Assembly: GCA_016187465.1 (NCBI GenBank)
Contig: JACPJQ010000003.1
Span: forward strand, 344,139-408,138
Length of the DNA: 64,000 bases
Source: Candidatus Woesearchaeota archaeon
Lineage (GTDB): Archaea > Nanobdellota > Nanobdellia > Woesearchaeales > GW2011-AR4
Direction: 5' to 3'
Shown here: piece by piece, positions 1 through 64,000 of the stretch
How positions within the stretch are numbered: the stretch's first letter is position 1
Layout of the letters: each line of letters opens with the position of its first letter
Notes under the pieces: model-generated
Database searches by the model: none
Seen by the model: only the letters and a program-made list of their open reading frames with translations
Told to the model about the DNA's origin: nothing
Program-made: the position numbers and the translations under genes

Positions 1-171
<171 letters not shown>

Positions 172-219
172 TTAGGGTATTAACAAGAAATAGTGCTTAT
201 TTAAAGATTTCGGATTAAG

Positions 220-1020
220 CTAGCCTATGTACTCAATATCCCTGCCAATCTTTTTCTGCAGCTTCTTAAGCGCAATCGCTTTTGTAACTTCACTTAGCTG
301 CTCTGTCTTTTTCATAAGCTCGTCTTCAATGTCTTTGATTTCCTTGTCGAGCTTGTTTATGTCCAGGCGCAAATTCAACTGCTTGTCAAGAATCTTCAAA
401 ATCTCCTTGGCCCCCTTGATACCTAAGTACATTGGATGCCCATAAGTTTCGGCCAAAAATGAGATGGCTTCCATGTGCCTTCTTGACGCCAATCCAAGCA
501 ACAAGCCGGATACGCCAACTATAGGGCCGACTACCCCATAAAGGTTGTTGCTGACCAAATCGCTCTTATACCTGTCTATTATTTTTTTTGAATTGCCTGT
601 GCAGTAAACTTTTGGTTTTCTTGGGATGTCCGGAAGCCCTATGCCCCCTAAGGTTATTATTTCTCTGCAATGAAACTTCTGCACCATATCAAGAATATTT
701 TCCGAAAATTCATAAGAGCTTATCTCATCTATTGGCTGCACATCCCCGCCCAGCAGCAAAAGATCACGCTTCCCATTGCCTTTTTTATAAAACATCTCGA
801 CAATTGGCAGTTCAACTAAATTGTCCTCATTAACAAATACAGAGTGCGGGAAAGTATACGAACTGATTTCATATAATTTTTTTGCATTCAGCTCGTCTAT
901 AAGAAAATCAACAGCTACTTTTCCCACATTGCCTATGCCGGGCAGTCCTTCTATAAAAATCGGATTCTTGAGCTTCGGAGATTTTCCAAATGGGGTCATG
1001 CTCCAGCGGTTATCCCTCAT
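220..1020 (-). CDS. PAC2-family (proteasome assembly chaperone-like) protein
   Basis: 266-residue member of the archaeal PAC2 family, related to eukaryotic proteasome assembly chaperone 2. The sequence shows the family N-terminal pattern FIEGLPGIGNVGKVA, a Rossmann-like core (LLLLGGDVQP, EIITLGGIG) and a charged helical C-terminus of about 60 residues. The start overlaps the Nop10 stop (ATGA), so the two are translationally coupled. It is the last gene of the L44e/S27e/aIF2-alpha/Nop10/PAC2 order that recurs in archaea. Its biochemical role in archaea is unsettled; ATP-grasp-linked or proteasome-linked functions have been suggested for the family. Confidence 0.88.
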   Translation of the reverse strand: MRDNRWSMTPFGKSPKLKNPIFIEGLPGIGNVGKVAVDFLIDELNAKKLYEISSYTFPHSVFVNEDNLVELPIVEMFYKKGNGKRDLLLLGGDVQPIDEISSYEFSENILDMVQKFHCREIITLGGIGLPDIPRKPKVYCTGNSKKIIDRYKSDLVSNNLYGVVGPIVGVSGLLLGLASRRHMEAISFLAETYGHPMYLGIKGAKEILKILDKQLNLRLDINKLDKEIKDIEDELMKKTEQLSEVTKAIALKKLQKKIGRDIEYIG

Positions 1021-1190
1021 ATCAAGCCTCTTCTCCCATATTCTTCAAGTTTTGCTTTTCTTCTATAAGCGCCAAGATTATCATTCGGGCTGTACTTCAA
1101 AGGCTTTGAGGTATTTGTTTTAGCGCCGCAATCGCAAACTTCGCCCATAGTGTATTTATCGCATTTATTGCATCTGTGGATATGCTTCAT
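1017..1190 (-). CDS. nop10: H/ACA ribonucleoprotein subunit Nop10
   Basis: 57-residue protein, too short for the ORF track. The translation begins MKHIHRCNKCDKYTM, then CDCGAKT, and ends with a basic GAYRRKAKLEEYGRRGL tail, the classic Nop10 layout of a small zinc ribbon (two Cys pairs) followed by a Cbf5-binding helix. Nop10 stabilises the Cbf5 pseudouridine synthase in H/ACA guide RNPs that modify rRNA. It is wedged between aIF2-alpha (TAATG overlap) and PAC2 (ATGA overlap), the standard archaeal neighbourhood, so one transcript is likely. Confidence 0.95.
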   Translation of the reverse strand: MKHIHRCNKCDKYTMGEVCDCGAKTNTSKPLKYSPNDNLGAYRRKAKLEEYGRRGLI

Positions 1191-1966
1191 TAGGAGTCAC
1201 GATTAAATTCGGCAGTTCCCGCATGCTTCGCAACGTGGCTTATTGCAGTTTCTGTCGCAGATTTCATAGACTTTTCAGCTAATTTGTAATCAGAAGCTTT
1301 AACCAAAAACCTGTAAAGCCCTGAGCCAAGATAATTTATGCTGATTTTGCCTTTGGCAGCATCTTCGGCCTTTTTTAATGATTCCTTGATTACGTCTATG
1401 CCATCCGGGGCATATGTGGTTATCTTGAGTTTTCCGGTGATATTCACTTCTGATGGCTTGATTCTCTGGTTTATTGTTTCTTCTATGATTTTCAAGTGCT
1501 TTTTATCTATCCCCAAGTTTTCAAGCGCGCTGGGGTTTTTGATAGTTTCTTCAAAAAATTCATGTAAAGACGCATAGCTCATTATTTTTTTGGATATTTC
1601 ACCATACAAGTCCTCTGTTTTTATTCCGATTTTGCCAGCTGCAATCTCCACTATTTTTTCTGCGTTCTGCTCTTTTTTGGTGTCGTCAATTTTCCTTCTT
1701 TTCTCTGATTCGTTAACCCTCCTTAAAGACAGGTCAATATATCCTTTCTCCTGGTTTATTCTTAAAACCTTGCAGACAATCTTCTTGCCTTCCTTGACAA
1801 AATCCCTGATATTTCTGATTCTGCCCGGTGAAACTTCAGAAATGTGTATCATTCCGCCCTTAGAGTATTCATCTAGGTTTACAAATACCGAATGGAATTG
1901 AACGCTGGTAACTGTACAAAGAACTAATTCGCCTTCTTCCGGAAATCCCTGTTTTTTAAAGAGCAT
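1190..1966 (-). CDS. eif2a: Translation initiation factor aIF2 subunit alpha
   Basis: 258-residue alpha subunit of the archaeal aIF2 heterotrimer that delivers initiator tRNA to the small ribosomal subunit. An S1/OB domain occupies residues 10-85 (VNLDEYSKGGMIHISEVSPGRIRNI, then LSLRRVNESEKRRK). A helical domain follows, and a C-terminal alpha-beta domain (TTYAPDGIDVIKESLKKAEDAA, then ISINYLGSGLYRF) binds the gamma subunit. Length and domain order match full-length archaeal proteins. It lies 9 bases after S27e and overlaps Nop10 by one base. Confidence 0.95.
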   Translation of the reverse strand: MLFKKQGFPEEGELVLCTVTSVQFHSVFVNLDEYSKGGMIHISEVSPGRIRNIRDFVKEGKKIVCKVLRINQEKGYIDLSLRRVNESEKRRKIDDTKKEQNAEKIVEIAAGKIGIKTEDLYGEISKKIMSYASLHEFFEETIKNPSALENLGIDKKHLKIIEETINQRIKPSEVNITGKLKITTYAPDGIDVIKESLKKAEDAAKGKISINYLGSGLYRFLVKASDYKLAEKSMKSATETAISHVAKHAGTAEFNRDS

Positions 1967-1975
1967 TTTAGAAGT

Positions 1976-2161
1976 TTATTCCAGCACTTCCAAAACTCTC
2001 GCCTTCACCCTGCTTTTCCCACCGGTTGGCTCCGCAAGAGTCTTGCCGCAAACCAAGCAGTCAACCTTTGTGGCTGTCTTTCCAAAAGTTATCTGCTCAT
2101 TCTTGCACTTAGGGCATCTAATCTTGATGAATTTGCTTGTTGGGTCTTTTATTTTTGGCAT
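1976..2161 (-). CDS. rps27e: 30S ribosomal protein S27e
   Basis: 61-residue zinc-ribbon ribosomal protein. The two Cys pairs are visible in [10 protein letters not shown] and [17 protein letters not shown], the canonical S27e zinc site and following loop. It is the first gene of the downstream half of the ribosomal cluster. In many archaea L44e directly precedes S27e; here about 1.6 kb containing an oppositely oriented glycosyltransferase gene separates them, so S27e must use its own promoter. A minus-strand TATA-like stretch (GGTATATAAACC) lies at about 2198-2209. Confidence 0.95.
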
Positions 2162-2240
2162 TTTTGACTCTTTAAATAGGCTTCAAGTAATTTATGTTGG
2201 TTTATATACCTTTGCCTTTGCAGAATAATAAATATTATAT

Positions 2241-2386
2241 AGAGAACTTTGAATAATCCATTATTTTCACGTTTTCATTCAAAGTTCTCTTAGAGAATTT
2301 TGACATAGAGAAAACCTATAAGGTTTTCGAAATTTAAAAATTAATAATTTTTAAATAAATAAATTAATATATTTCAAAATTCTCTA
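2241..2386. repeat. Nested inverted-repeat element upstream of glycosyltransferase
   Basis: About 146 bases of AT-rich DNA containing two back-to-back perfect inverted repeats. AGAGAACTTTGAAT (2241-2254) pairs with ATTCAAAGTTCTCT (2277-2290). TAGAGAATTTTGA (2291-2303) pairs with TCAAAATTCTCTA (2374-2386). Inside the second are AAAACC/GGTTTT and a 10-bp ATTTAAAAAT/ATTTTTAAAT stem. Both outer repeats begin with AGAGAA. The element sits in the promoter or leader region of the 463-aa glycosyltransferase, and could be a regulatory structure or the end of a small insertion (MITE-like). Confidence 0.75.
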
Positions 2387-2401
2387 TACAGTTTAATAAA
2401 A

Positions 2402-3793
2402 ATGGAGGTTATGCCGATAAATAAAAATAAACTGGCGTATATTCTGTTATTTTCATTTATAGCTGTATTTGTTTTGATTGTGTTAAAGGGCTTGTTAACG
2501 CCCCAGCCCGGAGATGAAAATATATATTACTATACTGGAAAGCTGATAAGCGATGGAAAAGTTCCTTACGGGGATTTTTTATTTGTGCATCCGCCATTGC
2601 ATGGCTATTTAACAGCACTGGTTTATGGGCTATTTGGCTTCAATATTTTTATTCTTAAGTCTGTACCATTAATTTCAATTTTAATATCGGCATTTTTAAT
2701 TTTTAAGATAGCAAAAGAAAAGTTTGGCAGTTCTGAGGCAGTTATTTCATCATTATTGTTCTTATTTAGCTACAGCATAATGTTCAACTCTGTATTTTCA
2801 TTCGGCATAGAGATTGCAACGCTGTTTATTATTGCCGGGGCTTACCTTTTGCTGAATAAGAACACATTTTTTTCAGCCGGCATATTTTTTGGCCTTGCTG
2901 GAATAACAAGATTGCTGAGCCTGGTGCCCATAGCAGTTATTTTGGCTGCAGCTTTATTGCCGGATAAGAGGAAATTTTTAAGATTATCGTCGGGATTCAT
3001 TATTATTTTTTTGCTTGTCAACGGAATTTTTACTTTATTTTTTGGAAGTGACTACCTAATTCCGGTTTACAAGTTTCATCTGTTAAAAAGCCTTGAAGGC
3101 AGGGAAAATTTCAAAGAATACACTGAGGTTTTAAAATTAAATTGGGTTTTGTTTTTATCGGCATCCTTGTTTATTTTTATAAAACAAAAAAAGCCTATTG
3201 CTGCGCTGGCCAGTGCCTCAATTGTTTATTTGATATTTCTAATGACATTAAAGAAAATTTTTGGATTTTATTTTATCATAATATTCCCGTTTTTAGCCAT
3301 AATCGGCGGCTATTCGATTATAAATTTTTTTAGAAGCCTTAATTTGAAAAAAAGATGGAAGAGGTTCATTTCTGTCATTCTGCTGCTGATTTTTATATGG
3401 AATTTCTCATCAGATGTTTTGTTTTTGGAAAAAGTAGGATTTACGGGTTTTGAAAGGGGCAAAGAGCTGATTGATTTTGTCAATTCTAACTCAAACATGG
3501 AGCATATGCTTTTTGGAGATGATTCTGTTGTTCCGCTGCTCGCTTTGTCAACAAACAAAAGGATAGCGCTTGACTTTGTTGATACAAATAGCGAGGTTTT
3601 TCTTTCAGGAATAAAAAACTTAAACAAGGTTTTAAATGATTTAAAAGGCAAGGATGTTTTGTTTGTAATAAGAAGCAGGCAGGGCATCTCTTACTTTAAA
3701 GAAGTAAGGCAGTTTTTGAATGAAAATTGCGAGTTATTAAGCGTGTTTTACGATAAAAGAGAAGGAAATTATATCGTTTACAGGTGCAGGTAA
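2402..3793 (+). CDS. Polytopic GT-C (family 39/ArnT-like) glycosyltransferase
   Basis: 463-residue integral membrane protein with roughly ten hydrophobic segments. The first extracellular loop has the acidic GDENIYYYTGKLISDG stretch, and a later FVHPPLHGY motif is typical of dolichyl-phosphate-mannose-dependent GT-C enzymes (PMT/ArnT). The C-terminal 120 residues form a soluble domain. It probably moves a lipid-linked sugar to a protein or glycan outside the cell; substrate unknown. The ATG at 2402 is used because GGAGGT lies only two bases before the alternative ATG at 2411. It ends one base before the L44e stop (convergent) and interrupts the ribosomal cluster, suggesting insertion. Confidence 0.75.
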   Translation: MEVMPINKNKLAYILLFSFIAVFVLIVLKGLLTPQPGDENIYYYTGKLISDGKVPYGDFLFVHPPLHGYLTALVYGLFGFNIFILKSVPLISILISAFLIFKIAKEKFGSSEAVISSLLFLFSYSIMFNSVFSFGIEIATLFIIAGAYLLLNKNTFFSAGIFFGLAGITRLLSLVPIAVILAAALLPDKRKFLRLSSGFIIIFLLVNGIFTLFFGSDYLIPVYKFHLLKSLEGRENFKEYTEVLKLNWVLFLSASLFIFIKQKKPIAALASASIVYLIFLMTLKKIFGFYFIIIFPFLAIIGGYSIINFFRSLNLKKRWKRFISVILLLIFIWNFSSDVLFLEKVGFTGFERGKELIDFVNSNSNMEHMLFGDDSVVPLLALSTNKRIALDFVDTNSEVFLSGIKNLNKVLNDLKGKDVLFVIRSRQGISYFKEVRQFLNENCELLSVFYDKREGNYIVYRCR

Positions 3794-4102
3794 TCACTTA
3801 AATTCTATTTTCTTTGCCCTGAAGCCCTGCCTTTGAACGTGCATTTTTTTGCAGACTTTGCATTCATATCTCAAATCCGTCTTCTTTGTTGATTTCTTGC
3901 CTGTCATTTTGAATTTGCTTATTGCGGGCTTTGAGTATCTGCCAAGATTGCCCTTTCCTCTTGCCCGGCCTCTTTTTCTGGCCCTTACCTTCGAGCCGTA
4001 AGTAAGGCTTCCCGGGTTTTTCTTTTTTGTGATTGAAACTGTGTGCTCTGTATGCTTCTTGCAGTAAGGGCAGTACCTGTTAATATTTTTTGGGAATTTC
4101 AC
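3794..4102 (-). CDS. rpl44e: 50S ribosomal protein L44e
   Basis: Large-subunit protein with two Cys pairs (RYCPYCKKHTEH and YECKVCKKMHVQRQGFRAKK), the L44e zinc site and conserved C-terminus. The ORF track starts at 4147, but family members begin with M-K-x-P-K. The in-frame GTG at 4102 gives VKFPKNINRYCPYC, 102 residues, the normal length. A TATA-like CTTTTTAAAG about 25 bases upstream of that GTG fits a leaderless transcript and supports this start. It lies downstream of GINS and tail-to-tail with the glycosyltransferase gene. Confidence 0.93.
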   Translation of the reverse strand: MKFPKNINRYCPYCKKHTEHTVSITKKKNPGSLTYGSKVRARKRGRARGKGNLGRYSKPAISKFKMTGKKSTKKTDLRYECKVCKKMHVQRQGFRAKKIEFK

Positions 4103-4171
4103 AGAAAAAAGAATTTTTGCATGCTTTAAAAAGGTTTTGAAAATCAAAATTATCGTCGATAAAATAGATTT

Positions 4172-4807
4172 TTATTCCTCCTTTATTTCCTCAGCTTTGC
4201 CTTTGGTTATAAGCACATCCGCTATTTCTGCCGGCAGGTTTGCTATGTCCTCTTCGCTAAAAGGGCCGTATTCCTCAAGCTCAGGGCCTACAAATTTTGG
4301 AACATTGTGCATGAACCTTACCAGTTTTGTGGGATTTTTTAAATCAAGGGCTGCAATGAAGTCATCCTTCGGCTTTTTATGCTCAGCAGCCTGCATAAAA
4401 GGCATTTTTTCATTTAGAATGCTGTAGAGTATGGCATCCCTGTAAGTGTCAAGCAGCGAAGTCAATGCGTCAAAAACAACTTTCTCTTCCTTCAGCAGCG
4501 ATGTGGTGTCTATGAGCCCTGATTTCGTCCTGCTTTTGTCCAGCGACATGTGGATTATCTTCTTCTCCCTTCTCTCGTAAAGCTCTTTCAGGATCTTATA
4601 TATATTTTCCAGCTGCCTTTCGGTTTTTTTTCTTTCCTCATGGGCAAACGGCGAGTCGCTCCTGGCTTCAAGTATCTTTTTCTTGTCTTTGACGTAAGTT
4701 ATTATATCGCTGAAAAAAGTCGGCTCCAGTTTCTGCAGATCAGTCCTTTCCTTTTCTCTCTGGAGAATCTCAAACAAGGTCTCATAAGTAATAACAACTT
4801 CCTGCAC
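4172..4807 (-). CDS. GINS replication complex subunit (Gins51/Gins15-like)
   Basis: 211-residue archaeal GINS subunit of the CMG replicative helicase. The N-terminal helical A domain is seen in TYETLFEILQREKERTDLQKL and the FFSDIITYVKDKK region. The C-terminal small B domain starts near residue 160 (LVRFMHNVPKFVGPELEEYGPF) and ends IADVLITKGKAEEI, the usual Gins51 closing strand. Several archaeal genomes place GINS next to L44e or PCNA/primase genes, consistent with the gene that follows here. Start ATG 4807 gives a normal length. Confidence 0.85.
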   Translation of the reverse strand: MQEVVITYETLFEILQREKERTDLQKLEPTFFSDIITYVKDKKKILEARSDSPFAHEERKKTERQLENIYKILKELYERREKKIIHMSLDKSRTKSGLIDTTSLLKEEKVVFDALTSLLDTYRDAILYSILNEKMPFMQAAEHKKPKDDFIAALDLKNPTKLVRFMHNVPKFVGPELEEYGPFSEEDIANLPAEIADVLITKGKAEEIKEE

Positions 4808-4910
4808 TGTTTCACCCCGATATGGCCAAGTATGGCAGGCTATTTAAATAATTTGCCATATGAAATATGCCACAGATACCTTTTTAAAATTGCATTCCAT
4901 ACTGTGCTGA

Positions 4911-6134
4911 ATGGCGGAGCTTATATTCAAAGACCTGAGTTTTGAGAAAGACAAGGGCAGGATTAAAGTAAATTTCCTGAAGATGTTCTATTTTTATCTT
5001 GATGAGGGCAGGCTGGAAAAAATAGCCCCTTTTGAGGTTAATAAGAATTCAATTGTCTTTGATGGCATACCGGAAAACAATGCAAGAAAAAAGTTTGATT
5101 TTTTGCTGTTCGACTCATTTAAAAATCTGAAAAACAAACTCAATAATAAGACTACCATTTATATTCACCAATCTTCAGGCATTCCGCTTATCGGGACAAA
5201 TTACTTTGGGCTGATTGACAGAGGAACAAACATAATCGAAGTGAAGCCGATAACCAGCTGCAACATAAGCTGCATTTTCTGCTCTGTCGATGAAGGGCCT
5301 GACTCAAGGAGAAAAGTAGATTTTGTCATCGAGAAAGACTACTTGGTTAATGAATTCAGGAAAATTGTTGAGTTTAAGGGCAGCAGCAATATTGACGCCC
5401 ATATAAACGCGCAGGGCGAGCCTACACTGTATGCTGATATGGTTGAATTAGTCAGAGATATAATGTCAACTGATGGTGTGAAGACAAGCTCTATCGACAC
5501 AAATGGGACTTTGCTGAGCAAGCAGCTTGTGGATGGGCTTGCTGATGCAGGCTTGACAAGGATTAACTTGTCCCTTAATGCCCTAGACCCTGAAAAAGCT
5601 CAGAAATTGGCAGGCTATCCATATAACTTAAACAAAGTACTGGAGATAGCAAGGTATATTCCAACAAAAATGGACTTGATAATCGCGCCTGTTTGGGTGC
5701 CCGGCTACAATGATGATGAGCTGCCTAAGCTCGCTAAGTTTGCAAATGAAATAGGAGCTGGCAAGAACTGCCCGCCCATAGGCATACAGAATCTGCTTAA
5801 CTACCGGTTTGGGAGGAATCCTGCTAAAGGGGCATCTATGGAAGAGTTTTACAGGAAAATGAAAGAGATTGAGCAGAAGCACAATATTAAGCTTGTTTTT
5901 GACAAAGCAGCCTTTAATGTGCAAAACCTTCCTGAACTGCCAAAACCATTCAAAAAGGGCCAGATTATAAAAGCCAAGATAGTATTGCCAGGGAGGATTG
6001 GTAATGAAAAGCTAGCAGTTGCCAACAATAGGCTTATTTCTGTACCAAATTGTGATAAAGATGAAGGCTCTATTGTAAATTTAAGGATTCAAAGAACAAA
6101 GCATAACATCTTCTTGGGTGAATTGTTGAACTAA
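4911..6134 (+). CDS. Radical SAM protein with C-terminal TRAM-like domain
   Basis: 407-residue radical SAM enzyme. The iron-sulfur cluster motif CNISCIFCSVDEGPDSRR is at about residue 118, preceded by IEVKPITS. A TIM-barrel follows (INAQGEPTLYADMVELV, SIDTNGTLLS, RINLSLNALDPEKA). The last 60 residues (KKGQIIKAKIVLPGRIG...SIVNLRIQRTKHNIFLGEL) resemble a TRAM/OB RNA-binding domain. It resembles uncharacterised archaeal radical SAM proteins of the COG2100 type (family assignment from memory). The substrate is unknown; the TRAM-like tail hints at RNA. A TATA-like CTTTTTAAAATT about 30 bases before the ATG suggests leaderless transcription. Confidence 0.8.
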   Translation: MAELIFKDLSFEKDKGRIKVNFLKMFYFYLDEGRLEKIAPFEVNKNSIVFDGIPENNARKKFDFLLFDSFKNLKNKLNNKTTIYIHQSSGIPLIGTNYFGLIDRGTNIIEVKPITSCNISCIFCSVDEGPDSRRKVDFVIEKDYLVNEFRKIVEFKGSSNIDAHINAQGEPTLYADMVELVRDIMSTDGVKTSSIDTNGTLLSKQLVDGLADAGLTRINLSLNALDPEKAQKLAGYPYNLNKVLEIARYIPTKMDLIIAPVWVPGYNDDELPKLAKFANEIGAGKNCPPIGIQNLLNYRFGRNPAKGASMEEFYRKMKEIEQKHNIKLVFDKAAFNVQNLPELPKPFKKGQIIKAKIVLPGRIGNEKLAVANNRLISVPNCDKDEGSIVNLRIQRTKHNIFLGELLN

Positions 6135-6202
6135 CTCCCTAAACGAAAAGAATTCAACATTTAATTCTCTATTTAACTATAAATTAAATTAAATTAAATT
6201 AA

Positions 6203-6237
6203 TAAAAAGAAAGAAAATAAAGGGAATTGCTCCCTTA
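6203..6237 (-). terminator. Terminator hairpin of the S-layer gene
   Basis: On the minus strand the S-layer stop codon is embedded in AAGGGA-GCAAT-TCCCTT, a 6-bp stem with a 5-nt loop, followed by TATTTTCTTTCTTTTTATT. Hairpin plus T-rich tract at the end of a presumably very highly expressed gene fits a transcription terminator. A five-fold TAAAT repeat follows at about 6179-6201. Confidence 0.6.
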
Positions 6238-8820
6238 AGCTGTTGCTGTAGCAACTGTCAACTGGTTGTTAACCTTTTTGACTGTTACTTTGGTGCCTTT
6301 CAAGCTTGACTTGTAGTCTTTATAGTTTGCAACAACTGCTGCTGCATTTCTTGTGTCTACAGCTCCGTAGCCTGCCACTAGCATTGCAACATTGCCGTTT
6401 GAGTGCTCAAACAGCTCAATCCTACCAACGCCTGGCTCAAATCCTGCTGTACAATCAGCCGGGTTGCCCATGACTGTTGCAGCTGCTGCGTTAGCACATG
6501 GCCCGCCTACTAAGATGGTGTTCTGTGCCATCACATTAGACACTTCTGATGCCAGCTTTGCAGCTCCAACTTCAATCCTTTGGACGGTAACTGCTTCAGT
6601 TGTCGTAGCTCCTACCTCGGCGAACGAAGCTCCTTTGGCTGTTATGTAAACCAATGGGTTCATTTGCGATTCGGGATACACTATATCAAACGTTGCAGGC
6701 TCACTTGATGGTGTCTCTCTTGTTATAAAGGCGCCATAGCTTGTGTAACCATACGCAATATTTGTTTCGCCATCCGGTGTTCTTGTAGCCAGTGTTGTTC
6801 CATCCTGCGCGCTTGTATACCCAGATACCACTGCATGAGCCACTTTTGAGCTGGAATCAACAGTTATGTTGACTACCCAATCAATTGCCCTTAAATTTTC
6901 AACATTGTCTTTTGCATTTCCATCGTACAATGCGTCAGGTGTTCTTACCGACAAAATCAAGGCATTTATGTTATCTTCTGTTAAGTTAGTTAATCCAATC
7001 TCTGCACCATATTTTGTGGTTATGTTAACAGTGGCATTTGCTCCGCCATTTTGTAGAGCCCCACTTGCATCTAGGTCCACCCTTACTGGAAAGTCATTTG
7101 CGTTCATATCGCTGGCAGCACCTGTGGCGTTATAGACTTTAAAGTCAGCACCGCCAATTTTCAATGTTGCTATTGACGTTCCTTCACCGGCAGCAGCGTA
7201 AGTCTGTTCTATTGTAGAACCGGATCCTACGTTCTTAAACTTTAATACTGGATTGTCTGCTGTTACCTTATCAGCGCCTTTGTACTGCAGAACATATGTT
7301 TTTCTTTCTCCCCTCTTCCTTGTCCCATCAGTCACAACAAGGTAGTCATCTTTTGTAATTGACAAGTTTTCCCTGTTGACAAATTCTTTGTCTGTGTCAC
7401 CAAATACCATCCTGCTTGCTGCTGCTGCTTTAGCAATCGGCACATCTACCTTATTGCCGTCACCATCAACAAACTCTAAGTTGTACTGGCTTGAGCCGCT
7501 TGTCTTTAATCTTATTTTTTCTGTGTTTACTTTCTTTAATCCCCTGTATTCAATATCCCAGTTCTCTGTGAATAACACCTGAGGCTCTGCGCTTGAACCG
7601 CCCTCTGCTTTGATAGCCTCACTTAGCTTTCCGCCTGCCGGAACAAAATAGTTGTCGTCAGCAGACATGTTGATGTGAATTCTGTTTATCTTAAAGGTCG
7701 AGTTGTCGTCAGAACCTTCTATAATAACAGCCGCATCATCAATTGTATTGTCATCTACCTTTAGGCTATTGGATGAGGCAACATCATTTATATTCGTGTC
7801 CTTTAGCTCCAATTTATTTGCTCCTATAAAGAAAGTTGCGCTGTGGATACCACCTGCATAGTCCTGGTACAGCACATCTGTTACTCCGACAGTTGTTCCG
7901 TCAGATAGTTTATCAGTGTCCCCATCTTTCATTTTTCTTGATGTTTGTCCATTAATGACAAACTGGGCCTCGTCAGCATCAACGAACTGCAGCGTCACCT
8001 CATAGTCTTTACCGCCAATTGTGTATGTTTTGGTCTGCTTCTCTAATAGGGTGTCTTTTCCTGCTCCGCCCATCAATGTTAATACAACATTGTCTCCGGT
8101 TGTTGTTGTTCTCTTTGCTGTTACTATTGTATATTTCCTTCCAAATAGTGTGAGATCCACATCCTGGAAGTCTGTCAAGAACAAACCTGTTGAGGATGAT
8201 GAGCCAGCTGAGTCATCAACATCACTTTCCAAAGCTGTTGTGAATTCAAACAAATATCTTGCTATTTCCCTTCCTGATTTAAAGTATAGGAAATCTGCTG
8301 TTTTGTCTTCATCATTTTCTGAGTATATGACATAGCCTGTGTCTAATGAACTGTCTGTTCCTGGTCCAAGCAGGTATAGATATTGGTTAAAAGGGGAAGT
8401 TACCTTGTTATTAGTCACTACTCCAGACGCCAATGCTTTTAAATTTGACTTGTCAATGTATGTAGTGATATTCCTTAATGTCTCTTTTCCGTCACCTCCT
8501 GTATTGAGGTCTTGGCTTAACTCCAAGCGATTTGATGTTTGGACTTGCCAGGCATCTCCTTCAACTGTAGTTTCAGCTGCTGATGTGGTTGTCACTTTCT
8601 TTGTTGCTGCGAACTGCAGGCTTGAGATAACATCAGATATTCCGATGACATCTTCTGCAGCTGCTTTGTCTCCTACAATTAGAACTCCGCTGAACTTGCC
8701 GTCCTTTACGAACGGTGCTGGGAAATTAGCCAAATCTGCTGCTCCAAAAACTGACGAGCCCACCATAATGGCTCCTGTACCTAACGCAATCATCCTCTTT
8801 ATAGCTTTTTGAAATCTCAT
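6235..8820 (-). CDS. S-layer protein
   Basis: 861-residue secreted surface-layer protein. It has a Sec-type signal peptide (RFQKAIKRMIALGTGAIMVGSSVFG) and then the mature start ADLANFPAPFVKDGKFSGVLIVGDKAAAEDVIGISDV, the N-terminal domain shared by methanogen-type and DPANN S-layer proteins. The rest is Thr/Ser/Asp/Val-rich beta-strand sequence, almost without cysteine. Near the C-terminus NTILVGGPCANAAAATVM and GRIELFEHSNGNVAMLVAGYGAVDTRNAAAVVANY repeat the Val-Gly-Gly and sliding-name pattern of the S-layer C-terminal domain. A strong GGAGGTG lies at -14 to -8. It is probably the main cell-envelope protein and likely the glycosylation target of nearby glycosyltransferases. Confidence 0.9.
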   Translation of the reverse strand: MRFQKAIKRMIALGTGAIMVGSSVFGAADLANFPAPFVKDGKFSGVLIVGDKAAAEDVIGISDVISSLQFAATKKVTTTSAAETTVEGDAWQVQTSNRLELSQDLNTGGDGKETLRNITTYIDKSNLKALASGVVTNNKVTSPFNQYLYLLGPGTDSSLDTGYVIYSENDEDKTADFLYFKSGREIARYLFEFTTALESDVDDSAGSSSSTGLFLTDFQDVDLTLFGRKYTIVTAKRTTTTGDNVVLTLMGGAGKDTLLEKQTKTYTIGGKDYEVTLQFVDADEAQFVINGQTSRKMKDGDTDKLSDGTTVGVTDVLYQDYAGGIHSATFFIGANKLELKDTNINDVASSNSLKVDDNTIDDAAVIIEGSDDNSTFKINRIHINMSADDNYFVPAGGKLSEAIKAEGGSSAEPQVLFTENWDIEYRGLKKVNTEKIRLKTSGSSQYNLEFVDGDGNKVDVPIAKAAAASRMVFGDTDKEFVNRENLSITKDDYLVVTDGTRKRGERKTYVLQYKGADKVTADNPVLKFKNVGSGSTIEQTYAAAGEGTSIATLKIGGADFKVYNATGAASDMNANDFPVRVDLDASGALQNGGANATVNITTKYGAEIGLTNLTEDNINALILSVRTPDALYDGNAKDNVENLRAIDWVVNITVDSSSKVAHAVVSGYTSAQDGTTLATRTPDGETNIAYGYTSYGAFITRETPSSEPATFDIVYPESQMNPLVYITAKGASFAEVGATTTEAVTVQRIEVGAAKLASEVSNVMAQNTILVGGPCANAAAATVMGNPADCTAGFEPGVGRIELFEHSNGNVAMLVAGYGAVDTRNAAAVVANYKDYKSSLKGTKVTVKKVNNQLTVATATA

Positions 8821-8951
8821 CTGTAAACACCTCCAAGTGTTTTTTATTTTATTATTAGCATAATATTGCTTTGAATATTATACTCTGTAGAAACACCTCC
8901 TATGAAGCGTTCTTGAACAACTAAACTATTGTTAGCCATATTTAAAGCTTT
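8821..8951 (-). promoter_or_regulatory. S-layer promoter and leader with duplicated Shine-Dalgarno
   Basis: A minus-strand TATA box in AAAGCTTTAAATATGG (about 8937-8950) predicts a start near 8912 and a leader of about 90 nt, unusual in this mostly leaderless genome. The 10-mer GGAGGTGTTT occurs twice: at 8834-8825, properly spaced for the S-layer ATG, and at 8900-8891, 66 bases upstream near the predicted 5' end and followed by no start codon. The upstream copy could be a ribosome standby or mRNA-stabilising site. Confidence 0.65.
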
Positions 8952-9126
8952 TGGTATTATTACATACTAAAAAATATATATTTTAGTATATATCAGCTTG
9001 TTTTACGTATGAAAAGAATAAGGTAAATTTTGTGATTGATATATCTTTTTAATTTTCAATATAGCAATTTGGGGCAATTCCTAGAGAAAACAATATTTAA
9101 ATACAAACGCAACAAATCCAGAAGGT

Positions 9127-10365
9127 ATGGCAAAGCCCACAATTTCATTATGCACGATAACAAAGAATGAAAAAAGGAATTTACGCAGTTGCCTGGGTTC
9201 GGTTAAAGATATTGTAGATGAAATGGTAGTAGTAGATACGGGAAGCACGGACAAGACAAAAGATATAGCCAAGAAATTCAATGCGGAGGTATTTGATTTT
9301 AAATGGATTGATGACTTCAGCGCTGCCAGAAACGAAAGCATAAAACACGCTACAAAAGACTGGGTACTCGTGCTTGACGCTGATGAAATGTTGGATGAGG
9401 AAGGCGTAAAGGCAATAAAACACCTTGTCGAGGATAAAGAAACAGATGCATTCCTTTTTCTCCAAAAGAATTACACAAACAGCACCTCAATTGCAGGCTT
9501 TGTCAATGAAGAGCATAAAAAGGACGGCAAAGTATATGCCGGCTGGTACGGCTCTCTTATCGTAAGGCTTTTCAGGAATAAAAAAGGATACGAGTTTGAG
9601 GGTGTAGTGCATGAACTAGTTGAGCCGTCAATAGAAAGCAAGGGGGGGAAGATTTCAACAGCAAATGTTGTTGTGCACAACTACGGCAATGCGGACACGG
9701 ATATCGTAAAGAAAAAAAGACAGTATTATTTAGAGCTTTGCAAGAAGAAAGCAAGCCAGAACCAAACTGATTCCTCTTATTACGAACTTGGAGTTTTATA
9801 TAAAGAAAATGATGATATCGAGGATGCAGTAAAATCCCTTAAAAAAGCAATCGAGTTAAATCCAAAGCATAATATGGCTTGGTACGAGCTGGGAGTTTTA
9901 TGCGAGCAAAAAAAGGAGTATGACGAGGCTGTAAAGAATTATACTGAATCATTAAGGCTCAAGGAAAGCAGTGAAGCTTTTCAAAACCTTGGGGTTTGCT
10001 ATCTTAAAAAGGGAATGCTCAAAGAATCTTATAGAAACCTTGTGAAGGCAATGCTGCTGAACCCGAATAAATATACTACTTATAATAATCTTGGAGCTGT
10101 GCTTGAAAAAGCCGGGAAGTATGATACTGCTGTCCAAATGCTGGAAATCGGCATTAAGTTAAATCCAAAGAATGTGATTGGATTCTACAACCTCGGCATC
10201 GCTCTTGACAAGAAAGGTGAATTTGGGAAAGCGCTTCAGGCTTATGAAAAAGCTGTTGAGTTGGGGCACAGCAAAAGCGAAGATATAAAGAAGAGAATTA
10301 AGCAGATTAAAACAATAATCATAAATATGCCTAATTATAAGTACGGGTTTAAGGTTGGTGGTTAA
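9127..10365 (+). CDS. Glycosyltransferase family 2 fused to TPR repeats
   Basis: 412 residues. The GT2 domain (1-210) has ISLCTITKNEKRNLRSCLGSV, VVVDTGSTDKT and VLVLDADEML (the DxD motif), followed by AGWYGSLIVRLFRN and FEGVVHELVE, as in SunS-like GT2 enzymes. From about residue 215 at least five tetratricopeptide repeats follow (SYYELGVLYKENDD, AWYELGVLCEQKKEYDEAVKNY, AFQNLGVCYLKKG, YNNLGAVLEKAGKYD, FYNLGIALDKKGEF), a protein-docking module. It likely glycosylates a protein; the adjacent S-layer gene is a candidate target. TATA ATTTAAATAC about 30 bases upstream implies leaderless mRNA. It overlaps the convergent beta-lactamase-like gene by 4 bases. Confidence 0.85.
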   Translation: MAKPTISLCTITKNEKRNLRSCLGSVKDIVDEMVVVDTGSTDKTKDIAKKFNAEVFDFKWIDDFSAARNESIKHATKDWVLVLDADEMLDEEGVKAIKHLVEDKETDAFLFLQKNYTNSTSIAGFVNEEHKKDGKVYAGWYGSLIVRLFRNKKGYEFEGVVHELVEPSIESKGGKISTANVVVHNYGNADTDIVKKKRQYYLELCKKKASQNQTDSSYYELGVLYKENDDIEDAVKSLKKAIELNPKHNMAWYELGVLCEQKKEYDEAVKNYTESLRLKESSEAFQNLGVCYLKKGMLKESYRNLVKAMLLNPNKYTTYNNLGAVLEKAGKYDTAVQMLEIGIKLNPKNVIGFYNLGIALDKKGEFGKALQAYEKAVELGHSKSEDIKKRIKQIKTIIINMPNYKYGFKVGG

Positions 10366-11414
10366 GGAAGATTGTATCTTAGTTTCATATACCCATGTGC
10401 AAGAACAGATAATTCACGAATTACATCGGCACGACTTCTTGCCCATTTATGGTACGCTTCTTCTCCGTTCACTCTGTTCTTTTTTTCTATTATTGCAATT
10501 AGGCTGTAAGGGTATATATTATCATCCTTATCCCTAGCTTCAACTATGCTTATGTCACCACACACTCTGGCAGTTGTTCCGGTCTTGTTATATAAAATAG
10601 TTTTTTTAGGCTTACCAAGTATACGGGATAAAACCCGATTCCATCGTGCTTCAGACATTAACTCTTTTAATTTGTCAGAGTGAGGTAGGTGGTTGTGCCA
10701 AAGAGCATCAAGAAACCCTTGATAATCGTTTACAGAAGATAGATTACTATAATAGGACTCCCCTTCAGAAACCGTTAATCCTTGTTCCTTTGCACTCTCT
10801 TTTTCTTTAGGGGTCAGTGGGATATAATCGATGATGCTGGCTTGTTTTAATGTATCCTTGTAGTTATTTAGCAATATCGACTGAATTGCCTCCGGACCTT
10901 TAATTCCGTCTACCTCAACCTTGTCCATAATAAAGTTAGTTGAGACATTGTCGCTCTCTTGCAGCATCTTTCTTAAATGTCCCATGATAAAAGGGTCTAT
11001 ATTTTTTTCTTGCGCAACTGTATGGAGATAAGCCAATGCTACATAAGGCTTTATCATACTGGCTGCCTGCATTTGAGCATCAGTGTATAATGAAACCAAT
11101 CTTTCGTTTGCTTTGAAGTCATAAACTAAAAATCCCACATTTTCGTCGTAAGCAATTTTTCCGCTTTTCTTTAGATCTGCAACATGCCTCACAATTTTTT
11201 CTTCTAGAGTATCTCCTGAAACATTTGGTGCTCTGATATATGCAACTTTATTTTTAAGATTTTGGTATTTTACATTTTCAGCTTTAGTTTTAGATGAAGA
11301 TTGCTCAATGCGGGCACTAGGTTTAGAATATTGCTCATGGGCATAAGCCGGATAGTTCCATAGTAAGGTACTTGCTAACAGCCCTCCTGATAATTGCCGT
11401 CTAGTTAAAGCCAT
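10362..11414 (-). CDS. Exported class A beta-lactamase-fold serine hydrolase
   Basis: 350-residue protein with the three active-site elements of class A beta-lactamases/D,D-peptidases: SMIKPYVAL (SxxK), ESDNVSTNF (SDN) and YNKTGTTARV (KTG). The N-terminus MALTRRQLSGGLLASTLL...AYA has twin arginines followed by a hydrophobic stretch and AxA site, a Tat-like signal. Members are common in bacteria; archaea have no murein, so the substrate is unclear. It faces a lytic transglycosylase across a 104-base divergent promoter region. The minus-strand TATA GATTTATAAAC lies about 25 bases before the ATG. Bacterial origin by transfer is likely. Confidence 0.82.
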   Translation of the reverse strand: MALTRRQLSGGLLASTLLWNYPAYAHEQYSKPSARIEQSSSKTKAENVKYQNLKNKVAYIRAPNVSGDTLEEKIVRHVADLKKSGKIAYDENVGFLVYDFKANERLVSLYTDAQMQAASMIKPYVALAYLHTVAQEKNIDPFIMGHLRKMLQESDNVSTNFIMDKVEVDGIKGPEAIQSILLNNYKDTLKQASIIDYIPLTPKEKESAKEQGLTVSEGESYYSNLSSVNDYQGFLDALWHNHLPHSDKLKELMSEARWNRVLSRILGKPKKTILYNKTGTTARVCGDISIVEARDKDDNIYPYSLIAIIEKKNRVNGEEAYHKWARSRADVIRELSVLAHGYMKLRYNLP

Positions 11415-11518
11415 ATCCTGCTGGTTTGGGAAGCAGTTTATAAATCTTTTTATTGTTACTACTTTTAAAGAACAACAATAGAAAGATTTAAATACAATTA
11501 ATTGGTACCCTACACTTT

Positions 11519-12427
11519 ATGAGTTCAATTGATGAGATTGTGGGTTCAAATAACTTAGCACAAGCCAAAATATCCAGAAGGGATTTTCTTAATTCTCTGT
11601 GGCAGTTAGGCGGAGCTATATTGCTTACCGTCAATCTTCCTTCTGAAGCCTACGCACAAAGAAGACGAAAAAGATTTCAGGAGCCCCAGCATAAACACAT
11701 TGACTACTCAAAGGTTCCTGTTCCAAATGTTGGCTACAAAGAGCTAGTAAAAGAGCCAAAACTTTCAGGTATTAGCTTACATGATAGAGATACTGATGTA
11801 GGCAAAATTCAAAGAGTTATGAGGTGGAGTAACCTAACAGCAACTGTAGAGAGCAGATATGGAATACCCAAAAATTATCTTCTAGGAATGATCGGCATTG
11901 AGTCATACGGAGATCCTACGCTGCCAAATCTGCTTGGCGATGGTGGAGCAGGTTTAAGTCATATGCAACCTTTATTAGCTTCAAAATATGGGTTGCAGTT
12001 AATTACTGACTCTAGAAGATTAAGGGATTTTGAACAGGGAAGAAAACTTAAGCAAGCTATAAACGAAGTTCATGGCGACTTAAAAGAATTAATCAACTAT
12101 GATGATAGGTTTCACCCAATTAAAAATGTGGATGCTGCTGCAAGGATGTTGTGTGATCTTTATCAAAAAACACATTCTTGGGACTCTGCTCTCGAAAGAT
12201 ATGCTGGAAGACGAAATTATGATTCTAGGGTTAGGCATCTAGCTGAGGCAATTTCAAGCGGTAGAGTTATGAGGATAGTAAGATTTAATTTTAATAACAG
12301 TAATATAAATGCCAAAGCATATAGCAAAAGTATTGATTTTGACGGGTATGTAAAGTTGTTCCACAATTTAAACAGAAACTATGGACTTGATGAATACAAA
12401 AAGTTAAAGAGGCATCCTGTAAGATAA
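11519..12427 (+). CDS. Tat-exported lytic transglycosylase (SLT domain)
   Basis: 302 residues. The N-terminus contains KISRRDFLNSLWQLGGAILL...AYAQ, a textbook Tat signal (SRRDFL). An SLT/goose-lysozyme-type domain spans about residues 100-230: YGIPKNYLLGMIGIESYGDPTLP carries the catalytic Glu (IES), and GGAGLSHMQPLLASKYG is the GLxQ-like second motif. RYAGRRNYDSRVRHLAEA completes the fold. Such enzymes cleave bacterial peptidoglycan glycan strands. Paired divergently with the beta-lactamase-fold gene, it suggests action on a bacterial neighbour or prey wall, or an unrecognised wall polymer. TATA GATTTAAATAC lies at 11484-11494. Confidence 0.82.
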   Translation: MSSIDEIVGSNNLAQAKISRRDFLNSLWQLGGAILLTVNLPSEAYAQRRRKRFQEPQHKHIDYSKVPVPNVGYKELVKEPKLSGISLHDRDTDVGKIQRVMRWSNLTATVESRYGIPKNYLLGMIGIESYGDPTLPNLLGDGGAGLSHMQPLLASKYGLQLITDSRRLRDFEQGRKLKQAINEVHGDLKELINYDDRFHPIKNVDAAARMLCDLYQKTHSWDSALERYAGRRNYDSRVRHLAEAISSGRVMRIVRFNFNNSNINAKAYSKSIDFDGYVKLFHNLNRNYGLDEYKKLKRHPVR

Positions 12428-12521
12428 TTCTAGTTTCCTTCCAATAGTTTATAAAAAGTATATTCACTATCGTTCGTGACTTTCTACAAAATTAAAAGTG
12501 TTCCTCGAAGTAAGCAACATC

Positions 12522-13373
12522 TCACCCTTCCAGTATCTTATAAAAGGTGTCAAATATCGGCGTATCGGTAATTGCAAGGTCGTAGTCGATATTCAGCCTG
12601 TTGCACACTTCCTCTATCTTGGCGCAGTGGCTGTCAAGCTGCTGCTGGTATTCCATCCTCATTCTCGGGCTTATGAACGTTCTTACCATTCCCTTTGTCT
12701 CGCTGTCTATAAGCTTCATGTCGCCTTCCATTTTGAGTTCTTTTTCGACCCTGTCAAGCACCTGGATTATTTTTATGTGATGGTCCCCTAACATATAGAA
12801 TGCCTCCCTTATTTCATCTATATTAACCAGGAAGTCCGATACCAGCACAAGCATGGACTTGCTTCCGATCACCTTCTTGTACTGCCTTACTGTATCCAGA
12901 ATTTTTGAGTTGCCTTTCGGCTTTATTGAATTAAGATGCTGCACCATTGCCGCAAGGTGGCTCATTCCCCTTCTGGGCTGGAAGATCTCAAGAGAATCAG
13001 CAAATGTGGAAAACTGGAATTTTTCATTATCTCTCATGGCAAGGTATGCAAACCCCACTCCGATCATTGAAGCATAATCAAACTTGCTCAGAGGCTTGCC
13101 AAAGCCCATTGATGCGCTGCCGTCTATTATTATATGGACTGTAAGGTTCCTTTCCTCCTCATGAACTTTGATGTATAAATTGTCTGTCCTTGCATAAACT
13201 CTCCAGTCTATAAGCCTTATATCGTCTCCCGGCGCGTATATCCTGTAGTCCTTGAAAGTCATGCCCTGCCCGCCTGCAACCGACTTCCTCGGCCCCGTTA
13301 AATTGGAAGTTACTCTTTTCTTTACCACAAGGTTAAACCTTGACAACTGGTCGAGGAATGAAGTGTCTATCAT
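12522..13373 (-). CDS. DUF58 domain protein (MoxR-associated)
   Basis: 283 residues. It has the DUF58 signature YAPGDDIRLIDWRVYARTDNLYIK followed by a von Willebrand A-like fold with HIIIDGSASMGFG (MIDAS DxSxS) and LVLVSDFL. DUF58 proteins act with MoxR AAA+ ATPases in assembling or activating secreted or membrane complexes. It is the last gene of the minus-strand MoxR/Bat-type operon, 210 bases after the MoxR gene. The intervening sequence holds two hairpins that could moderate read-through. Confidence 0.88.
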   Translation of the reverse strand: MIDTSFLDQLSRFNLVVKKRVTSNLTGPRKSVAGGQGMTFKDYRIYAPGDDIRLIDWRVYARTDNLYIKVHEEERNLTVHIIIDGSASMGFGKPLSKFDYASMIGVGFAYLAMRDNEKFQFSTFADSLEIFQPRRGMSHLAAMVQHLNSIKPKGNSKILDTVRQYKKVIGSKSMLVLVSDFLVNIDEIREAFYMLGDHHIKIIQVLDRVEKELKMEGDMKLIDSETKGMVRTFISPRMRMEYQQQLDSHCAKIEEVCNRLNIDYDLAITDTPIFDTFYKILEG

Positions 13374-13498
13374 TTTATTTGGTTATTCTAATGTAATCTT
13401 TAAATTTTTTAAATCCGTCTTCGACATATCTTGTGCTCGGCTTTCGCTCTTTTTACATTGCGCTCAAGCCTCCCTGTTTATTCATTGAATTTATCCGA

Positions 13499-13556
13499 GG
13501 CGAAATTCAATGGCAGAAGAATTTCGCCGAGTCAAGATTTTGTCGCCAAAGGCGAC
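13499..13556. repeat. Two hairpins between moxR and DUF58 genes
   Basis: A perfect 10-bp inverted repeat GGCGAAATTC (13499-13508) / GAATTTCGCC (13519-13528) is followed by GTCGCC-AAA-GGCGAC (13542-13556). GC-rich stems stand out against the AT-rich background. They lie in the only long gap of the operon and could stabilise or process the moxR transcript, or be remnants of an intergenic repeat. Confidence 0.6.
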
Positions 13557-13583
13557 GGATTAAATTATTTTAATTCAATCAGA

Positions 13584-14519
13584 CTACTTTATTTTGTCCA
13601 AAATCTGCTTTATCGCATCGTCCTTGGACATTCCTTTTCTCTCTGCCTCGAAATTCAGGATTATCCTGTGCCTCAAAATTGGGTAGGCGAGTATGTTTAA
13701 GTCGTCATTGCTCACATGGTTCCTGCCTTGTATCAAGGCCCTTGCTTTCGACGCCAGAATCAGCCCGATGGAAGCCCTTGGCGATGCGCCGTATTGTATA
13801 ACCTCCTTGTTCTGCCTTGTTGCTAAAATGATTTTTACCGCCCTCTGCTTGATGTCGTTTGCAATCGGCACCTGCCTCACAAGCCCCTGCAGAGTAAGGA
13901 GGTGGTTTTTATTCAGCATGACTTTCAATTTCGTGTCTTTTGACTCAGCCGCAAACCTGTCAACAATCTGGAGCTCCTGATCGTAGCTTGGGTAATTCAC
14001 GCTTATCTTAAGCAGGAACCTGTCAGCCTGGGCTTCTGGAAGAGGGTACGTCCCTTCTTGCTCAATGGGGTTCATCGTTGCGAGCACAAAAAAAGGCAGA
14101 TCAAGCTTGAATGTGTTTGTGCCCACTGTAACCTGCTTTTCCTGCATTGCCTCCAATAAAGCAGATTGTGTCTTTGGAGTGGCCCTGTTGATTTCGTCTG
14201 CAAGCACGACATTTGCAAAAATAGGGCCGGGCTGGAACTTGAACTGGCGCTTTCCGGAAGATTCCTCTATGATGTAAGTGCCTGTGATGTCCGACGGCAT
14301 TAAGTCAGGGGTGTTCTGTATCCTGCTGAACTTCAAATCCATAAGCTGCGCAAGTGTCCTTACCGTGAGAGTCTTTGCCAATCCAGGATAGCCCTCAAGC
14401 AATGCGTTGCCGTCGCACAAAATCGCCACCAGAATCTGCTCGATAATGCTTTCCTGCCCTACGATAACCTTGCCCATCTCCTTCTGAAGCTCGTCGAAAA
14501 TCTGCTTGTAATTTTTCAT
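13584..14519 (-). CDS. MoxR-family AAA+ ATPase
   Basis: 311 residues with Walker [15 protein letters not shown], Walker [25 protein letters not shown], sensor 1 [25 protein letters not shown] and the AAA lid with [16 protein letters not shown]. MoxR ATPases are chaperone-like motors paired with DUF58/vWA proteins. The ribosome-binding GAGGTGA overlaps the stop codon of the upstream HepT gene, and the two genes are 7 bases apart. The ATPase is therefore translationally close to the inserted toxin-antitoxin module. Confidence 0.93.
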
Positions 14520-14526
14520 TTAAAGT

Positions 14527-14895
14527 TCACCTCAAAGATTTTTTGTTAATTTTTTTAGATAACGTTTTAAGAATTATTTTAATTTTTTTCTTTAAGTCTG
14601 GTAAGTCGTTACTAACAACACCCCAAGTTATATTCAGGTCGACGCCAAAATATCCATGGATAAGTTTATCTCTCATTCTTGCAATTTCATTCCACGGCAC
14701 ATTAGTATGTTTTTCTTTAAAGTTTGCAGATAGATTCTTAGTTGCTTCACCAATTATTTCTAACCTTCTTATAACTGCATCTTGTGTCTTAACCGATTTG
14801 ATAAATTCCACTTTAGAAATGCCTTTTGTGAATTTTTCTATTTTGTCTATACTTTCAAGAATATGTTTAAGGAAGATATTATCGTCTTTTTTCAT
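14527..14895 (-). CDS. hepT: HepT-like HEPN toxin (DUF86)
   Basis: 122-residue HEPN-fold protein of the HepT/DUF86 family. The RNase motif Rx4-6H is present as RDKLIHGYFGVD, preceded by RRLEIIGEATKNLS, a stretch typical of HepT. HepT toxins cleave RNA and are silenced by MntA through AMPylation of the conserved tyrosine in the RxxxxHxY motif, which is present here. The start overlaps the antitoxin stop (ATGA). The pair lies inside the MoxR/Bat operon. Confidence 0.88.
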   Translation of the reverse strand: MKKDDNIFLKHILESIDKIEKFTKGISKVEFIKSVKTQDAVIRRLEIIGEATKNLSANFKEKHTNVPWNEIARMRDKLIHGYFGVDLNITWGVVSNDLPDLKKKIKIILKTLSKKINKKSLR

Positions 14896-15194
14896 AAAAT
14901 TTTAACCTCTTCATCTAAAATTCTTTTTTTTAATAATGGGTGTATCGAGTCATAAGTTAAAATATCCACTTTTCTCTTTAATTTTTTTTCCAGTTCAATT
15001 TCTAAACCTGCAAGGTCGAGAAGACTCTTTGTTCCTCTAAACTTTATTAAAATATCAACATCACTATTTCTTTTGGCTTCCCCCCTCACAAAAGACCCAA
15101 ATAATCCAGCTTTTATTACATCATTCCTCCTCAGCGATGGAACAATTTGCCTTTGGAGCTTCTGTAGTTGAGCTTTGGCTCGTTTATTATTCAT
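14892..15194 (-). CDS. mntA: MntA-like nucleotidyltransferase antitoxin
   Basis: 100-residue minimal nucleotidyltransferase with the GSFVRGEAKRNSDVDILI motif (GSxxxG...DxD), the signature of the MNT antitoxin partner of HepT. The C-terminal ELEKKLKRKVDILTYDSIHPLLKKRILDE is standard for the family. It overlaps HepT by 4 bases. A minus-strand TATA (AAAAATATAAATC, around 15219-15231) about 30 bases upstream gives the module its own leaderless promoter within the larger operon. Confidence 0.9.
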   Translation of the reverse strand: MNNKRAKAQLQKLQRQIVPSLRRNDVIKAGLFGSFVRGEAKRNSDVDILIKFRGTKSLLDLAGLEIELEKKLKRKVDILTYDSIHPLLKKRILDEEVKIL

Positions 15195-15304
15195 TTTAGT
15201 TTATTTCGAATATTTTTTGAATGATTTATATTTTTTAGTATACTCTTCTAATCTTAATTAACTGATGTCTCTACATTAAATTTTCAATTATTACATTTAT
15301 TTTT

Positions 15305-15700
15305 TTAATCTTTATTTGTTCCATTTGAATCGCTTTTGAATCCTCCATAAGGTGCGTACTTATCTATTGCCGATTTTATTCCGTCAACTTGTTTCGGATT
15401 TCTCCAATCTGAATCTTGGGCTCTTCTTAATAAGTCGCTTAGGAAACTTTCGTCTTCGGGCTTGAGATGGTAATTTTTTTTATGCGCAAATTCAACTGGG
15501 TTTTGTTTCATTGCCTTACAGCATTCTAATAATTTATTTTTTGCATTATCAATTGTAGTAGCGTAAGTTTTGCCTTCCACGAAGTTGTCATTGATAGTTT
15601 CTCCACTATGCTGCATTTGTGCATGTGCATTTCTAGCAATAGTTACCTCTCCCATAAGATAATGCCTCACCGCTCCTAATAAAGATTTGTCTATTGTCAT
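15305..15700 (-). CDS. Hypothetical protein
   Basis: 131 residues, not recognised. Predicted mainly helical and soluble, with a conserved-looking N-terminus (VRHYLMGEVTIARNAHAQMQHSG) and a hydrophilic Lys/Asp-rich end. There is no signal peptide or membrane segment. It lies between the membrane genes of the Bat-type operon and the MntA/HepT module, with gaps of 76 and 110 bases. That makes it part of the insertion that splits MoxR from the von Willebrand genes rather than a core component. Real-gene status rests on length and an intact frame only. Confidence 0.55.
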   Translation of the reverse strand: MTIDKSLLGAVRHYLMGEVTIARNAHAQMQHSGETINDNFVEGKTYATTIDNAKNKLLECCKAMKQNPVEFAHKKNYHLKPEDESFLSDLLRRAQDSDWRNPKQVDGIKSAIDKYAPYGGFKSDSNGTNKD

Positions 15701-15776
15701 TTTTTTCTAAATATCATTTGTTTATTTTTGTATTTATTGATTACAATGTGATATCGATTCGTTATTTAATATAAGA

Positions 15777-16550
15777 TTACCCTTCCGCCAATTTCTTGAA
15801 ATAATTTCTCACCAGTTCCTGCTGCTCCTGCGGAATGTTTTCCTCAAAAGCCGCTGTTTCCCTGACAGTCAGGTCTTTGGGAAAGACGCTCTCGAATTTT
15901 TGCTGCTCAGCCTCTCCTTCTTCCCTGACATTAACCTTGAAGTCAACGGGCTTTATCCTGATGTTGAGCTCCTTGTCGCCGAGCTTTGCGACGTCCTTGT
16001 TGCCGAAAATGTCGTCGCTTGTGTTCAGTTTTACTGCCACAAAATTTCCGACTCCCTTGGGCCCTTCGAATATGTCCGGAACTTTCTGCTTTGCAAACTC
16101 CACAATTTTCAAGTTTAAAGTTGTTGCGAATATTATCATAAATGAGAGCAGCATGACTGCAAATATCTTATAGGACAATGTCCTTGGGTTTATAAACATT
16201 GACAAGCCGACATTCTTCATTTCCGTTGTGACTTCGTATTCAAGCTCTTCCACAATAGGGCTTTCCATGCCGACATTGTCAGCCGCCGTCCTGAGTTTCT
16301 CCCTTAGAGGAGCGTATTTGCTTTCTACCATAAGGGGCTTTGATGACCTAAATCCCATGTAAGAATAGAATCCCAGGTAAACAAATGCAGGTATCAGCGC
16401 AAACAGCGGATTGGAATCAAAGATTGACAATATCAAATAGAATGCCAAGAATACAAGAGTTGTGTTTACTATGTTCTCAAATAATGTCAGCTGTGTCAAA
16501 GTCCTGTTGATTTCCCTGACAACATTTGAAAATTGTTTCATTTTTAGCAA
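15777..16550 (-). CDS. Membrane protein of the MoxR/Bat-type operon
   Basis: 257 residues. Two hydrophobic segments near residues 28-70 (FENIVNTTLVFLAFYLILSI, LFALIPAFVYLGFYSYM) and a third at about 128-148 (IFAVMLLSFMIIFATTLNL) precede a roughly 110-residue soluble tail rich in charged residues. It was not recognised by family. The frame overlaps the preceding coiled-coil gene by 7 bases, so the two are co-translated. The true start may be the internal Met at 16541. It probably anchors the vWA/MoxR complex in the membrane, which is inferred only from position. Confidence 0.7.
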   Translation of the reverse strand: MLKMKQFSNVVREINRTLTQLTLFENIVNTTLVFLAFYLILSIFDSNPLFALIPAFVYLGFYSYMGFRSSKPLMVESKYAPLREKLRTAADNVGMESPIVEELEYEVTTEMKNVGLSMFINPRTLSYKIFAVMLLSFMIIFATTLNLKIVEFAKQKVPDIFEGPKGVGNFVAVKLNTSDDIFGNKDVAKLGDKELNIRIKPVDFKVNVREEGEAEQQKFESVFPKDLTVRETAAFEENIPQEQQELVRNYFKKLAEG

Positions 16551-17065
16551 GTTTCTGACTGTCCACTAGTTGAGTGCAGGCACGCTATTCTCTTCTCCAA
16601 ATCGTCAATCTTATCATCTAATCTCTTTACATCTGACTTAAGATTTAAAACCTGCTGATTTAAGTCCTGTGCAAGTTGGATTTGCGCAGCCAATTGGCTT
16701 TGGGTTTCTGTTAATTTTGCTGCAGTGCTGGCCAAGTTTGATTTTGTGCTTGCCAGTTCGTCCTGGAGTTTTTTCTTGTCGGTTTCAAGCTGCTCTTTTT
16801 CAGACCTTACATCAGTGAATTTTTTGCTTATGTCTGCCTCTTTCTGCTTGTTCAGCTGAAGCTGCACGCTGGTTTCATTAAGCTGGCCTCGCTTTGACTC
16901 CAGCTCTTTGCTTATGGATTCAAGCTCCTTGAGTTTTGTCTCGTAGCTTTTTGACACGTTCTTGAAAGTGGTTTGGTAATAGACTGTAAAGCCGCTGAAC
17001 ATCAGCAATGCCGCCACTATCAAAATCAGCAATCCGATATTGACGTCTCTTTTCATAACTGCCAT
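16544..17065 (-). CDS. Single-pass membrane coiled-coil protein
   Basis: 173 residues: one N-terminal transmembrane helix (GLLILIVAALLMFSGFTVYY) followed by about 120 residues of heptad-rich coiled coil (KLKELESISKELESKRGQ...LKSDVKRLDDKIDDLEKRI) and a short tail with two Cys. Topology suggests a rod projecting outside the membrane. It sits one base after the 820-aa vWA gene and overlaps the next membrane gene, so it is a likely structural part of the same envelope complex. No specific family is recognised. Confidence 0.72.
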   Translation of the reverse strand: MAVMKRDVNIGLLILIVAALLMFSGFTVYYQTTFKNVSKSYETKLKELESISKELESKRGQLNETSVQLQLNKQKEADISKKFTDVRSEKEQLETDKKKLQDELASTKSNLASTAAKLTETQSQLAAQIQLAQDLNQQVLNLKSDVKRLDDKIDDLEKRIACLHSTSGQSETC

Positions 17066-17066
17066 T

Positions 17067-19529
17067 TTATTTCTGAAGGTTTTCCCTGTACCTTCTTATG
17101 CCTATCTCTGCCAAAAACAACATCAAAGCGGTAATGGCGAAAGGCCACCTGTAATCTGTGCTTTCAATTTTTATTCTTTTCGATTTGGCCTTGACAAATT
17201 CTATGATTCCCTTTATATCAGACGGCTCAAAAATCTTTCCACCTGTCTTGTCCACCAAAGTGGTGAATTCATTGTTAACGCCGAGGTTTGCGTACTCGTC
17301 ATTGTAATTTACGGCAAATGTTGCTCCTAAAATCTCTTTATAGCCGGTGTCTTTTGGAGTGTAAACTGATGAATATAAGTTTGTGTCTATTTTGGCAAAT
17401 GACTGCCCTGCTGCCTGAGGCATATCCTTTGACACTACATTAACGCTTGTGGATTTGCCTAACACAGCGTCTCTTATTGTGACATCATATGCCTGCTTCC
17501 TTCCCAAATCTCCTATCACCCAGTTTATGCTTTTCGTAATTAATTTTGAATTCTGCTTGTTAAGCAAATCTCCAGCCCACTTCAGGCCGTCATCAGTTGT
17601 AAGGCTGACAACCCTGCCAAGCCCAAAGCGCCATACAACAAGCACAGGAATATTTTTATGTGTAGTGACAAGCATCCTTGCTGCAGGCTTCGGAACGCCA
17701 TAGTTGTAGCCCGAGATAGTTGCATGCAGGTCATCCAGTCCAAGCGTTATGAAATGAGTTGTGTCAATTGGCACAAGCGTGTTGTAGAACTCCTCGCCTT
17801 TTGTTTCATCCTGCTCGCCGAACTGCACTTTCAGCTTATTGGACACATCAGCTTTGTAATAAACACCGCTGCCCAGTGCGGCCATATTTGCCAAGAAAAG
17901 GTTGTTGTCTGTTGCCATGCTGTCAGTTTCAGTGCCGACTCCAACAACAAATACCTTTGCGCCAAGCGTATTGATGCGCCTGACAGACTCAAGAGTGTCC
18001 TCCCTCAGTTTTTGGTATGTTGTTTTGCCGTCGCTGATGAAAATGATGTTTTTGCTCCCTCCAACTTTGCTGAGCATCTGGAATCCGCCCTGAATGCCGA
18101 CATCAAAGCATGACTGCCCGTCAAATTTTAATCGCGAGATTTTTTCTTTCAGCTCTTTTTTTATTTCCTTCAGTGTCCTTATTTCCGATATTACAAATGC
18201 CTGGCATGGGCTGTAGCCAAAAGCGACTGCGCCTACATTATTTTTCTCGCTCAGGCTGTCAACAACGCTTAATGCCAATGCCTTCTCTACTGCAATATAG
18301 TCTTCAGTGCCCTGGGAGATATCAATTACAATGACGATATTTATGTCGCTTTTGTTCTGCTCTTCTCCGGCCCCTATCTTAACCGGAAGCAGGGTCTCAA
18401 GAAGGGTGCCTTTGTAGCCTCCCCTGTCGAAAGAGCTCTCCCCGCCGACAAATACCAGCCCGTTTCCGTCGGAAACATAGTCGCTTAGCTGGTTTACAGA
18501 AGATGTTAATTTTGAAGCCGGCATATCATCAATTATAACCGCCATGTAACCCGATAAATCAGATGGGACGTTGTTGTTCACATCAAGGGCATAAATTTTG
18601 TTCAGCTCCTGCGCCAAAGGAGAATTTTTTTGAGTGGCGTAGAGGACTTTCGGCCTGGGGACTATCTTTACACTCTTATAGAAAACATTGTTATTCTGGA
18701 AGTAGTCATCATTTCCGACGCCAAGGAGCTTGGCTGTAAGCTTGTGGTACTCGCCTTCCGGAAATTTTTTTGAGAAAGTGAATGTTTTTGATGAGCTGCC
18801 TTCCTCCTCCAGTACCAGGTTAGTGTCATCGTATGTGACTTGCAGCGTGTAAGGTATGCTGCCCCCAACCACAGAAACCCTCACAACAAAATCGCCTTCA
18901 GTGTCCTTGATAAGTTCCGGCGGACCGTCGATTGTGACTCCAACGTCGTTCTTTACATGCCCCATCTTAAGCGTGCTTACGGATGAGTTTATATTGGATG
19001 CGAAAAGCATTATGTCGCCAAGCAGCTTGCCATCATTGTTTACTCCATCAGTTATCACCATAACATTGTCGTCTCCCTCAATGTTGTTTAGTATGCCGTT
19101 GCCGATGGCTGATTGCTCTCCGCTGGCAATTGTTCTCAGTTCAACAGGTATTGCGCCTTCCAGCTTTTTGTAAAGTTCATACGCGATATTCGGGCTATAC
19201 AGCGCCATTGAGCTTGAATTGTCGGCAAGTATTTTAAGATGGGGGTTGCCCGGCACTGTTTTGCTTTCCAGCATGAAAGGCGATGCAATTGCAGCCATCA
19301 AAAAAACCACGGCAATGCTTCTCAAAAGTAAGACGATTCTTCTGTCTGTTTTTTTTGATTTAAGGTAAGCCTCAAGCTCGAACCTGTTGTTGAACTTCAC
19401 AAATGTTTTTCTGGTAAACCAGAAGAGAAGCAGAAGAACCGGAATGATAGCTATGATAACGTAAGAGTATTTTACGCAATACTTTGACATGCAGTAAATT
19501 TTTGAGTAATCCGGGATTATGAATGCCAT
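17067..19529 (-). CDS. Membrane protein with two von Willebrand A domains (Bat-like)
   Basis: 820 residues. N-terminal membrane helices (YSYVIIAIIPVLLLLFWF, LRSIAVVFLMAAIASPFML) precede a degenerate vWA domain with MIDAS-like LADNSSSMALYS and VMVITDGVNNDG. A CARDB-like beta domain is followed by a GATase1-like segment (YMAVIIDDMPASKL, NGLVFVGGESSFDRGGY). A second vWA starts at IVIVIDISQGTEDYIAVEKALALS and includes NIIFISDGKTT. A final transmembrane helix is near 800. Architecture matches the large membrane vWA proteins of MoxR operons; the ligand is unknown. Confidence 0.82.
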   Translation of the reverse strand: MAFIIPDYSKIYCMSKYCVKYSYVIIAIIPVLLLLFWFTRKTFVKFNNRFELEAYLKSKKTDRRIVLLLRSIAVVFLMAAIASPFMLESKTVPGNPHLKILADNSSSMALYSPNIAYELYKKLEGAIPVELRTIASGEQSAIGNGILNNIEGDDNVMVITDGVNNDGKLLGDIMLFASNINSSVSTLKMGHVKNDVGVTIDGPPELIKDTEGDFVVRVSVVGGSIPYTLQVTYDDTNLVLEEEGSSSKTFTFSKKFPEGEYHKLTAKLLGVGNDDYFQNNNVFYKSVKIVPRPKVLYATQKNSPLAQELNKIYALDVNNNVPSDLSGYMAVIIDDMPASKLTSSVNQLSDYVSDGNGLVFVGGESSFDRGGYKGTLLETLLPVKIGAGEEQNKSDINIVIVIDISQGTEDYIAVEKALALSVVDSLSEKNNVGAVAFGYSPCQAFVISEIRTLKEIKKELKEKISRLKFDGQSCFDVGIQGGFQMLSKVGGSKNIIFISDGKTTYQKLREDTLESVRRINTLGAKVFVVGVGTETDSMATDNNLFLANMAALGSGVYYKADVSNKLKVQFGEQDETKGEEFYNTLVPIDTTHFITLGLDDLHATISGYNYGVPKPAARMLVTTHKNIPVLVVWRFGLGRVVSLTTDDGLKWAGDLLNKQNSKLITKSINWVIGDLGRKQAYDVTIRDAVLGKSTSVNVVSKDMPQAAGQSFAKIDTNLYSSVYTPKDTGYKEILGATFAVNYNDEYANLGVNNEFTTLVDKTGGKIFEPSDIKGIIEFVKAKSKRIKIESTDYRWPFAITALMLFLAEIGIRRYRENLQK

Positions 19530-19607
19530 TTTATTATTTTGATTTTTTAATGCTGTTTTATTGGTTTTACCTGAAGTTTATTTAATGTGTTTTTATTGTT
19601 CATTGCC

Positions 19608-21470
19608 TCATATGTCGCCCCTCCTCTTTATGTAAAAAAACTCTGCCAGCATGAATAAAAACACAAACAAAAGAATTGTCAGCTCCAGATTGAAATCATG
19701 CTCTTTGCTTTCCCTGCTAAGCAGCTTCTCGCGTTCCTTCTGGCTTTCGACCTTTGACGGCAAGCTTATATCTGATTCTTTTTCATCAAGGAGGTTTACT
19801 GCATATTTCTTATTGTCGTATTCATAAATTCCAGCTTCGTCCATCAAAAGCTTTGAGGTAGTCAAGCTTGAAGAGGGGGTTTTGACCTTCTGCTCCCCGA
19901 TGGTTGCAATCTTTCCTGTCTTGTAGTTGAAATCCTTTATGTCCTCTGTGCCTATCATGAAGTTTATCAGGGAATTCCAAAAGATGGGATAAGAAGGCAG
20001 CGTCTTAAAGTCGCTCGTTTCATCCAAAATTCCGTAATAAACATTCTTGCCTTTTTTTCTCTCCCCATAGACTATAAGCGGAGTTTTGTCATCTGCAGAA
20101 GCGAATATTATAGAGCCTTTTTTTGCCTCGGCGCCGAAATAAGACGATGCTGTTGTAAAGCATTTCTCATTCTCAAATTGCTTTGTTATCTGGTTTATTG
20201 TTTCTATGCACGCCTTAGTAGGCCTGTTAATTTTATTTTTTAATTCAACTATTGGGAGATCGCCCATATTCAGCTCATTTAAGTCTCCTTGTGCAGCTAT
20301 TACAAGATTGCCGCCGTCATTCACGTAATCTTCAATATCCTCAAATGTTCCAGGCACAAGCTCGCTCTTTTTGATGTTGTACAGGATTATTATGTCCTGC
20401 TTGTATGGGTCTATCTTCTCTTTCTTTGTGTTTATGGTAAGCACGGGGGGATTTACAACGCTCAGCTCCACGTCCTTGGCCGCCCCAAGCGCGAGCTCAA
20501 GGTTGCTTGATTTGACATTTGTCACAAGCAACACCGAATTCATTATCTTGGGAGGGGTTGCGACGTAAGCTATATCATCGACACTTAAGTCGTCTTTTGG
20601 CTCAAGCTCCACTCTTGAGATCCCTGCAGGAGTGTCAAAAATAAAGTTCTCGACTGACTTTGGGGCTATGGTGACTTTTGCATCTGTGATTGTTTTTTCG
20701 TCCTTGACAATTTTTATTGTTCTCTGCACGGCCTCATTATTGAAATTTTTCACGTAAATTTTTGTATTGTACTTTGTTGCCTCGAGCTTTATGATGCCGA
20801 CATTTTTTGCATCGTTTGAAACATCAACAAAATCTATCAGCTTGTCCTCCGAAGACAGTGCAGTCCTAACAACTTCTATGTCGGGCCCTTCTGTGGAAAG
20901 AAAATCGCTGAAGACAACAATCCTTCCAGGTTTATCACCCAGAAGGTCTTTTGCAAGAAGCAAAGCGTCTCCCAAGTTTGTGGTTGTCGCCCTTGGCTTT
21001 ATTTTTGAAATCACATCGAGTGCTAGCTGGTCATTCTCGTTCTCAAGCACAATCAAGGGGATGTTCTCAGCCATTATTATGCTGTTCCTTCCGCTTACAA
21101 CCTTTTTTGCCTGTCCTAACGCAGCATCGAACCTCGAAACACCCTTTTCTTTTGCCTGCATGGACGCGCTCACATCCAAGATAACGACAGTGTTTTCAAG
21201 CGTCACATCATATTTTAATTTTACAAATGGTGCTGCTGCCACAACAGCCAATCCCAAAATGGAAAGCAGCTGGAGCAGAAAAAGCAGGTTTGTCATGAGC
21301 TTCTGCAAAAAAGAGTACTGCTTGGATCTCTTCTTGTCCTGCATTATAAACATCAAAGATGGAATTACTTTATCTTGGGGCTTTGGCCTCCTCATATAAA
21401 GAACAATAAATGCGATTACTGCTATCAGCGCCCACAATCCGAAAGGCCTTTGAAAAGGTAAGCTCACCAT
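19608..21470 (-). CDS. BatA-like membrane protein with von Willebrand A domain
   Basis: 620 residues. The first 65 residues form the BatA N-terminal membrane module (LPFQRPFGLWALIAVIAFIVLYMRRPKP...LIFIMQDKK-type). A second helix FLLQLLSILGLAVVAAAPF follows, and then a vWA domain with a full MIDAS motif VVILDVSASMQ and GRIVVFSDFLS. Beta-sandwich and GATase-like segments (DIIILYNIKKSELV, GNLVIAAQGD) and a C-terminal helix (LTILLFVFLFMLAEFFYIKR) complete it. It is the first gene of the operon, so its promoter probably drives the vWA-MoxR set. Confidence 0.84.
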   Translation of the reverse strand: MVSLPFQRPFGLWALIAVIAFIVLYMRRPKPQDKVIPSLMFIMQDKKRSKQYSFLQKLMTNLLFLLQLLSILGLAVVAAAPFVKLKYDVTLENTVVILDVSASMQAKEKGVSRFDAALGQAKKVVSGRNSIIMAENIPLIVLENENDQLALDVISKIKPRATTTNLGDALLLAKDLLGDKPGRIVVFSDFLSTEGPDIEVVRTALSSEDKLIDFVDVSNDAKNVGIIKLEATKYNTKIYVKNFNNEAVQRTIKIVKDEKTITDAKVTIAPKSVENFIFDTPAGISRVELEPKDDLSVDDIAYVATPPKIMNSVLLVTNVKSSNLELALGAAKDVELSVVNPPVLTINTKKEKIDPYKQDIIILYNIKKSELVPGTFEDIEDYVNDGGNLVIAAQGDLNELNMGDLPIVELKNKINRPTKACIETINQITKQFENEKCFTTASSYFGAEAKKGSIIFASADDKTPLIVYGERKKGKNVYYGILDETSDFKTLPSYPIFWNSLINFMIGTEDIKDFNYKTGKIATIGEQKVKTPSSSLTTSKLLMDEAGIYEYDNKKYAVNLLDEKESDISLPSKVESQKEREKLLSRESKEHDFNLELTILLFVFLFMLAEFFYIKRRGDI

Positions 21471-21688
21471 TTTTTATCTTATAATTTTTGATTTTTCAAT
21501 TTTGATTTCGTTAATATTTTATTGAATGTAAATTTACTGTTATTTTTTATTTGAAAGTCTCTCACATGACGCATTATTTTTATTCTGCATAAACCTATCC
21601 AAAAATATAAAAATCCATTTTAATTTTTTTATTGAAATTCTCTCGTCTAATGTTCAACCGTTAATGATTTTTTTAATGTTTTTTATGA
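21471..21688. other. AT-rich intergenic region, nothing clear
   Basis: 218 bases between the BatA-like gene and the AbrB-family gene. It must hold the promoter of the MoxR/Bat operon on the minus strand. Several A/T runs are present, but I could not single out one convincing TATA box, ORF or repeat. Confidence 0.4.
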
Positions 21689-21889
21689 TTATCTTTTCTT
21701 TTTTTTGAATACAATGCCTATCAATTCCTTTGGATTCGCCAAATCCTTGACCAAGACCAGGACATTGTTGAATTCGTACCAGTACACCTCTGATTCTGCA
21801 TCTATTTTTAAGTCTTTTCTCGCTTCCTGCGGCAGAGTCAGCTGCCCCTGCTTTGTCAGCTTCGCCTTTCCTATAAATTTCGGTTCCAT
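21689..21889 (-). CDS. AbrB/MazE-like DNA-binding protein
   Basis: 66 residues with a swapped-hairpin AbrB domain: FIGKAKLTKQGQLTLPQEARKDLKIDAESEVYWYEFNNVLVLVK, then a basic tail ending KKKKR. Such proteins act as antitoxins or local transcription regulators. No toxin gene is intact next to it; the degraded ORF upstream (21928-22160) could be a former partner. A minus-strand TATA (CATTTATAAAC) lies about 50 bases before the ATG. Confidence 0.8.
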   Translation of the reverse strand: MEPKFIGKAKLTKQGQLTLPQEARKDLKIDAESEVYWYEFNNVLVLVKDLANPKELIGIVFKKKKR

Positions 21890-21927
21890 TATTAAAAGTA
21901 ATAAAAATAGGTTTATTATTATAATTA

Positions 21928-22160
21928 TTAAAAGTAATAGTTTATAAATGTTGCGGTTTTTATCAAATTAAACAGAAAGTTTAAATATATCCTTACTTTT
22001 CTTTGTTCTATGAAAAATGGGCTTTTCCGGTCAATAAATGGAATTTTTGAGATAGTTTCAGCTACTTCTACAACTATAGGTACAGCGTAAGGCTGCTCAT
22101 TGTTTCTTAACACCAAAAGCTTAGTTTTTCAAATTCTTCTTTGGTCTTGTAAACCTACAG
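21928..22160 (-). pseudogene. Possible frameshifted remnant
   Basis: On the minus strand one frame reads KTKEEFEKLSF before a stop. A shift at CTTTTGG continues as LVLRNNEQPYAVPIVVEVAETISKIPFIDRKSPFFIEQRK, the 62-aa ORF of the track. Joined, the two pieces look like ordinary protein, which suggests a decayed gene. The 3' end overlaps the promoter of the AbrB-family gene. No family is recognised. The rest of the 386-base gap up to 22275 holds only the TATA (TTTTAAATAA, about 22222) for the next gene. Confidence 0.3.
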
Positions 22161-22275
22161 GAAGCTTCTGATTCTAAGGCTTTGTTGAGAAACTAGGTTA
22201 TTTGCGAATTGTTTAATTTTAGATTTTAAATAAAATGAGGGCTATAGAAATAAAATTAAATGGAGGAATGAAAAA

Positions 22276-22818
22276 ATGTTACCATACCAAGAATATGTAA
22301 AAGCATACGTGCAGTGGCAATTCGTTGACCCCAAAAAACATGGCGGGTTAATCTTATTAGCCGCACTTGCGGATGAAGTAGTTCAAAGAAAAAGCATACA
22401 ACCGGTGGATGGGAGCTTTGAAAAAGCCGTTAAGCTGATTCAGTTAGGGCAAGTTGGCAAGGAACACGGAGTTATAGGAAATATTGCCATGATAGACTTA
22501 GTGATAGGCGGACCTAATAATCCGTTGGTTAACTGGTCGTCAGAGTATTATGGCGGTATAGCCAGAGCTGAAGAGCAAATGTACCAGCAACCTGTTTCGG
22601 TTGAAGAGTGTGTTCGTAAATTCTACAGGGAAAATCCCTTGGAGTTTATCATTCGAAGCAGAAGTGAAAGGGATGTTGCAGAGAAGATTTGGAAAGAACC
22701 AAGACTTGCTATGCATAGAAAGGCTAAGCCAGCTGATGTGATTATGGCTTATGTGCTCGGAATTATAAGCAGCAGCGAAAATGCATCAAGGCTATTGGAA
22801 AGCCAAAGAATAAACTGA
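22276..22818 (+). CDS. Hypothetical protein
   Basis: 180 residues, not recognised. Soluble and largely helical, with no membrane segment; recognisable stretches include GGLILLAALADEVVQRK, GNIAMIDLVIGGPNN and CVRKFYRENPLEFIIRSRSERDVAEKIW. The start is supported by GGAGG nine bases before the ATG and a TATA-like TTTTAAATAA about 50 bases upstream, so it is a translated gene with a leader. It stands alone, just ahead of thrS on the same strand but with a separate thrS promoter between them. Confidence 0.65.
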   Translation: MLPYQEYVKAYVQWQFVDPKKHGGLILLAALADEVVQRKSIQPVDGSFEKAVKLIQLGQVGKEHGVIGNIAMIDLVIGGPNNPLVNWSSEYYGGIARAEEQMYQQPVSVEECVRKFYRENPLEFIIRSRSERDVAEKIWKEPRLAMHRKAKPADVIMAYVLGIISSSENASRLLESQRIN

Positions 22819-22881
22819 AACCCTGCGAAGATTTGAATTGTTACCAAAAACTATATAAAAAAACCTAAAACCAATCAAACA

Positions 22882-24807
22882 GTGTCAAAAATTAAAATAA
22901 CACTGCCTGACGGAAGCGTACGTGAATACCCAAAAGGAATAACTGCAGGAGAGATAGCTTTTGAAATAGGCAAAAGGCTCGGGGAAGACGCTTTAATAGC
23001 CAAAATAAACGGCAGGCTGAAAGACTTGTTTGTTCCGGTAAACGAAGATGCGGCATTGCAGATTATAACTTTCAGGGACAAAGAAGGATTGGAAGTTTTC
23101 AGGCACAGCACAGCCCATCTTCTGGCTCATGCAGTTATTGAACTGTTTCCAGACGCAAGGCTGACAATAGGGCCTGTGGTTGAGGAAGGCTTCTACTATG
23201 ATTTTGACATTGGGCACCATTTCACCCCGGAAGATCTGGCAAAAATTGAACAGAGAATGCATGAGATTGTAAAAAATAATTACAAAGTTGAAAGGGTAGA
23301 GCAGACAGAAAGCGAAGCAAAGCACATGTTCAAAAACAACCCATACAAGATTGAATTAATAGAGGAGTTTCACAAAGAGAAGCAATCCATCAGCTCGTAT
23401 AAGCAGGGTGACTTTATTGACTTGTGCAGGGGACCCCATATACCAAACACAGGAAAGATAAAGGCATTCAAGCTGACAAAAATTGCAGCAGCCTACTGGA
23501 GAGGCGACCAAAAAAAACAGCAGCTGCAGAGGATATACGGCATAAGCTTTCCTGAAAAAAGCATGCTTGAGCAGCATCTTAAGCTGCTGGAAGAAGCTGA
23601 AAAAAGAGACCACAGAAAGCTTGGAAAAGAGCTTGAATGGTTTACTTTCTTTGAGGAAAGTCCCGGGGCGCCATTTTTTTATCCAAAAGGCGCAATTATC
23701 TATAGCACTCTTATAAGTTTTATCAGGGAGGAATACAAAAAAAGAGGGTACAATGAGGTAATCACCCCTTTGCTGTATGAAAAGTCGTTGTGGGTTGCTT
23801 CAGGCCATTGGGAGCATTTCAAAGAGCATATGTTTACATTGCAGTCAGAAGGCAAAGATTACGGACTGAAGCCTATGAACTGCCCGTCGCATATCCTCAT
23901 CTACAAGTCAAAATCAAGAAGCTACAAGGATTTGCCTCTCAGGATTGCTGATTTTGCGCCTTTGCACAGAAACGAATTGTCAGGAACTCTGGCAGGCTTG
24001 ACAAGGGTCAGGAAAATGTCGCAGGATGATGCGCATATCTTTATTGCTCCTAAGCAAATAGAAGAGGAAATATCCAGAGTTCTGGAATTTATGAATTTCA
24101 TCTACAAGAAAACTTTTGATTTTGAATACAAGGTTGAGCTGAGCACAAGGCCTGAGAAGTTTATGGGCAGGCTTGAGGACTGGGAGAAGGCAGAGGATGC
24201 TCTGAAAAAAGCGCTTGATGTGAACAAAATAAAATATGAGATTAAAGCAGGGGAAGGCGCTTTTTACGGCCCAAAGATAGACTTTCACATTAAAGACGCC
24301 TTAGGAAGAAGCTGGCAGCTTGCAACTGTTCAGCTTGATTTCCAGCTGCCTGAAAGGTTTGACGCGACTTACATAGGAGCTGACAACACAAAGCACCGCG
24401 TTATCATGATACACCGGGCTCTGCTCGGAAGCATTGAAAGGTTCATTGGAATCTTAGTTGAGCATTACGCTGGCAAATTGCCTTTATGGCTTTCTCCTCT
24501 GCAAGTCAGGATTCTTACTGTGGCTGACAGGTTTGAAAAGTACGCCAGCAGGATAAAGGAAGAGTTTGAAAAAAACAATATAAGGGTTGAGGTTGACGCA
24601 AGGACTGAAAGCGTAGGCTACAAGGTCAGGGAAGCGCAATTCAATAAAATTCCATTAATACTGACAGTTGGAGAAAAAGAAGAGAAAAACGGAGTTGTTG
24701 CAGTTCGCACTTTGGACAACAAGGTTTATTTTGATGTTAAGGTTAATGAATTAATAAATAATATTTTGGGTAACATAGAAAATAAAAAGATTAAGTTTGA
24801 GATGTAA
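22882..24807 (+). CDS. thrS: Threonyl-tRNA synthetase, bacterial-type architecture
   Basis: 641 residues starting at GTG. A TGS domain (KITLPDGSVREYPKGITAGEIA) comes first, then the bacterial-type N2 editing/SAD domain with HSTAHLLAHAVIELFP (HxxxH) and GPVVEEGFYYDFD. The class II core has motif 2-type HRNELSGTLAGLTRVRKMSQDDAHIF, MNCPSH (zinc ligand Cys) and motif 3 HRALLGSIERFIGILVEH. A C-terminal anticodon-binding domain ends it. Most archaeal ThrRS instead carry a DTD-like editing domain, so this copy suggests bacterial ancestry. TATA CTATATAAAA about 30 bases upstream fits a leaderless message. Confidence 0.95.
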   Translation: MSKIKITLPDGSVREYPKGITAGEIAFEIGKRLGEDALIAKINGRLKDLFVPVNEDAALQIITFRDKEGLEVFRHSTAHLLAHAVIELFPDARLTIGPVVEEGFYYDFDIGHHFTPEDLAKIEQRMHEIVKNNYKVERVEQTESEAKHMFKNNPYKIELIEEFHKEKQSISSYKQGDFIDLCRGPHIPNTGKIKAFKLTKIAAAYWRGDQKKQQLQRIYGISFPEKSMLEQHLKLLEEAEKRDHRKLGKELEWFTFFEESPGAPFFYPKGAIIYSTLISFIREEYKKRGYNEVITPLLYEKSLWVASGHWEHFKEHMFTLQSEGKDYGLKPMNCPSHILIYKSKSRSYKDLPLRIADFAPLHRNELSGTLAGLTRVRKMSQDDAHIFIAPKQIEEEISRVLEFMNFIYKKTFDFEYKVELSTRPEKFMGRLEDWEKAEDALKKALDVNKIKYEIKAGEGAFYGPKIDFHIKDALGRSWQLATVQLDFQLPERFDATYIGADNTKHRVIMIHRALLGSIERFIGILVEHYAGKLPLWLSPLQVRILTVADRFEKYASRIKEEFEKNNIRVEVDARTESVGYKVREAQFNKIPLILTVGEKEEKNGVVAVRTLDNKVYFDVKVNELINNILGNIENKKIKFEM

Positions 24808-24810
24808 AAC

Positions 24811-25203
24811 TTATTTTGGGGGATGCTTGCTTCTGTCAAATCTATTTTTTAGTGGTTCATATTTTCCAGAGAGTACCTCTTTTTTCCAATGGAGAATTCC
24901 AGTCCGTATATAATCAGGAGCCAACCCCAATCCATCACAAACGTTGTTAAATGAGAATAACCAGTCGCTGTCTTCTCCTAAAATCCAGTCCTCTGTTTTA
25001 CTGAATAATTCTTCTCCCTTTTTGCTTCTTGCCCTTATGTATTTTTGATAAATATGTACTGCATCTTCTAAAAGCGCCAACATTAATTTTTTTTCCGGTT
25101 CGAGATGCTCTTGTCTATATATATCAAAATATTGATCTCGCGCTAGTGTATCAAGTCCAAATGATCTCTCTTTCATTAATCTATCATCAAGTACTGTAGA
25201 CAT
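24811..25203 (-). CDS. Hypothetical protein (bacterial-like)
   Basis: 130 residues from the ATG at 25203, chosen over 25218 because GAGGT sits four bases upstream. All-helical, soluble; the stretch WILGEDSDWLFSFNNVCDGLGLAPDYIRTGILHWKKE recalls small orphan proteins of bacterial genomes, and LMLALLEDAVHIYQKYIRARSKKGEELF precedes it. I cannot name the family or function. It is convergent with thrS, 3 bases apart, so it is probably a later addition to the locus. Confidence 0.65.
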   Translation of the reverse strand: MSTVLDDRLMKERSFGLDTLARDQYFDIYRQEHLEPEKKLMLALLEDAVHIYQKYIRARSKKGEELFSKTEDWILGEDSDWLFSFNNVCDGLGLAPDYIRTGILHWKKEVLSGKYEPLKNRFDRSKHPPK

Positions 25204-25306
25204 TTTAACCTCAAACAAGATGAGTAAAAAACATTTTATTTATAAATCTTTAGTTTTTTGACTACTATAAAGTTAGCATAAAAAATAAGAAACATGGAAG
25301 TATTGG

Positions 25307-27613
25307 TTAATAAATCGGATAATCATAATATTTTGGCTGCTCGAATGGCAATTTTATTTCTTTTATTTCCTTGTTGATGTTGTTCAAGTCATTTGCTTTT
25401 ATCTTGCCTGCTGAAACCGTGTAAAGCACGTCGTCCATGTACATACCCCTCCTCACAGCGTTTGGCGAGCCGTAATAGTAATAGTCTCTCTGCTCGTCGC
25501 CTTCATTGTGGGTTATTTTTCCTTTTACCTTGAATCCATCTTCCAGCGTAAGGCTGAAAACATAAGCGCCCTGCCATAGCCTTTGGGTGCGGTACCCGAG
25601 CTTTGGGTCATAATACTGCTTGCCTTTAACCTCTGTGACTGGAATGACAAGCAGGTTCTTTTTCCTGTCAAACAAAAACGCCTTGTGATCCCTTAAAGCC
25701 TCTGAATCAGTTCCCGCTTCTCCTATTTCATATTTGTCAAGCTGTTTCGGGTTTTTAACATCTGAAACGTCAAACAGGGCAAGCTTTACTCCTTTTGTCG
25801 AGACTCCGCCCCATTCATTGCTTTCAGTTTCCTTGCCTATGCCGATAATATGGTTCTCATCATAAGGGTGCAAATAGTCTGAAAATCCTGGTATTTTTAA
25901 TTCGCCTAATATTTCAGGATTGCTTGGATTTGACAAATCTATGACAAACAGCGGGTCAATCCTTTTGAAAGTTACCATGTAGAGCCTGTCGCCAATAAAT
26001 CTGGTAGAATAGATTCTTTCATCAGGAGCTATTTCTTCAAGCTTGCCAATAGTTTCCATATCATCGTCAAGGACATACACATTGTTGTACATCATGTATT
26101 TGCCTTCCCTTGGAATTGGCGGCCTGATTATCAAAGATTTTGAAACTGCAGCCTCTGAAGATACTGCCTTGCCCGTGACTTCCTGGGCAGAAACAGCTAC
26201 ACCTGCAGAAGGCTGTGAGCCCTCTGCACCTCTGACAGCCATCGGAATGATGCCGTAAAACTCCATTGTGGTTGCGACTCTCAGATTGTTGTTGAAATCG
26301 TCTAATGAAAACTGATTCGATAGATATCCAGAAACTTCCCCTTTAGCGCCATATTCGATATCGCCTTTGTCTATCTTTATTTTATGTACGACTGTCTTTC
26401 TTCTTTCCTGCTCGAGCTTTGCTTCATAGTCAGCAATAGTGTCTTCTATTTTTTGGATAAGCTCGTCTCTTTTATCCTCGTCCATGCTGTTGTACATGTC
26501 TTCAAGCAATGAAGATATCCTTTCCCACCTCTCATTCGAATTCAGGGAGCCGTCATCTTTTATTTCATTTATTTTTGACCGGATATCTGAAGGCAGCAAA
26601 GGCACCACAACTTCATAGAATCTTTCCTCATTGTGTTTTTCGTAGTATGTGTAAGGGGGATTTTTCTGGTATGCGATGTAAATATTATCCTGTGAAACGT
26701 ACAATGTGTTCGAGTAGCCCATCATAAACGTCTTTGCATTTACCTCGTCTTTTTCCTCAAAAATATTGAAAGACGCGACTGTGTGAAAAACATAATTCTG
26801 CTCGGGATTGTCAAAATAATAAATATCAGGCCTTGCAATAATTCTTGCAGACGATTTTATCTGGGGCAGTGCAATGATTGGGCCGCTGTAGTAGACATCA
26901 TCTTTTACAATGAAGTATGCATAATCACCTATCATTCTTGATTCAAAGTAATAGCCGTCTAGATTGTAATCCTTAACAAGTTCGGGCTCGCTTCTGTCGG
27001 ATATGTCATAAATAAAAACGTGCGTCTTGCTGGTATGCCTCGGCCTAGGCACGAAATCGTATTGCTCAAAGTAAGGGACTTCTGCATTATCCTCTGAGAA
27101 AACCGCCATCCTGTCCTTGTTCACAAGCATGTTCCTGGGCCTTCCAACAAGCTTTGTCTCGGAAATTATTTTTCCGTCTTCTGCCGGGAACGCGTCAACA
27201 ATCACAAGCTTGTCCTGCACAATAGTATAAATGTACTTGCCGTCGTTTTTGACAAAATCGGCTTCGTCTACTCCTTCTACCTGCACATTTGTCTGTGAGT
27301 AGTCACTTGCTGCGCCTGAATCGGCTTTGGCTGCGCTTGGGGCTGCGGCAGATTCCTGCGCCATCATCACATCACCGGCAAACGCTCGTTTAATGCCGCC
27401 CGTAAATCCGCTTGCATAGCCTGAGCTTATTGCAGCCTTCTCAAGAAAATCGCGCACTTCCTGCGCAGACGAAAATTTCTTCAATTCTTGGGTTGTCTGA
27501 AACTCTGTATTTTTTATTTCTCCTGGAACTTGCGGCTTGCAGCTTACCAACAGAATGCTGGTTAGCAGAATCATTGAAAGCAAAAGTCTTGAATTTGTTT
27601 TTTGTTTTTCCAT
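25307..27613 (-). CDS. Secreted beta-propeller lipoprotein (Beta_propel family)
   Basis: 768 residues. A signal peptide with lipobox-like end (SMILLTSILLVSCKPQ) is followed by a linker and a long beta-propeller region: TNVQVEGVDEADFVKNDGKYIYTIVQDKLVIVDAFP, the entry strand diagnostic of this family, then repeated IYDISDRSEPELV, YSTRFIGDRLYMVTFKRIDPLFVIDLSNPSNP and LFDVSDVKNPKQ blades. A charged helical insertion lies at about 350-400. The protein is probably anchored outside the cell by its lipidated Cys. Function is unknown. The next gene, a membrane winged-helix protein, is its usual kind of neighbour and may regulate it. Confidence 0.85.
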   Translation of the reverse strand: MEKQKTNSRLLLSMILLTSILLVSCKPQVPGEIKNTEFQTTQELKKFSSAQEVRDFLEKAAISSGYASGFTGGIKRAFAGDVMMAQESAAAPSAAKADSGAASDYSQTNVQVEGVDEADFVKNDGKYIYTIVQDKLVIVDAFPAEDGKIISETKLVGRPRNMLVNKDRMAVFSEDNAEVPYFEQYDFVPRPRHTSKTHVFIYDISDRSEPELVKDYNLDGYYFESRMIGDYAYFIVKDDVYYSGPIIALPQIKSSARIIARPDIYYFDNPEQNYVFHTVASFNIFEEKDEVNAKTFMMGYSNTLYVSQDNIYIAYQKNPPYTYYEKHNEERFYEVVVPLLPSDIRSKINEIKDDGSLNSNERWERISSLLEDMYNSMDEDKRDELIQKIEDTIADYEAKLEQERRKTVVHKIKIDKGDIEYGAKGEVSGYLSNQFSLDDFNNNLRVATTMEFYGIIPMAVRGAEGSQPSAGVAVSAQEVTGKAVSSEAAVSKSLIIRPPIPREGKYMMYNNVYVLDDDMETIGKLEEIAPDERIYSTRFIGDRLYMVTFKRIDPLFVIDLSNPSNPEILGELKIPGFSDYLHPYDENHIIGIGKETESNEWGGVSTKGVKLALFDVSDVKNPKQLDKYEIGEAGTDSEALRDHKAFLFDRKKNLLVIPVTEVKGKQYYDPKLGYRTQRLWQGAYVFSLTLEDGFKVKGKITHNEGDEQRDYYYYGSPNAVRRGMYMDDVLYTVSAGKIKANDLNNINKEIKEIKLPFEQPKYYDYPIY

Positions 27614-27676
27614 CTTATCTTTTAGTTAAGTTGCCCTTGTATAAATACTTGCCCATAGCTTTGAATCTGTTTGAAG

Positions 27677-28282
27677 TTATTTAATGTCTTTTCTGAACAA
27701 ACCAACTACCAGATAGATTGCCAATGTGAATAATGCCCCAGCCAAAAACCACAAAGCAATGTTCTGCGGGATCGATGTTACTTGCTCGACAGGAGCTGCC
27801 TGGCTTAACGCCATAGGCGCTGATTCAAGCCCCCTGTCAGCTATTGCAGATTTAGCAGCCGCCATTTCCTGAGTCGCAATTCGTCCTGAAAGATATTTTG
27901 AAACAAGCTGAATAACTCCGGCTGCTGCGCTGACAATCAAAGCAACCGGCAGAATGCTCTTGAGCTTTTCCTTTATGCCGAAAGTCTTTTTTGGCGCTAT
28001 TATTATATATTTGTTTGCCAGCCTGTAATGGCTTACTTCCTTGCCTTTCTGGCTGTAATGGAACTCCTTTGAATCTATTAATCCTGTTTGCATCAACTGT
28101 TGTAGATTATAATGAACTGTAGATATTGGAAGATTTAATTTCGAGGCAAGCTCTGATTCAGTTGCTTCCCGGCTAGATAAATAATCCAGTATTTTCCTGC
28201 AGGACTCGTTGCTGATTACGTTTGATATTTTCTTGATTTTATCGTCTTCCATGGACAATAAAAGGAAATTCTTGTTCGCCAT
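27677..28282 (-). CDS. Membrane-anchored winged-helix regulator
   Basis: 201 residues. An ArsR-like winged helix (residues 12-90: ISNESCRKILDYLSSREATESELASKLNLPISTVHYNLQQLMQTGLI) is followed by a hinge. Two transmembrane helices come next (SILPVALIVSAAAGVIQLV, IALWFLAGALFTLAIYLVVGLF) flanking an Ala/Ser-rich extracellular loop. This one-component layout can couple an outside signal to DNA binding. It is encoded just upstream of, and in the same direction as, the beta-propeller lipoprotein, the likely regulated partner. An internal Met (MEDDK) ten codons in is an alternative start. Confidence 0.82.
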   Translation of the reverse strand: MANKNFLLLSMEDDKIKKISNVISNESCRKILDYLSSREATESELASKLNLPISTVHYNLQQLMQTGLIDSKEFHYSQKGKEVSHYRLANKYIIIAPKKTFGIKEKLKSILPVALIVSAAAGVIQLVSKYLSGRIATQEMAAAKSAIADRGLESAPMALSQAAPVEQVTSIPQNIALWFLAGALFTLAIYLVVGLFRKDIK

Positions 28283-28410
28283 AGTAAAAGTAATAGATTT
28301 CTGCTTTTTAAATAGGTTTTGATAGGTTTGAACTGGTTGGAAGTTAAGGATGGTACTTTAACTTGTATGCAACGAATAACTTTATAAATAAAAATTCTTA
28401 ACCATTCGCT

Positions 28411-29763
28411 ATGGTCCTTGACAAGCTGTCTGACTCTTTGAAAAACACTTTGCAGAAGATAGCAAAATCTCTTTTTGTAGATGAAAAACTCATAAATGAA
28501 TTGATAAAAGACATTCAGAGGGCTCTGCTTCAGGCAGACGTGAATGTAAAGCTTGTATTTGACTTAACAGAAAAGATAAAGAAGAGGGCATTGAATGAGG
28601 AATCCCCAAAAGGGCTGACAAAAAAAGAGCAGCTGATAAATATTGTCTACGATGAATTGGTGAATTTCCTGGGCAAAGAGCAGCACAGGATAGAAGTAAA
28701 GCAAAAGCCGTTCAAGATAATGCTTGTCGGGTTGTTCGGCTCCGGAAAAACAACAACAGCGGGAAAGCTTGCAAAATTCTACACAAAAAGGGGCTTCAAG
28801 GTCGCATTGGTTGGATTGGATGTCCATAGGCATGCTGCGATGGAGCAGATTGAGCAGGTTGGAAAGCACGCAAATGTCAAGGTATTTTCAGACAGGAAAA
28901 CAAAAGACCCTTTAGAGATATGGGAAAAATTCAAAGAGGATTTCAACGAGTTTGATATTTTGATAATAGACACTTCCGGAAGGGACGCTTTAAGCCATGA
29001 CCTGATCGCCGAAATAGAGGAAGTCAATAGAAAAATCCAGCCAAATGAGAATTTGCTTGTCATTTCCGCTGACATAGGCCAGGCTGCCCAGAAACAGGCC
29101 GAGCAATTCCATAAAAGCTGCGGCATAACCGGAGTTGTTGTTTCAAAAATGGACGGCACTGCAAAAGGAGGAGGGGCACTGACTGCGTGCTCTGTTTCCG
29201 GCGCGCCTATAAAATTTATAGGAAGTGGAGAAAAGATAGACGATCTTGAGCAGTTCAACCCGCAGGGCTTTGTCGGCAGGATTTTGGGCATGGGCGACTT
29301 GGAAGCATTGCTTGAGAAGGCAAAAGAAGTGATAAAGGAAGAAGACGCAGAGGATCTGGGCAAGAGATTCCTGAAAGGTGAGTTCAATCTGATTGACCTT
29401 TACGAGCAGATGGAAGCTATGTCTAAGATGGGCCCTTTGAGCAGCATTGTCGAGATGATTCCGGGATTCGGGCAGCTGAAATTGCCAAAAGAGATGCTTC
29501 AAACCCAGGAGGGAAAATTAAAAAAATGGAAATATGTAATTCAAAGTATGACTAAAGAAGAACTTGAAAGACCAGATGAACTTATGGACTCTGCAAGAGT
29601 AGATAGAGTTGCTAAAGGATCTGGAACCTCTACTCAAGAAGTACGCGAGCTAATTAAACAATATCGTCAGAGTAAAAAGATGATAAAATTATTTAAAGGT
29701 AATAAGGGAGACATAAGTAAGATGATGAAAAAATTCAGCGGCAGGCTGCCGATGGGCGGTTGA
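28411..29763 (+). CDS. srp54: Signal recognition particle protein SRP54
   Basis: 450 residues. The N domain (1-95) leads into the G domain with G1 GLFGSGKTTTAGKLA, DVHRHAAMEQ, G3 DTSGRDALS, G4 VVSKMDGTAKGGGAL and IGSGEKIDDLEQF. The methionine-rich M domain starts near residue 300 (FNLIDLYEQMEAMSKMGPLSSIVEMIPGFG). It binds SRP RNA and signal peptides for co-translational targeting. The classic GxRP at DxxR is altered to VGLDVHRHAA, a minor deviation. TATA CTTTATAAATA sits about 30 bases upstream. The last ~80 codons look slightly richer in A/T than the rest. Confidence 0.96.
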   Translation: MVLDKLSDSLKNTLQKIAKSLFVDEKLINELIKDIQRALLQADVNVKLVFDLTEKIKKRALNEESPKGLTKKEQLINIVYDELVNFLGKEQHRIEVKQKPFKIMLVGLFGSGKTTTAGKLAKFYTKRGFKVALVGLDVHRHAAMEQIEQVGKHANVKVFSDRKTKDPLEIWEKFKEDFNEFDILIIDTSGRDALSHDLIAEIEEVNRKIQPNENLLVISADIGQAAQKQAEQFHKSCGITGVVVSKMDGTAKGGGALTACSVSGAPIKFIGSGEKIDDLEQFNPQGFVGRILGMGDLEALLEKAKEVIKEEDAEDLGKRFLKGEFNLIDLYEQMEAMSKMGPLSSIVEMIPGFGQLKLPKEMLQTQEGKLKKWKYVIQSMTKEELERPDELMDSARVDRVAKGSGTSTQEVRELIKQYRQSKKMIKLFKGNKGDISKMMKKFSGRLPMGG

Positions 29764-29803
29764 TTATTGTATTCAATTCTGTTGAATAATCAAAAAAAGA
29801 TTA

Positions 29804-30106
29804 TTAATCGGAGAAATTTCTTGCAATCTCCTCTAATAAGTTAATGGCATTTGTAAGAGCCTCTCTACTTTTAGTATTTCTTAAATATAGTTCTGCACTT
29901 GTAACAATACCTCGCAAACCCCTTATTTCATCTTTGGTAAAATAGACAATGTCTCTTTTTAAGGATTCATCTGTCAATTGAGGAGAATATTTACTTACCC
30001 ATTCATGATATTGTTTAAGAGAATTAAAATCCGCTGGATATACTTTTTTTTGAATTGCGGGTATCAACTCCCCAAATCGTTCAATAGGGGATTTTGTTTG
30101 ATTCAT
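29804..30106 (-). CDS. Hypothetical helical protein
   Basis: 100 residues, predicted all-helical, with no family recognised. The C-terminal half (GLRGIVTSAELYLRNTKSREALTNAINLLEEIARNF) resembles a helical bundle like those of HEPN-type or antitoxin proteins, but no Rx4-6H RNase motif is visible, so I do not call it. It is convergent with srp54 and has its own TATA-like sequence (minus strand, GCTTTAAATAG, about 30133-30143). Confidence 0.6.
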   Translation of the reverse strand: MNQTKSPIERFGELIPAIQKKVYPADFNSLKQYHEWVSKYSPQLTDESLKRDIVYFTKDEIRGLRGIVTSAELYLRNTKSREALTNAINLLEEIARNFSD

Positions 30107-30174
30107 TCTTATATTAGTGACTATAAACTACTATTTAAAGCTTTCTATTTTTACTATTTAATCGTAGTTATAAA

Positions 30175-30840
30175 TCACTCCAAAAACCTTGTGTCAAACT
30201 TATCGTACCATTCTCTTTTTTCTATCTCGTTTAGCAAATTAGAAAATCCAAAGGTTGATGCGCTCCCGTAGATTTCTATTTTCCTGTCGTAACCTTGATT
30301 TAATGCATAAAAGGCGCATATTTTGAATCCTGCAGAGTTCTCGTTCATAAGCTCGGCAGGGCTATAGACTAATTCAACCATTTTTTGAGTCCTGTCGAAA
30401 ACAGCTGCGATTGTGCTTGTGCCGCTGTCCTGATCCAAATAAGAGATGTAAACCTTGTCCAGCAGGGAATCGAGAAATGCCGAGAATTTTTCCGCATCGC
30501 TTATCTCAATTTGATTAAAGTTAGTCCTTCCTGCAGACTTTAAGCCTGAAATTCTCGATGCAGAGTTTGCAAAAAAATCATGTATGCCTCTTTCTTTCAG
30601 GAAAAGCCTTGTTTTATAATATTCTATCGACTTTCTAGTCCTTATCCTTATTCCTTTGTATTTTTTGTTGAACTGCTCTGTTAATTTTTCAAACTTTGGA
30701 ATCAAAGTATCCAAATCATGCCGCGCCTCCCCGTAATACCTGTCAATTTCCGCTCCAACCTTTATCATCTGCATAAAGTCCTTCTTGAACTGGCTTATGT
30801 CTGAAGGGTTTAATCCTGAGAGAATACCATGGTTTGCCAT
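30175..30840 (-). CDS. Hypothetical protein
   Basis: 221 residues, not recognised. The N-terminal third is helical and basic (DLDTLIPKFEKLTEQFNKKYKGIRIRTRKSIEYYKTRLFLKERG). The C-terminal half is alpha-beta (VYISYLDQDSGTSTIAAVFDRTQKMVELVYSP, AGFKICAFYALNQGY). No signal peptide or membrane helix. It is transcribed divergently from the EndoQ gene across a 73-base gap with back-to-back TATA elements. The encoded start is clear since the upstream region is non-coding. Confidence 0.65.
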   Translation of the reverse strand: MANHGILSGLNPSDISQFKKDFMQMIKVGAEIDRYYGEARHDLDTLIPKFEKLTEQFNKKYKGIRIRTRKSIEYYKTRLFLKERGIHDFFANSASRISGLKSAGRTNFNQIEISDAEKFSAFLDSLLDKVYISYLDQDSGTSTIAAVFDRTQKMVELVYSPAELMNENSAGFKICAFYALNQGYDRKIEIYGSASTFGFSNLLNEIEKREWYDKFDTRFLE

Positions 30841-30913
30841 GGTTTAATCATTTTGAAAGTGCTATTTAAATGTTATGAAAAGTTTATATAATTAATTAGA
30901 TTCCAATTGTTTT

Positions 30914-32182
30914 ATGAAAGTTATCGCAGACCTGCAGATTCATTCAAGGTTCAGCAGAGCCACAAGCATAAATTTGAATCTTCCAAATCTTGAGAAATAC
31001 GCAAAGCTAAAAGGCTTAAATTTGCTCGGCACAGGAGATTTTACCCATCCGAAATGGCTTGCTGAACTGAAAGATGAGTTGAAAGAAGACGGCTCCGGAG
31101 TCTTAACATCTAAGTCAGGATTTCATTTTGTCCTGCAGGGGGAAATTTCAAATATGTATACGCAGGACGGCAAGGGAAGAAGAATCCACAACCTGCTTCT
31201 TGCAAAAGATTTTGAGATTGTTGAGCAGATAAATAAAGCCTTGTCAAAGAAAGGGAGGCTGGATTATGACGGCAGGCCGATTTTTGGTTTTTCCTGCATT
31301 GAATTAGTGGAGATGATGAAAGAGATTGATGATTCAATCGAGATAGTGCCGGCGCATGCCTGGACTCCGTGGTTTGGGTTGTTCGGCTCAATGACCGGGT
31401 TTGACTCTGTGGAGGAATGCTTTAAAGACCAGGCAAAGCATATTTACGCCATTGAAACAGGATTAAGCTCTGATCCAGCAATGAACTGGCGAATTTCTTC
31501 GCTCGACAAGTACACCTTGCTCAGCAGCTCCGATGCCCACTCATTCTGGCCATGGCGCCTTGGAAGAGAGTGCAACATATTTGACATTGACTGGAACTAT
31601 GATGACTTACTGAATGCTATAAGAAAAAGAAAAGGCTTTGTTGAAACGATTGAAATGTGGCCGCATGAAGGCAAGTATCACTATTCCGGGCACAGGGCAT
31701 GCAATGTCTGCCTGTCCCCGAAGGAATCATTAAAATTAAAGGATATATGCCCCGTCTGCAGGAGAAAACTGACCGTGGGAGTGGCGCAAAGGGTTGAAAT
31801 GCTGGCCGACCGGCCTGAAGGATTTGTGCCCAAGCACGCCATTCCATTCAAGAATATCATACCACTTTCTGAGGTGATTGCCGGCACAATTGGCGAAAAG
31901 GTTGAATCAAAAAAAGTATGGGAAGAGTATTACAAATTAATAAGGGCTTTTGGCAATGAGTTAAATGTTATCCTTGATTCGGAAGAATCAAAATTGAAAA
32001 AAATAACATCAGAGAAAATCGCTGAAAACATTATAAGAAACAGAAACCAGAAGATTCCTTTCAAGCCAGGATATGACGGAGTTTACGGAGTGCCGATGTT
32101 TGATGGTGAAGAATCCGCAAAATACAAAGAGGATGTTTACGAAGCAAAAGTTGAGCAGAAGGGATTAAACGAGTTTATGTGA
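30914..32182 (+). CDS. Endonuclease Q-like PHP-domain DNA repair nuclease
   Basis: 422 residues. The PHP metal site is seen in ADLQIHSRFSRATS (HxH), GTGDFTHPKWL, EISNMYTQDG, PAHAWTPWFG and SSDAHSFWP. A treble-clef zinc finger follows, CNVCLSPKESLKLKDICPVC, then a helical tail. This matches archaeal endonuclease Q, which nicks DNA 5' of deaminated bases (hypoxanthine, uracil, xanthine) and abasic sites. Length is the family norm. TATA (TTTATATAATT) about 25 bases before the ATG implies leaderless expression. Confidence 0.9.
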   Translation: MKVIADLQIHSRFSRATSINLNLPNLEKYAKLKGLNLLGTGDFTHPKWLAELKDELKEDGSGVLTSKSGFHFVLQGEISNMYTQDGKGRRIHNLLLAKDFEIVEQINKALSKKGRLDYDGRPIFGFSCIELVEMMKEIDDSIEIVPAHAWTPWFGLFGSMTGFDSVEECFKDQAKHIYAIETGLSSDPAMNWRISSLDKYTLLSSSDAHSFWPWRLGRECNIFDIDWNYDDLLNAIRKRKGFVETIEMWPHEGKYHYSGHRACNVCLSPKESLKLKDICPVCRRKLTVGVAQRVEMLADRPEGFVPKHAIPFKNIIPLSEVIAGTIGEKVESKKVWEEYYKLIRAFGNELNVILDSEESKLKKITSEKIAENIIRNRNQKIPFKPGYDGVYGVPMFDGEESAKYKEDVYEAKVEQKGLNEFM

Positions 32183-32249
32183 TTTTCTCCACAAAGTTTA
32201 TATACAACAATCTAAATTGTAAGTTCCAATACATAAAGAGGTGATTATT

Positions 32250-32477
32250 TTGGAGAAAAAAACTGCGCACAAGCTGACTGGGCTTGTTATCCTGGTGTTG
32301 GGCATATTGTTTTTTCTGCGGGATATAGATCCTGTGAGGCTTAATTTTATAGGCAACACAAGCGGATGGACGATTATCATAGTTTTGGTTGGAGCTAGCC
32401 TATTGGCCGGCGGTGTTGAGATTTCAAAGATGGGAGAAGCCAAGTCAGGCAAATCAAGGATCAAGACTGGAATGTAA
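32250..32477 (+). CDS. Small two-helix membrane protein
   Basis: 75 residues with two transmembrane helices (LTGLVILVLGILFFLRDI and WTIIIVLVGASLLAGGVEI) and a basic tail. The track starts at GTG 32241, but GAGGTGAT (32238-32245) sits at good distance from the in-frame TTG at 32250, which I prefer. Function unknown. It ends 11 bases before the convergent iron-permease-family gene. Confidence 0.65.
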   Translation: MEKKTAHKLTGLVILVLGILFFLRDIDPVRLNFIGNTSGWTIIIVLVGASLLAGGVEISKMGEAKSGKSRIKTGM

Positions 32478-32488
32478 ATTTCCGTAAA

Positions 32489-32926
32489 TTACAAATCCTT
32501 TTTCTTTCTTATTTTGGATTCGATTTCTGGTACCCCTATATCAAGTTTACCCTGCCTTAGGTTACTTCGCGCTGTTGCGGCAATTTTCTCGTAATTTTTC
32601 CTTATCTTAACCAGCTCCTCCTCAGAAAGCTCTTCTATGTCGAGCAGCGCATTGTGGGCTTTTTCCGTAGCCCTTATCAATTCGTCAAGCTTTAACTGGA
32701 TTGCTACTGTATCCCTGTTTTGTGTACTTTGTATCAAAAATACCATCAAGAATGTGACGATTGTGGTGGTTGTGTTAATCACCAGCTGCCAACTATCGCT
32801 GAAGCCAAAAAATGGGCCGGTGATCACCCAGACCAGTATGAAAAACGCTGCTAATGTGAAAGTCGCAGGCTGGCCGGTTATGTGGGCGATATAGCTGGAG
32901 AATTTAACGAAGAGGTTTCGCTTCAT
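32489..32926 (-). CDS. Low-affinity iron permease family protein
   Basis: 145 residues. Two hydrophobic helices (TFTLAAFFILVWVITGPFFGF and LVINTTTTIVTFLMVFLIQ) are separated by SDSWQ, followed by QSTQNRDTVAIQLKLDELIRA. That segment order is the conserved core of the low-affinity iron permease family (PF04120). The C-terminus is a charged coiled coil. Fe transport in archaea is not established for it; many homologues are simply membrane proteins of unknown role. Confidence 0.85.
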   Translation of the reverse strand: MKRNLFVKFSSYIAHITGQPATFTLAAFFILVWVITGPFFGFSDSWQLVINTTTTIVTFLMVFLIQSTQNRDTVAIQLKLDELIRATEKAHNALLDIEELSEEELVKIRKNYEKIAATARSNLRQGKLDIGVPEIESKIRKKKDL

Positions 32927-32983
32927 GAACTATCCAGATTTTGCTAGGAATAAATATTTTTCTATTTATGCTGAATCATGATA

Positions 32984-33106
32984 TCCCCATCCCCGGATTC
33001 GAACCAGGATCCTTTCGGGATCAGCTGAGTGTTTTTCATCCATAGCAAGAATTGCTTTGTCAAACACTTTCTACAGCCGAACGCTCCGCCGTTGAGCTAG
33101 ATGGGG
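32984..33106 (-). tRNA. trnY: tRNA-Tyr (GTA) with anticodon-loop intron
   Basis: Acceptor CCCCATC/GATGGGG with the archaeal Tyr-specific C1-G72 pair and A73. D stem GCTC/GAGC. Anticodon stem TTCGG/CCGAA with loop CTGTAG...C giving GTA. T arm CCTGG-TTCGAAT-CCGGG. An intron of about 51 nt (33020-33070) follows position 37; its ends pair as AGTGTTT/AAACACT with a small AGCAA/TTGCT hairpin inside. The BHB motif is relaxed. CCA is not encoded. A minus-strand TATA AATTTATAAACC lies at about 33131-33142. Confidence 0.93.
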
Positions 33107-33160
33107 GATAATAAAGAAATTTGTTTTTGGTTTATAAATTTATTTAATGTTTTTGATTTA

Positions 33161-33253
33161 TATAGCAAATGACACAATTATTTATACATAAATAAGTCAT
33201 TTGCTTATTACGAACGGACAACTATTGTATAACTATTTTTGTCCGTGAGTATA
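33161..33253 (+). repeat. 93-bp direct repeat with two palindromes, copy 1
   Basis: Same 93 bases as 36516-36608 with a single C/T difference. It holds GCAAATGAC/GTCATTTGC (33165-33173, 33196-33204) enclosing TTATTTAT-AC-ATAAATAA, and ACGGACAA/TTGTCCGT (33214-33221, 33239-33246). No ORF. It lies between tRNA-Tyr and the 3' end of the 478-aa gene. Confidence 0.92.
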
Positions 33254-33304
33254 GTTTGATATTTTATCAATTAATATTGAATGGGTTTGTAATTAAAAAA
33301 TACC

Positions 33305-34741
33305 TTAACCGCCCATGCTTACCCTGTTGGAATTGCTTATAACAACCCTATCCCCTATCTTGCATCTTGCGTTTGCGGCAGGAAGGTTGAATTCTCCCAA
33401 TATTGGAAGCCTTGACTTCATTTTGTATGAAAGGACTCTCTCATCACCGGGCTCCAATGCCTCTATTGTCCATTTTATCAGCATGCCTTTTTTCGGGTGC
33501 TGCAGCACAGAATGGGGCTGCACAGAGCCTATTGAAATCTCTTTTTCGACATGGGCAATGTGTGAAAGATTGTCAAGCACTTCTATGTTGGTTATCTGGT
33601 TTGCGCTCCTGTTCTTTACCCTTACGACAATTTTTGCTTCTGAAATGCCGCCTTCGGTAGTTCCTACATTTGCTATGCTTTTCCTCACAATGATTGGGCT
33701 TCTAAAGACGAAATAAAGGACAAGGGCAATGATTACAAGCACGGCAGCAACAACAATCGGCCGATAATTTTCAGTTGTGTAGGCTTCCATTTTTCTTTCG
33801 TTGTCAAGCTCAACCTGCCACACTAGGTACATCTTGTCATTCTCTTTTACTGTATCTGCTTTGGGATTTGCAGACAAGAACAGGTTTTTAAGCTGGCTTG
33901 TCTCAACCTTGATGGTTCCCTTATAATTGGGATTATTTGATATTACTTTTGTGCCTTTCCTTATTTTCAAAAAGGATTCATCTTTTGGAAGCTCCTCTTG
34001 TGTTGAGTATTCTGTTATCTCGTACCCAGTTACAATGGGGTTTACTATCAGCCTCTCGTCTTTAAATACCGCGACCACAATTTGGTCCAGCTGCGGAGGA
34101 GTCATATCATCAAGCTTTTTCTTTATCTCGACTGATTTTTCTTCCCTTGGCCCGAGAGGGATATAGATTTGGTCCTTGAAAAGATTGCTTTCTATCTTGA
34201 TTGTTATGTTAGGGTAGTTTAACACGTTTTGGTTGTTGAGGTCAATTTTTATCGTGAATTCTTTCCTTGGATCAATTTTCTCCGGAAAAATGAAAGTGCT
34301 TGTCAAAACAGTAGGGATATAGCCGCCAATCAACGGCTCTGTTGACTTGATGCCTATGGTTATAGGAACCTTTTGCTCTTGGCCCGTAGACTCAAGAATT
34401 ATTCCCACAGCAAGCGTGTAAGTGTCAACTGAGGTGATGTACAGCGGATGAACAAAAATTCTTATCGAGGCAGAGCTTTGGGCTGGCACATTCAATGTTA
34501 TGGGGTTTTGCAAAGGCTCCGTGTACATGTCCCAAAAGGGATATCCTGCCTTTTTTATTATGTATTCCTGATCAGTATCAAGGTTGTTTTCAATGGTAAT
34601 ATCAAATTCAGCAGTTTCATCTACCACTATCTTGTCCTTTATCGGAGTAACCTTCGCATCAAAAGACGCAGCATGGGCAAGACTAATCAATAGAAGGAAC
34701 ACGCCTAAACTGATTATTAAGAATTTGCTTATTTTCGCCAT
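33305..34741 (-). CDS. Secreted, membrane-anchored beta-sandwich protein
   Basis: 478 residues from the ATG at 34741, preferred over GTG 34750 because AAAGGTG lies six bases before it. Signal peptide FLIISLGVFLLLISLAHAAS. An extracellular region of about 310 residues with Ig/CARDB-like strands follows (DETAEFDITIENNLDTDQEYII, KEFTIKIDLNNQNVLNYPNI), then one transmembrane helix (PIVVAAVLVIIALVLYFVF) and a second beta domain resembling DUF11 (VRVKNRSANQITNIEVLDNLSHIAHVEKEISIGSVQP). Likely an envelope adaptor or adhesion protein. It lies between the two copies of a 93-bp repeat. Confidence 0.75.
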   Translation of the reverse strand: MAKISKFLIISLGVFLLLISLAHAASFDAKVTPIKDKIVVDETAEFDITIENNLDTDQEYIIKKAGYPFWDMYTEPLQNPITLNVPAQSSASIRIFVHPLYITSVDTYTLAVGIILESTGQEQKVPITIGIKSTEPLIGGYIPTVLTSTFIFPEKIDPRKEFTIKIDLNNQNVLNYPNITIKIESNLFKDQIYIPLGPREEKSVEIKKKLDDMTPPQLDQIVVAVFKDERLIVNPIVTGYEITEYSTQEELPKDESFLKIRKGTKVISNNPNYKGTIKVETSQLKNLFLSANPKADTVKENDKMYLVWQVELDNERKMEAYTTENYRPIVVAAVLVIIALVLYFVFRSPIIVRKSIANVGTTEGGISEAKIVVRVKNRSANQITNIEVLDNLSHIAHVEKEISIGSVQPHSVLQHPKKGMLIKWTIEALEPGDERVLSYKMKSRLPILGEFNLPAANARCKIGDRVVISNSNRVSMGG

Positions 34742-34852
34742 TAATTGCACCTTTTTTCGCAGACTTTTAGCTGGATTACTTATATATAAATCTTTCCTAT
34801 CAGAAAACGAGCATAGAAACCTTTATATATTATTGAAGTCAGAAAAATTTTC

Positions 34853-35416
34853 ATGAATCCTAATGATTTTATCCACAATGCAGATGCCCCGACTCCCATT
34901 GTTTACATCCAATACAAGGGTATTTTGGACATGCAGGACATTTACGAAACTATTGCGGATTTCTTCAGGCGGAAAAAATTCAAACTTTATGAAAAGCAGC
35001 AGAGGCTCAGGAGGCCAAGCGCTTTTGGTGCGGAGCTTATGTATTCTTTTGAGGCAAGAAGAAAAATAGAGGATTATTATGAATGGGTTGTCAATATAAA
35101 CATTGAGACATTTGACTTTAAGGAAATAGATGTTGTCCTAAAAGACGGAACCAAGAAGAAGATGATTAAGGGCAGGGTTTGGGTGCAGCTTTACGGCACC
35201 TGCGTAACAGATTACGAAAAGATATGGGAGAAGAGCGCCTTTTTAGCACATCTAAAGAGCTTTTACAATAAGTATGTAATAAGGAAGAGGTTTGAAGGAG
35301 TCTGGTGGGACGAGCTTTACTACAAGATAGTTTTAAGGCTGCATGCTCTTCTAAAAGAAAGGCTGAAGATGATATCCGAAGGCTATGAGCACAGGCATTT
35401 TTCCGGCGTGCACTAA
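34853..35416 (+). CDS. Tandem paralogue 1 of an unrecognised family
   Basis: 187 residues, first of three adjacent related genes. Shared layout: an N-terminal strand pair (VYIQYKGILDMQDIYETIADFFRRKKFKLYEK), a YYEWVVNINI strand, DVVLKDGTKKKMIKGRVWVQLYG, then an aromatic helix with F-L-x-x-L-x-x-F-Y-x-K-Y. Soluble, Lys/Tyr-rich, with no signal. TATA ACCTTTATATATT about 25 bases before the ATG gives a leaderless start for the three-gene unit. I recognise no domain of known function. Confidence 0.75.
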   Translation: MNPNDFIHNADAPTPIVYIQYKGILDMQDIYETIADFFRRKKFKLYEKQQRLRRPSAFGAELMYSFEARRKIEDYYEWVVNINIETFDFKEIDVVLKDGTKKKMIKGRVWVQLYGTCVTDYEKIWEKSAFLAHLKSFYNKYVIRKRFEGVWWDELYYKIVLRLHALLKERLKMISEGYEHRHFSGVH

Positions 35417-35437
35417 AAAAAGAGGTTATTGTTCAGA

Positions 35438-35962
35438 ATGGGCCATTTAAAAATAGTTGTAGACCATGAAAAGATAGACTACAATGGACCTGTAAATGTG
35501 AGCGATTTGCTCAGGATGATTGAGAATTTTCTTTTTGAGCGCGGCTTTGACAAGAGGCAGGATAAGGATTTCGAGCAGCACACCAGTCATGGAAAATTTA
35601 TAGAATGGCAGATAGCTCCATGGAAGAAGGTAACTGACTACATAAGGTACATAGTGAAAGTCAGGGTTCTTGGCTACGACATACTAAAGACAGATGTTGT
35701 GAGCAACGGCAAAAAATCCAGGATTGACACCGCGAGAATCATAATTGTAATTGACGGGTTCATGGAGTATGATTATGACAACTACTGGGATGACAAGCCG
35801 ATTTTATTTTTTTTGAGGACTATTTACGACTATTTTATATTCAAGGCATATACTGAAAGGTTTGAGCATAGGCTTGTCCATGACATAAATCATCTCCATC
35901 ATAATATTGAAAAATTTTTGAACCTATACGGACATTACACAGTTATTTCAAAGCCGGCTTAG
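35438..35962 (+). CDS. Tandem paralogue 2 of an unrecognised family
   Basis: 174 residues from ATG 35438 (the track's TTG at 35429 is too close to GAGGT). It aligns with its neighbours: KIDYNGPVNVSDLLRMIENFLFERGFDKRQ, SHGKFIEWQIAPWKK, RIDTARIIIVIDGFMEYDYDNYWDDKPILFFLRTIYDYFIFKAYTERF. The strand-helix pattern ending in an aromatic-rich helix is shared by all three copies. The stop overlaps the region of the next gene's start, so the three are one operon. Function unknown. Confidence 0.75.
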   Translation: MGHLKIVVDHEKIDYNGPVNVSDLLRMIENFLFERGFDKRQDKDFEQHTSHGKFIEWQIAPWKKVTDYIRYIVKVRVLGYDILKTDVVSNGKKSRIDTARIIIVIDGFMEYDYDNYWDDKPILFFLRTIYDYFIFKAYTERFEHRLVHDINHLHHNIEKFLNLYGHYTVISKPA

Positions 35963-35970
35963 TGGTCTTT

Positions 35971-36483
35971 ATGGCAGAAAAGAAACAGGTGCTTTACGAT
36001 TTAAGGACAACGTATAACGGCCCTTTCATAGTTGAAGATTTCTATGCCGAGGTTGACGGCTGGATAAAGGAAAACGGCTTTGAAAAAGAGCCTAAAAAGA
36101 AGAGCGAGCATGTGACAAAAAACGGCAAGAAGATAGAGTGGGTTATTGAAGCCCACAGGCATCTGGACGAGCTGCATCACGGCATCATTGTTTTAAGGGC
36201 GCTGCTTGACAACATCAAGGAAGTCAGCATAAAAAAGGACGGCAAAAAAATAAGGATAAATAACGGCGATGTGCTGATAAACATTGACGGCTGGATCAAT
36301 TCCCACATACACGGCAGCTTTTACCAGGTCAAGCCGGTTTATTATTTTGTAAGGACTTTGATTGATAAGTTTGTGTACAATTTCTGGTCAGATAAGTATG
36401 ACGGAACTGTTGCATCTGAGTGCCATTCATTGTTCAAAAGGATAAGGGCTTTTTTCAAAGTGCAGAAATTCAAGTATGAATGA
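35971..36483 (+). CDS. Tandem paralogue 3 of an unrecognised family
   Basis: 170 residues from ATG 35971 (GTG 35962 is possible). Closest to paralogue 2: TTYNGPFIVEDFYAEVDGWIKENGFEKEP, TKNGKKIEWVIEAHRHLDE, RINNGDVLINIDGWINSHIHGSFYQVKPVYYFVRTLIDKFVYNFWSDKY. The shared motifs YNGP, GK-x-IEW, I-IDG and KP-x-x-F-x-RT-x-D define the family. It ends 32 bases before the second 93-bp repeat. No catalytic signature is obvious; conserved Asp/His/Trp might bind a ligand. Confidence 0.75.
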   Translation: MAEKKQVLYDLRTTYNGPFIVEDFYAEVDGWIKENGFEKEPKKKSEHVTKNGKKIEWVIEAHRHLDELHHGIIVLRALLDNIKEVSIKKDGKKIRINNGDVLINIDGWINSHIHGSFYQVKPVYYFVRTLIDKFVYNFWSDKYDGTVASECHSLFKRIRAFFKVQKFKYE

Positions 36484-36515
36484 ATGAAAGATAACATTAA
36501 ACTTCCAATTATAAT

Positions 36516-36608
36516 TATAGCAAATGACACAATTATTTATACATAAATAAGTCATTTGCTTATTACGAACGGACAACTATTGTATAATTATTTTTGTCCG
36601 TGAGTATA
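36516..36608 (+). repeat. 93-bp direct repeat with two palindromes, copy 2
   Basis: Identical to 33161-33253 apart from one transition, same orientation. It sits 32 bases after the stop of paralogue 3 and about 100 bases before tRNA-Leu. Together the copies bracket a 3.26-kb segment (the 478-aa secreted protein gene and the three paralogues). Confidence 0.92.
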
Positions 36609-36705
36609 AATACCCAATAATCAAAAAATTTCAACAAAAAACTAAAAAAAGACAATCATAACATTTAAATATAATTCTCTTAACCAAAAGACTGCCAGGC
36701 AATTT

Positions 36706-36871
36706 GCGGGGGTAATTCCTAAGCATTTGCTTCGGAATCCTTAGAGCGAAGCCTGGTCAAACGCGCAGGACTCAGAAGTGCGAAACTTAAGACCAGCCTG
36801 AGAAGGCTCACGCTGTAGATGGGATATCCTGTCCCTTAGTGGGTCCGAGGGTTCAAATCCCTTCCCCCGCA
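36706..36871 (+). tRNA. trnL: tRNA-Leu (CAG) with two introns (8/9 and 37/38)
   Basis: Acceptor GCGGGGG/CCCCCGC plus A73. D stem GCG/CGC, anticodon stem CAGGA/TCCTG, long variable arm CCC-TTAG-TGGG, T arm GAGGG-TTCAAAT-CCCTT. The canonical intron is 36777-36825 (49 nt); CTCA (32-35) pairs with TGGG, with 3-nt bulges GAA and ATA, and yields A38. A second 31-nt intron at 36714-36744 separates T8 from A9. It folds ATTCC/GGAAT and gives a BHB with GGGG:CCTT, bulges GTA and AGA, and outer helix TTTGC:GCGAA. Removing both gives an 86-nt class II tRNA. TATA ATTTAAATATAA lies upstream. Confidence 0.92.
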
Positions 36872-37130
36872 TTATTTACATTTGATTTATTTTCTTTTTT
36901 GAATTTTAATCCGTTCGCTACGCTCACAATATATTGTGCTCGGCAAAAATTGTCTGCCATTAATTTTTGCCTCACCTATTATTGCAATAAACAATTTAAA
37001 GCGATTCACTTTCATCTTGCTAACTTATCAAAGCCGCTCTCGTATTTTTTATTTAATTTTATTCGTTATTGTATTTTATATTGATTTTTTCCACAAACTT
37101 TTAAATACAAACATTCTTTCTAAAAGATAT
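36872..37130. other. Intergenic region between tRNA-Leu and tRNA-Thr
   Basis: 259 bases with no convincing gene; short ORFs here lack start signals and similarity. A perfect 14-bp palindrome CACAATATATTGTG lies at 36925-36938. The TATA box CTTTTAAATAC for tRNA-Thr is near 37098-37108. Confidence 0.5.
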
Positions 37131-37256
37131 GCCTCTGTAGCATAGCAGCTATTGCGTTGCCTTGGTATAATTTAGAATCAACAAATAGGCAAAGGTCGTG
37201 GGTGCAAATTGTGGAAAGCGAGCAACGCTTTCGCATTGCATGTCCCATCAGAGGCT
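37131..37256 (+). tRNA. trnT: tRNA-Thr (GGT) with two introns (37/38 and 59/60)
   Basis: Acceptor GCCTCTG/CAGAGGC with U73, typical of archaeal Thr. D stem GCA/TGC, anticodon stem TTGCC/GGCAA, loop TTGGTA...A giving GGT. A 19-nt intron (37168-37186) follows position 37 with a relaxed BHB. The T arm GTGGG/CCCAT has its loop split by a 34-nt insert (37209-37242). TGCA (54-57) pairs with intron TGCA, with bulges AAT and TGT, and the insert contains the strong stem GAAAGCG/CGCTTTC. Excision restores the 7-nt loop TGCAAAT and a 73-nt tRNA. G at position 55 instead of T is unusual. Confidence 0.9.
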
Positions 37257-37311
37257 TATTTATATATAGCTTTTAAGCAAAGTTTTTATAGGATTTGAAG
37301 ATTTTAGATAT

Positions 37312-37569
37312 ATGACACCTAAACAATTTTGGAAGCTATTAAAAGACAACAACAAACAGATTAATACTATCATTCAACTGATAATTTTAATAATCGCAAT
37401 TCTAGCCTACCTTAAGGTCCAAGCCATTAATATAGATTTAGATCAGGTTAAAGGTAGATTAGCTGATTTCGACAAAGTTATAGCAGGTAACATATCGTTG
37501 AAATCTGGAAACGAAACTATTACTGCAATGTCTACTAATGGAAGTCATATTTGTATGCCTAGTTGCTGA
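37312..37569 (+). CDS. Small single-pass membrane protein
   Basis: 85 residues. One transmembrane helix (TIIQLIILIIAILAYLKV) after a charged N-terminus, then an extracellular or cytoplasmic tail with Asn-glycosylation-like sites (NISL, NETI, NGSH) and ending CMPSC. Not recognised. It is just downstream of tRNA-Thr on the same strand. No strong Shine-Dalgarno is seen, so it is likely leaderless. Confidence 0.5.
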   Translation: MTPKQFWKLLKDNNKQINTIIQLIILIIAILAYLKVQAINIDLDQVKGRLADFDKVIAGNISLKSGNETITAMSTNGSHICMPSC

Positions 37570-37639
37570 TTTAATCCCTTCGTAAGTTTGATACTTTGAT
37601 ACTAATACCCCAGAGGCTTTATTACTTAAAGAATAAAGA

Positions 37640-38029
37640 TCATTCACTCTTCTTAACCTTTTCAACTTTCTTCCACAAGAGATAAGACGAAAACATCACT
37701 ACAAAGAATGGTATTACCGATAGTGCTTTTAAGATTCCGTCTCCGGCAAAATATATAGAAGCGCCTGCTCCGATAAAGTCAATTGTAAAGCCAGCATAAG
37801 CCCATTCCTTAATGGTTCGGAATTTCCACTGCAATATTGCAATTGCGCCTAGAATTTTTGCAACTCCGATGATTGTATTGACATAAATAGGATATCCAAG
37901 ATGCTTCATGATTTCCGCTGCTTGTTTGGTCTGCATTACTTCAGAAACTCCCGAAAACAGCATAAATAATGAGAACAGAATGGTCACTGCCCAATAAATG
38001 ACTTTAATGGTTTTTTGCTTCATTTTCAA
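37640..38029 (-). CDS. DoxX-like membrane protein
   Basis: 129 residues with four transmembrane helices (IYWAVTILFSLFMLFSGVSEV, VNTIIGVAKILGAIAIL, WAYAGFTIDFIGAGASIYF, VIPFFVVMFSSYLLW). The order and the short motif MLFSGVSEVMQTKQAAEIMKHLGYP match the DoxX-like family (PF13564). Members are membrane proteins of loosely defined redox or quinone-related role. It is preceded on the same strand by a lipoprotein gene. Confidence 0.82.
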   Translation of the reverse strand: MKMKQKTIKVIYWAVTILFSLFMLFSGVSEVMQTKQAAEIMKHLGYPIYVNTIIGVAKILGAIAILQWKFRTIKEWAYAGFTIDFIGAGASIYFAGDGILKALSVIPFFVVMFSSYLLWKKVEKVKKSE

Positions 38030-38080
38030 CAGATTGATAAGAGTTGTGTTTATTTCTATTGATTGTATAGGATTTCATTT

Positions 38081-38761
38081 TTAAGAATGCGTCACATCGC
38101 TGTCCTGCACGCTGTTGACTGAAATCTTGGTGAACCTGTAGATGTTGCCGTTAGACTCAGCCTGCAATGGAATGCCGTAAAAAGTGTCAACCCACAAAAA
38201 GCCCTTGTTTGTCTCAATCTTCCATGTGCTTCTGCTGTCAATGACTTCCTCGCCGACTTTCTTGGCGCTAGTTAAGCCGCTAGTCCAGTCAAAAGGCGTT
38301 GATATGTAAGCATCTTCATAATTCAAATCCTGCTTTTTGCCTTTGTATACACAAGATGCATGCACACAATAAGACTGGGATGTTTGAGCTGTTTTGTCTA
38401 TGAAAATAGAATCATATGACTCCGGATTATCTAAGGATTTTATTGCCAATGAAGGCTTGTACATTATCTTAGCGCCTTTGACATAAAAGGCATAAAAATT
38501 GTCGCCCGTCTCATGCCCTTTGTACAAATAGTAGATATTCTGGACTCTTGTTTTGGATTTTGCCAGCAAATCGCTGACATCGGCTGTGATTTCTGACATT
38601 GGCTGCGGCTGCTCAACTGGGGGAGCCGGGACAGGGACTGGAGGAGGCTGCTTATCCTCAGCTTTAGGCGGGGTGACCGCTGGCTGCTGCGGAACAGTAC
38701 ACGATGCGATGTAGAACAATGCTACTACAAGAGATAAAAAGGTGATATACTTATTTTTCAT
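38081..38761 (-). CDS. Predicted lipoprotein
   Basis: 226 residues. A signal peptide ending in a lipobox-like LFYIASCTVP implies lipid anchoring at Cys21. A proline-rich linker (residues 25-55, many PPxP and QP steps) leads to a soluble domain of about 165 residues with two Cys (SYCVHASCVYKG) that could form a disulfide. The domain may relate to LolA/LppX-like lipid-binding folds (TRVQNIYYLYKGHE, VIDSRSTWKIETNKGFLWVDTFYGIPLQAE), an impression from strand pattern only. Confidence 0.7.
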   Translation of the reverse strand: MKNKYITFLSLVVALFYIASCTVPQQPAVTPPKAEDKQPPPVPVPAPPVEQPQPMSEITADVSDLLAKSKTRVQNIYYLYKGHETGDNFYAFYVKGAKIMYKPSLAIKSLDNPESYDSIFIDKTAQTSQSYCVHASCVYKGKKQDLNYEDAYISTPFDWTSGLTSAKKVGEEVIDSRSTWKIETNKGFLWVDTFYGIPLQAESNGNIYRFTKISVNSVQDSDVTHS

Positions 38762-38867
38762 GTGCCATCGCCGAAAAGAGTTATTGCTCAGATTTAAAAA
38801 TTTTTCTAAGCATTCACTTACCCCTATTAGAAAACTTTTTATATAACCAAACTAACAAAAACCAGAG

Positions 38868-39353
38868 ATGGCAAGGGTTAAGAGCATAATGTTGGCGAAC
38901 CCGCCCACATTAAAAAAAGAGGCAAGCATTGCGGAAGCGGCAAAACTGCTGGCGCAAACGCAGCACGGATGTATTGTCATAACTGAGAATAGCAATCCGA
39001 TTGGCATTGTTACAGAGCTGGATTTTGTCAGGAATGTTGTTTCTATGAATAAGAATTTAAAAGAGAAGGTAAACAAGATAATGAGTTCTCCGGTTACATT
39101 TATGGACCCGGACATGAAGCTGGACGAAGCCTTGAAAATCATTGACACAAAGAAGTTCAGGAAGTATCCCGTTATGGACAATGGGCAATTGGTCGGCGTT
39201 GTCACAAAAAGGGACATTGTCAATGCTATAAGCGACAACTTGAGATTCCATAGAAACGTGCAGAACGCAGTGCTCGTGCTTTTTGTTTTGTTTGAGTTTT
39301 TTGTTTTTGTGCTGTACAAATATTTATACCAATATCTGTCTAAAGGAGTTTGA
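38868..39353 (+). CDS. Membrane-tethered CBS-pair protein 1
   Basis: 161 residues. Two CBS motifs (ASIAEAAKLLAQTQHGCIVITENSNPIGIVTELDFVRNVV and MKLDEALKIIDTKKFRKYPVMDNGQLVGVVTKRDIVNAI) form an adenine-nucleotide-binding Bateman module. A C-terminal hydrophobic helix (AVLVLFVLFEFFVFVLYKYL) follows. TATA CTTTTTATATAACC sits about 30 bases before the ATG. The gene is followed directly by a paralogue in the same operon, and the two may form a heteromeric membrane sensor of energy charge. Confidence 0.85.
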   Translation: MARVKSIMLANPPTLKKEASIAEAAKLLAQTQHGCIVITENSNPIGIVTELDFVRNVVSMNKNLKEKVNKIMSSPVTFMDPDMKLDEALKIIDTKKFRKYPVMDNGQLVGVVTKRDIVNAISDNLRFHRNVQNAVLVLFVLFEFFVFVLYKYLYQYLSKGV

Positions 39354-39354
39354 A

Positions 39355-39822
39355 ATGATAAAAATAGGAAGCATGATGACAAAGGATGTAATTACAATAC
39401 AGGCAGGTTCAGGCATACTTGAAGCTGCAAGGCTTATTGCATCCAAATCCGTCAGCAGCTTGGTGGTTATTGACGGCAGCAAGCCTATCGCTATTGTGAG
39501 CGAAAATGATATTATAAGAGGCGTTGTCTCAAAAAAATCCAAAGTCAGGGAAATTATGAGCACGGAATTTAATATCGTATTGCCATCAACAAAATTTTCT
39601 GAGATTATCAAAACGCTGAAAGAAAAAGGTATCAAGAGGTTTCCGGTTGTTGAAAATGAAAAATTGGTTGGGTTGGTAACTGAAACAGATGTGATAGAGG
39701 CTACAAGGGATTTTACCAGATTCCACCAGATAGTGCAGGAAATCATACTGGCCATTTTCGGACTTGCGACAGCATTCTTTTTGTTTTACTTCAGCCCTCT
39801 AAGAGCATCAATTTTTGGGTGA
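39355..39822 (+). CDS. Membrane-tethered CBS-pair protein 2
   Basis: 155 residues from ATG 39355, one base after the first CBS gene's stop and preceded by AAAGGAG. The track's earlier start at 39283 lies inside the first gene. CBS motifs: SGILEAARLIASKSVSSLVVIDGSKPIAIVSENDIIRGVV and TKFSEIIKTLKEKGIKRFPVVENEKLVGLVTETDVIEA. A terminal helix (IVQEIILAIFGLATAFFLFYF) follows. Same architecture as its neighbour, so it arose by tandem duplication. Confidence 0.87.
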   Translation: MIKIGSMMTKDVITIQAGSGILEAARLIASKSVSSLVVIDGSKPIAIVSENDIIRGVVSKKSKVREIMSTEFNIVLPSTKFSEIIKTLKEKGIKRFPVVENEKLVGLVTETDVIEATRDFTRFHQIVQEIILAIFGLATAFFLFYFSPLRASIFG

Positions 39823-39871
39823 CTGCTGATTAGAAAAATATAAATACCATGCACAAATATTGAATGCCCGA

Positions 39872-40010
39872 GGGCCTGTGGTCTAGCGGCTATGACATCG
39901 CCTCGACAACAACTGCAAAATCAGTTGACACTTTGTGGGGCATAAAGCGCCACTCGAAGCGGCGAAGGTCACCAGTTCAAATTTAACTGATGAAAATCTG
40001 GTCAGGCCCA
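39872..40010 (+). tRNA. trnV: tRNA-Val (GAC) with two introns (37/38 and 59/60)
   Basis: Acceptor GGGCCTG/CAGGCCC plus A73. D stem GTC/GAC, anticodon stem TCGCC/GGCGA, loop TCGACA...C giving GAC. T arm ACCAG/CTGGT. The 51-nt intron 39909-39959 has a textbook BHB: TCGA (32-35) pairs with intron TCGA, bulges CAA and AGC. The 15-nt intron 39982-39996 interrupts the T loop at 59/60: TTCA (54-57) pairs with TGAA, bulges AAT and AAT, restoring TTCAAAT. Mature length is 73. Position 33 is C rather than the near-universal T. TATA AAAATATAAATACC lies upstream. Confidence 0.93.
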
Positions 40011-40080
40011 TCCTATATTTAATATAAAAAGCGGTGAGAGCATTAAATCGAAGCTTTATCCTAGGATATTTTTTTCCGCA

Positions 40081-41124
40081 TTGTTTCTGGCAATTCTCCT
40101 TCTTGGATTTTTCATAACAAAGCCTTTCCTGCCGGCGCTTTTTACAGGCGCAATAATAGCCTATTTGTCTTATCCCTTGTACAAAAAACTCCTGGCGCAT
40201 ATCAAAAATAAGAATTTTGCGTCATTCATAATTGCATTCTTCATAGTCCTGATTTTTGCTATACCTTTTATTGTGGTGCTCGGCCTTGTCTCAAAAGAAG
40301 CTTATCTGACTTACACTACATTAAATCAACAGGACCTCGGAACAAATTTTCTCAGGGTGGTGTGCAAAGACGAAAGCTGGATGTCGTGCAAAGCCGTAAA
40401 GTCGCTTGTCGATTTCCTGCCGAGAAAAGACCTGGATTATTATTTGCAGGTCACAATCGGTAAAATAACAATATTTATCATAGAGAATGTTTCAAGATTC
40501 CTTTCCTCAATTCCATTGATACTTCTGAATTTTTTTGTGATGATATTTGTAGTTTATTATTTACTTAAAGACGGAGAAATTATGGCTGAAAGGCTAAAAA
40601 AGATACTGCCCCTCAAGGAATCGCACAAGCAGCATGTTTTGCAGACGTTTCACAACACCACATACGCTGTATTTTACGGCAATATACTGACAGCAGTCCT
40701 GCAGGGCATTTTAGGAGTTATAGGGTTCTTGGCTCTTGGTATTCAATCCGCCATCCTCTGGGGCTTTGTGATGATGGTATTTGCACTGATTCCGTATTTT
40801 GGCACTGCTATAATATGGCTGCCGGCTGCCTTAAACCTAATTTTTATAGGGTATCTGCAGAATGATAATTCATCAACCATCAGGGGAGTCATCCTTATCG
40901 TCTACGGTATCTTTGTTGTGAGCAGCATAGACAATTTCCTGAAGCCGAAGATGATAAGCGCAAAAGCAAAAGTTCATCCCATTCTGGCATTGATTGGCGT
41001 GCTGGGCGGCCTAAGCCTTTTCGGGTTTCTGGGCCTTATTTTGGGTCCGGTCATGCTTGCATTGCTCATGACATTTGTTGACATATATGAAGACGAAAAA
41101 ACTGAAATTGAAAAATATTTTTGA
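40081..41124 (+). CDS. AI-2E family transporter-like permease
   Basis: 347 residues, about eight transmembrane helices. The family layout is visible: an N-terminal helix pair, a charged soluble loop around residues 95-135, then LLKDGEIMAERLKKILPL, FHNTTYAVFYGNILTAVLQGILGVIGFLALGI, MMVFALIPYFGTAIIWLPAAL and DNFLKPKMISAKAKVHPILALIGVLGGLSLFGFLGLILGPVMLALL. These are hallmarks of PF01594. Substrate unknown; some homologues move cations. The track start is TTG. GGTGAG at 40033 and an in-frame ATT at 40042 suggest the protein may begin 13 codons earlier. Confidence 0.86.
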   Translation: MFLAILLLGFFITKPFLPALFTGAIIAYLSYPLYKKLLAHIKNKNFASFIIAFFIVLIFAIPFIVVLGLVSKEAYLTYTTLNQQDLGTNFLRVVCKDESWMSCKAVKSLVDFLPRKDLDYYLQVTIGKITIFIIENVSRFLSSIPLILLNFFVMIFVVYYLLKDGEIMAERLKKILPLKESHKQHVLQTFHNTTYAVFYGNILTAVLQGILGVIGFLALGIQSAILWGFVMMVFALIPYFGTAIIWLPAALNLIFIGYLQNDNSSTIRGVILIVYGIFVVSSIDNFLKPKMISAKAKVHPILALIGVLGGLSLFGFLGLILGPVMLALLMTFVDIYEDEKTEIEKYF

Positions 41125-41128
41125 CAAG

Positions 41129-42613
41129 ATGAAACTCAAAGTCAAGGACATGGACATCTCCAGCGGCGGCCCATTAGTTGCAGTCATAAACCGCAAAGAC
41201 GCATCGATGCTGGACTTGCACGTGATGGACAGGATAAAGATAAAAAAAGGCAGCAAGTTCGAAACTGTTGTTGTGGATATAGCGCAGAGCAGCAAAGTGG
41301 TGCCTAAGGGCACAATTGGCGTTTTTGAGGAGGTCCTTAATTCTTTGAAATTAAAAAATAACGATAAAGTCGAAATTACAATTGCGCGCAAGCCATTATC
41401 CATCGACTACATAAAGAAAAAATTAGACGGGCAAAGGCTGAACAAGAATGAGATTGACCAGATAGTCTGGGACATTGTCCATAATAAGCTGAGCGCAGTG
41501 GAGCTGACTTATTTTGTTGCCGCATGCTACACTAATGTCATGTCAATAGAAGAGACAATTCTGCTTACAAAGGCAATGGTAAAGCACGGCAGTGTATTAA
41601 GTTTAAACAAGTATCCTGTCATTGACAAGCACTCTATTGGCGGGATTCCCGGCAACAGGACAACAATGGTGGTTGTGCCAATAATAGCAGCTGCAGGCTA
41701 TATTATGCCAAAGACCAGCTCACGCTCTATAACCAGCCCTGCGGGAACAGCAGACACTATGGAAGTTCTTGCAAACGTAATTTTTCCCATAAGCAAAATG
41801 AAAGAGATTGTGCTCAAGGCAAACGGCTGCATTGTATGGGGCGGCTCGCTGAATCTCGCGCCTGCAGATGACAAGATAATTGCTGTTGAAAGGCCTCTGG
41901 AGATAGACGCTGAAAGCCAGCTTCTTGCCTCGATAATGGCCAAGAAACATTCTGTTTCAAGCACGCACATTCTGATTGATGTTCCGATGGGCAAATACGC
42001 AAAAGTAAAGAATAGAGTTGAGGCGCTAAAGCTTAAGAGTGAGTTTGAAAAAATAGGCAGAAGATTAAGGAAGCATATCAAGGTTATTATAACCGACGGC
42101 AGGCAGCCGATTGGAAACGGCATTGGGCCGTGCCTTGAAGCAAGAGATGTTTTATGGCTGCTCAAAAGGGATCCAAGAAGGCCTCTTGACCTTGAGAAGA
42201 AATGCCTGATGATGTGCGCCAATATTTTCAGCATGGTGGGCATTAAAAACGGCTACAAAAAAGCATTGGGGATTTTGGATTCAGGAAAAGCATACCAAAA
42301 GATGGTTGAGATTATAAAAGCCCAAAATGGAAAGGAGATTGCAGCAGAAGACATCAGGATTGGCAGATTTTCTTATGACGTTGTGTCTGCAAAAGGCGGC
42401 GAAGTAGTTGAAATAGACAACAAGTTTATTTCCAGGATTGCAAGGATTGCAGGCGCTCCGCACGACAAAGGCTCCGGATTGTACATTTACAAGCACATAG
42501 GCGACAGAGTAAAAAGAGGCGAGAAATTGTTTACTATTTACTCGGAAAGCAAGCATGAATTTGAATACGCGAAAGATGTCGCAAAGAGTGAGAAGGTGTT
42601 TGTAGTGAGATAA
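41129..42613 (+). CDS. deoA: AMP phosphorylase
   Basis: 494 residues from ATG 41129 (the track's earlier start overlaps the permease gene). It converts AMP and phosphate to ribose-1,5-bisphosphate plus adenine, the first step of the archaeal nucleoside pathway that feeds type III Rubisco. Motifs: an N-terminal swapped domain (LKVKDMDISSGGPLVAVIN), then DKHSIGGIPGNRTTMVVVPIIAAAG and KTSSRSITSPAGTADTMEVLA, phosphate and nucleoside contacts, and KANGCIVWGGSLNLAPADD. The archaeal N-terminal extension separates it from bacterial thymidine phosphorylase. It begins 5 bases after the permease stop. Confidence 0.95.
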   Translation: MKLKVKDMDISSGGPLVAVINRKDASMLDLHVMDRIKIKKGSKFETVVVDIAQSSKVVPKGTIGVFEEVLNSLKLKNNDKVEITIARKPLSIDYIKKKLDGQRLNKNEIDQIVWDIVHNKLSAVELTYFVAACYTNVMSIEETILLTKAMVKHGSVLSLNKYPVIDKHSIGGIPGNRTTMVVVPIIAAAGYIMPKTSSRSITSPAGTADTMEVLANVIFPISKMKEIVLKANGCIVWGGSLNLAPADDKIIAVERPLEIDAESQLLASIMAKKHSVSSTHILIDVPMGKYAKVKNRVEALKLKSEFEKIGRRLRKHIKVIITDGRQPIGNGIGPCLEARDVLWLLKRDPRRPLDLEKKCLMMCANIFSMVGIKNGYKKALGILDSGKAYQKMVEIIKAQNGKEIAAEDIRIGRFSYDVVSAKGGEVVEIDNKFISRIARIAGAPHDKGSGLYIYKHIGDRVKRGEKLFTIYSESKHEFEYAKDVAKSEKVFVVR

Positions 42614-42616
42614 AAA

Positions 42617-42726
42617 CGCCGACGCCCGGACTTCCACATATGTTTTGAACCGGGATACCCTTGCGGGAACCAGCTTTCTAGTCCTTAGCTCAAGGCTAGC
42701 GCAATGCCGGATTATGCGACGTCGGC
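42617..42726 (-). tRNA. trnS: tRNA-Ser (TGA) with two introns (37/38 and 59/60)
   Basis: Acceptor GCCGACG/CGTCGGC with G73, as expected for Ser. D stem GCA/TGC, anticodon stem CTAGC/GCTGG (one G-T), loop CTTGAG...A giving TGA, variable arm CCC-GCAA-GGG, T stem CCCGG/CCGGG. A 13-nt intron at 42676-42688 follows position 37; its BHB has one mismatch. A second 13-nt intron (42631-42643) interrupts the T loop at 59/60: TTCA pairs with TGGA, bulges AAA and AGT, restoring TTCAAAT. Mature length is 84. The 3' end is 3 bases from the convergent AMP phosphorylase stop. Confidence 0.88.
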
Positions 42727-42828
42727 ATCAGAAAAAAGTTTTAATTGTTTAATATAAATTTATGGATTTGGGATATGTGCCATTGCTAAAAAGAAATCTT
42801 TAAATTCATAAGCTTCTGGTTTAAAGTT

Positions 42829-43608
42829 ATGGACTACCCAAAACTGGAGTATTTTACACAGATATTCGGAAGAGAAGATTTTAATTATGTTTCTAATTTA
42901 AAAAATATACGGAAAATTAGTGATATAATGATCTATAGCATCGCGTATCCAGATGGAGTGGAAGAAACAATCCATATTCCGTTACTTAATGATTATTATG
43001 TTAATTTGGCATCATTTTGCAATTGGATTTGTGCTGAAAGCGTGCCGGACATAAGCCACGGTTATTTAATCTGTGTTAGGGGATTAATGAGGGCCATTGA
43101 GCTTCTAAGGCAGGTACGCGACAAAAGAGTTGCTTTGCAAAGTGGAGGCTACCTGAATAAGTTCAATAAAGAATTTTTGTATGGATTAAATGTCCTGTAT
43201 GAAGGAGTTAAGACTGCTTTTGACCCAAAAGCCAAGGCAAAAGTAAACATTAATGAAGAGCAGTTAAAAAGGTTCTTTTTAGATAAAAGGGTAGGATTTG
43301 GACGAAAATTCATATTTAATAGCAATGGACAACATTCCTTTGTAACTAAATTGGAAGAACTGTCAAGGGAACAATTATCTTTGGTTTCGCGCCTTTTAGT
43401 TGATATGCCAATAAACAAAACAAGAAGTGCCAAAGGGTGGACAGATATTGGACAAGAACGAAGCCCAGTCCGAATATTAATAACAAATAGATTTTTTGGA
43501 TTTGGAAAAGATGCAGTATCCTTTTTGTTTTTGGTAAAAAGGGAGCATAATGCTTACACCACTATTTTGAATACACCGCCAAATAAGTTTCGATTTGTAC
43601 CAGCTTGA
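42829..43608 (+). CDS. Hypothetical protein
   Basis: 259 residues, not recognised. Soluble, mixed alpha-beta. The middle part (LMRAIELLRQVRDKRVALQSGGYLNKFNKEFLYGLNVLYEGVKTAF) is helical. The C-terminal part (VRILITNRFFGFGKDAVSFLFLVKREHNAYTTIL) has strands with a short Lys-Arg hairpin, which could contact nucleic acid. No signal or membrane segment. A TATA-like CTTTAAATTC about 25-30 bases before the ATG supports a leaderless gene. Isolated, with no obvious partner. Confidence 0.62.
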   Translation: MDYPKLEYFTQIFGREDFNYVSNLKNIRKISDIMIYSIAYPDGVEETIHIPLLNDYYVNLASFCNWICAESVPDISHGYLICVRGLMRAIELLRQVRDKRVALQSGGYLNKFNKEFLYGLNVLYEGVKTAFDPKAKAKVNINEEQLKRFFLDKRVGFGRKFIFNSNGQHSFVTKLEELSREQLSLVSRLLVDMPINKTRSAKGWTDIGQERSPVRILITNRFFGFGKDAVSFLFLVKREHNAYTTILNTPPNKFRFVPA

Positions 43609-43663
43609 GTTCCTTGAGACTGAAAGGAATGGGGCATCATCAGATACTGCATGGTCATTTCCT

Positions 43664-43849
43664 TTACTTCGGCGGTAGCAATATCGGAATGCCGTTATCA
43701 ATCGGGTATTTTGCGCCGCAGTTTGAGCAGACAAGCTTTTTCTTGTCTTTTGTGTACTCCAAATCAGCCTTGCATAGCGGACACGCCAGAATCTCAAATA
43801 AGTCTTTAGGTATCGGGTCTTCGGTGCTTTTTTGCTTATTTTTAGCCAT
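43664..43849 (-). CDS. Trm112-like zinc-ribbon protein
   Basis: 61 residues from ATG 43849. DLFEILACPLCKADLEYTKDKKKLVCSNCGAKYPIDNGIPILLP is the Trm112p-like pattern: two Cys pairs and the closing YPI-x-x-G-I-P-x-L-L. In archaea and eukaryotes Trm112 activates several SAM methyltransferases acting on tRNA, rRNA and release factor. Bacterial relatives (YcaR type) share the same core. A minus-strand TATA (GGTTATATATAAAG) lies about 25-40 bases upstream. Confidence 0.88.
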   Translation of the reverse strand: MAKNKQKSTEDPIPKDLFEILACPLCKADLEYTKDKKKLVCSNCGAKYPIDNGIPILLPPK

Positions 43850-44018
43850 TTTCACTCATTTAAAACCGAAAGCTTTATATATAACCTCTTTCTACTTCTT
43901 TATAAATCTTACCACATTTATCGACATTAACAGTTAATTCATATTTAAAATTTTTCATTTGGGGGTGAAGGGGTTAATAAATATTTTGATAATAAACTAA
44001 TCTACAAGGTGAGCCAAA

Positions 44019-44945
44019 ATGCCAGAACTAGTAAAAAAATGCCCGGAATGCGGCGGAATAAATCTTTCTTGGAATCGCGATAGAGGCGAGATTATTTGCC
44101 GAGACTGTGGGCTTGTCATTGAGGAAAAAATGGTTGACTTCTCGCAGGAATGGAGGGAATTTGACAGCGAGGAGGGCGAAAAGAGAAGGAGAAGCGGAGC
44201 TCCAATGACTTATACCCAGTATGACCAAGGACTTGGAACTGAAGTCGGCCAGAAAGCTGATTTATTCAAGCTGGGCGGAAAAGACAGGAACAAGTTCTTC
44301 AGGCTAAGAAAATGGCAGTACAGGATATCAACTGCGATTGAAAGGAATCTTAAATTGGCATTGGCCGAACTGAAAAGAGTAAGCTCCTATTTGAAATTGC
44401 CTAAATCAGTCGAAGAGGAAAGCGCAAGGATTTACACTTTGGCTGTCCAGAGGGGTCTTGTCAGGGGAAGAAGCATGGAATCTGTAGTTGCAGGCGCTTT
44501 GTATGCGGCATGCAGACGGCATGACGTGCCCAGAACTCTTGACGAGCTAAGTGAGGCATCTGGAATTGAGAAAAAGGAAGTCGGAAGGACTTATCGCTTC
44601 GTTACAAGAGAGCTTGGAATTACAATTTTGCCTTCAAATCCGGCTGATTACATTGCAAGGTTTGCAAGTGCTTTGAAATTGAGCGCTGAAACCCAAAGCA
44701 AGTCGATTGAGATTCTGGAGCAGGCCCAAAAAGCAGAATTGACATCAGGAAGAGGCCCGACTGGAATAGCGGCTGCTGCTTTGTACGTCAGTGCTTTGAT
44801 ACATGGCGAGAAAAGAACCCAAAGGGAAGTCGCTGATGTAGCTGGAGTTACAGAGGTAACAATAAGGAACAGGTACAAAGAACTTTTGGACGAGCTTGAC
44901 TTGGAAGACGAAATCAAGAAGACAAAGAAAAAGAAGAAGAGATAA
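44019..44945 (+). CDS. tfb: Transcription initiation factor TFB
   Basis: 308 residues. An N-terminal zinc ribbon (KKCPECGGINLSWNRDRGEIICRDCGLVIEE), the B-reader/linker (SQEWREFDSEEGEKRRRSGAPMTYTQYDQGLGTEV), then two cyclin folds (ALAELKRVSSYLKLPKSVEEESARIY and YIARFASALKLSAETQSKSIEILEQA) with a helix-turn-helix near the C-terminus (TQREVADVAGVTEVTIRNRYKELLD) that contacts BRE. It recruits RNA polymerase to TBP-bound promoters. AAGGTGAG lies ten bases before the ATG, so this message has a leader. Confidence 0.97.
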   Translation: MPELVKKCPECGGINLSWNRDRGEIICRDCGLVIEEKMVDFSQEWREFDSEEGEKRRRSGAPMTYTQYDQGLGTEVGQKADLFKLGGKDRNKFFRLRKWQYRISTAIERNLKLALAELKRVSSYLKLPKSVEEESARIYTLAVQRGLVRGRSMESVVAGALYAACRRHDVPRTLDELSEASGIEKKEVGRTYRFVTRELGITILPSNPADYIARFASALKLSAETQSKSIEILEQAQKAELTSGRGPTGIAAAALYVSALIHGEKRTQREVADVAGVTEVTIRNRYKELLDELDLEDEIKKTKKKKKR

Positions 44946-44973
44946 ATTTTATTTTTTTAATTGAACTACTAAA

Positions 44974-45312
44974 ATGATAAAATATCAAGAATTATTCTTA
45001 CTATCGGTTGATTTGCCACTAAACTATAATAGAGGAGGTTGGGTAGCAGAGTTTGCAAGACCAAATCCTAAATACGAACCAGTGAAATATAATAGTAAAC
45101 CATTTATAATCGAGAGAGTTTCTGTTGATGAAATTTATCGAGATTCAAGGGAAATGATGGATATAATTAGAGAAGCTAAGATAACTGGAAAGGGATTACC
45201 CGGAGATGTCATAAAAAATTTTGATAGCATTACTAATATAGTAAGACAAATACCCGGTAAAGTTCAAAAGTATTCTGAAAGAATTTTGCCAAGATTAAAT
45301 ATTTCATTTTAA
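44974..45312 (+). CDS. Hypothetical protein
   Basis: 112 residues, not recognised. The N-terminal half is beta-like (FLLSVDLPLNYNRGGWVAEF, KPFIIERVSVDEIYRDS); the C-terminal half is helical and basic. It begins 29 bases after tfb without an obvious Shine-Dalgarno. It may be co-transcribed with tfb or use the small TATA-like stretch at 44946-44959. No partner or motif suggests function. Confidence 0.5.
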   Translation: MIKYQELFLLSVDLPLNYNRGGWVAEFARPNPKYEPVKYNSKPFIIERVSVDEIYRDSREMMDIIREAKITGKGLPGDVIKNFDSITNIVRQIPGKVQKYSERILPRLNISF

Positions 45313-45371
45313 ACAAAAGCACCACTTCCTCAAAAAAGCGGTGATTGTATAGTTAATTGATAAACAATAAA

Positions 45372-45596
45372 ATGCCACTTTACCAAAATTTAATGCGAAT
45401 TCTTGGAAATTCTGCAACTCCGCGCATCAGTGTTGCCGATTTGTATCCAAACAGGCGTAAGCAGCCGAAAGAGCCAACTCTGATAAAAAGAGACCCTTTG
45501 TTTGTTATTGTAGCGCTTTATGGAGGATTAACCATAGAGCAGGCTTCACTAATACATGACTATATGCCACAAAAAAATCATGCACAATACAAATAA
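45372..45596 (+). CDS. Hypothetical small protein
   Basis: 74 residues from ATG 45372; the track's TTG at 45357 is an alternative. Contents: basic N-terminus (YPNRRKQPKEPTLIKRDP) and a hydrophobic patch (LFVIVALYGGLTIEQASLIHDY). Not recognised. Weak coding evidence, with only GGTGAT upstream at an awkward distance. It could be spurious. Confidence 0.35.
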   Translation: MPLYQNLMRILGNSATPRISVADLYPNRRKQPKEPTLIKRDPLFVIVALYGGLTIEQASLIHDYMPQKNHAQYK

Positions 45597-45615
45597 AAGT
45601 TTTAATATCCCTTTA

Positions 45616-45915
45616 TCAAAACCTAAACAACACTTTCTCAAAATCAACAATTTTATTATTTTTTATCTTTATCCCCTCTTTTCTCAATAATTCAGCTTTC
45701 TTTTTCAGTCCATGCGCGAACCCATGCAGATACCCTTTGCTGTCAACAACTCGATGGCATGGAACAACAGGCGCATAAGGGTTTTTGTTTAATGCCTGGC
45801 CGACTGCCCTATAAGCTTTAGTGCCGGCAGCCTCAGCAAGCAGTTTGTAAGTCGTGACTTTGCCTTTCGGAATCTTTTTAGTCAAATTCCAGGTTGTTCT
45901 GTTAAAATTATTCAT
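45616..45915 (-). CDS. Methylated-DNA--protein-cysteine methyltransferase (MGMT) domain
   Basis: 99 residues from the ATG at 45915, 5 bases after msrA. The active-site PCHRVV is preceded by AYRAVGQALNKNPYAPVV (helix-turn-helix with the arginine finger) and followed by GFAHGLKKKAELLRKEGI. The C-terminal DNA-binding and methyl-acceptor domain is present without the usual N-terminal domain, which is typical of short archaeal or ATL-like versions. The acceptor cysteine is retained, so true alkyl transfer is plausible. Forms a repair pair with msrA. Confidence 0.9.
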   Translation of the reverse strand: MNNFNRTTWNLTKKIPKGKVTTYKLLAEAAGTKAYRAVGQALNKNPYAPVVPCHRVVDSKGYLHGFAHGLKKKAELLRKEGIKIKNNKIVDFEKVLFRF

Positions 45916-45919
45916 TTTA

Positions 45920-46402
45920 TCATATCCCAAAAACATGCCTAAGCGTTCCTTTCTTTTCAAAATACTTTTGATGGTATTCCTCTGCTTTGTAGAAATCAGA
46001 CACTGGAACCATCTGGGTCATGATGGGCTTTTTGTATTTGCCCGACTTTTCCAGTTTCTCTTTTGAAGCGATTGCCGCTCTCTTCTGTTTTTCATTGTGG
46101 TAGAAGATTGTAGACCTGTATTGTGTTCCAACGTCGGGACCCTGCCTGTTCAGCTGGGTTGGATCGTGAATGCTCCAGAACACATCCAAAAGCTCGTCAT
46201 AAGAGACTTTTGAAGGATCATATTCGACATCGACTGCCTCTGCATGCCCTGTTGCGTCTGTGCAGACCATTTCATAGGTTGGATTTTTTGTTTTTCCGCC
46301 AGTGTAGCCGACTTTTGCATCCACCACGCCTTTGACTTTTCTGAACGCATCTTCAACTCCCCAGAAACAGCCTGCTGCAAAAGTCGCTTTTTCTGTTTTC
46401 AT
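45920..46402 (-). CDS. msrA: Peptide methionine sulfoxide reductase MsrA
   Basis: 160 residues. The catalytic [10 protein letters not shown] motif is near the N-terminus, followed by [61 protein letters not shown] and YHQKYFEK, all MsrA hallmarks. It reduces methionine-S-sulfoxide in proteins. The C-terminal recycling Cys common in some MsrA is absent from the last 20 residues. Minus-strand TATA AGTATTAATATAAC lies 20-30 bases upstream of the ATG. Confidence 0.95.
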
Positions 46403-46484
46403 ATAATAAATTAAGAATATGTTATATTAATACTTTTTCCCAAATTTGCCATAAAGATGTAATGCTCCCCCCGCTTAATTAACT

Positions 46485-46578
46485 TATCGTCGACAAATGA
46501 AAATTATGCTCCCGCCGAGCATCTATCCTTAGTCGCAATGCCCACCCTTTTCAAGCTTAGTTTTCTTTTACGATAAGC
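46485..46578 (-). ncRNA. Candidate structured RNA or leader
   Basis: Minus strand. CTTATCGT (46578-46571) and ACGATAAG (46492-46485) form an 8-bp closing stem around about 78 nt. Inside, ATGCTC-GGCGG-GAGCAT is a GC-rich hairpin. An AAATAAATAC TATA-like box lies about 15-25 bases upstream. The 230-base region is otherwise non-coding. It could be a free small RNA or a structured leader of msrA, which also has a closer promoter. Family not recognised. Confidence 0.35.
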
Positions 46579-46635
46579 CTTCAAGTATTTATTTTTTGCG
46601 GATTTTCGACCGATTTTTGTTTAAACGAAAATGGC

Positions 46636-46974
46636 TTATCCAACATTCTGCTCTTTCAGAAAATCGTCAATTTCCTCATCAATTTTTGAAAGGTTGACTT
46701 TATAACCTTTATCAACTCTCTTTTGCAGTTCTGCTTTAACTTTTAATAGTATATTCTCTTTAATTTCCTTGGAATCCCTTTGAGGAAGCATCCTATTTAC
46801 AGGATTAATCTTATTCCTGTACTTAAGCGCAATATCAATATCCCTCTCCATCTCCTTGGTGTAATAATTTCTTAAATCTTTTTCAAGCTCCGTTTTAATT
46901 AGAACTTTATGGGTTATAATATTGCTGGCAACGCCAATAAATCTCTTTATTATATCAGGCCTGTTTTGGGACAT
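46636..46974 (-). CDS. Small partner of nucleotidyltransferase, unrecognised
   Basis: 112 residues, helical and basic (DIIKRFIGVASNIITHKVLIKTELEKDLRNYYTKEMERDIDIALKYRNKINP), with a conserved-looking acidic end. It overlaps the upstream nucleotidyltransferase gene by 20 bases, the tight coupling usual for two-component modules. No HEPN Rx4-6H motif is clear. It could be the toxin or antitoxin partner of the nucleotidyltransferase. Confidence 0.55.
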   Translation of the reverse strand: MSQNRPDIIKRFIGVASNIITHKVLIKTELEKDLRNYYTKEMERDIDIALKYRNKINPVNRMLPQRDSKEIKENILLKVKAELQKRVDKGYKVNLSKIDEEIDDFLKEQNVG

Positions 46975-47755
46975 TTTCTAGTATATACTTCTCAAGCTTA
47001 TCAAATTCCTTTTTTAACTTTGCTATAAACTTATGTTTTTCTTCGTTATTTCCATAATAAAACAAGCTTTCAATTATATCTTTTCCAAAAAGCCTGTTTA
47101 TTTCTTTTTCAATGTTCTTTATTGTAACTTCCCTATTTTCAGAAAAAAGCTTTATACTTATAAAATCCCTTAATAATTTCTTTCTTTGCTTTATGCTGAA
47201 AAGGTCGTAACCCTCAATCAGATTCTTATTTTTCAATAAATAAATATCCAATAGTTTATAATTAATTTCTCTGTCTTTCCTGAATATTGCCCTCTTAATT
47301 GAGACGTACTTATCCACCATCAATCTGAATAATGGGTCTCTTTTAATCCCTCTATTAAAGCTTTCAGAATCTATCGGGATAATATGCGGATTTATGCCTA
47401 TATTTTCCTCAATAGAGTTTTTTAACTTATCTTCTTCCATACTAACTGGGTTAATCACTATTATATCGATGTCTTCAAAATTAAAACCCTCATCAAGAAA
47501 AGAGCCGGTTATTATTATATTATCATAATGGCCGCAGCTATCCACAATTTTAAATACCAATTTTACAATTTCCTTCTTCAGGCTTTCAAGCTTAACATTA
47601 TATTCAAAAACTGAAGGCTCTTTAACTATAATATTCTCTAACGGGCTTATTACAACGTTTTTGCCTGGCTCAAACCCAATCCCCTCATTTTTCTGGAGAT
47701 AAATCTGGTTAAACCTAGCACCTTTGCTTATTTTTTTTATTATTTGTTTTACCAT
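46955..47755 (-). CDS. Nucleotidyltransferase-fold protein
   Basis: 266 residues. The catalytic pattern is IIITGSFLDEGFNFEDIDIIVINP (GS followed by D-x-D), a pol-beta-type nucleotidyltransferase core at residues 80-110. A lysine-rich helical C-terminus follows. It is larger than minimal MntA proteins and may be an AbiEii-like or orphan AMPylating enzyme. The start is preceded by TATA CATTTATATATAAG about 25 bases upstream. An AGTAC...GTACT inverted repeat at 47757-47776 between TATA and ATG could be an autoregulatory operator. Confidence 0.7.
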   Translation of the reverse strand: MVKQIIKKISKGARFNQIYLQKNEGIGFEPGKNVVISPLENIIVKEPSVFEYNVKLESLKKEIVKLVFKIVDSCGHYDNIIITGSFLDEGFNFEDIDIIVINPVSMEEDKLKNSIEENIGINPHIIPIDSESFNRGIKRDPLFRLMVDKYVSIKRAIFRKDREINYKLLDIYLLKNKNLIEGYDLFSIKQRKKLLRDFISIKLFSENREVTIKNIEKEINRLFGKDIIESLFYYGNNEEKHKFIAKLKKEFDKLEKYILENVPKQA

Positions 47756-47882
47756 AGTACGTATTAATAAGTACTTATATATAAATGTTGCGTTTGCGAA
47801 GTTACATTATCTCTTTTTTAGATACTACTATCTATTTTTAAGATAGTTGATAAAAAAACTTCAAAATGTATAATATGTCTTG

Positions 47883-47961
47883 ATTTACCGTTTGGTAAAT
47901 TATGGGTTTTTGGTAAATTTACCGAAAAATCTAAAATTATTTGAGTAAATAGCTCAAATAA
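47883..47961. promoter_or_regulatory. Operator-like palindrome cluster before the defence operon
   Basis: Three inverted repeats within 79 bases upstream of gene 48033: ATTTACC-GTTT-GGTAAAT (47883-47900), GGTAAATTTACC (47912-47923, a perfect palindrome sharing the same half-site) and TTATTTGAG/CTCAAATAA (47937-47961). The TATA element ACCTTTATATACTA follows at about 47978-47991. A dimeric repressor, perhaps the winged-helix protein encoded by the first gene, could bind here. Confidence 0.7.
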
Positions 47962-48032
47962 ATAGAAAGAAAACAAAACCTTTATATACTAAGGGTATAT
48001 AATTATATACTTCAGGTTTATAAGGTGAAAAT

Positions 48033-48629
48033 GTGCAGAATTTGACAGTTAATGAGGCAAGGGTAATGGACTTTTTAGTGAGGAACTTCAAGGAAAGAAA
48101 CAGCATAAATCAGATAGCTAAGAGACTAAAGCTAAGCCCAATGGGGGCTTACAAGATACTAAAGAAGCTTGAGAAGGCAAATGCAATAAAAGCAGAGAAA
48201 ATAGGAAATGCCGTTTATTACAGGGCAAATTTGGATGAGGAAATAGGCAGGAAGCTGGCAGAGTTTGTTTTAGTGCAGAGTGAATTTAACAATACTTTTG
48301 CCAAGGTTTACGCTGATGATTTAAGGAAACTGAAATATGTTGCCTTAAGCTGCATTTTGTATGGCTCTATATTGAAGGCTGGCAAAGAAGCAAAGGATGT
48401 TGATGCCTTGATTATTATAGAAAAGAAGGATTATAAGAAAGTTTCTAATAAACTAGCCGACATACAGCAGATAGCAACAAAAAGGATACATGACATTAGG
48501 ATGACTAAAGAGGATTTGGCAAAAAACCTTAAGAAAGGAAATGAAGCCATGATTGACATGCTGAAATATGGCCAGGTTTTATGGGGAGCGGGTATAATTG
48601 TGGAGGCGATTAAAAATGGGGCATCTTGA
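48033..48629 (+). CDS. Winged-helix nucleotidyltransferase (MNT-type antitoxin/regulator)
   Basis: 198 residues starting at GTG. The N-terminal winged helix (residues 1-65: NSINQIAKRLKLSPMGAYKILKKLEKANAIKAEKIGNAVYY) is fused to a minimal nucleotidyltransferase with LYGSILKAGKEAKDVDALIIIEKKD (GS...DxD). It overlaps the HEPN gene by 14 bases. The fusion suggests an antitoxin that both modifies its toxin and represses its own promoter at the palindromes upstream. First gene of a run that continues through the restriction and ATPase genes. Confidence 0.85.
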   Translation: MQNLTVNEARVMDFLVRNFKERNSINQIAKRLKLSPMGAYKILKKLEKANAIKAEKIGNAVYYRANLDEEIGRKLAEFVLVQSEFNNTFAKVYADDLRKLKYVALSCILYGSILKAGKEAKDVDALIIIEKKDYKKVSNKLADIQQIATKRIHDIRMTKEDLAKNLKKGNEAMIDMLKYGQVLWGAGIIVEAIKNGAS

Positions 48630-49110
48630 AAACAAGCTTGAGTGGTGTGTTAAGAAAGGGAAAGAGGGCAAAAAGCACAGGGGTCTTAAGGAGATTAATC
48701 CTGATGTTGAAAAATCCAATAAGCACATAGAGAAAGCCAATCATAATTTTAAGGCAATGATTTACCTGATTAAAGGAAATTTTCCAGACTGGGCTGTAAG
48801 CGCCTCTTTCTATTCAATGTACCACTGCCTGTTGGCTATCCTGGCAAAACATGGATACGAAAGCAGAAATCAGGAATGCACTTTTGCAGCTGTTGAGCAT
48901 CTGATAAAGAATAAGAAAGTTGATTTGGACATTCAATTGCTCAGGAAAATAGCTTCATTTGAAGAGAATCTTGAGGCGGAAGACATTGTAACTTTAAGGG
49001 AAGAATTCCAGTATGGAACAGAAGCAGTTGTTGATGACGCCAAAATGAAAGAATTGCAAAATAATACAAGAGAGTTTATTGAGATTGTAAAAGCGGCTTT
49101 GAAAAAATGA
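48616..49110 (+). CDS. HEPN-domain protein (putative RNase toxin)
   Basis: 164 residues from ATG 48616. HEPN fold: KSNKHIEKANHNFKAMIYLIKGNFPDWAVSASFYSMYHCLLAILAKHGYESRNQ, the S-x-x-Y-x-x-x-H pattern common to HEPN proteins paired with MNT partners, then LREEFQYGTEAVVDDAKMKELQNNTREFIEIVK. The strict Rx4-6H motif is not evident, so catalysis is uncertain. Co-translated with the winged-helix nucleotidyltransferase and 9 bases from the next gene. Confidence 0.8.
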   Translation: MGHLENKLEWCVKKGKEGKKHRGLKEINPDVEKSNKHIEKANHNFKAMIYLIKGNFPDWAVSASFYSMYHCLLAILAKHGYESRNQECTFAAVEHLIKNKKVDLDIQLLRKIASFEENLEAEDIVTLREEFQYGTEAVVDDAKMKELQNNTREFIEIVKAALKK

Positions 49111-49119
49111 GTGTGAAAA

Positions 49120-49623
49120 ATGCCAATACTAAGCAAAATCTTCAAAAACGTGACCAATTCTGTAAGCATGAGAGAAGAATTCAACAAAGATTTTGTCACT
49201 TTCGTTCCAAAGCCCTCTTGGCGAGGAATAGAAAAGAATCTGAAATTTATGACTAAAGCTGGTCATGGAGTGCAGTCAGAAGGTGAGAGAATCATTGCAG
49301 ACAGATTGTATGAATGTGAAATAGACTACATATACGATTCCTTGATTGAAGTAAACGGTGAATGGATTAGGCCTGATTTCATATTGCCAGGACTGAACGA
49401 CTTAATCATCGAATACAAAGGAATGGATGATTTTGAATACAATGAGAAATTTGAGAGAAAATTAATGATATTGGCAGTTGCTGGGATGCGGGTGATGATT
49501 TTAAGGGAGAGGGATTTGGGGAGGATGAAGGAAGTAATTATAGAGGGGGAGCATAACTTTAGCAATATTTATAAAAATATCAAATATTCTATTCTTAGAA
49601 TAGGTATGGGGAACAGAAAATAA
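49120..49623 (+). CDS. PD-(D/E)XK-type endonuclease-like protein
   Basis: 167 residues. The core reads GERIIADRLYECEIDYIYDSLIEVNGEWIRPDFILPGLNDLIIEYKGMDD: an acidic helix, then RPDF and I-I-E-Y-K-G, the PD-x(n)-E-x-K catalytic signature, followed by the closing helix and strand (AVAGMRVMILRERDLGRM). It may serve as the cleaving subunit of the restriction system. It begins 9 bases after HEPN and ends 1 base before vsr, so it belongs to the same operon. Confidence 0.75.
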   Translation: MPILSKIFKNVTNSVSMREEFNKDFVTFVPKPSWRGIEKNLKFMTKAGHGVQSEGERIIADRLYECEIDYIYDSLIEVNGEWIRPDFILPGLNDLIIEYKGMDDFEYNEKFERKLMILAVAGMRVMILRERDLGRMKEVIIEGEHNFSNIYKNIKYSILRIGMGNRK

Positions 49624-49624
49624 A

Positions 49625-50038
49625 ATGGTTGACGTTCTTACAAAAAAACAAAGAAGTTTTAATATGTCCAGAATTAAAGGAAAGAATACACAACCGGAAA
49701 TTAAATTAAGAAAAGCACTTTTCAAAAATGGATGCAGGGGATTTAGAGTTTCTTCAAAAATTACAGGAAAACCTGATATAGTTTTTACTAAAAAAAAGAT
49801 AGCGGTTTTTATAGACGGTTGTTATTGGCACAAATGTACCAAATGTTTTATAAAGCCTAAGACTAAAACAAAGTGGTGGATGGAAAAGATAAACAGAAAT
49901 GTTACACATGATAATGAAGTGGATACGCAATTAAAGTCATACGGATGGAAAGTGCTTAGATTCTGGGAACATGATATTAATAAAAGCATAGATAAAGTTC
50001 TTAATAGGATGATAACCCAATTAAAAAAAGGAGACTAA
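49625..50038 (+). CDS. vsr: Very short patch repair (Vsr) endonuclease
   Basis: 137 residues. KKQRSFNMSRIKGKNTQPEIKLRKALFKNGCRGFRV, then GKPDIVFTKKKIAVFIDGCYWHKC and GWKVLRFWEHDI are the Vsr motifs, including the catalytic Asp in PDIVF and the zinc-associated Cys/His. Vsr nicks T-G mismatches that arise when 5-methylcytosine deaminates. It sits directly before the cytosine methyltransferase (1-base gap), the classical dcm-vsr pairing. Vsr-fold nucleases in defence islands may also act as restriction enzymes. Confidence 0.93.
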   Translation: MVDVLTKKQRSFNMSRIKGKNTQPEIKLRKALFKNGCRGFRVSSKITGKPDIVFTKKKIAVFIDGCYWHKCTKCFIKPKTKTKWWMEKINRNVTHDNEVDTQLKSYGWKVLRFWEHDINKSIDKVLNRMITQLKKGD

Positions 50039-50039
50039 A

Positions 50040-51317
50040 GTGGTATACAAGATACTCGATTTATTTGCAGGAGCTGGAGGATTTAGTTTGGGCTTTGAAA
50101 ATATAAGGGACAAAAAGAATGTTCCTACCTTTGAGATGTTCAAGGCAGTAGAGATAGATAAATACGCATGCGATACTTTAAGAACAAACTTTGGTTATGA
50201 TAAAGTTATAGAAGGGGACATAACAAATAAAAAAATTCATGACAGGATTATAAATGAATGTAATGGAAAAATTGATTTAATCATAGGAGGTATTCCTTGT
50301 CAATCCTTCTCTCTGATTGGAACCAGAACAGGAAAAAAGAAGAAAAATGAAGATAAACGGGATATACTATATATGGAATATTTTGAGATAGTTAAGAATT
50401 TAAAACCAAAAATAATTGTGATAGAAAATGTAAAGGGTATTCTTTCAAAAAAAGATAAACATGGTAATTTAATTTTTGAAAATATAATAAAAGATTTTGA
50501 AAGGTTAGGATACTCATTTGAAACAGAAGAAGATAAAAAGTACATGTTACTAAATGCAGCTGATTTTGGTGTTCCACAGAAAAGGGAAAGAATTTTTGTA
50601 GTTGGTTTGAGGAATGATATTTTTCCAAATATAAAAGTACCAGTTCCAAAAAAAACCCATGGAAAAAACAAAAATTTGTTTCCTTATGTTACATTACTAG
50701 ACTCGATTGGAGATTTACCAAAAGTATATCCTAAAGTAACAGGAACAGGATTAACTACCCTAATAAGAAGCAGACTAATGAAAAAAAATAGAAGGATATA
50801 CAATGGAGAGGAAGCAAAGCCCTACGATAGAACGGATTTGATAAAACATATATCCAATAATGTTATAAGAAAGAATTTTTTTCAGTTTGTCAGACCAAAT
50901 GGATGTGCATTGTACCACCATATTGCTAGAAGTCAGCAGTTATCCGATATAATGTTGTATAAAGGTATGAAACAGGGATGGACTGCAAAAGATGTTATGG
51001 AGAAAGGGGGCATGCTAAAACAATATATAAAATACGATATGGGAAGTTTTAAAGATAAATATAGAAAACAGAAATGGTTAGAACCAAGTACAACAATTTT
51101 TGCACATTTAGAGAAAGATGGAAACAGATTTATACATCCAACCCAAGCTAGAACTTTTACGCCAAGGGAAGCTGCAAGGGTACAATCATTTCCAGATGAT
51201 TTTTTATTTGAAGGTCCGTTAAGTAAAAAGTTTAAACAGATTGGCAATGCTGTCCCGCCCATTTTGGCTTTCCATACAGGATTAGTCATTAAAACCATCT
51301 TTGAGGAGACAAAATGA
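50040..51317 (+). CDS. dcm: DNA (cytosine-5)-methyltransferase
   Basis: 425 residues from GTG. Motif I DLFAGAGGFSLGF, motif IV GGIPCQSFSLIGTR with the catalytic Cys, motif VI VIENVKGI, motif VIII QKRERIFVVGL, a variable target-recognition region (about 250-350), and motif X QIGNAVPPILA. It makes 5-methylcytosine at an unknown site. The stop overlaps the NurA ATG by 4 bases. Fully intact, so host DNA is presumably modified. Confidence 0.95.
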   Translation: MVYKILDLFAGAGGFSLGFENIRDKKNVPTFEMFKAVEIDKYACDTLRTNFGYDKVIEGDITNKKIHDRIINECNGKIDLIIGGIPCQSFSLIGTRTGKKKKNEDKRDILYMEYFEIVKNLKPKIIVIENVKGILSKKDKHGNLIFENIIKDFERLGYSFETEEDKKYMLLNAADFGVPQKRERIFVVGLRNDIFPNIKVPVPKKTHGKNKNLFPYVTLLDSIGDLPKVYPKVTGTGLTTLIRSRLMKKNRRIYNGEEAKPYDRTDLIKHISNNVIRKNFFQFVRPNGCALYHHIARSQQLSDIMLYKGMKQGWTAKDVMEKGGMLKQYIKYDMGSFKDKYRKQKWLEPSTTIFAHLEKDGNRFIHPTQARTFTPREAARVQSFPDDFLFEGPLSKKFKQIGNAVPPILAFHTGLVIKTIFEETK

Positions 51318-52405
51318 GTAATACAGAAAGAACCATAACATTTAAAGACCTGTTGGAACAGAAAACTTGGACTGATTACGGGGATTTTGTAAGTGAGGCA
51401 AATGAACTGCTTTCAAAAGAAGTAGAAAACCATATTAAAGAAGAAAAAGAACTTATTCACGAGCTTAAGCAAAATCCTCTTTTTAAAAAATTGCGGATTA
51501 AGTCAGTGAATGAAAGACTTCCAGAGGCAGAAAAACTGCTTTTAGGGGGAAATGTTGTAGGGGTTGATGGCACAAGAGCAGATTATAGACTAATATCCGG
51601 TCTTAGAGCACAGATAGGGGTTGTTGCTGTAAACTATATGGGGGATAAAATAAGGAAATCTTTTTTTATTTCTGAAGCGAATCTAAAAAACAAAAGTTTG
51701 GATGTAATTGAAAGAATTTCCGGACGAGCACTTCATGATGAAACTCTCTCAGATATGGCAGTCAGAGGACTTATGTTATACAGGGAAAGAGAAGCCGGTC
51801 TTGATCCAAAATTTAATGGTAAGTATGTTATGTTCCATGGACCATTATTACCGTTTGAACTTATGTCCGGATTAGGACGATTAAGGGCATTGGATTTCAC
51901 ACTCGATATTTTAAGAAAAATAATCAGAGAAAAAAGATTTTTCTCCGTGATATCTTCTACATCATTTCAGGATTATTTAACATTTGGTAGAGCAATAGAA
52001 CCAATGCAGTATCTTACAGCACAAGAGTACACATTTGGGCACTATTTAGAGAATGAAAGTAATTTTTTAACATGGAAGGATAAATGGAGGGATGACGAAA
52101 GAAAAAAAGTTGAAGAGTTTATAAGAGACTATGCTGAAAAAATATATATTGGCGTTATAAGAATAGGAGACAGACCTTATGTATTCCATGCTCATGAAGA
52201 CACTTTTGATCTTGCCGCTTCAATAATTGCAAGAGATTCGCTATTCCAAAAACAAAAAGGATTCCCTTTACTTATTGATTACGCTGATGCATTATGTTCA
52301 CAATATTTTCGAGCAGGTGACTTTAGAGGAATTATGGAGTGGGAACTAGCAAAGAAAGGAGCTTATTTGGCTGAAGCTCCAGAAAGGGATTTAAGATTAA
52401 AGTAG
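51314..52405 (+). CDS. nurA: NurA-type nuclease
   Basis: 363 residues. NurA core: NVVGVDGTRADYRLISGLRAQIGVVAVNY (first metal-binding Asp in GVDG), internal helices, and the C-terminal DTFDLAASIIARDSLFQKQKGFPLLIDYADALCSQYF, which matches the NurA strand bearing the last acidic residue. NurA nucleases form rings with HerA and resect DNA. It overlaps dcm (ATGA), and HerA follows within 12 bases. It differs from housekeeping NurA by its context inside a modification cluster. Confidence 0.85.
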   Translation: MSNTERTITFKDLLEQKTWTDYGDFVSEANELLSKEVENHIKEEKELIHELKQNPLFKKLRIKSVNERLPEAEKLLLGGNVVGVDGTRADYRLISGLRAQIGVVAVNYMGDKIRKSFFISEANLKNKSLDVIERISGRALHDETLSDMAVRGLMLYREREAGLDPKFNGKYVMFHGPLLPFELMSGLGRLRALDFTLDILRKIIREKRFFSVISSTSFQDYLTFGRAIEPMQYLTAQEYTFGHYLENESNFLTWKDKWRDDERKKVEEFIRDYAEKIYIGVIRIGDRPYVFHAHEDTFDLAASIIARDSLFQKQKGFPLLIDYADALCSQYFRAGDFRGIMEWELAKKGAYLAEAPERDLRLK

Positions 52406-52417
52406 ATGGAGGTCAAA

Positions 52418-54070
52418 ATGTCAAACGAAAAAGAACCTATAGGTTTTATTAATTTTGATGGAACTACAGGTCAAAATAATGAGGTTGAAGTTAGGATACC
52501 CTACAAGAGGATCAATGATGTAAAAAGAGGACAATATGTAATTCTTGAATCTGACAGCACGAATAATGATAGGGTGTACTTGGCAAGAATTGTCAAAGGA
52601 CCTTTTTTCGAACCTGATGCTGTCGGTAAGGATTCTGCTTTTGCCAGAGCCGCTATTCTGGAAGCAGATACAGTAAAATTCAGGCCAGACTATCATGCTA
52701 TCTGCAGGGCAGAGATATTAGGAGAAATCATAGATCGGGAATCACTGATTCTTACCGGAAGTTCAAATAGACCCATACCACAAACAGCAGTTTTACCTAT
52801 GACTGGGAAAGAGATAGAAAAACTTCTTGGTCTGGACGGGGACGTTTATTTTGGAGAATTATCTGGTTATCACGAAGTCAGGGTGCATTTTAAGCAGGAA
52901 GATAAAAAAGTATTCCCAAGAAATTTAGGCATTTTTGGAACTGTTGGTTCTGGAAAAACCAACTCAAGTCAGGTTTTAATAGAAGAATTATCAAAATCCG
53001 GGTGGGCAATAGTGGTTTTGGATGTGGAAGGGGAATATGTACTGATGGACCAACCATCAAAGGAAGCAGAAACTAAAAAGTTTATTAAAAAACTTATGGA
53101 ACGTTTTGGAATAAGCCCGGAAGGGTTAAAGAATGGCCTAAATATTTATCATCCCATTGGTTTTGAGTGTGCAAGACCGGAAAAATCGAAAGAATTCGGA
53201 ATAAGATTTGATAATGTAGAACATCATATTCTTGGAGAGATACTTGATCTTAATCCGGCTCAGATGGATAGGTTTATGGAAGCATATTACGAACTTGAAA
53301 GTGAGTATGAAACAAAATCCGAATCAAAAAAGAAAGCAAGACTTACAATGATTGAGGCAGTTGCCGATGATACCGAAGAAGAAGCAATCACGGGAAAAAC
53401 TCTGAAAGAATTTATTGAAAAGGTAAAACAAAAGATGAAAGATGGAAAATCTATAGGAGATAAGTCATCTTACGCTGTCGTATTAAGAAAATTAAATAAA
53501 TTAAAGAGGTCGGGGGTATTTGATACTCAAAATCACTTGGGTGATTACTCTGAACTTCTAAAGGTTGGAAATGTCAGTATATTTGATCTCAGCAACTCAC
53601 AAAATCTCTATGTGAATAATATAGTTATTAGTACGTTGCTCAATAAATTGTTTGCACTTAAAGTCAGGGATAAAGATAATAGACTGCCTCCCCTTATGAT
53701 TGTTATAGAAGAAGCCCATAGTTTTATCAGTAGAGATAGGGCTGGTAGCATGGAGGAAACATTAGACATTCTAAGGGATATTAGCCGCAGAGGAAGAAAA
53801 AGATGGTTAAGTCTGTGCTTTATCAGCCAACAGCCTTCACATCTCCCTCCTGAGATTTATGAACTCTGTAATACAAAGATTGTTCATCAAATAACCGGTG
53901 GAAAGAACTTAGATTCAATTAAAGGTTCTGCAGGAGGAGTAAATCCGGCTTTATGGGATGAAATACCAATTATGGGACAGGGAAGGTGCCTTATTATTTC
54001 ACCACAATTCAGGCATGCTATTTTAGCTGATGTAAGACCATGTTCAAGCAGGAGGGGGATGACAGAGTGA
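52418..54070 (+). CDS. herA: HerA-family DNA translocase/helicase
   Basis: 550 residues from ATG 52418, chosen because GGAGGT lies five bases before it (the track starts at 52406). An N-terminal HAS-like barrel (INFDGTTGQNNEVEVRIPYKRINDVKRGQYVILE) is followed by Walker A GTVGSGKTNSSQ, GWAIVVLDVEGEYVLMD, Walker B PLMIVIEEAHSFI, and arginine-finger region RDISRRGRKRWLSLCFISQQPSHLPPEIYELCNTKIVHQITGG. A hexameric ATPase that would feed DNA to NurA. Stop overlaps the next gene. Confidence 0.93.
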   Translation: MSNEKEPIGFINFDGTTGQNNEVEVRIPYKRINDVKRGQYVILESDSTNNDRVYLARIVKGPFFEPDAVGKDSAFARAAILEADTVKFRPDYHAICRAEILGEIIDRESLILTGSSNRPIPQTAVLPMTGKEIEKLLGLDGDVYFGELSGYHEVRVHFKQEDKKVFPRNLGIFGTVGSGKTNSSQVLIEELSKSGWAIVVLDVEGEYVLMDQPSKEAETKKFIKKLMERFGISPEGLKNGLNIYHPIGFECARPEKSKEFGIRFDNVEHHILGEILDLNPAQMDRFMEAYYELESEYETKSESKKKARLTMIEAVADDTEEEAITGKTLKEFIEKVKQKMKDGKSIGDKSSYAVVLRKLNKLKRSGVFDTQNHLGDYSELLKVGNVSIFDLSNSQNLYVNNIVISTLLNKLFALKVRDKDNRLPPLMIVIEEAHSFISRDRAGSMEETLDILRDISRRGRKRWLSLCFISQQPSHLPPEIYELCNTKIVHQITGGKNLDSIKGSAGGVNPALWDEIPIMGQGRCLIISPQFRHAILADVRPCSSRRGMTE

Positions 54071-56244
54071 GCCAGCACAAGGCTGTTTTCAAGCCTAGGG
54101 CAAGATTAATCAAAATTCTGGGAGAACATCTTATAAGAGATAATACAGTAGGAGTTCTTGAATTAATAAAAAATTCCTACGATGCAGATGCGGAAAATGT
54201 ATCATTACTGATTGAAGACACGAAAGATCCATCTACAACACAGATTGTCATTCGGGACGATGGTACAGGTATGGATTCTGAAATTGTTGAAGGTAGATGG
54301 TTTGAACCTGCCCATGGTGCAAAAGATGATTCAAAAAGAAAATTAATTAAATCAAAAATGGGCAGGACTCCTTTAGGTGAAAAAGGTGTCGGCAGATTTG
54401 CTGCGCAGAAGCTCGGAAAAATACTTGAATTAATAACAAGACCCGAAGGTCAGGATTACGAAATATACATGAAGATTGATTGGGATCAATTTGAAGATTC
54501 TTCAAAATTTATTAGTGAGATAGTAGTACCATACGAAAAAGGTGAACCCCAGAAATTCAAAGGACAGGGTAATAAAGGCACTATAATCCGAATTATTAAT
54601 TCTAGGGAAAAGTGGACAAGAAATGATTTAGTAAGGCTACAAGCTGCATTGATGAGACTTAGAAGTCCTGGTGTTGTTACTTCGGATTTCAATATTGATT
54701 TTATATGCCCTGATTACCCAGATCTACAAAATTTAGATAAGGGGGATATCCTAGACAGGTTTCAGTACAAAATTGAGTGTAATATTGATAACAAGGGATT
54801 TCTAAACTACTCCTTTACCGAATCAGCTGGAAACGGTGAACAAGAAATAAGAAAAAGTTCCTGTGATCTCTGGTCAGAAGTTTCTAAATCAGAGAAAGAA
54901 TACCCTGTCTGCGGACCATTCAAAGTAAATATTTATGCATGGATGAGGGAGGTACAAAATCTGAAAAACTATGGACTTACAAGAGAGCATCTTCTTGAAT
55001 TAGCAGGAATAAGCATATTCAGAGATGGATTCAGAATTTTACCATATGGCGATCCTGGTGATGATTGGCTTCAGTTAGACCAAAGAAGAATTAATGTTCC
55101 AGCATCAAGAGTCGGGAACAGGCAGGTAATAGGCTTGGTAGAATTAGATCAGGAAAAAAATTCAAATCTCATAGATAAAACAAATCGTGAAGGTTTACAG
55201 GAAAACAAAGCATTTTTTGATATGAAAGAGTTGGTTCTTGGTTGTATTACAAAACTAGAACAGGAAATGCAACCTTCAAGGAAAAAGATGAGCAGTACCA
55301 CCAAATCTAAAAAAGTTCAACTTGAGAATGCTATAGAGGTAATGAAAAAGGAGATAGAAATTCTCCGTGAAGAAGCAGAAAAGAACCGACAAAAAGAAGA
55401 AGGGCAAAAAGATATTGAAAATTTAACTGAAACAAAAACACAATCAGTAACTTCTGAAAATGTGATAACATTTCCAAAAGAGAAATTTGAGGAATTTCAG
55501 GAAAAATATTCTGCTGTTTGTAATTCCATTCAAGAGTATGCAGAAGCAGAAGATGAAAATAGGCAGGTTTTCTTACATTTGATGGGTATTGGTCTTTCTT
55601 CAGAAAGGTTTTCACATGAATTTAACCGAATGGTTACTTCCATATCACAAGCATTGGACAATTTAAATAAAAAATATGGTTCCGATTTGGATATAAATAA
55701 AATAGGTATGTGTACAGATGCACTTAGGAATGAACTTCGCTTAATGAGTGTGATGCAATACACAAAAGGTACACCCAAGGAAAGAAAAACATCTCTGTCT
55801 GAAACTCTGAATCTGATTTTAATGATACATAAGGAGGACCTAGCACGAGAAAATATAGAAATAGTAAAAAATGTGGATGAAGATATAATAACACGAATTC
55901 CTAGTTTCTCAGTAGCACAAATTTTAGATAATTTCTTGGATAATGCTTTTTACTGGTTAGCAACAAAAACACAAAAACAAGGTAGAAAGATAGGCATTTT
56001 CTTCGATAAAGAGAAAAATTCATTGTTGATAACTAATAACGGTCCAGGGCTTGCAGCCAACGTCAGGTCAAATATGTTCCACTTACCTTTTGTAACTTCA
56101 AAGCCTCATGGCAGGGGTTTAGGAATGTATATATGTTCTGAGATTTTAAGTTTGTACGGAGGAAATATAAAGGTGATAGGCAATGACGAAGATCCGAGAG
56201 TAATGGGTATAGGATTCATCATATATTTCCCACCGAAAATCTAA
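54067..56244 (+). CDS. Double GHKL ATPase (Hsp90/MutL-like plus histidine-kinase-like)
   Basis: 725 residues from GTG 54067, preceded by AGGAGGGGG and overlapping the herA stop. N-terminal HATPase: VLELIKNSYDADAENV (N box), IRDDGTGMDSEI (G1), GEKGVGRFAAQKLG (G2). A middle region with a coiled coil (about 400-460) follows. The C-terminal part has an H-box-like FSHEFNRMVTSISQALDNL, then a second HATPase: ILDNFLDNAFYWL, NNGPGL and GRGLGMYICSEIL. Two GHKL ATPases in one chain recall proteins near Dcm/Vsr in bacterial defence loci. Likely a DNA clamp or sensor. Confidence 0.85.
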   Translation: MSQHKAVFKPRARLIKILGEHLIRDNTVGVLELIKNSYDADAENVSLLIEDTKDPSTTQIVIRDDGTGMDSEIVEGRWFEPAHGAKDDSKRKLIKSKMGRTPLGEKGVGRFAAQKLGKILELITRPEGQDYEIYMKIDWDQFEDSSKFISEIVVPYEKGEPQKFKGQGNKGTIIRIINSREKWTRNDLVRLQAALMRLRSPGVVTSDFNIDFICPDYPDLQNLDKGDILDRFQYKIECNIDNKGFLNYSFTESAGNGEQEIRKSSCDLWSEVSKSEKEYPVCGPFKVNIYAWMREVQNLKNYGLTREHLLELAGISIFRDGFRILPYGDPGDDWLQLDQRRINVPASRVGNRQVIGLVELDQEKNSNLIDKTNREGLQENKAFFDMKELVLGCITKLEQEMQPSRKKMSSTTKSKKVQLENAIEVMKKEIEILREEAEKNRQKEEGQKDIENLTETKTQSVTSENVITFPKEKFEEFQEKYSAVCNSIQEYAEAEDENRQVFLHLMGIGLSSERFSHEFNRMVTSISQALDNLNKKYGSDLDINKIGMCTDALRNELRLMSVMQYTKGTPKERKTSLSETLNLILMIHKEDLARENIEIVKNVDEDIITRIPSFSVAQILDNFLDNAFYWLATKTQKQGRKIGIFFDKEKNSLLITNNGPGLAANVRSNMFHLPFVTSKPHGRGLGMYICSEILSLYGGNIKVIGNDEDPRVMGIGFIIYFPPKI

Positions 56245-56256
56245 AGGGGGTTTAAG

Positions 56257-59200
56257 ATGACCAATATTCATAAATTAAAAGAGTTTATAAAAAATAATTA
56301 TAAACTGATATTTTCTAACGCAGATTTAATATCGTCTATTAAAGACCTTAAAAAAAGAAAATTTGTTCTTGAATGGAATAAACAATTTGGAGTACCTTCA
56401 GAAAAAGAGATTGCAGACGAAGCAACTATTTCTCTGATAGAAATGAAACGAATTGAAAATGAAGAACAATTAAATGAACAGATCAAAAACATCCCTTTTC
56501 TTCGAGCTTTCGTTACAGATATCAATAAATTTAAAGGTTATTTAGTAAGAAAAGATGTATCGATCTTAATAAGTAAGGAGGATATAGTAAAGCACAAAGA
56601 TGAAGAATTTGTGAGACAAAGAATAGGAAAAGTCCTTGAAGAAGAGAAGAAGAAATATCGGCAAGAAATTGAGGAAGGAAAAAGAGAGTTGGAAGAAGAA
56701 AAGATAAAAACAAAAGCAGAAATTGAAAGAGAAAAAAAGCAACTAGAAGAACTGAAGACGGAATTAGAATCTTACAAAGTAAAAGAAGAGGAAATTAATG
56801 CTAAATTAGATATCTTTCTTGAAGAAGATTCTAAAAAAACAAGTTCTATTTGGTGGGAAAAATTAGGCTTGATTGCAGACCCGTTTCCAGGCGAAAATAG
56901 GGGGCTTTGGCAGGCTGTAGAAAGTAGATTTTTCAATAAGGATGTGGATCTTCAAGAGAAATATGATTTCTTTAGTAATCTATTGATAAGAAACCCCATA
57001 TTTGATGATTTTGAAAAAAAGATAGTCACATATCCTATGAGTTTTCTAAATAATACGTTTATTCTACTCGGTGCTTTTGGTTCTGGAAAAACAGTATTAT
57101 TCGAATTTATTGCAGAAGAGTCAACCAAAAATAATATGTTGGTGATTGAAGTTTTGCTAGATGTTTACAAGGAAACCACTGACATGTTCAGAGATTTTTA
57201 TCGAGGAATTCTAAGTTCAAAAACAATAAAAAGGCACTATGAAGAATTGTTCAACACCAAAATTGGTTCAGTAGTACAAAATTATGACAAAGAGGAAGTA
57301 TGCGAAATTCTAAATGAGATCAAACATATAAGGAATTATATGGGTGTTGTTATAATAATTGATGGTTTACATAAGGGCCAGTCGCCCAAGTCGGCTTTGA
57401 ATTTTATCGTTTCTCTTCAAAATTTTTCTGATCGCTTAGTAAAAGATGGAATAGGAACATCAATGATAATTGCCGGGGGTCTTGATTGGAGAATTGCATT
57501 GAAAGAAGATCCTTCACTATCTGGTTCGATAAGTAAGAATAATGTTATTGAACTTCCAGAAGTAGATGTGCCTGTAGCTTACAATATGTTAAATAAAAGA
57601 TTTTTATCTTTTGCGAATGACACTCAAAAAGCGATTACGGTTCAGAAGGCTAACATAGAAAGGCTATATATGGCTCTTAAAAAAAGAATTAGCAGACCTC
57701 TTGCTTTTAGAGATTACATTGATGAATTAATACCCTCTCTAAAAGAGGGGGATATAAAAAATATTCATATACATCCTTTGTATTCCAAAGAAATAATTAG
57801 CAATATTTTTGATGAATTAAATACAAATCACTATGGATTACTAACTAAATTAATTAAAATTAAGGAATTTTTTTCGAAGAAACCGGGAAATGCGATTAAA
57901 TTAATAAGATTTTTATCATCCGTATCTTTCTTTGTTTCCAAAGAAGATGAATTATACATGGAGAATCCCTCATTCTTTAGCATGTTATTACATTTTGGTC
58001 TTCTTGAGCCAGGGTATTCAAAAGAAAGAACTGGGTTAAAACTTTCTGAAGAAATAAGGAAATTTTCATTAAGCATAAAAGAAAAGTACGGTTATGGTTT
58101 TAACGAATTTATTGTTGAACTTATGAAATCTAAAATATTGGAATTAGACAATGAGAAAATTGAAAAAGATACTATCAGAGAAGAAATCAGGATTCTTGAA
58201 AACATATTATATAATAATCCAAATATAAAAGAAAAATACCATTCAGAGTTTCAAAAGATGATGGAAATCCATAACCAAATATTAAGAACCTCTTTAATAG
58301 ATGAACATATTGTAGAAAAAACAAAGGAATCCATTAAGGAATTGCTGAACATTCTATTTATCATTGTCGGGCTACCTTCTAGTAACATTTCTTATCAGAA
58401 ACTTAATAACAAATTGTTGAGTCATTCCTATAAATGGTTATTTGAATACGTTAAAGAATATTTAGAATTTTCAGGTAAGATTTATCATCTTGAAAAAACT
58501 TTTCACACACATGAAGTTAGAGAATACCAAGAGTTGTATAGCGACTATAACAGATCATTTCTGTCTATTGTAAGATTAATTCATGACCTAATTAGATCAA
58601 ATTCTATACTTTCATTAAATCGCCATTATTTGCTTTTGAGTGACATTGATAATCTACATAAAATAAGAAAATATTTCCTAGATGAAGAATATAAAAAAAG
58701 TGTGGACTTTCTAAATGAATTCTATGAACATAAAATGCGCTGTAATCTCTATAATATACTTAACATTAAATATGGAGATAAATATAAATCTAGATTAGGA
58801 GCAATAGTGAATCAAGTAATAATGATTAATAGACAGAAAAGTAGAAAATCTTTGATAATTTCCTCGGATAAAGATAATATATTGTTTGATTGTGATAGAA
58901 CTAATTATGTATTAATAATCCTAGGAGAGTACCAAAATCAAAACAATAAAAGAGAGAATTGGGAGCAGATTTTTACTTATATCTTTGAGAATTTTCCCTT
59001 GAAGTCTAGACTAGAAAATCACTTTACGGTGATTCATCCATTTATAACTGGGTCTGCTCATAATTGGAATAAACGAGACTGGGAACAAAATTCTGATAAA
59101 TTAAAGGAAGCTATTGTTGATTTAGCAGATTTATCCCAATCTTTAAATAAATCATATTCTTTGTTACTCGAACCAAAAAATATACATATAGAAGATGAGA

Positions 59201-59517
59201 AAATTTATTTCTCATTTTATGAGGGATTAAATGACAAACAGCATCTAAGTCCTTTAAACATAAACAAAGAAATTTTTGAGAGTATTGCAGACTTGATACG
59301 TAATAACATTAAAAATAAAAAATACCTTATTTTAATGCTTGAAGATTATGAAGAGATTGAATTTAAATATCGATGCAAGTATAGGGAGTTTATAGGAGTA
59401 TTAGCAATGTATATAAAAAAAGGAGAATTACAACTTAAATTTTCAAAAGGAAATTATCTTTTAATCAGGAAACCCCAAAATGGTGGAGTGGGGAGTGATT
59501 TGAACGGTCAAGATTGA
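56257..59517 (+). CDS. Large coiled-coil P-loop ATPase, unrecognised
   Basis: 1086 residues. A helical N-terminus is followed by a long coiled coil (about 120-185, EEEKKKYRQEIEEGKRELEEEK). Then an AAA/STAND-like NTPase: Walker A ILLGAFGSGKTVLFEF, Walker B MGVVIIIDGLHKG, and PLAFRDYIDELIP. About 550 residues of helical C-terminal sequence carry no recognised domain. It begins 12 bases after the GHKL gene with GGGGGT upstream. Base composition is AT-richer than its neighbours, consistent with acquisition. Possibly the effector or regulator of the NurA-HerA-GHKL set. Confidence 0.75.
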   Translation: MTNIHKLKEFIKNNYKLIFSNADLISSIKDLKKRKFVLEWNKQFGVPSEKEIADEATISLIEMKRIENEEQLNEQIKNIPFLRAFVTDINKFKGYLVRKDVSILISKEDIVKHKDEEFVRQRIGKVLEEEKKKYRQEIEEGKRELEEEKIKTKAEIEREKKQLEELKTELESYKVKEEEINAKLDIFLEEDSKKTSSIWWEKLGLIADPFPGENRGLWQAVESRFFNKDVDLQEKYDFFSNLLIRNPIFDDFEKKIVTYPMSFLNNTFILLGAFGSGKTVLFEFIAEESTKNNMLVIEVLLDVYKETTDMFRDFYRGILSSKTIKRHYEELFNTKIGSVVQNYDKEEVCEILNEIKHIRNYMGVVIIIDGLHKGQSPKSALNFIVSLQNFSDRLVKDGIGTSMIIAGGLDWRIALKEDPSLSGSISKNNVIELPEVDVPVAYNMLNKRFLSFANDTQKAITVQKANIERLYMALKKRISRPLAFRDYIDELIPSLKEGDIKNIHIHPLYSKEIISNIFDELNTNHYGLLTKLIKIKEFFSKKPGNAIKLIRFLSSVSFFVSKEDELYMENPSFFSMLLHFGLLEPGYSKERTGLKLSEEIRKFSLSIKEKYGYGFNEFIVELMKSKILELDNEKIEKDTIREEIRILENILYNNPNIKEKYHSEFQKMMEIHNQILRTSLIDEHIVEKTKESIKELLNILFIIVGLPSSNISYQKLNNKLLSHSYKWLFEYVKEYLEFSGKIYHLEKTFHTHEVREYQELYSDYNRSFLSIVRLIHDLIRSNSILSLNRHYLLLSDIDNLHKIRKYFLDEEYKKSVDFLNEFYEHKMRCNLYNILNIKYGDKYKSRLGAIVNQVIMINRQKSRKSLIISSDKDNILFDCDRTNYVLIILGEYQNQNNKRENWEQIFTYIFENFPLKSRLENHFTVIHPFITGSAHNWNKRDWEQNSDKLKEAIVDLADLSQSLNKSYSLLLEPKNIHIEDEKIYFSFYEGLNDKQHLSPLNINKEIFESIADLIRNNIKNKKYLILMLEDYEEIEFKYRCKYREFIGVLAMYIKKGELQLKFSKGNYLLIRKPQNGGVGSDLNGQD

Positions 59518-59574
59518 AATAACTAATACAGGGTTTGTTTGACTTGGCAAGTATGATAAATAGGGCAAATTAAA

Positions 59575-59688
59575 ATGAAATCAAACTTTAAGCTAAAAAA
59601 AGAGAAATCCATAATGTATTATTCCGGCTGGGGCAAAGGAAAACCAGTCAATGAAGAAAAATCAGAAAAACAGACAAAGCTTAAATGA
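59575..59688 (+). CDS. Tiny ORF, basic peptide
   Basis: 37 residues: MKSNFKLKKEKSIMYYSGWGKGKPV then an EK-rich tail. Too short for the track. The stop overlaps the next small ORF (ATGA), which argues that both are real. Function unknown; lies just after the defence operon. Confidence 0.4.
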   Translation: MKSNFKLKKEKSIMYYSGWGKGKPVNEEKSEKQTKLK

Positions 59689-59792
59689 AGGAAATCAAAT
59701 GCAAAGAATGCGGAAAACCAATTCCAGGCGTGGACTATAATGATAAGTATGTCCAATGCCCGCATTGTGGCGCTGTCTTTTCTAATGAGTAA
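59685..59792 (+). CDS. Mini zinc-ribbon protein
   Basis: 35 residues with two Cys pairs: IKCKECGKPIPG and VQCPHCGAVFSNE, a minimal rubredoxin/zinc-ribbon knuckle. Its ATG overlaps the preceding small ORF's stop. Such stand-alone ribbons occur in archaeal accessory regions. Partner unknown. Confidence 0.6.
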   Translation: MKEIKCKECGKPIPGVDYNDKYVQCPHCGAVFSNE

Positions 59793-59840
59793 AGCTTATT
59801 TTTAAAATAAAACTTATTTCTAGCCAAAGGGGGTGATAGA

Positions 59841-59969
59841 ATGAGCTTCATAGAACTATACGATAGAATAGACGCAAGGATTAAAGAATTAATTGATGAA
59901 GGCAAGAATGAGCAAGAAGCCAGAACATTGGCTTGGGAAGAGTATCATAAAGAAATTTATGAGGAGTAG
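59841..59969 (+). CDS. Small helical protein
   Basis: 42 residues (MSFIELYDRIDARIKELIDEGK, then EARTLAWEEYHKEIYEE). A strong ribosome-binding site AAGGGGGTGAT ends four bases before the ATG, so translation is likely. Amphipathic acidic helices; could be an antitoxin-like or DNA-mimic peptide, but this is a guess. Confidence 0.55.
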   Translation: MSFIELYDRIDARIKELIDEGKNEQEARTLAWEEYHKEIYEE

Positions 59970-60038
59970 ATTTCCTTAGGTTGCCAGTCTCGAGGTTTAT
60001 TCAGTTTGGAGCCTCATTTAGCTGGCAGCCTAAGAATT

Positions 60039-60695
60039 TCAAACAGCAAAGCATGCTTCAGGATTGCCTTTCATGTCCAAAAACTCCAAGTCCCAAGCAA
60101 GAGCAAATCTGACTAAAGAAACATCACCGTAAGGGTCTTCGCTTGTGCCAAGGGACTTAATTAGCCTGATATATTCCCTTTTTGTAATCTCGATAGCTTC
60201 TCTGGCATTACTTCCAGTCAATAGGGATTCTATCAGCTTAGTGCATGCCATTTTAAAAGGAAGTGCATTATTGTCTTTGCCTGGTGATGCGTGCCTTGTG
60301 GGGTCAGCCACAAGCATAAAATTTTCTTGGTAGCCAATGTACGCTTGAGTACCTTGCCTGACTGCTATGTCACCTAGCCCTGCCAAAGAGTCGCAAGCCA
60401 GCGAATATACAATTTTGTCTTTGGCAAGATTTATATTTTTACTATCAAGAATTACCTCATCTTTGTGCCCCCATATGGCCATTTTGTCTCCGTGTCCATT
60501 CAAAAATACTAGCCCTGGGTTTTCATGGGTCATGCTTTTCTCCAAATTTGGTCTAGTAACCTTATTGCCTTCAATATCAGAAACATGAAGTCCTTTGAGT
60601 TGCTTAGCTATTACTATTGCTTCTCTAGCGAAATAGTGCAAATAAGAGGTCGCAGGGTCATAATTTGGCCTGGTCAGCAGAAAACATTTGGTCAT
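60039..60695 (-). CDS. CHAT/caspase-like cysteine peptidase
   Basis: 218 residues. The catalytic dyad pattern of clan CD peptidases is seen as LVFLNGHGDKMAIWG (His after hydrophobic strand) and KIVYSLACDSLAGLGDIAVRQGTQAYIGYQENF (Cys in A-C-x-S followed by G-x-x-A-Y-I-G-Y), as in CHAT domains. No N-terminal TPR or signal. Such proteases act as effectors in prokaryotic immunity and regulated cell death. It is the third gene of a minus-strand unit, 2 bases after the 71-aa gene, next to the defence operon. Confidence 0.8.
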   Translation of the reverse strand: MTKCFLLTRPNYDPATSYLHYFAREAIVIAKQLKGLHVSDIEGNKVTRPNLEKSMTHENPGLVFLNGHGDKMAIWGHKDEVILDSKNINLAKDKIVYSLACDSLAGLGDIAVRQGTQAYIGYQENFMLVADPTRHASPGKDNNALPFKMACTKLIESLLTGSNAREAIEITKREYIRLIKSLGTSEDPYGDVSLVRFALAWDLEFLDMKGNPEACFAV

Positions 60696-60697
60696 TT

Positions 60698-60913
60698 TTA
60701 CACATTGCTCGTTAATACTTTAAGCATCCTTATTTGTGTTTGCACTATTTTCCGTCCGAACTCGTCCCCTTTCTCAACATGGCTTATTAAGTCCTTAACA
60801 GTCAGCTCTTTGTCGCCGCCAAGCATTATCTTAGATTCCGGGCTTATAGCATTAAATCTTGCTAGAACCAGCTCTTTCTGTTCCTCATATATATCCACTT
60901 TGTCGCTTGTCAT
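60698..60913 (-). CDS. Small protein upstream of the CHAT protease
   Basis: 71 residues, helical (VDIYEEQKELVLARFNAISPESKIMLGGDKELTVKDLISHVEKGDEFGRKIVQTQIRMLKVLTSNV). The core resembles the short recognition region found in several small CHAT-associated or conjugative-relaxosome-like proteins, but I cannot place it. It overlaps the 59-aa gene (ATGA) and abuts the protease. The neighbour of 59 residues shares its general style (D-x-P-Y/L, K-M-L-x-x), so the two may be paralogues. Confidence 0.65.
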   Translation of the reverse strand: MTSDKVDIYEEQKELVLARFNAISPESKIMLGGDKELTVKDLISHVEKGDEFGRKIVQTQIRMLKVLTSNV

Positions 60914-61089
60914 AGTATGCCTAAAACCTCCATTTTTTCCAGCATTTTCTTTCCCAATGCTGTGTTATTTAAAATCTCATTGTAGGCAGCATTCCATGAA
61001 TATGGTTTATTGTCCATCACTACTATGACTTGTGACCTTTCCGGCTCAGGAAGATTAGCGTACGCTTTTAAAAATTTCTCTTTGCTCAT
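60910..61089 (-). CDS. Small protein, first gene of the CHAT unit
   Basis: 59 residues, absent from the track. Begins MSKEKFLKAYANLPEPERSQVI, then VVMDNKPYSWNAAYNEILNN and TALGKKMLEKMEVLGIL. AGGTGAGG lies before the ATG, and the stop overlaps the next gene. A minus-strand TATA-like ACATTTAAATTG is at about 61131-61142. Helical; function unknown. It shares a layout with the 71-aa protein (D-K-x(3)-W/V-x-A/D, then G-x-K/x-M-L), so the two may be related regulators of the protease. Confidence 0.7.
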   Translation of the reverse strand: MSKEKFLKAYANLPEPERSQVIVVMDNKPYSWNAAYNEILNNTALGKKMLEKMEVLGIL

Positions 61090-61196
61090 TGTAATACCTC
61101 ACCTGCAGCCTTCAACTAATCCAGTAGCCTAACAATTTAAATGTATATAAATCTATCTATTGCCTTTTTCAATATACGGACATCTTTTATTTTATC

Positions 61197-61547
61197 TCAT
61201 CTCAATCTTTTACATTCAGTTTTTTTTATTCTATGGATTATTCCATACTTAAGGTATTTGGTATTCCTCACAATCCCAATTTCATCAACATGGTATTCCG
61301 GGTCAAAAATAAAGTTGCATACAATATAACCTTTCTGCCTTAAAATGTTTATAATTCTGCGATAAGCGTCATCCTTATAAACTGCTTCTTTTTCTTTTAT
61401 CTCATCAAATTCAATTGAAGTTGCAGCTTCCTTGAGGTCTTCTTCAATCTTATCTTGCTCTTTTGGAGTTGCCAGAATAGTGCTTTGATGCTCATGCTCG
61501 TACCATGTATAGTGCAATTCAAAAAGATTTAATCTTTCGTTTTCCAT
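61197..61547 (-). CDS. Hypothetical protein
   Basis: 116 residues, not recognised. Contents: NLFELHYTWYEHEHQSTILATPKEQDKIEEDLKEAA, an acidic N-terminal half, and a basic C-terminus ending HRIKKTECKRLR. Soluble alpha-beta. Third gene of the AbrB-led unit (62171 to 61197), 7 bases after the 96-aa gene. Confidence 0.6.
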   Translation of the reverse strand: MENERLNLFELHYTWYEHEHQSTILATPKEQDKIEEDLKEAATSIEFDEIKEKEAVYKDDAYRRIINILRQKGYIVCNFIFDPEYHVDEIGIVRNTKYLKYGIIHRIKKTECKRLR

Positions 61548-61554
61548 TTGACTT

Positions 61555-61845
61555 TTATTCTTCCAAATCCCACTTTAAAATATAAGGCGTTTCATGCGGC
61601 CCATTGTCTATCTTCTCAGGATCCTTGCAGGAAAGATTTTTAACCATCTTCTGATACATTTCCTTATGCCACTCATCTTTGTCAGACTTGTATCTTTTCA
61701 AAGTATTCTTTGCATCTTTGAGCAAATCAATCCTTAGCTTATTCCATGCCTTTAATGCACACTCATAGGTTTTGTGAATGCTTTTAAGCATATTATGGTC
61801 AACTCCTTTTTGCCCAACCACATAAACTTCAATTTTTTCGCTCAT
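61555..61845 (-). CDS. Hypothetical protein
   Basis: 96 residues. The N-terminal strand EKIEVYVVGQKGVDHNMLKSIHKTYECALKAWNKLRIDLL is followed by charged helices. Length and style resemble the small antitoxin-linked or phage-type orphans of archaeal accessory regions. The start overlaps the AbrB-like gene's stop by 4 bases. Confidence 0.6.
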   Translation of the reverse strand: MSEKIEVYVVGQKGVDHNMLKSIHKTYECALKAWNKLRIDLLKDAKNTLKRYKSDKDEWHKEMYQKMVKNLSCKDPEKIDNGPHETPYILKWDLEE

Positions 61846-62171
61846 TTTCTTTTACCTTTCTTTTTAGCCCTAACTTCCTCAACAACTTTGTTTTTAAGCC
61901 CAATTGAAGGCTTATATTTTGCGCTGCGTATTCTTTTCAAAACTTTAAAAACGTCCTCTTTGCCCAATTTTTTAAATCTTTTTTTGGCTTTTCTCAGTCT
62001 CTTTGTAGCTTCATGAAAATTCTTATTGACTTTTATCATTAACAACACATTATTCAGAGGATAAACCAAAAGATGGGAGCCCTTTCTTAAACCCATATAT
62101 TTTCTTAATTCCTTAGGCAGAGTTATCCTCCATTTTGAGTCAATTTGTAAGATGTAATATTTTATTGCCAT
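61842..62171 (-). CDS. AbrB-like DNA-binding protein with basic tail
   Basis: 109 residues. AbrB/SpoVT swapped hairpin: LQIDSKWRITLPKELRKYMGLRKGSHLLVYPLNNVLLMIK, then a 60-residue lysine/arginine-rich tail ending AKKKGKRK. It could be a local regulator or antitoxin for the small proteins that follow it. First gene of the unit and coupled to the next by ATGA overlap. Confidence 0.78.
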   Translation of the reverse strand: MAIKYYILQIDSKWRITLPKELRKYMGLRKGSHLLVYPLNNVLLMIKVNKNFHEATKRLRKAKKRFKKLGKEDVFKVLKRIRSAKYKPSIGLKNKVVEEVRAKKKGKRK

Positions 62172-62226
62172 TTTGATGAATGAGGAATTTTTACAAGATA
62201 ATAAAAATTCCGAATTTTAAGCAGAT

Positions 62227-62949
62227 TTAGTCTTTGATATAGCTATTTAATGTGTGATGCTTGCTTATAATACCTTCTCTTGAAATTACTACTTTTCCAG
62301 GCTCAAGAACATTGAAATTATTCAAATAATAGGGGTTTCTATACGAAAATCTTATGCTCCAAAACCCGAAAATAATCAAAAATATGAAAGGTACGCAAAA
62401 TAACCCAGCCAGAGCCCTAATGAACACATTTTCCATAAGAGAGATGCTTTTTGGAATATGATAAGTGACAAAATATAGGGCAGCAGCTATTACAAGAAAT
62501 CCCATGATTACAGCAAAAGCACCAGCGCCAAACCATCTTGCCGGCTTTCTTCCTATGCGAAACCATCTTGCTGAAACCTGCTTGCCTGATGCTTTCCATT
62601 CTTCATGCTTTATTCTGTTAAACATAATGAAAAGCCATATTATTGCTGGAATGTAAAGGTACAGCATTGCAAATGGGCTGAAGAACATCAGGATAAATAA
62701 TATTGAGATGTACCATTTAATGTCTTCTTTTGATTTGGTAATAAGCTTGACTTTGAGCAGTAATTTAGCTAAAAAGCTATTTTCATTGTACAATTTCTTC
62801 TCTTTTGTTGCTCTTGAAAAGATAAAAATGCCTACAAGTAATAAAGGCAAGCCTACAATTAAGCCGACTACAGGAACAAAAAGCAGTAATATGCCTAGCA
62901 AAATCAGCAAAAATCCTTGTGTTCTGAAGATTGCTCTTAAAAGGCCCAT
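62227..62949 (-). CDS. Polytopic membrane protein
   Basis: 240 residues from Met 62949 (the track begins at 62991; both are possible). Hydrophobic helices at LLILLGILLLFVPVVGLIVGLPLLLVGIFIF, YISILFILMFFSPFAMLYLYIPAIIWLFIMF, AFAVIMGFLVIAAALYFVTY and FCVPFIFLIIFGFWS. A short C-terminal soluble part follows (LNNFNVLEPGKVVISREGIISKHH). Not recognised. It is divergent from the winged-helix gene at 63035, whose product may regulate it. Confidence 0.65.
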   Translation of the reverse strand: MGLLRAIFRTQGFLLILLGILLLFVPVVGLIVGLPLLLVGIFIFSRATKEKKLYNENSFLAKLLLKVKLITKSKEDIKWYISILFILMFFSPFAMLYLYIPAIIWLFIMFNRIKHEEWKASGKQVSARWFRIGRKPARWFGAGAFAVIMGFLVIAAALYFVTYHIPKSISLMENVFIRALAGLFCVPFIFLIIFGFWSIRFSYRNPYYLNNFNVLEPGKVVISREGIISKHHTLNSYIKD

Positions 62950-63034
62950 AGTGAAACAGCATAGTTGTCTGGCTATATAAAGGTTACGCATAGATTACTT
63001 ATATATTTATTTAAGATTACTCAAAAACTATCTT

Positions 63035-63292
63035 ATGATTAGCGATGTTGCTTATTTAACCAGAAGCGAAAAGAAAAAGCAAATACTTCAGATACTGGAA
63101 AAGCCTAAAACACCTACACAGATAAGCAAGCTGCTGAAAATGCACAGGTCAAGCGCAAGCAAGATATTATTGCAGATGGAAAAGAAACAATTTGTAAAGT
63201 GTTTGAATCCTGACGACAAGATGGCTAGGTATTATCAAGCTACAGAGAAAGGGTTGAAGGTTTTGAAAGAGTTGGAGGAGATTGAGAAATAG
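63035..63292 (+). CDS. Winged-helix transcriptional regulator
   Basis: 85 residues, a compact winged helix: KKKQILQILEKPKTPTQISKLLKMHRSSASKILLQMEKKQFVKCLNPDDKMARYYQATEKGLKVL. The pattern is MarR/ArsR-like with the recognition helix RSSASKILLQM. Single-domain archaeal regulators of this sort usually control an adjacent gene; the divergent membrane protein is the closest candidate. Leaderless-type TATA-like AATATATTTATT region lies in the shared 43-85 base gap. Confidence 0.78.
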   Translation: MISDVAYLTRSEKKKQILQILEKPKTPTQISKLLKMHRSSASKILLQMEKKQFVKCLNPDDKMARYYQATEKGLKVLKELEEIEK

Positions 63293-63304
63293 AAAAAATT
63301 AAAG

Positions 63305-63394
63305 AAAAAAGCCACTCTGGCGTTTGAAAGAGGATTGTAATGAAATAAAGGAGAGTGGGTTATATATAATAAGTAGGGAATTTTCGAAGGAAAA
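63305..63394 (+). repeat. About 90-bp imperfect direct repeat, copy A
   Basis: Aligns with 63570-63659 at roughly 80 percent by eye. Shared blocks: TGTAATGAAATAAAG, GTTATATATAATAAGT and GGGAATTTT. Non-coding. It contains a TATA-like TATATATAATAA that would direct transcription rightward. Confidence 0.7.
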
Positions 63395-63403
63395 GAGCCT
63401 ACC

Positions 63404-63530
63404 AAAGCCTACCAAAAGGTTAAAAATTGCTTATTTATGAATTTGGAAGGGGAAAATTGCCTTTAAATGACTAAATGGAGTTAAATAGAGATTATTTCTG
63501 AAAATGGTAGGCTTTATTATTTTTTCTTGC
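63404..63530 (+). ncRNA. Candidate small RNA with terminator-like end
   Basis: AAAGCCTACCA (63404-63414) and TGGTAGGCTTT (63505-63515) form a perfect 11-bp stem around about 90 nt, directly followed by ATTATTTTTTCTT. The TATATATAATAA in repeat copy A lies about 35 bases before the stem. AGCCTACC is also present at 63396-63403. Looks like a transcript with long-range closing helix and T-rich terminator. Confidence 0.35.
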
Positions 63531-63569
63531 TCGACGATAAAATTTTAATATTTGCAAAAAAGCATAAAC

Positions 63570-63659
63570 AAAAAGAGCCTCTCTTGGCGATTGATAGAGG
63601 AATGTAATGAAATAAAGAAGGTCTGTTATATATAATAAGTCGGGAATTTTAAAGGAAAA
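63570..63659 (+). repeat. About 90-bp imperfect direct repeat, copy B
   Basis: Second copy of the 63305-63394 repeat. It is followed by two copies of ATTTGATAGGCGAA (63709 and 63769 area), making the 497-base gap 63293-63789 a repeat-rich non-coding region. Confidence 0.7.
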
Positions 63660-63789
63660 TTCGCCTGTCTTTCACCTACCATCTGTCATAAAATTACTTA
63701 TTCCAGTATTTGATAGGCGAAAATTAGTTCTAAATTGAAAAAGAAGGTAGAATTATGCTTATTTAGGCATTTGATAGGCGAACATAGAC

Positions 63790-64000
63790 TTATTTTAATC
63801 TAGTTAGAAATCTTTTGATTTCCTCTGGGTTGTCAGAAATAAACAATTTAATTGGCTTGTAATCAGTATGTGCATCATAATTTGTTGTGTGTATATTTAA
63901 ATAACGCTGTGACTTTTTGCTGGCCCTTACAGCATGAAAATTCTGATTACTCAAAGATTGTTTAGAATATATCAAACAATCAATCTTAAGCCCCGTCTTT
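63790..64000 (-). CDS. Partial hypothetical protein (runs off right edge)
   Basis: The track gives a 61-aa ORF with a TTG start at 63975, but the same frame is open to the window edge (KTGLKIDCLIYSKQ...), so this is the C-terminal part of a longer minus-strand gene. Visible sequence: NIHTTNYDAHTDYKPIKLFISDNPEEIKRFLTRLK. The D-C-L-I-Y-x-K pattern could be a nuclease strand, but this is too little to name it. Confidence 0.6.
   Translation of the reverse strand, partial: KTGLKIDCLIYSKQSLSNQNFHAVRASKKSQRYLNIHTTNYDAHTDYKPIKLFISDNPEEIKRFLTRLK

Follow-up and report, generated by a model that had tools for sequence, protein, structure and literature searches.

Why would an archaeon with an S-layer gene carry, back to back, genes for two enzymes of a kind that cuts bacterial murein, each with a twin-arginine (RR) leader? 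The question is posed by a locus of Candidatus Woesearchaeota archaeon (assembly GCA_016187465.1), which we examined within a stretch of 64,000 nucleotides, referred to here as the window. The window is the end of contig C3 in a genome of 1.62 Mb that comprises 8 contigs and is 93.4% complete. The same contig encodes TFIIB, SRP54 and an archaeal S-layer protein (S_layer_C), and because of these genes we agree with a preliminary description of this DNA that its source is an archaeon. That description also reported a divergent gene pair sharing a 104-bp region; both open reading frames were recovered exactly where it had placed them, and the gap between them is indeed 104 bp. The features of the locus are as follows.

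10362..11414, minus strand: PBP-A-like serine hydrolase of class A beta-lactamase fold, 350 aa, RR leader (PF13354; AlphaFold; Foldseek)
11415..11518, between the two genes: divergent promoter region, 104 bp (from the ORF limits and the TATA positions)
11437..11450, minus strand: BRE/TATA-like element of the hydrolase gene, AAAAGATTTATAAA, TATA at -30
11481..11494, plus strand: BRE/TATA-like element of the SLT gene, GAAAGATTTAAATA, TATA at -32
11519..12427, plus strand: predicted SLT/GH23 lytic transglycosylase, 302 aa, RR leader (PF01464; weak goose-type lysozyme profile match)

TATA boxes stand 30-32 bp upstream of the ATG in both genes, and the same spacing recurs in many other window genes, suggesting that archaeal transcripts here are nearly leaderless. 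Within 10 kb of the pair there are also an S-layer gene and genes of glycosyltransferase type. The exact combination of hydrolase and SLT gene was found in this genome only; same-genus relatives keep the hydrolase at the same place. Four of them (G002, G016, G008 and G013) have no SLT gene there but show the hydrolase next to the same DUF58 gene, and in those same-genus loci that extend far enough the same TPR-glycosyltransferase gene adjoins it as well.

The hydrolase matches the Pfam family Beta-lactamase2 (PF13354) with an E-value of 9.2e-15 and 55 bits against a cut-off of 22, and the core of its AlphaFold model has a pLDDT of about 96. Foldseek returned LRA-5 and PBP-A among the best matches to this model, together with true class A beta-lactamases. 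Searches with an alignment profile gave LRA-5 (E 5.7e-10) and PBP-A (E 8.4e-10) as top matches, followed by the TEM and SHV enzymes. The motifs below are given with their conservation in an alignment with bacterial homologues of 38 rows, one of which is present twice.

11049..11060, minus strand: SxxK, Ser119-Met-Ile-Lys122; Ser119 and Lys122 invariant in 38/38 rows
10947..10955, minus strand: SDN, Ser154-Asp-Asn156; Ser154 and Asn156 invariant in 38/38 rows
10818..10823, minus strand: Ile198-Pro199, in the place of Glu166-Pro167 of class A beta-lactamases (from the PBP-A profile alignment and the column composition)
10578..10586, minus strand: KTG, Lys277-Thr-Gly279; invariant in 38/38 rows

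The beta-lactamase-type fold proposed in the preliminary description is thus borne out by Pfam, the AlphaFold model and Foldseek. Its narrower identification of a class A beta-lactamase survives only in part: the fold and the SxxK, SDN and KTG motifs are present, but the general base of the omega loop, Glu166, is absent, with Ile198 there facing the Leu-Pro of PBP-A in the profile alignment, and the score with the NCBIfam class A beta-lactamase model is 17.4 bits, below the cut-off of 200. Since Glu166 is a defining residue, and was looked for and found replaced, we do not class the hydrolase as a beta-lactamase. PBP-A of Thermosynechococcus elongatus (PDB 2j7v, 2j8y) is also without the catalytic glutamate that class A beta-lactamases have in the omega loop (PMC11189452) and shares the class A fold, SxxK, SxN and KTG with the hydrolase; the two are about 17% identical in a structural alignment. 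PBP-A is a cyanobacterial DD-peptidase, presumably for the cell's own wall, whereas the hydrolase is archaeal and has an SLT partner. LRA-5 (PDB 8eo5), the best profile match and among the best fold matches, likewise has the class A fold without Glu166, with Val166 in its place (PDB 8eo7; PMC12777564); unlike the hydrolase, it is a metagenomic soil protein, discussed as a beta-lactamase precursor. Because Glu166 is missing, as in these nearest solved relatives, a PBP-A-type peptidoglycan DD-peptidase is a likelier identity for the hydrolase than a beta-lactamase. A positive result for nitrocefin turnover would not be expected of it; PBP-A-like DD-peptidase action would. Two same-genus relatives have lost the SxN serine, so that not all hydrolase copies among these genomes need be active.

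For the SLT protein, the domain assignment made earlier was confirmed with PF01464 (E 7.7e-7, 29.1 bits against a cut-off of 21.3). Two of its elements are kept in an alignment of archaeal SLT proteins.

11900..11902, plus strand: predicted catalytic Glu128, in IES (Glu128-Ser129)
11951..11968, plus strand: GLSHMQ, Gly145-Gln150, an SLT motif of the G-x-x-x-[MF]-Q type, kept in that form

A profile of three SLT members gave a weak match to goose-type lysozymes, and a single-sequence structure model of the protein had a pLDDT of 34. Lytic transglycosylases of Woesearchaeota and Pacearchaeota, with a proposed role in attack on bacteria, have been published (PMC8204110, PMC9723730, PMC10936187). 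These murein-like lytic transglycosylases (PMC8204110, PMC9723730) have the same SLT/GH23 domain and belong to the same archaea, but they are described as large, up to 3,000 aa, whereas the SLT protein of the window has 302 aa, bears an RR leader and is paired with a DD-peptidase-like enzyme.

Both window proteins have the twin-arginine leaders attributed to them in the preliminary description, and the leaders fit the Tat consensus (TRRQL and SRRDFL). That of the hydrolase runs from MALTRRQLSGGLLAS to AYA, followed by HEQ, and that of the SLT protein ends in KISRRDFLNSLWQLGGAILLTVNLPSEAYA, followed by QRR. Each combines the arginine pair with a short stretch of weak hydrophobicity and ends in A-x-A.

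11397..11402, minus strand: Arg5-Arg6 of the hydrolase leader (TRRQL), invariant in 7 archaeal homologues
11576..11581, plus strand: Arg20-Arg21 of the SLT leader (SRRDFL), in the leader sequence

The arginine pair of the hydrolase is more than chance, because it is invariant in seven archaeal sequences of which the others are 25-43% identical to the window protein. Other full Tat-type RR leaders were found in this genome at C3:135876-137015 (ITRRGFLSAIGGG..DAC) and C3:263339-264202 (LSRRDFLKYGVELGGG), and further ones in the 99%-complete genome G009 and the single-contig genome G044 (one in each). When stretches sampled from TatC-less genomes were scanned for a hydrophobic segment preceded by the strict consensus [STDN]-pair-x-F-[LIVM], RR occurred 6 times and KK once; once the two gene families of this study were set aside, RR accounted for 4 of 5 cases (p 5e-4). 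We also asked whether RR is enriched before any hydrophobic segment, and it is not (7/49 across all doublets, p 0.22); the strict consensus alone stands out. The median hydrophobicity of the h-region was 1.65 in 23 archaeal RR leaders and 1.50 in Tat references (p 0.44), whereas Sec-type leaders of the same genomes, at 2.79, were far above the RR leaders (p 2e-8), in a comparison for which some of the RR leaders were chosen by eye and the Sec-type leaders had to exceed a minimum hydrophobicity. Judged by their sequences, the RR leaders are Tat-like in every respect tested.

Known Tat pathway substrates have S/T-R-R-x-F-L leaders of low hydrophobicity with A-x-A ends, as the window proteins do; unlike them, the window proteins belong to a genome in which neither TatA nor TatC was detected. 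The matching Tat machinery that the preliminary description expected in the genome was not found: TatC was undetected with PF00902, with TIGR01912 and with a DPANN-specific model built from three TatC proteins of the phylum, and TatA was undetected with PF02416, while the positive controls were found. PF00902 returned no TatC over the cut-off in 20/20 same-genus genomes, this one included. In those carriers of the RR hydrolase that were tested there was no TatC by TIGR01912 or the phylum model, and no TatA. Three relatives gave TatC matches at E 1e-37 to 1e-57, and the same searches revealed adjacent TatC and TatA in G025, G031 and G052. A hidden TatC was sought by PF00902, TIGR01912, the DPANN model and an unfiltered hmmsearch of sampled stretches, which yielded only noise while detecting the positive controls. 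Supposing that the fourteen carriers considered did all possess tatC, and assuming independence, the chance of missing it in every one through incompleteness alone is about 6e-16. Avoidance of TatC by hydrolase carriers was considered and rejected: 0/21 of them had it over the cut-off, yet only 13/371 sampled genomes of the phylum had it at all, so that the result reflects no more than rarity.

The description of the proteins as Tat-exported is therefore supported for their leaders and not for the machinery. Their predicted export would most likely proceed by Sec handling of the Tat-type leaders, and less likely through an unrecognised translocase. A broader proposal, which we advance tentatively and regard as doubtful, is that Tat-less DPANN archaea export RR proteins, the wall-cutting enzymes included, via a translocase unrecognisable as TatA/TatC or via an adapted Sec that reads RR, the leader having stayed under selection after the known machine was gone.

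The two window genes are joined by no more than their common promoter region, but elsewhere in the phylum the association takes other forms. In G104 a single 516-aa open reading frame combines an RR leader, Beta-lactamase2 (E 3.6e-22) and SLT (E 3.3e-19), and in G131 one protein consists of an RR leader, a degenerate Beta-lactamase2 remnant without SxxK, and SLT. The SLT of the G104 fusion is barely alignable to that of the window, and for this reason the pairing of hydrolase and SLT probably arose more than once. In G150 a gap of 5 bp separates the hydrolase from an M23 peptidase that bears a Tat-type leader, and two genes upstream of the G047 hydrolase is one for a protein combining three LysM domains with an M15 peptidase domain. 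The chance of two immediate wall-hydrolase neighbours in ten loci is about 1e-3, a figure that depends on the assumption that 1,300 genes include three wall hydrolases. The gene abutting or overlapping the hydrolase in three class-level relatives has a weak, below-cut-off match to Cell Wall Hydrolase; the SxxK pattern, searched for in the hydrolases of these three, was absent. Near bacterial homologues of the hydrolase, a search with a local model found no SLT partner. The recurrent linkage and fusion with peptidoglycan hydrolases make a wall-cutting role likely, as the preliminary description had supposed.

Taking these observations together, we think it fairly probable that the two genes encode an exported two-enzyme kit that would cut the murein of bacteria living as neighbours, prey or hosts. 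The SLT protein would cut glycan strands between MurNAc and GlcNAc as a lytic transglycosylase, and the hydrolase would act on stem-peptide bonds of the D-Ala-D-Ala type through an acyl-Ser119 intermediate, in the manner of PBP-A; its role would not be the destruction of antibiotics. We infer bacterial murein as the target because this archaeon encodes an S-layer protein and is not known to use murein itself.

Each of the two families is patchily distributed, in 21/371 sampled genomes of the phylum, and the hydrolase family is mainly bacterial (Verrucomicrobia, Desulfobulbaceae, Chromatiaceae and others). Homologues from Chromatiaceae, Syntrophobacteraceae and Eisenbacteria have RR leaders, and most other bacterial homologues do not. 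In the hydrolase tree the window and G002 proteins form one clade (99/92), and those of G016, G008 and G013 form another with the fused G104 protein (100/99). The phylogeny suggested earlier as a way to look for donor bacteria gave a partial answer, in that a mostly bacterial family lies behind the hydrolase but no single donor was picked out, the archaeal rows being intermixed with bacterial rows on long branches. A viral or plasmid origin was considered and rejected, as neither family was found in viral contigs (by pattern scan) or plasmids, and SLT was absent from phages.

Such a history would suit acquired bacterial genes that are now largely inert, with RR leaders left as relics of Tat-using donors, and the bacterial homologues with RR leaders and the failure to find Tat in the recipient genomes are in keeping with it. 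We nevertheless consider this unlikely, given the archaeal TATA boxes in place, the intact catalytic residues and the occurrence of RR leaders on proteins without a family match. Moreover, the window and G002 hydrolases, which share a locus and group in one clade, are 43% identical and both keep RR, so that the leader has outlived a long divergence. An outright bacterial contig binned with the archaeon can be put aside almost entirely: beyond the bacterial families nothing speaks for it, TFIIB, SRP54 and the archaeal S-layer gene are on the same contig, and for the hydrolase it is refuted by synteny, the gene lying beside the same TPR-glycosyltransferase and/or DUF58 genes in four other same-genus genomes.

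The enzymes might instead serve the archaeon itself. Remodelling of its own envelope, or of a non-canonical glycopeptide wall, would fit the S-layer and glycosyltransferase-type genes nearby, but seems quite improbable to us, since the patchiness of both families is unlike a housekeeping envelope function and we know of no such glycopeptide polymer in these archaea. It is very unlikely that the hydrolase is a true class A beta-lactamase shielding the archaeon or its partners from beta-lactams, with the SLT gene an unrelated neighbour; the class A fold and its three motifs would allow this, but the replacement of Glu166 by Ile, the low NCBIfam score, the absence of the beta-lactam target from archaea and the repeated occurrence of relatives fused or linked to wall hydrolases all argue against it. 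The two-enzyme kit directed at bacterial murein is the reading we prefer.

That archaeal peptidoglycan hydrolases kill bacteria, and that Nanoarchaeota are prominent among the carriers of homologues, is described in the available text of PMC12352652; the secreted Tat-signal enzymes in that text are from Halogranum salarium, and it does not describe a beta-lactamase-fold partner. In the open-access literature we found no report, for these archaea, of a DD-peptidase-like partner of beta-lactamase fold, of SLT fusions, or of Tat-type leaders in the absence of Tat. All three thus appear to be new, while lytic transglycosylases in Woesearchaeota were already known.

Killing of bacteria by wall-attacking enzymes of archaea has been shown only recently. 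To our knowledge, the hosts of most Woesearchaeota are not known. Murein as a target is better supported by a glycan-cutting and a peptide-cutting enzyme that are linked or fused than by a transglycosylase alone, and both enzymes can be produced in a laboratory strain and tested. The occurrence of Tat-type leaders where no Tat genes are found raises a question of protein export in a large archaeal group that is clear and open to test.

Outside the hydrolase/SLT pair, full Tat-type leaders are present on two more proteins of the window's genome, in which TatA and TatC were undetected. Tat-type leaders were also found in other genomes that lack TatC, namely G022, which belongs to the same family, and G044, a 100%-complete genome consisting of a single contig.

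L133:15876-17015, contig C3, + strand: protein with Tat-type lipoprotein-like leader TRRGFL..DAC, no family match over the cut-off
L140:3339-4202, contig C3, - strand: protein with Tat-type leader SRRDFLK, no family match over the cut-off
L262:1-862, G022: trypsin-like protease with leader DRRHFLALAG
G044:C1:238754-239854 (inside L197): protein with leader MNRRNFLTTAGGAGLAALVSSC

In homologues of the L140 protein (loci L259, L260 and L261) the twin arginine is retained immediately ahead of the membrane segment and is preceded by a stretch resembling a helix-turn-helix domain. The motif is thus kept in the context of an apparently uncleaved anchor.

In TatC-carrying relatives, a radical-SAM-like gene whose product bears a Tat leader adjoins tatC or lies within a few kb of it (L008; G117:C8:321687-325745). 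The leader of this gene was the sole strict Tat-type leader seen within 326 kb of G117, as if Tat were dedicated to one substrate.

Gene neighbourhoods were also noted, both in the window and beside the hydrolase gene of G100.

Window 12522-21470: MoxR-type gene cluster (DUF58, MoxR-type ATPase, two VWA/BatA-type proteins)
Window 50040-59517: single run of C-5 cytosine DNA methylase, HerA/DUF87 ATPase, protein carrying a pair of GHKL-type ATPase domains, and large AAA protein
L265:6567-9241, G100: hydrolase gene and, downstream of it, a gene with KRRTFL...C leader, no family match

The methylase-to-AAA run possibly represents a defence island. The MoxR-type cluster adjoins the pair, and the DUF58 gene next to the hydrolase is a conserved neighbour within the genus. 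In G100 the hydrolase gene and the KRRTFL...C-leader gene overlap at their ends, and the product of the latter is a possible additional partner.
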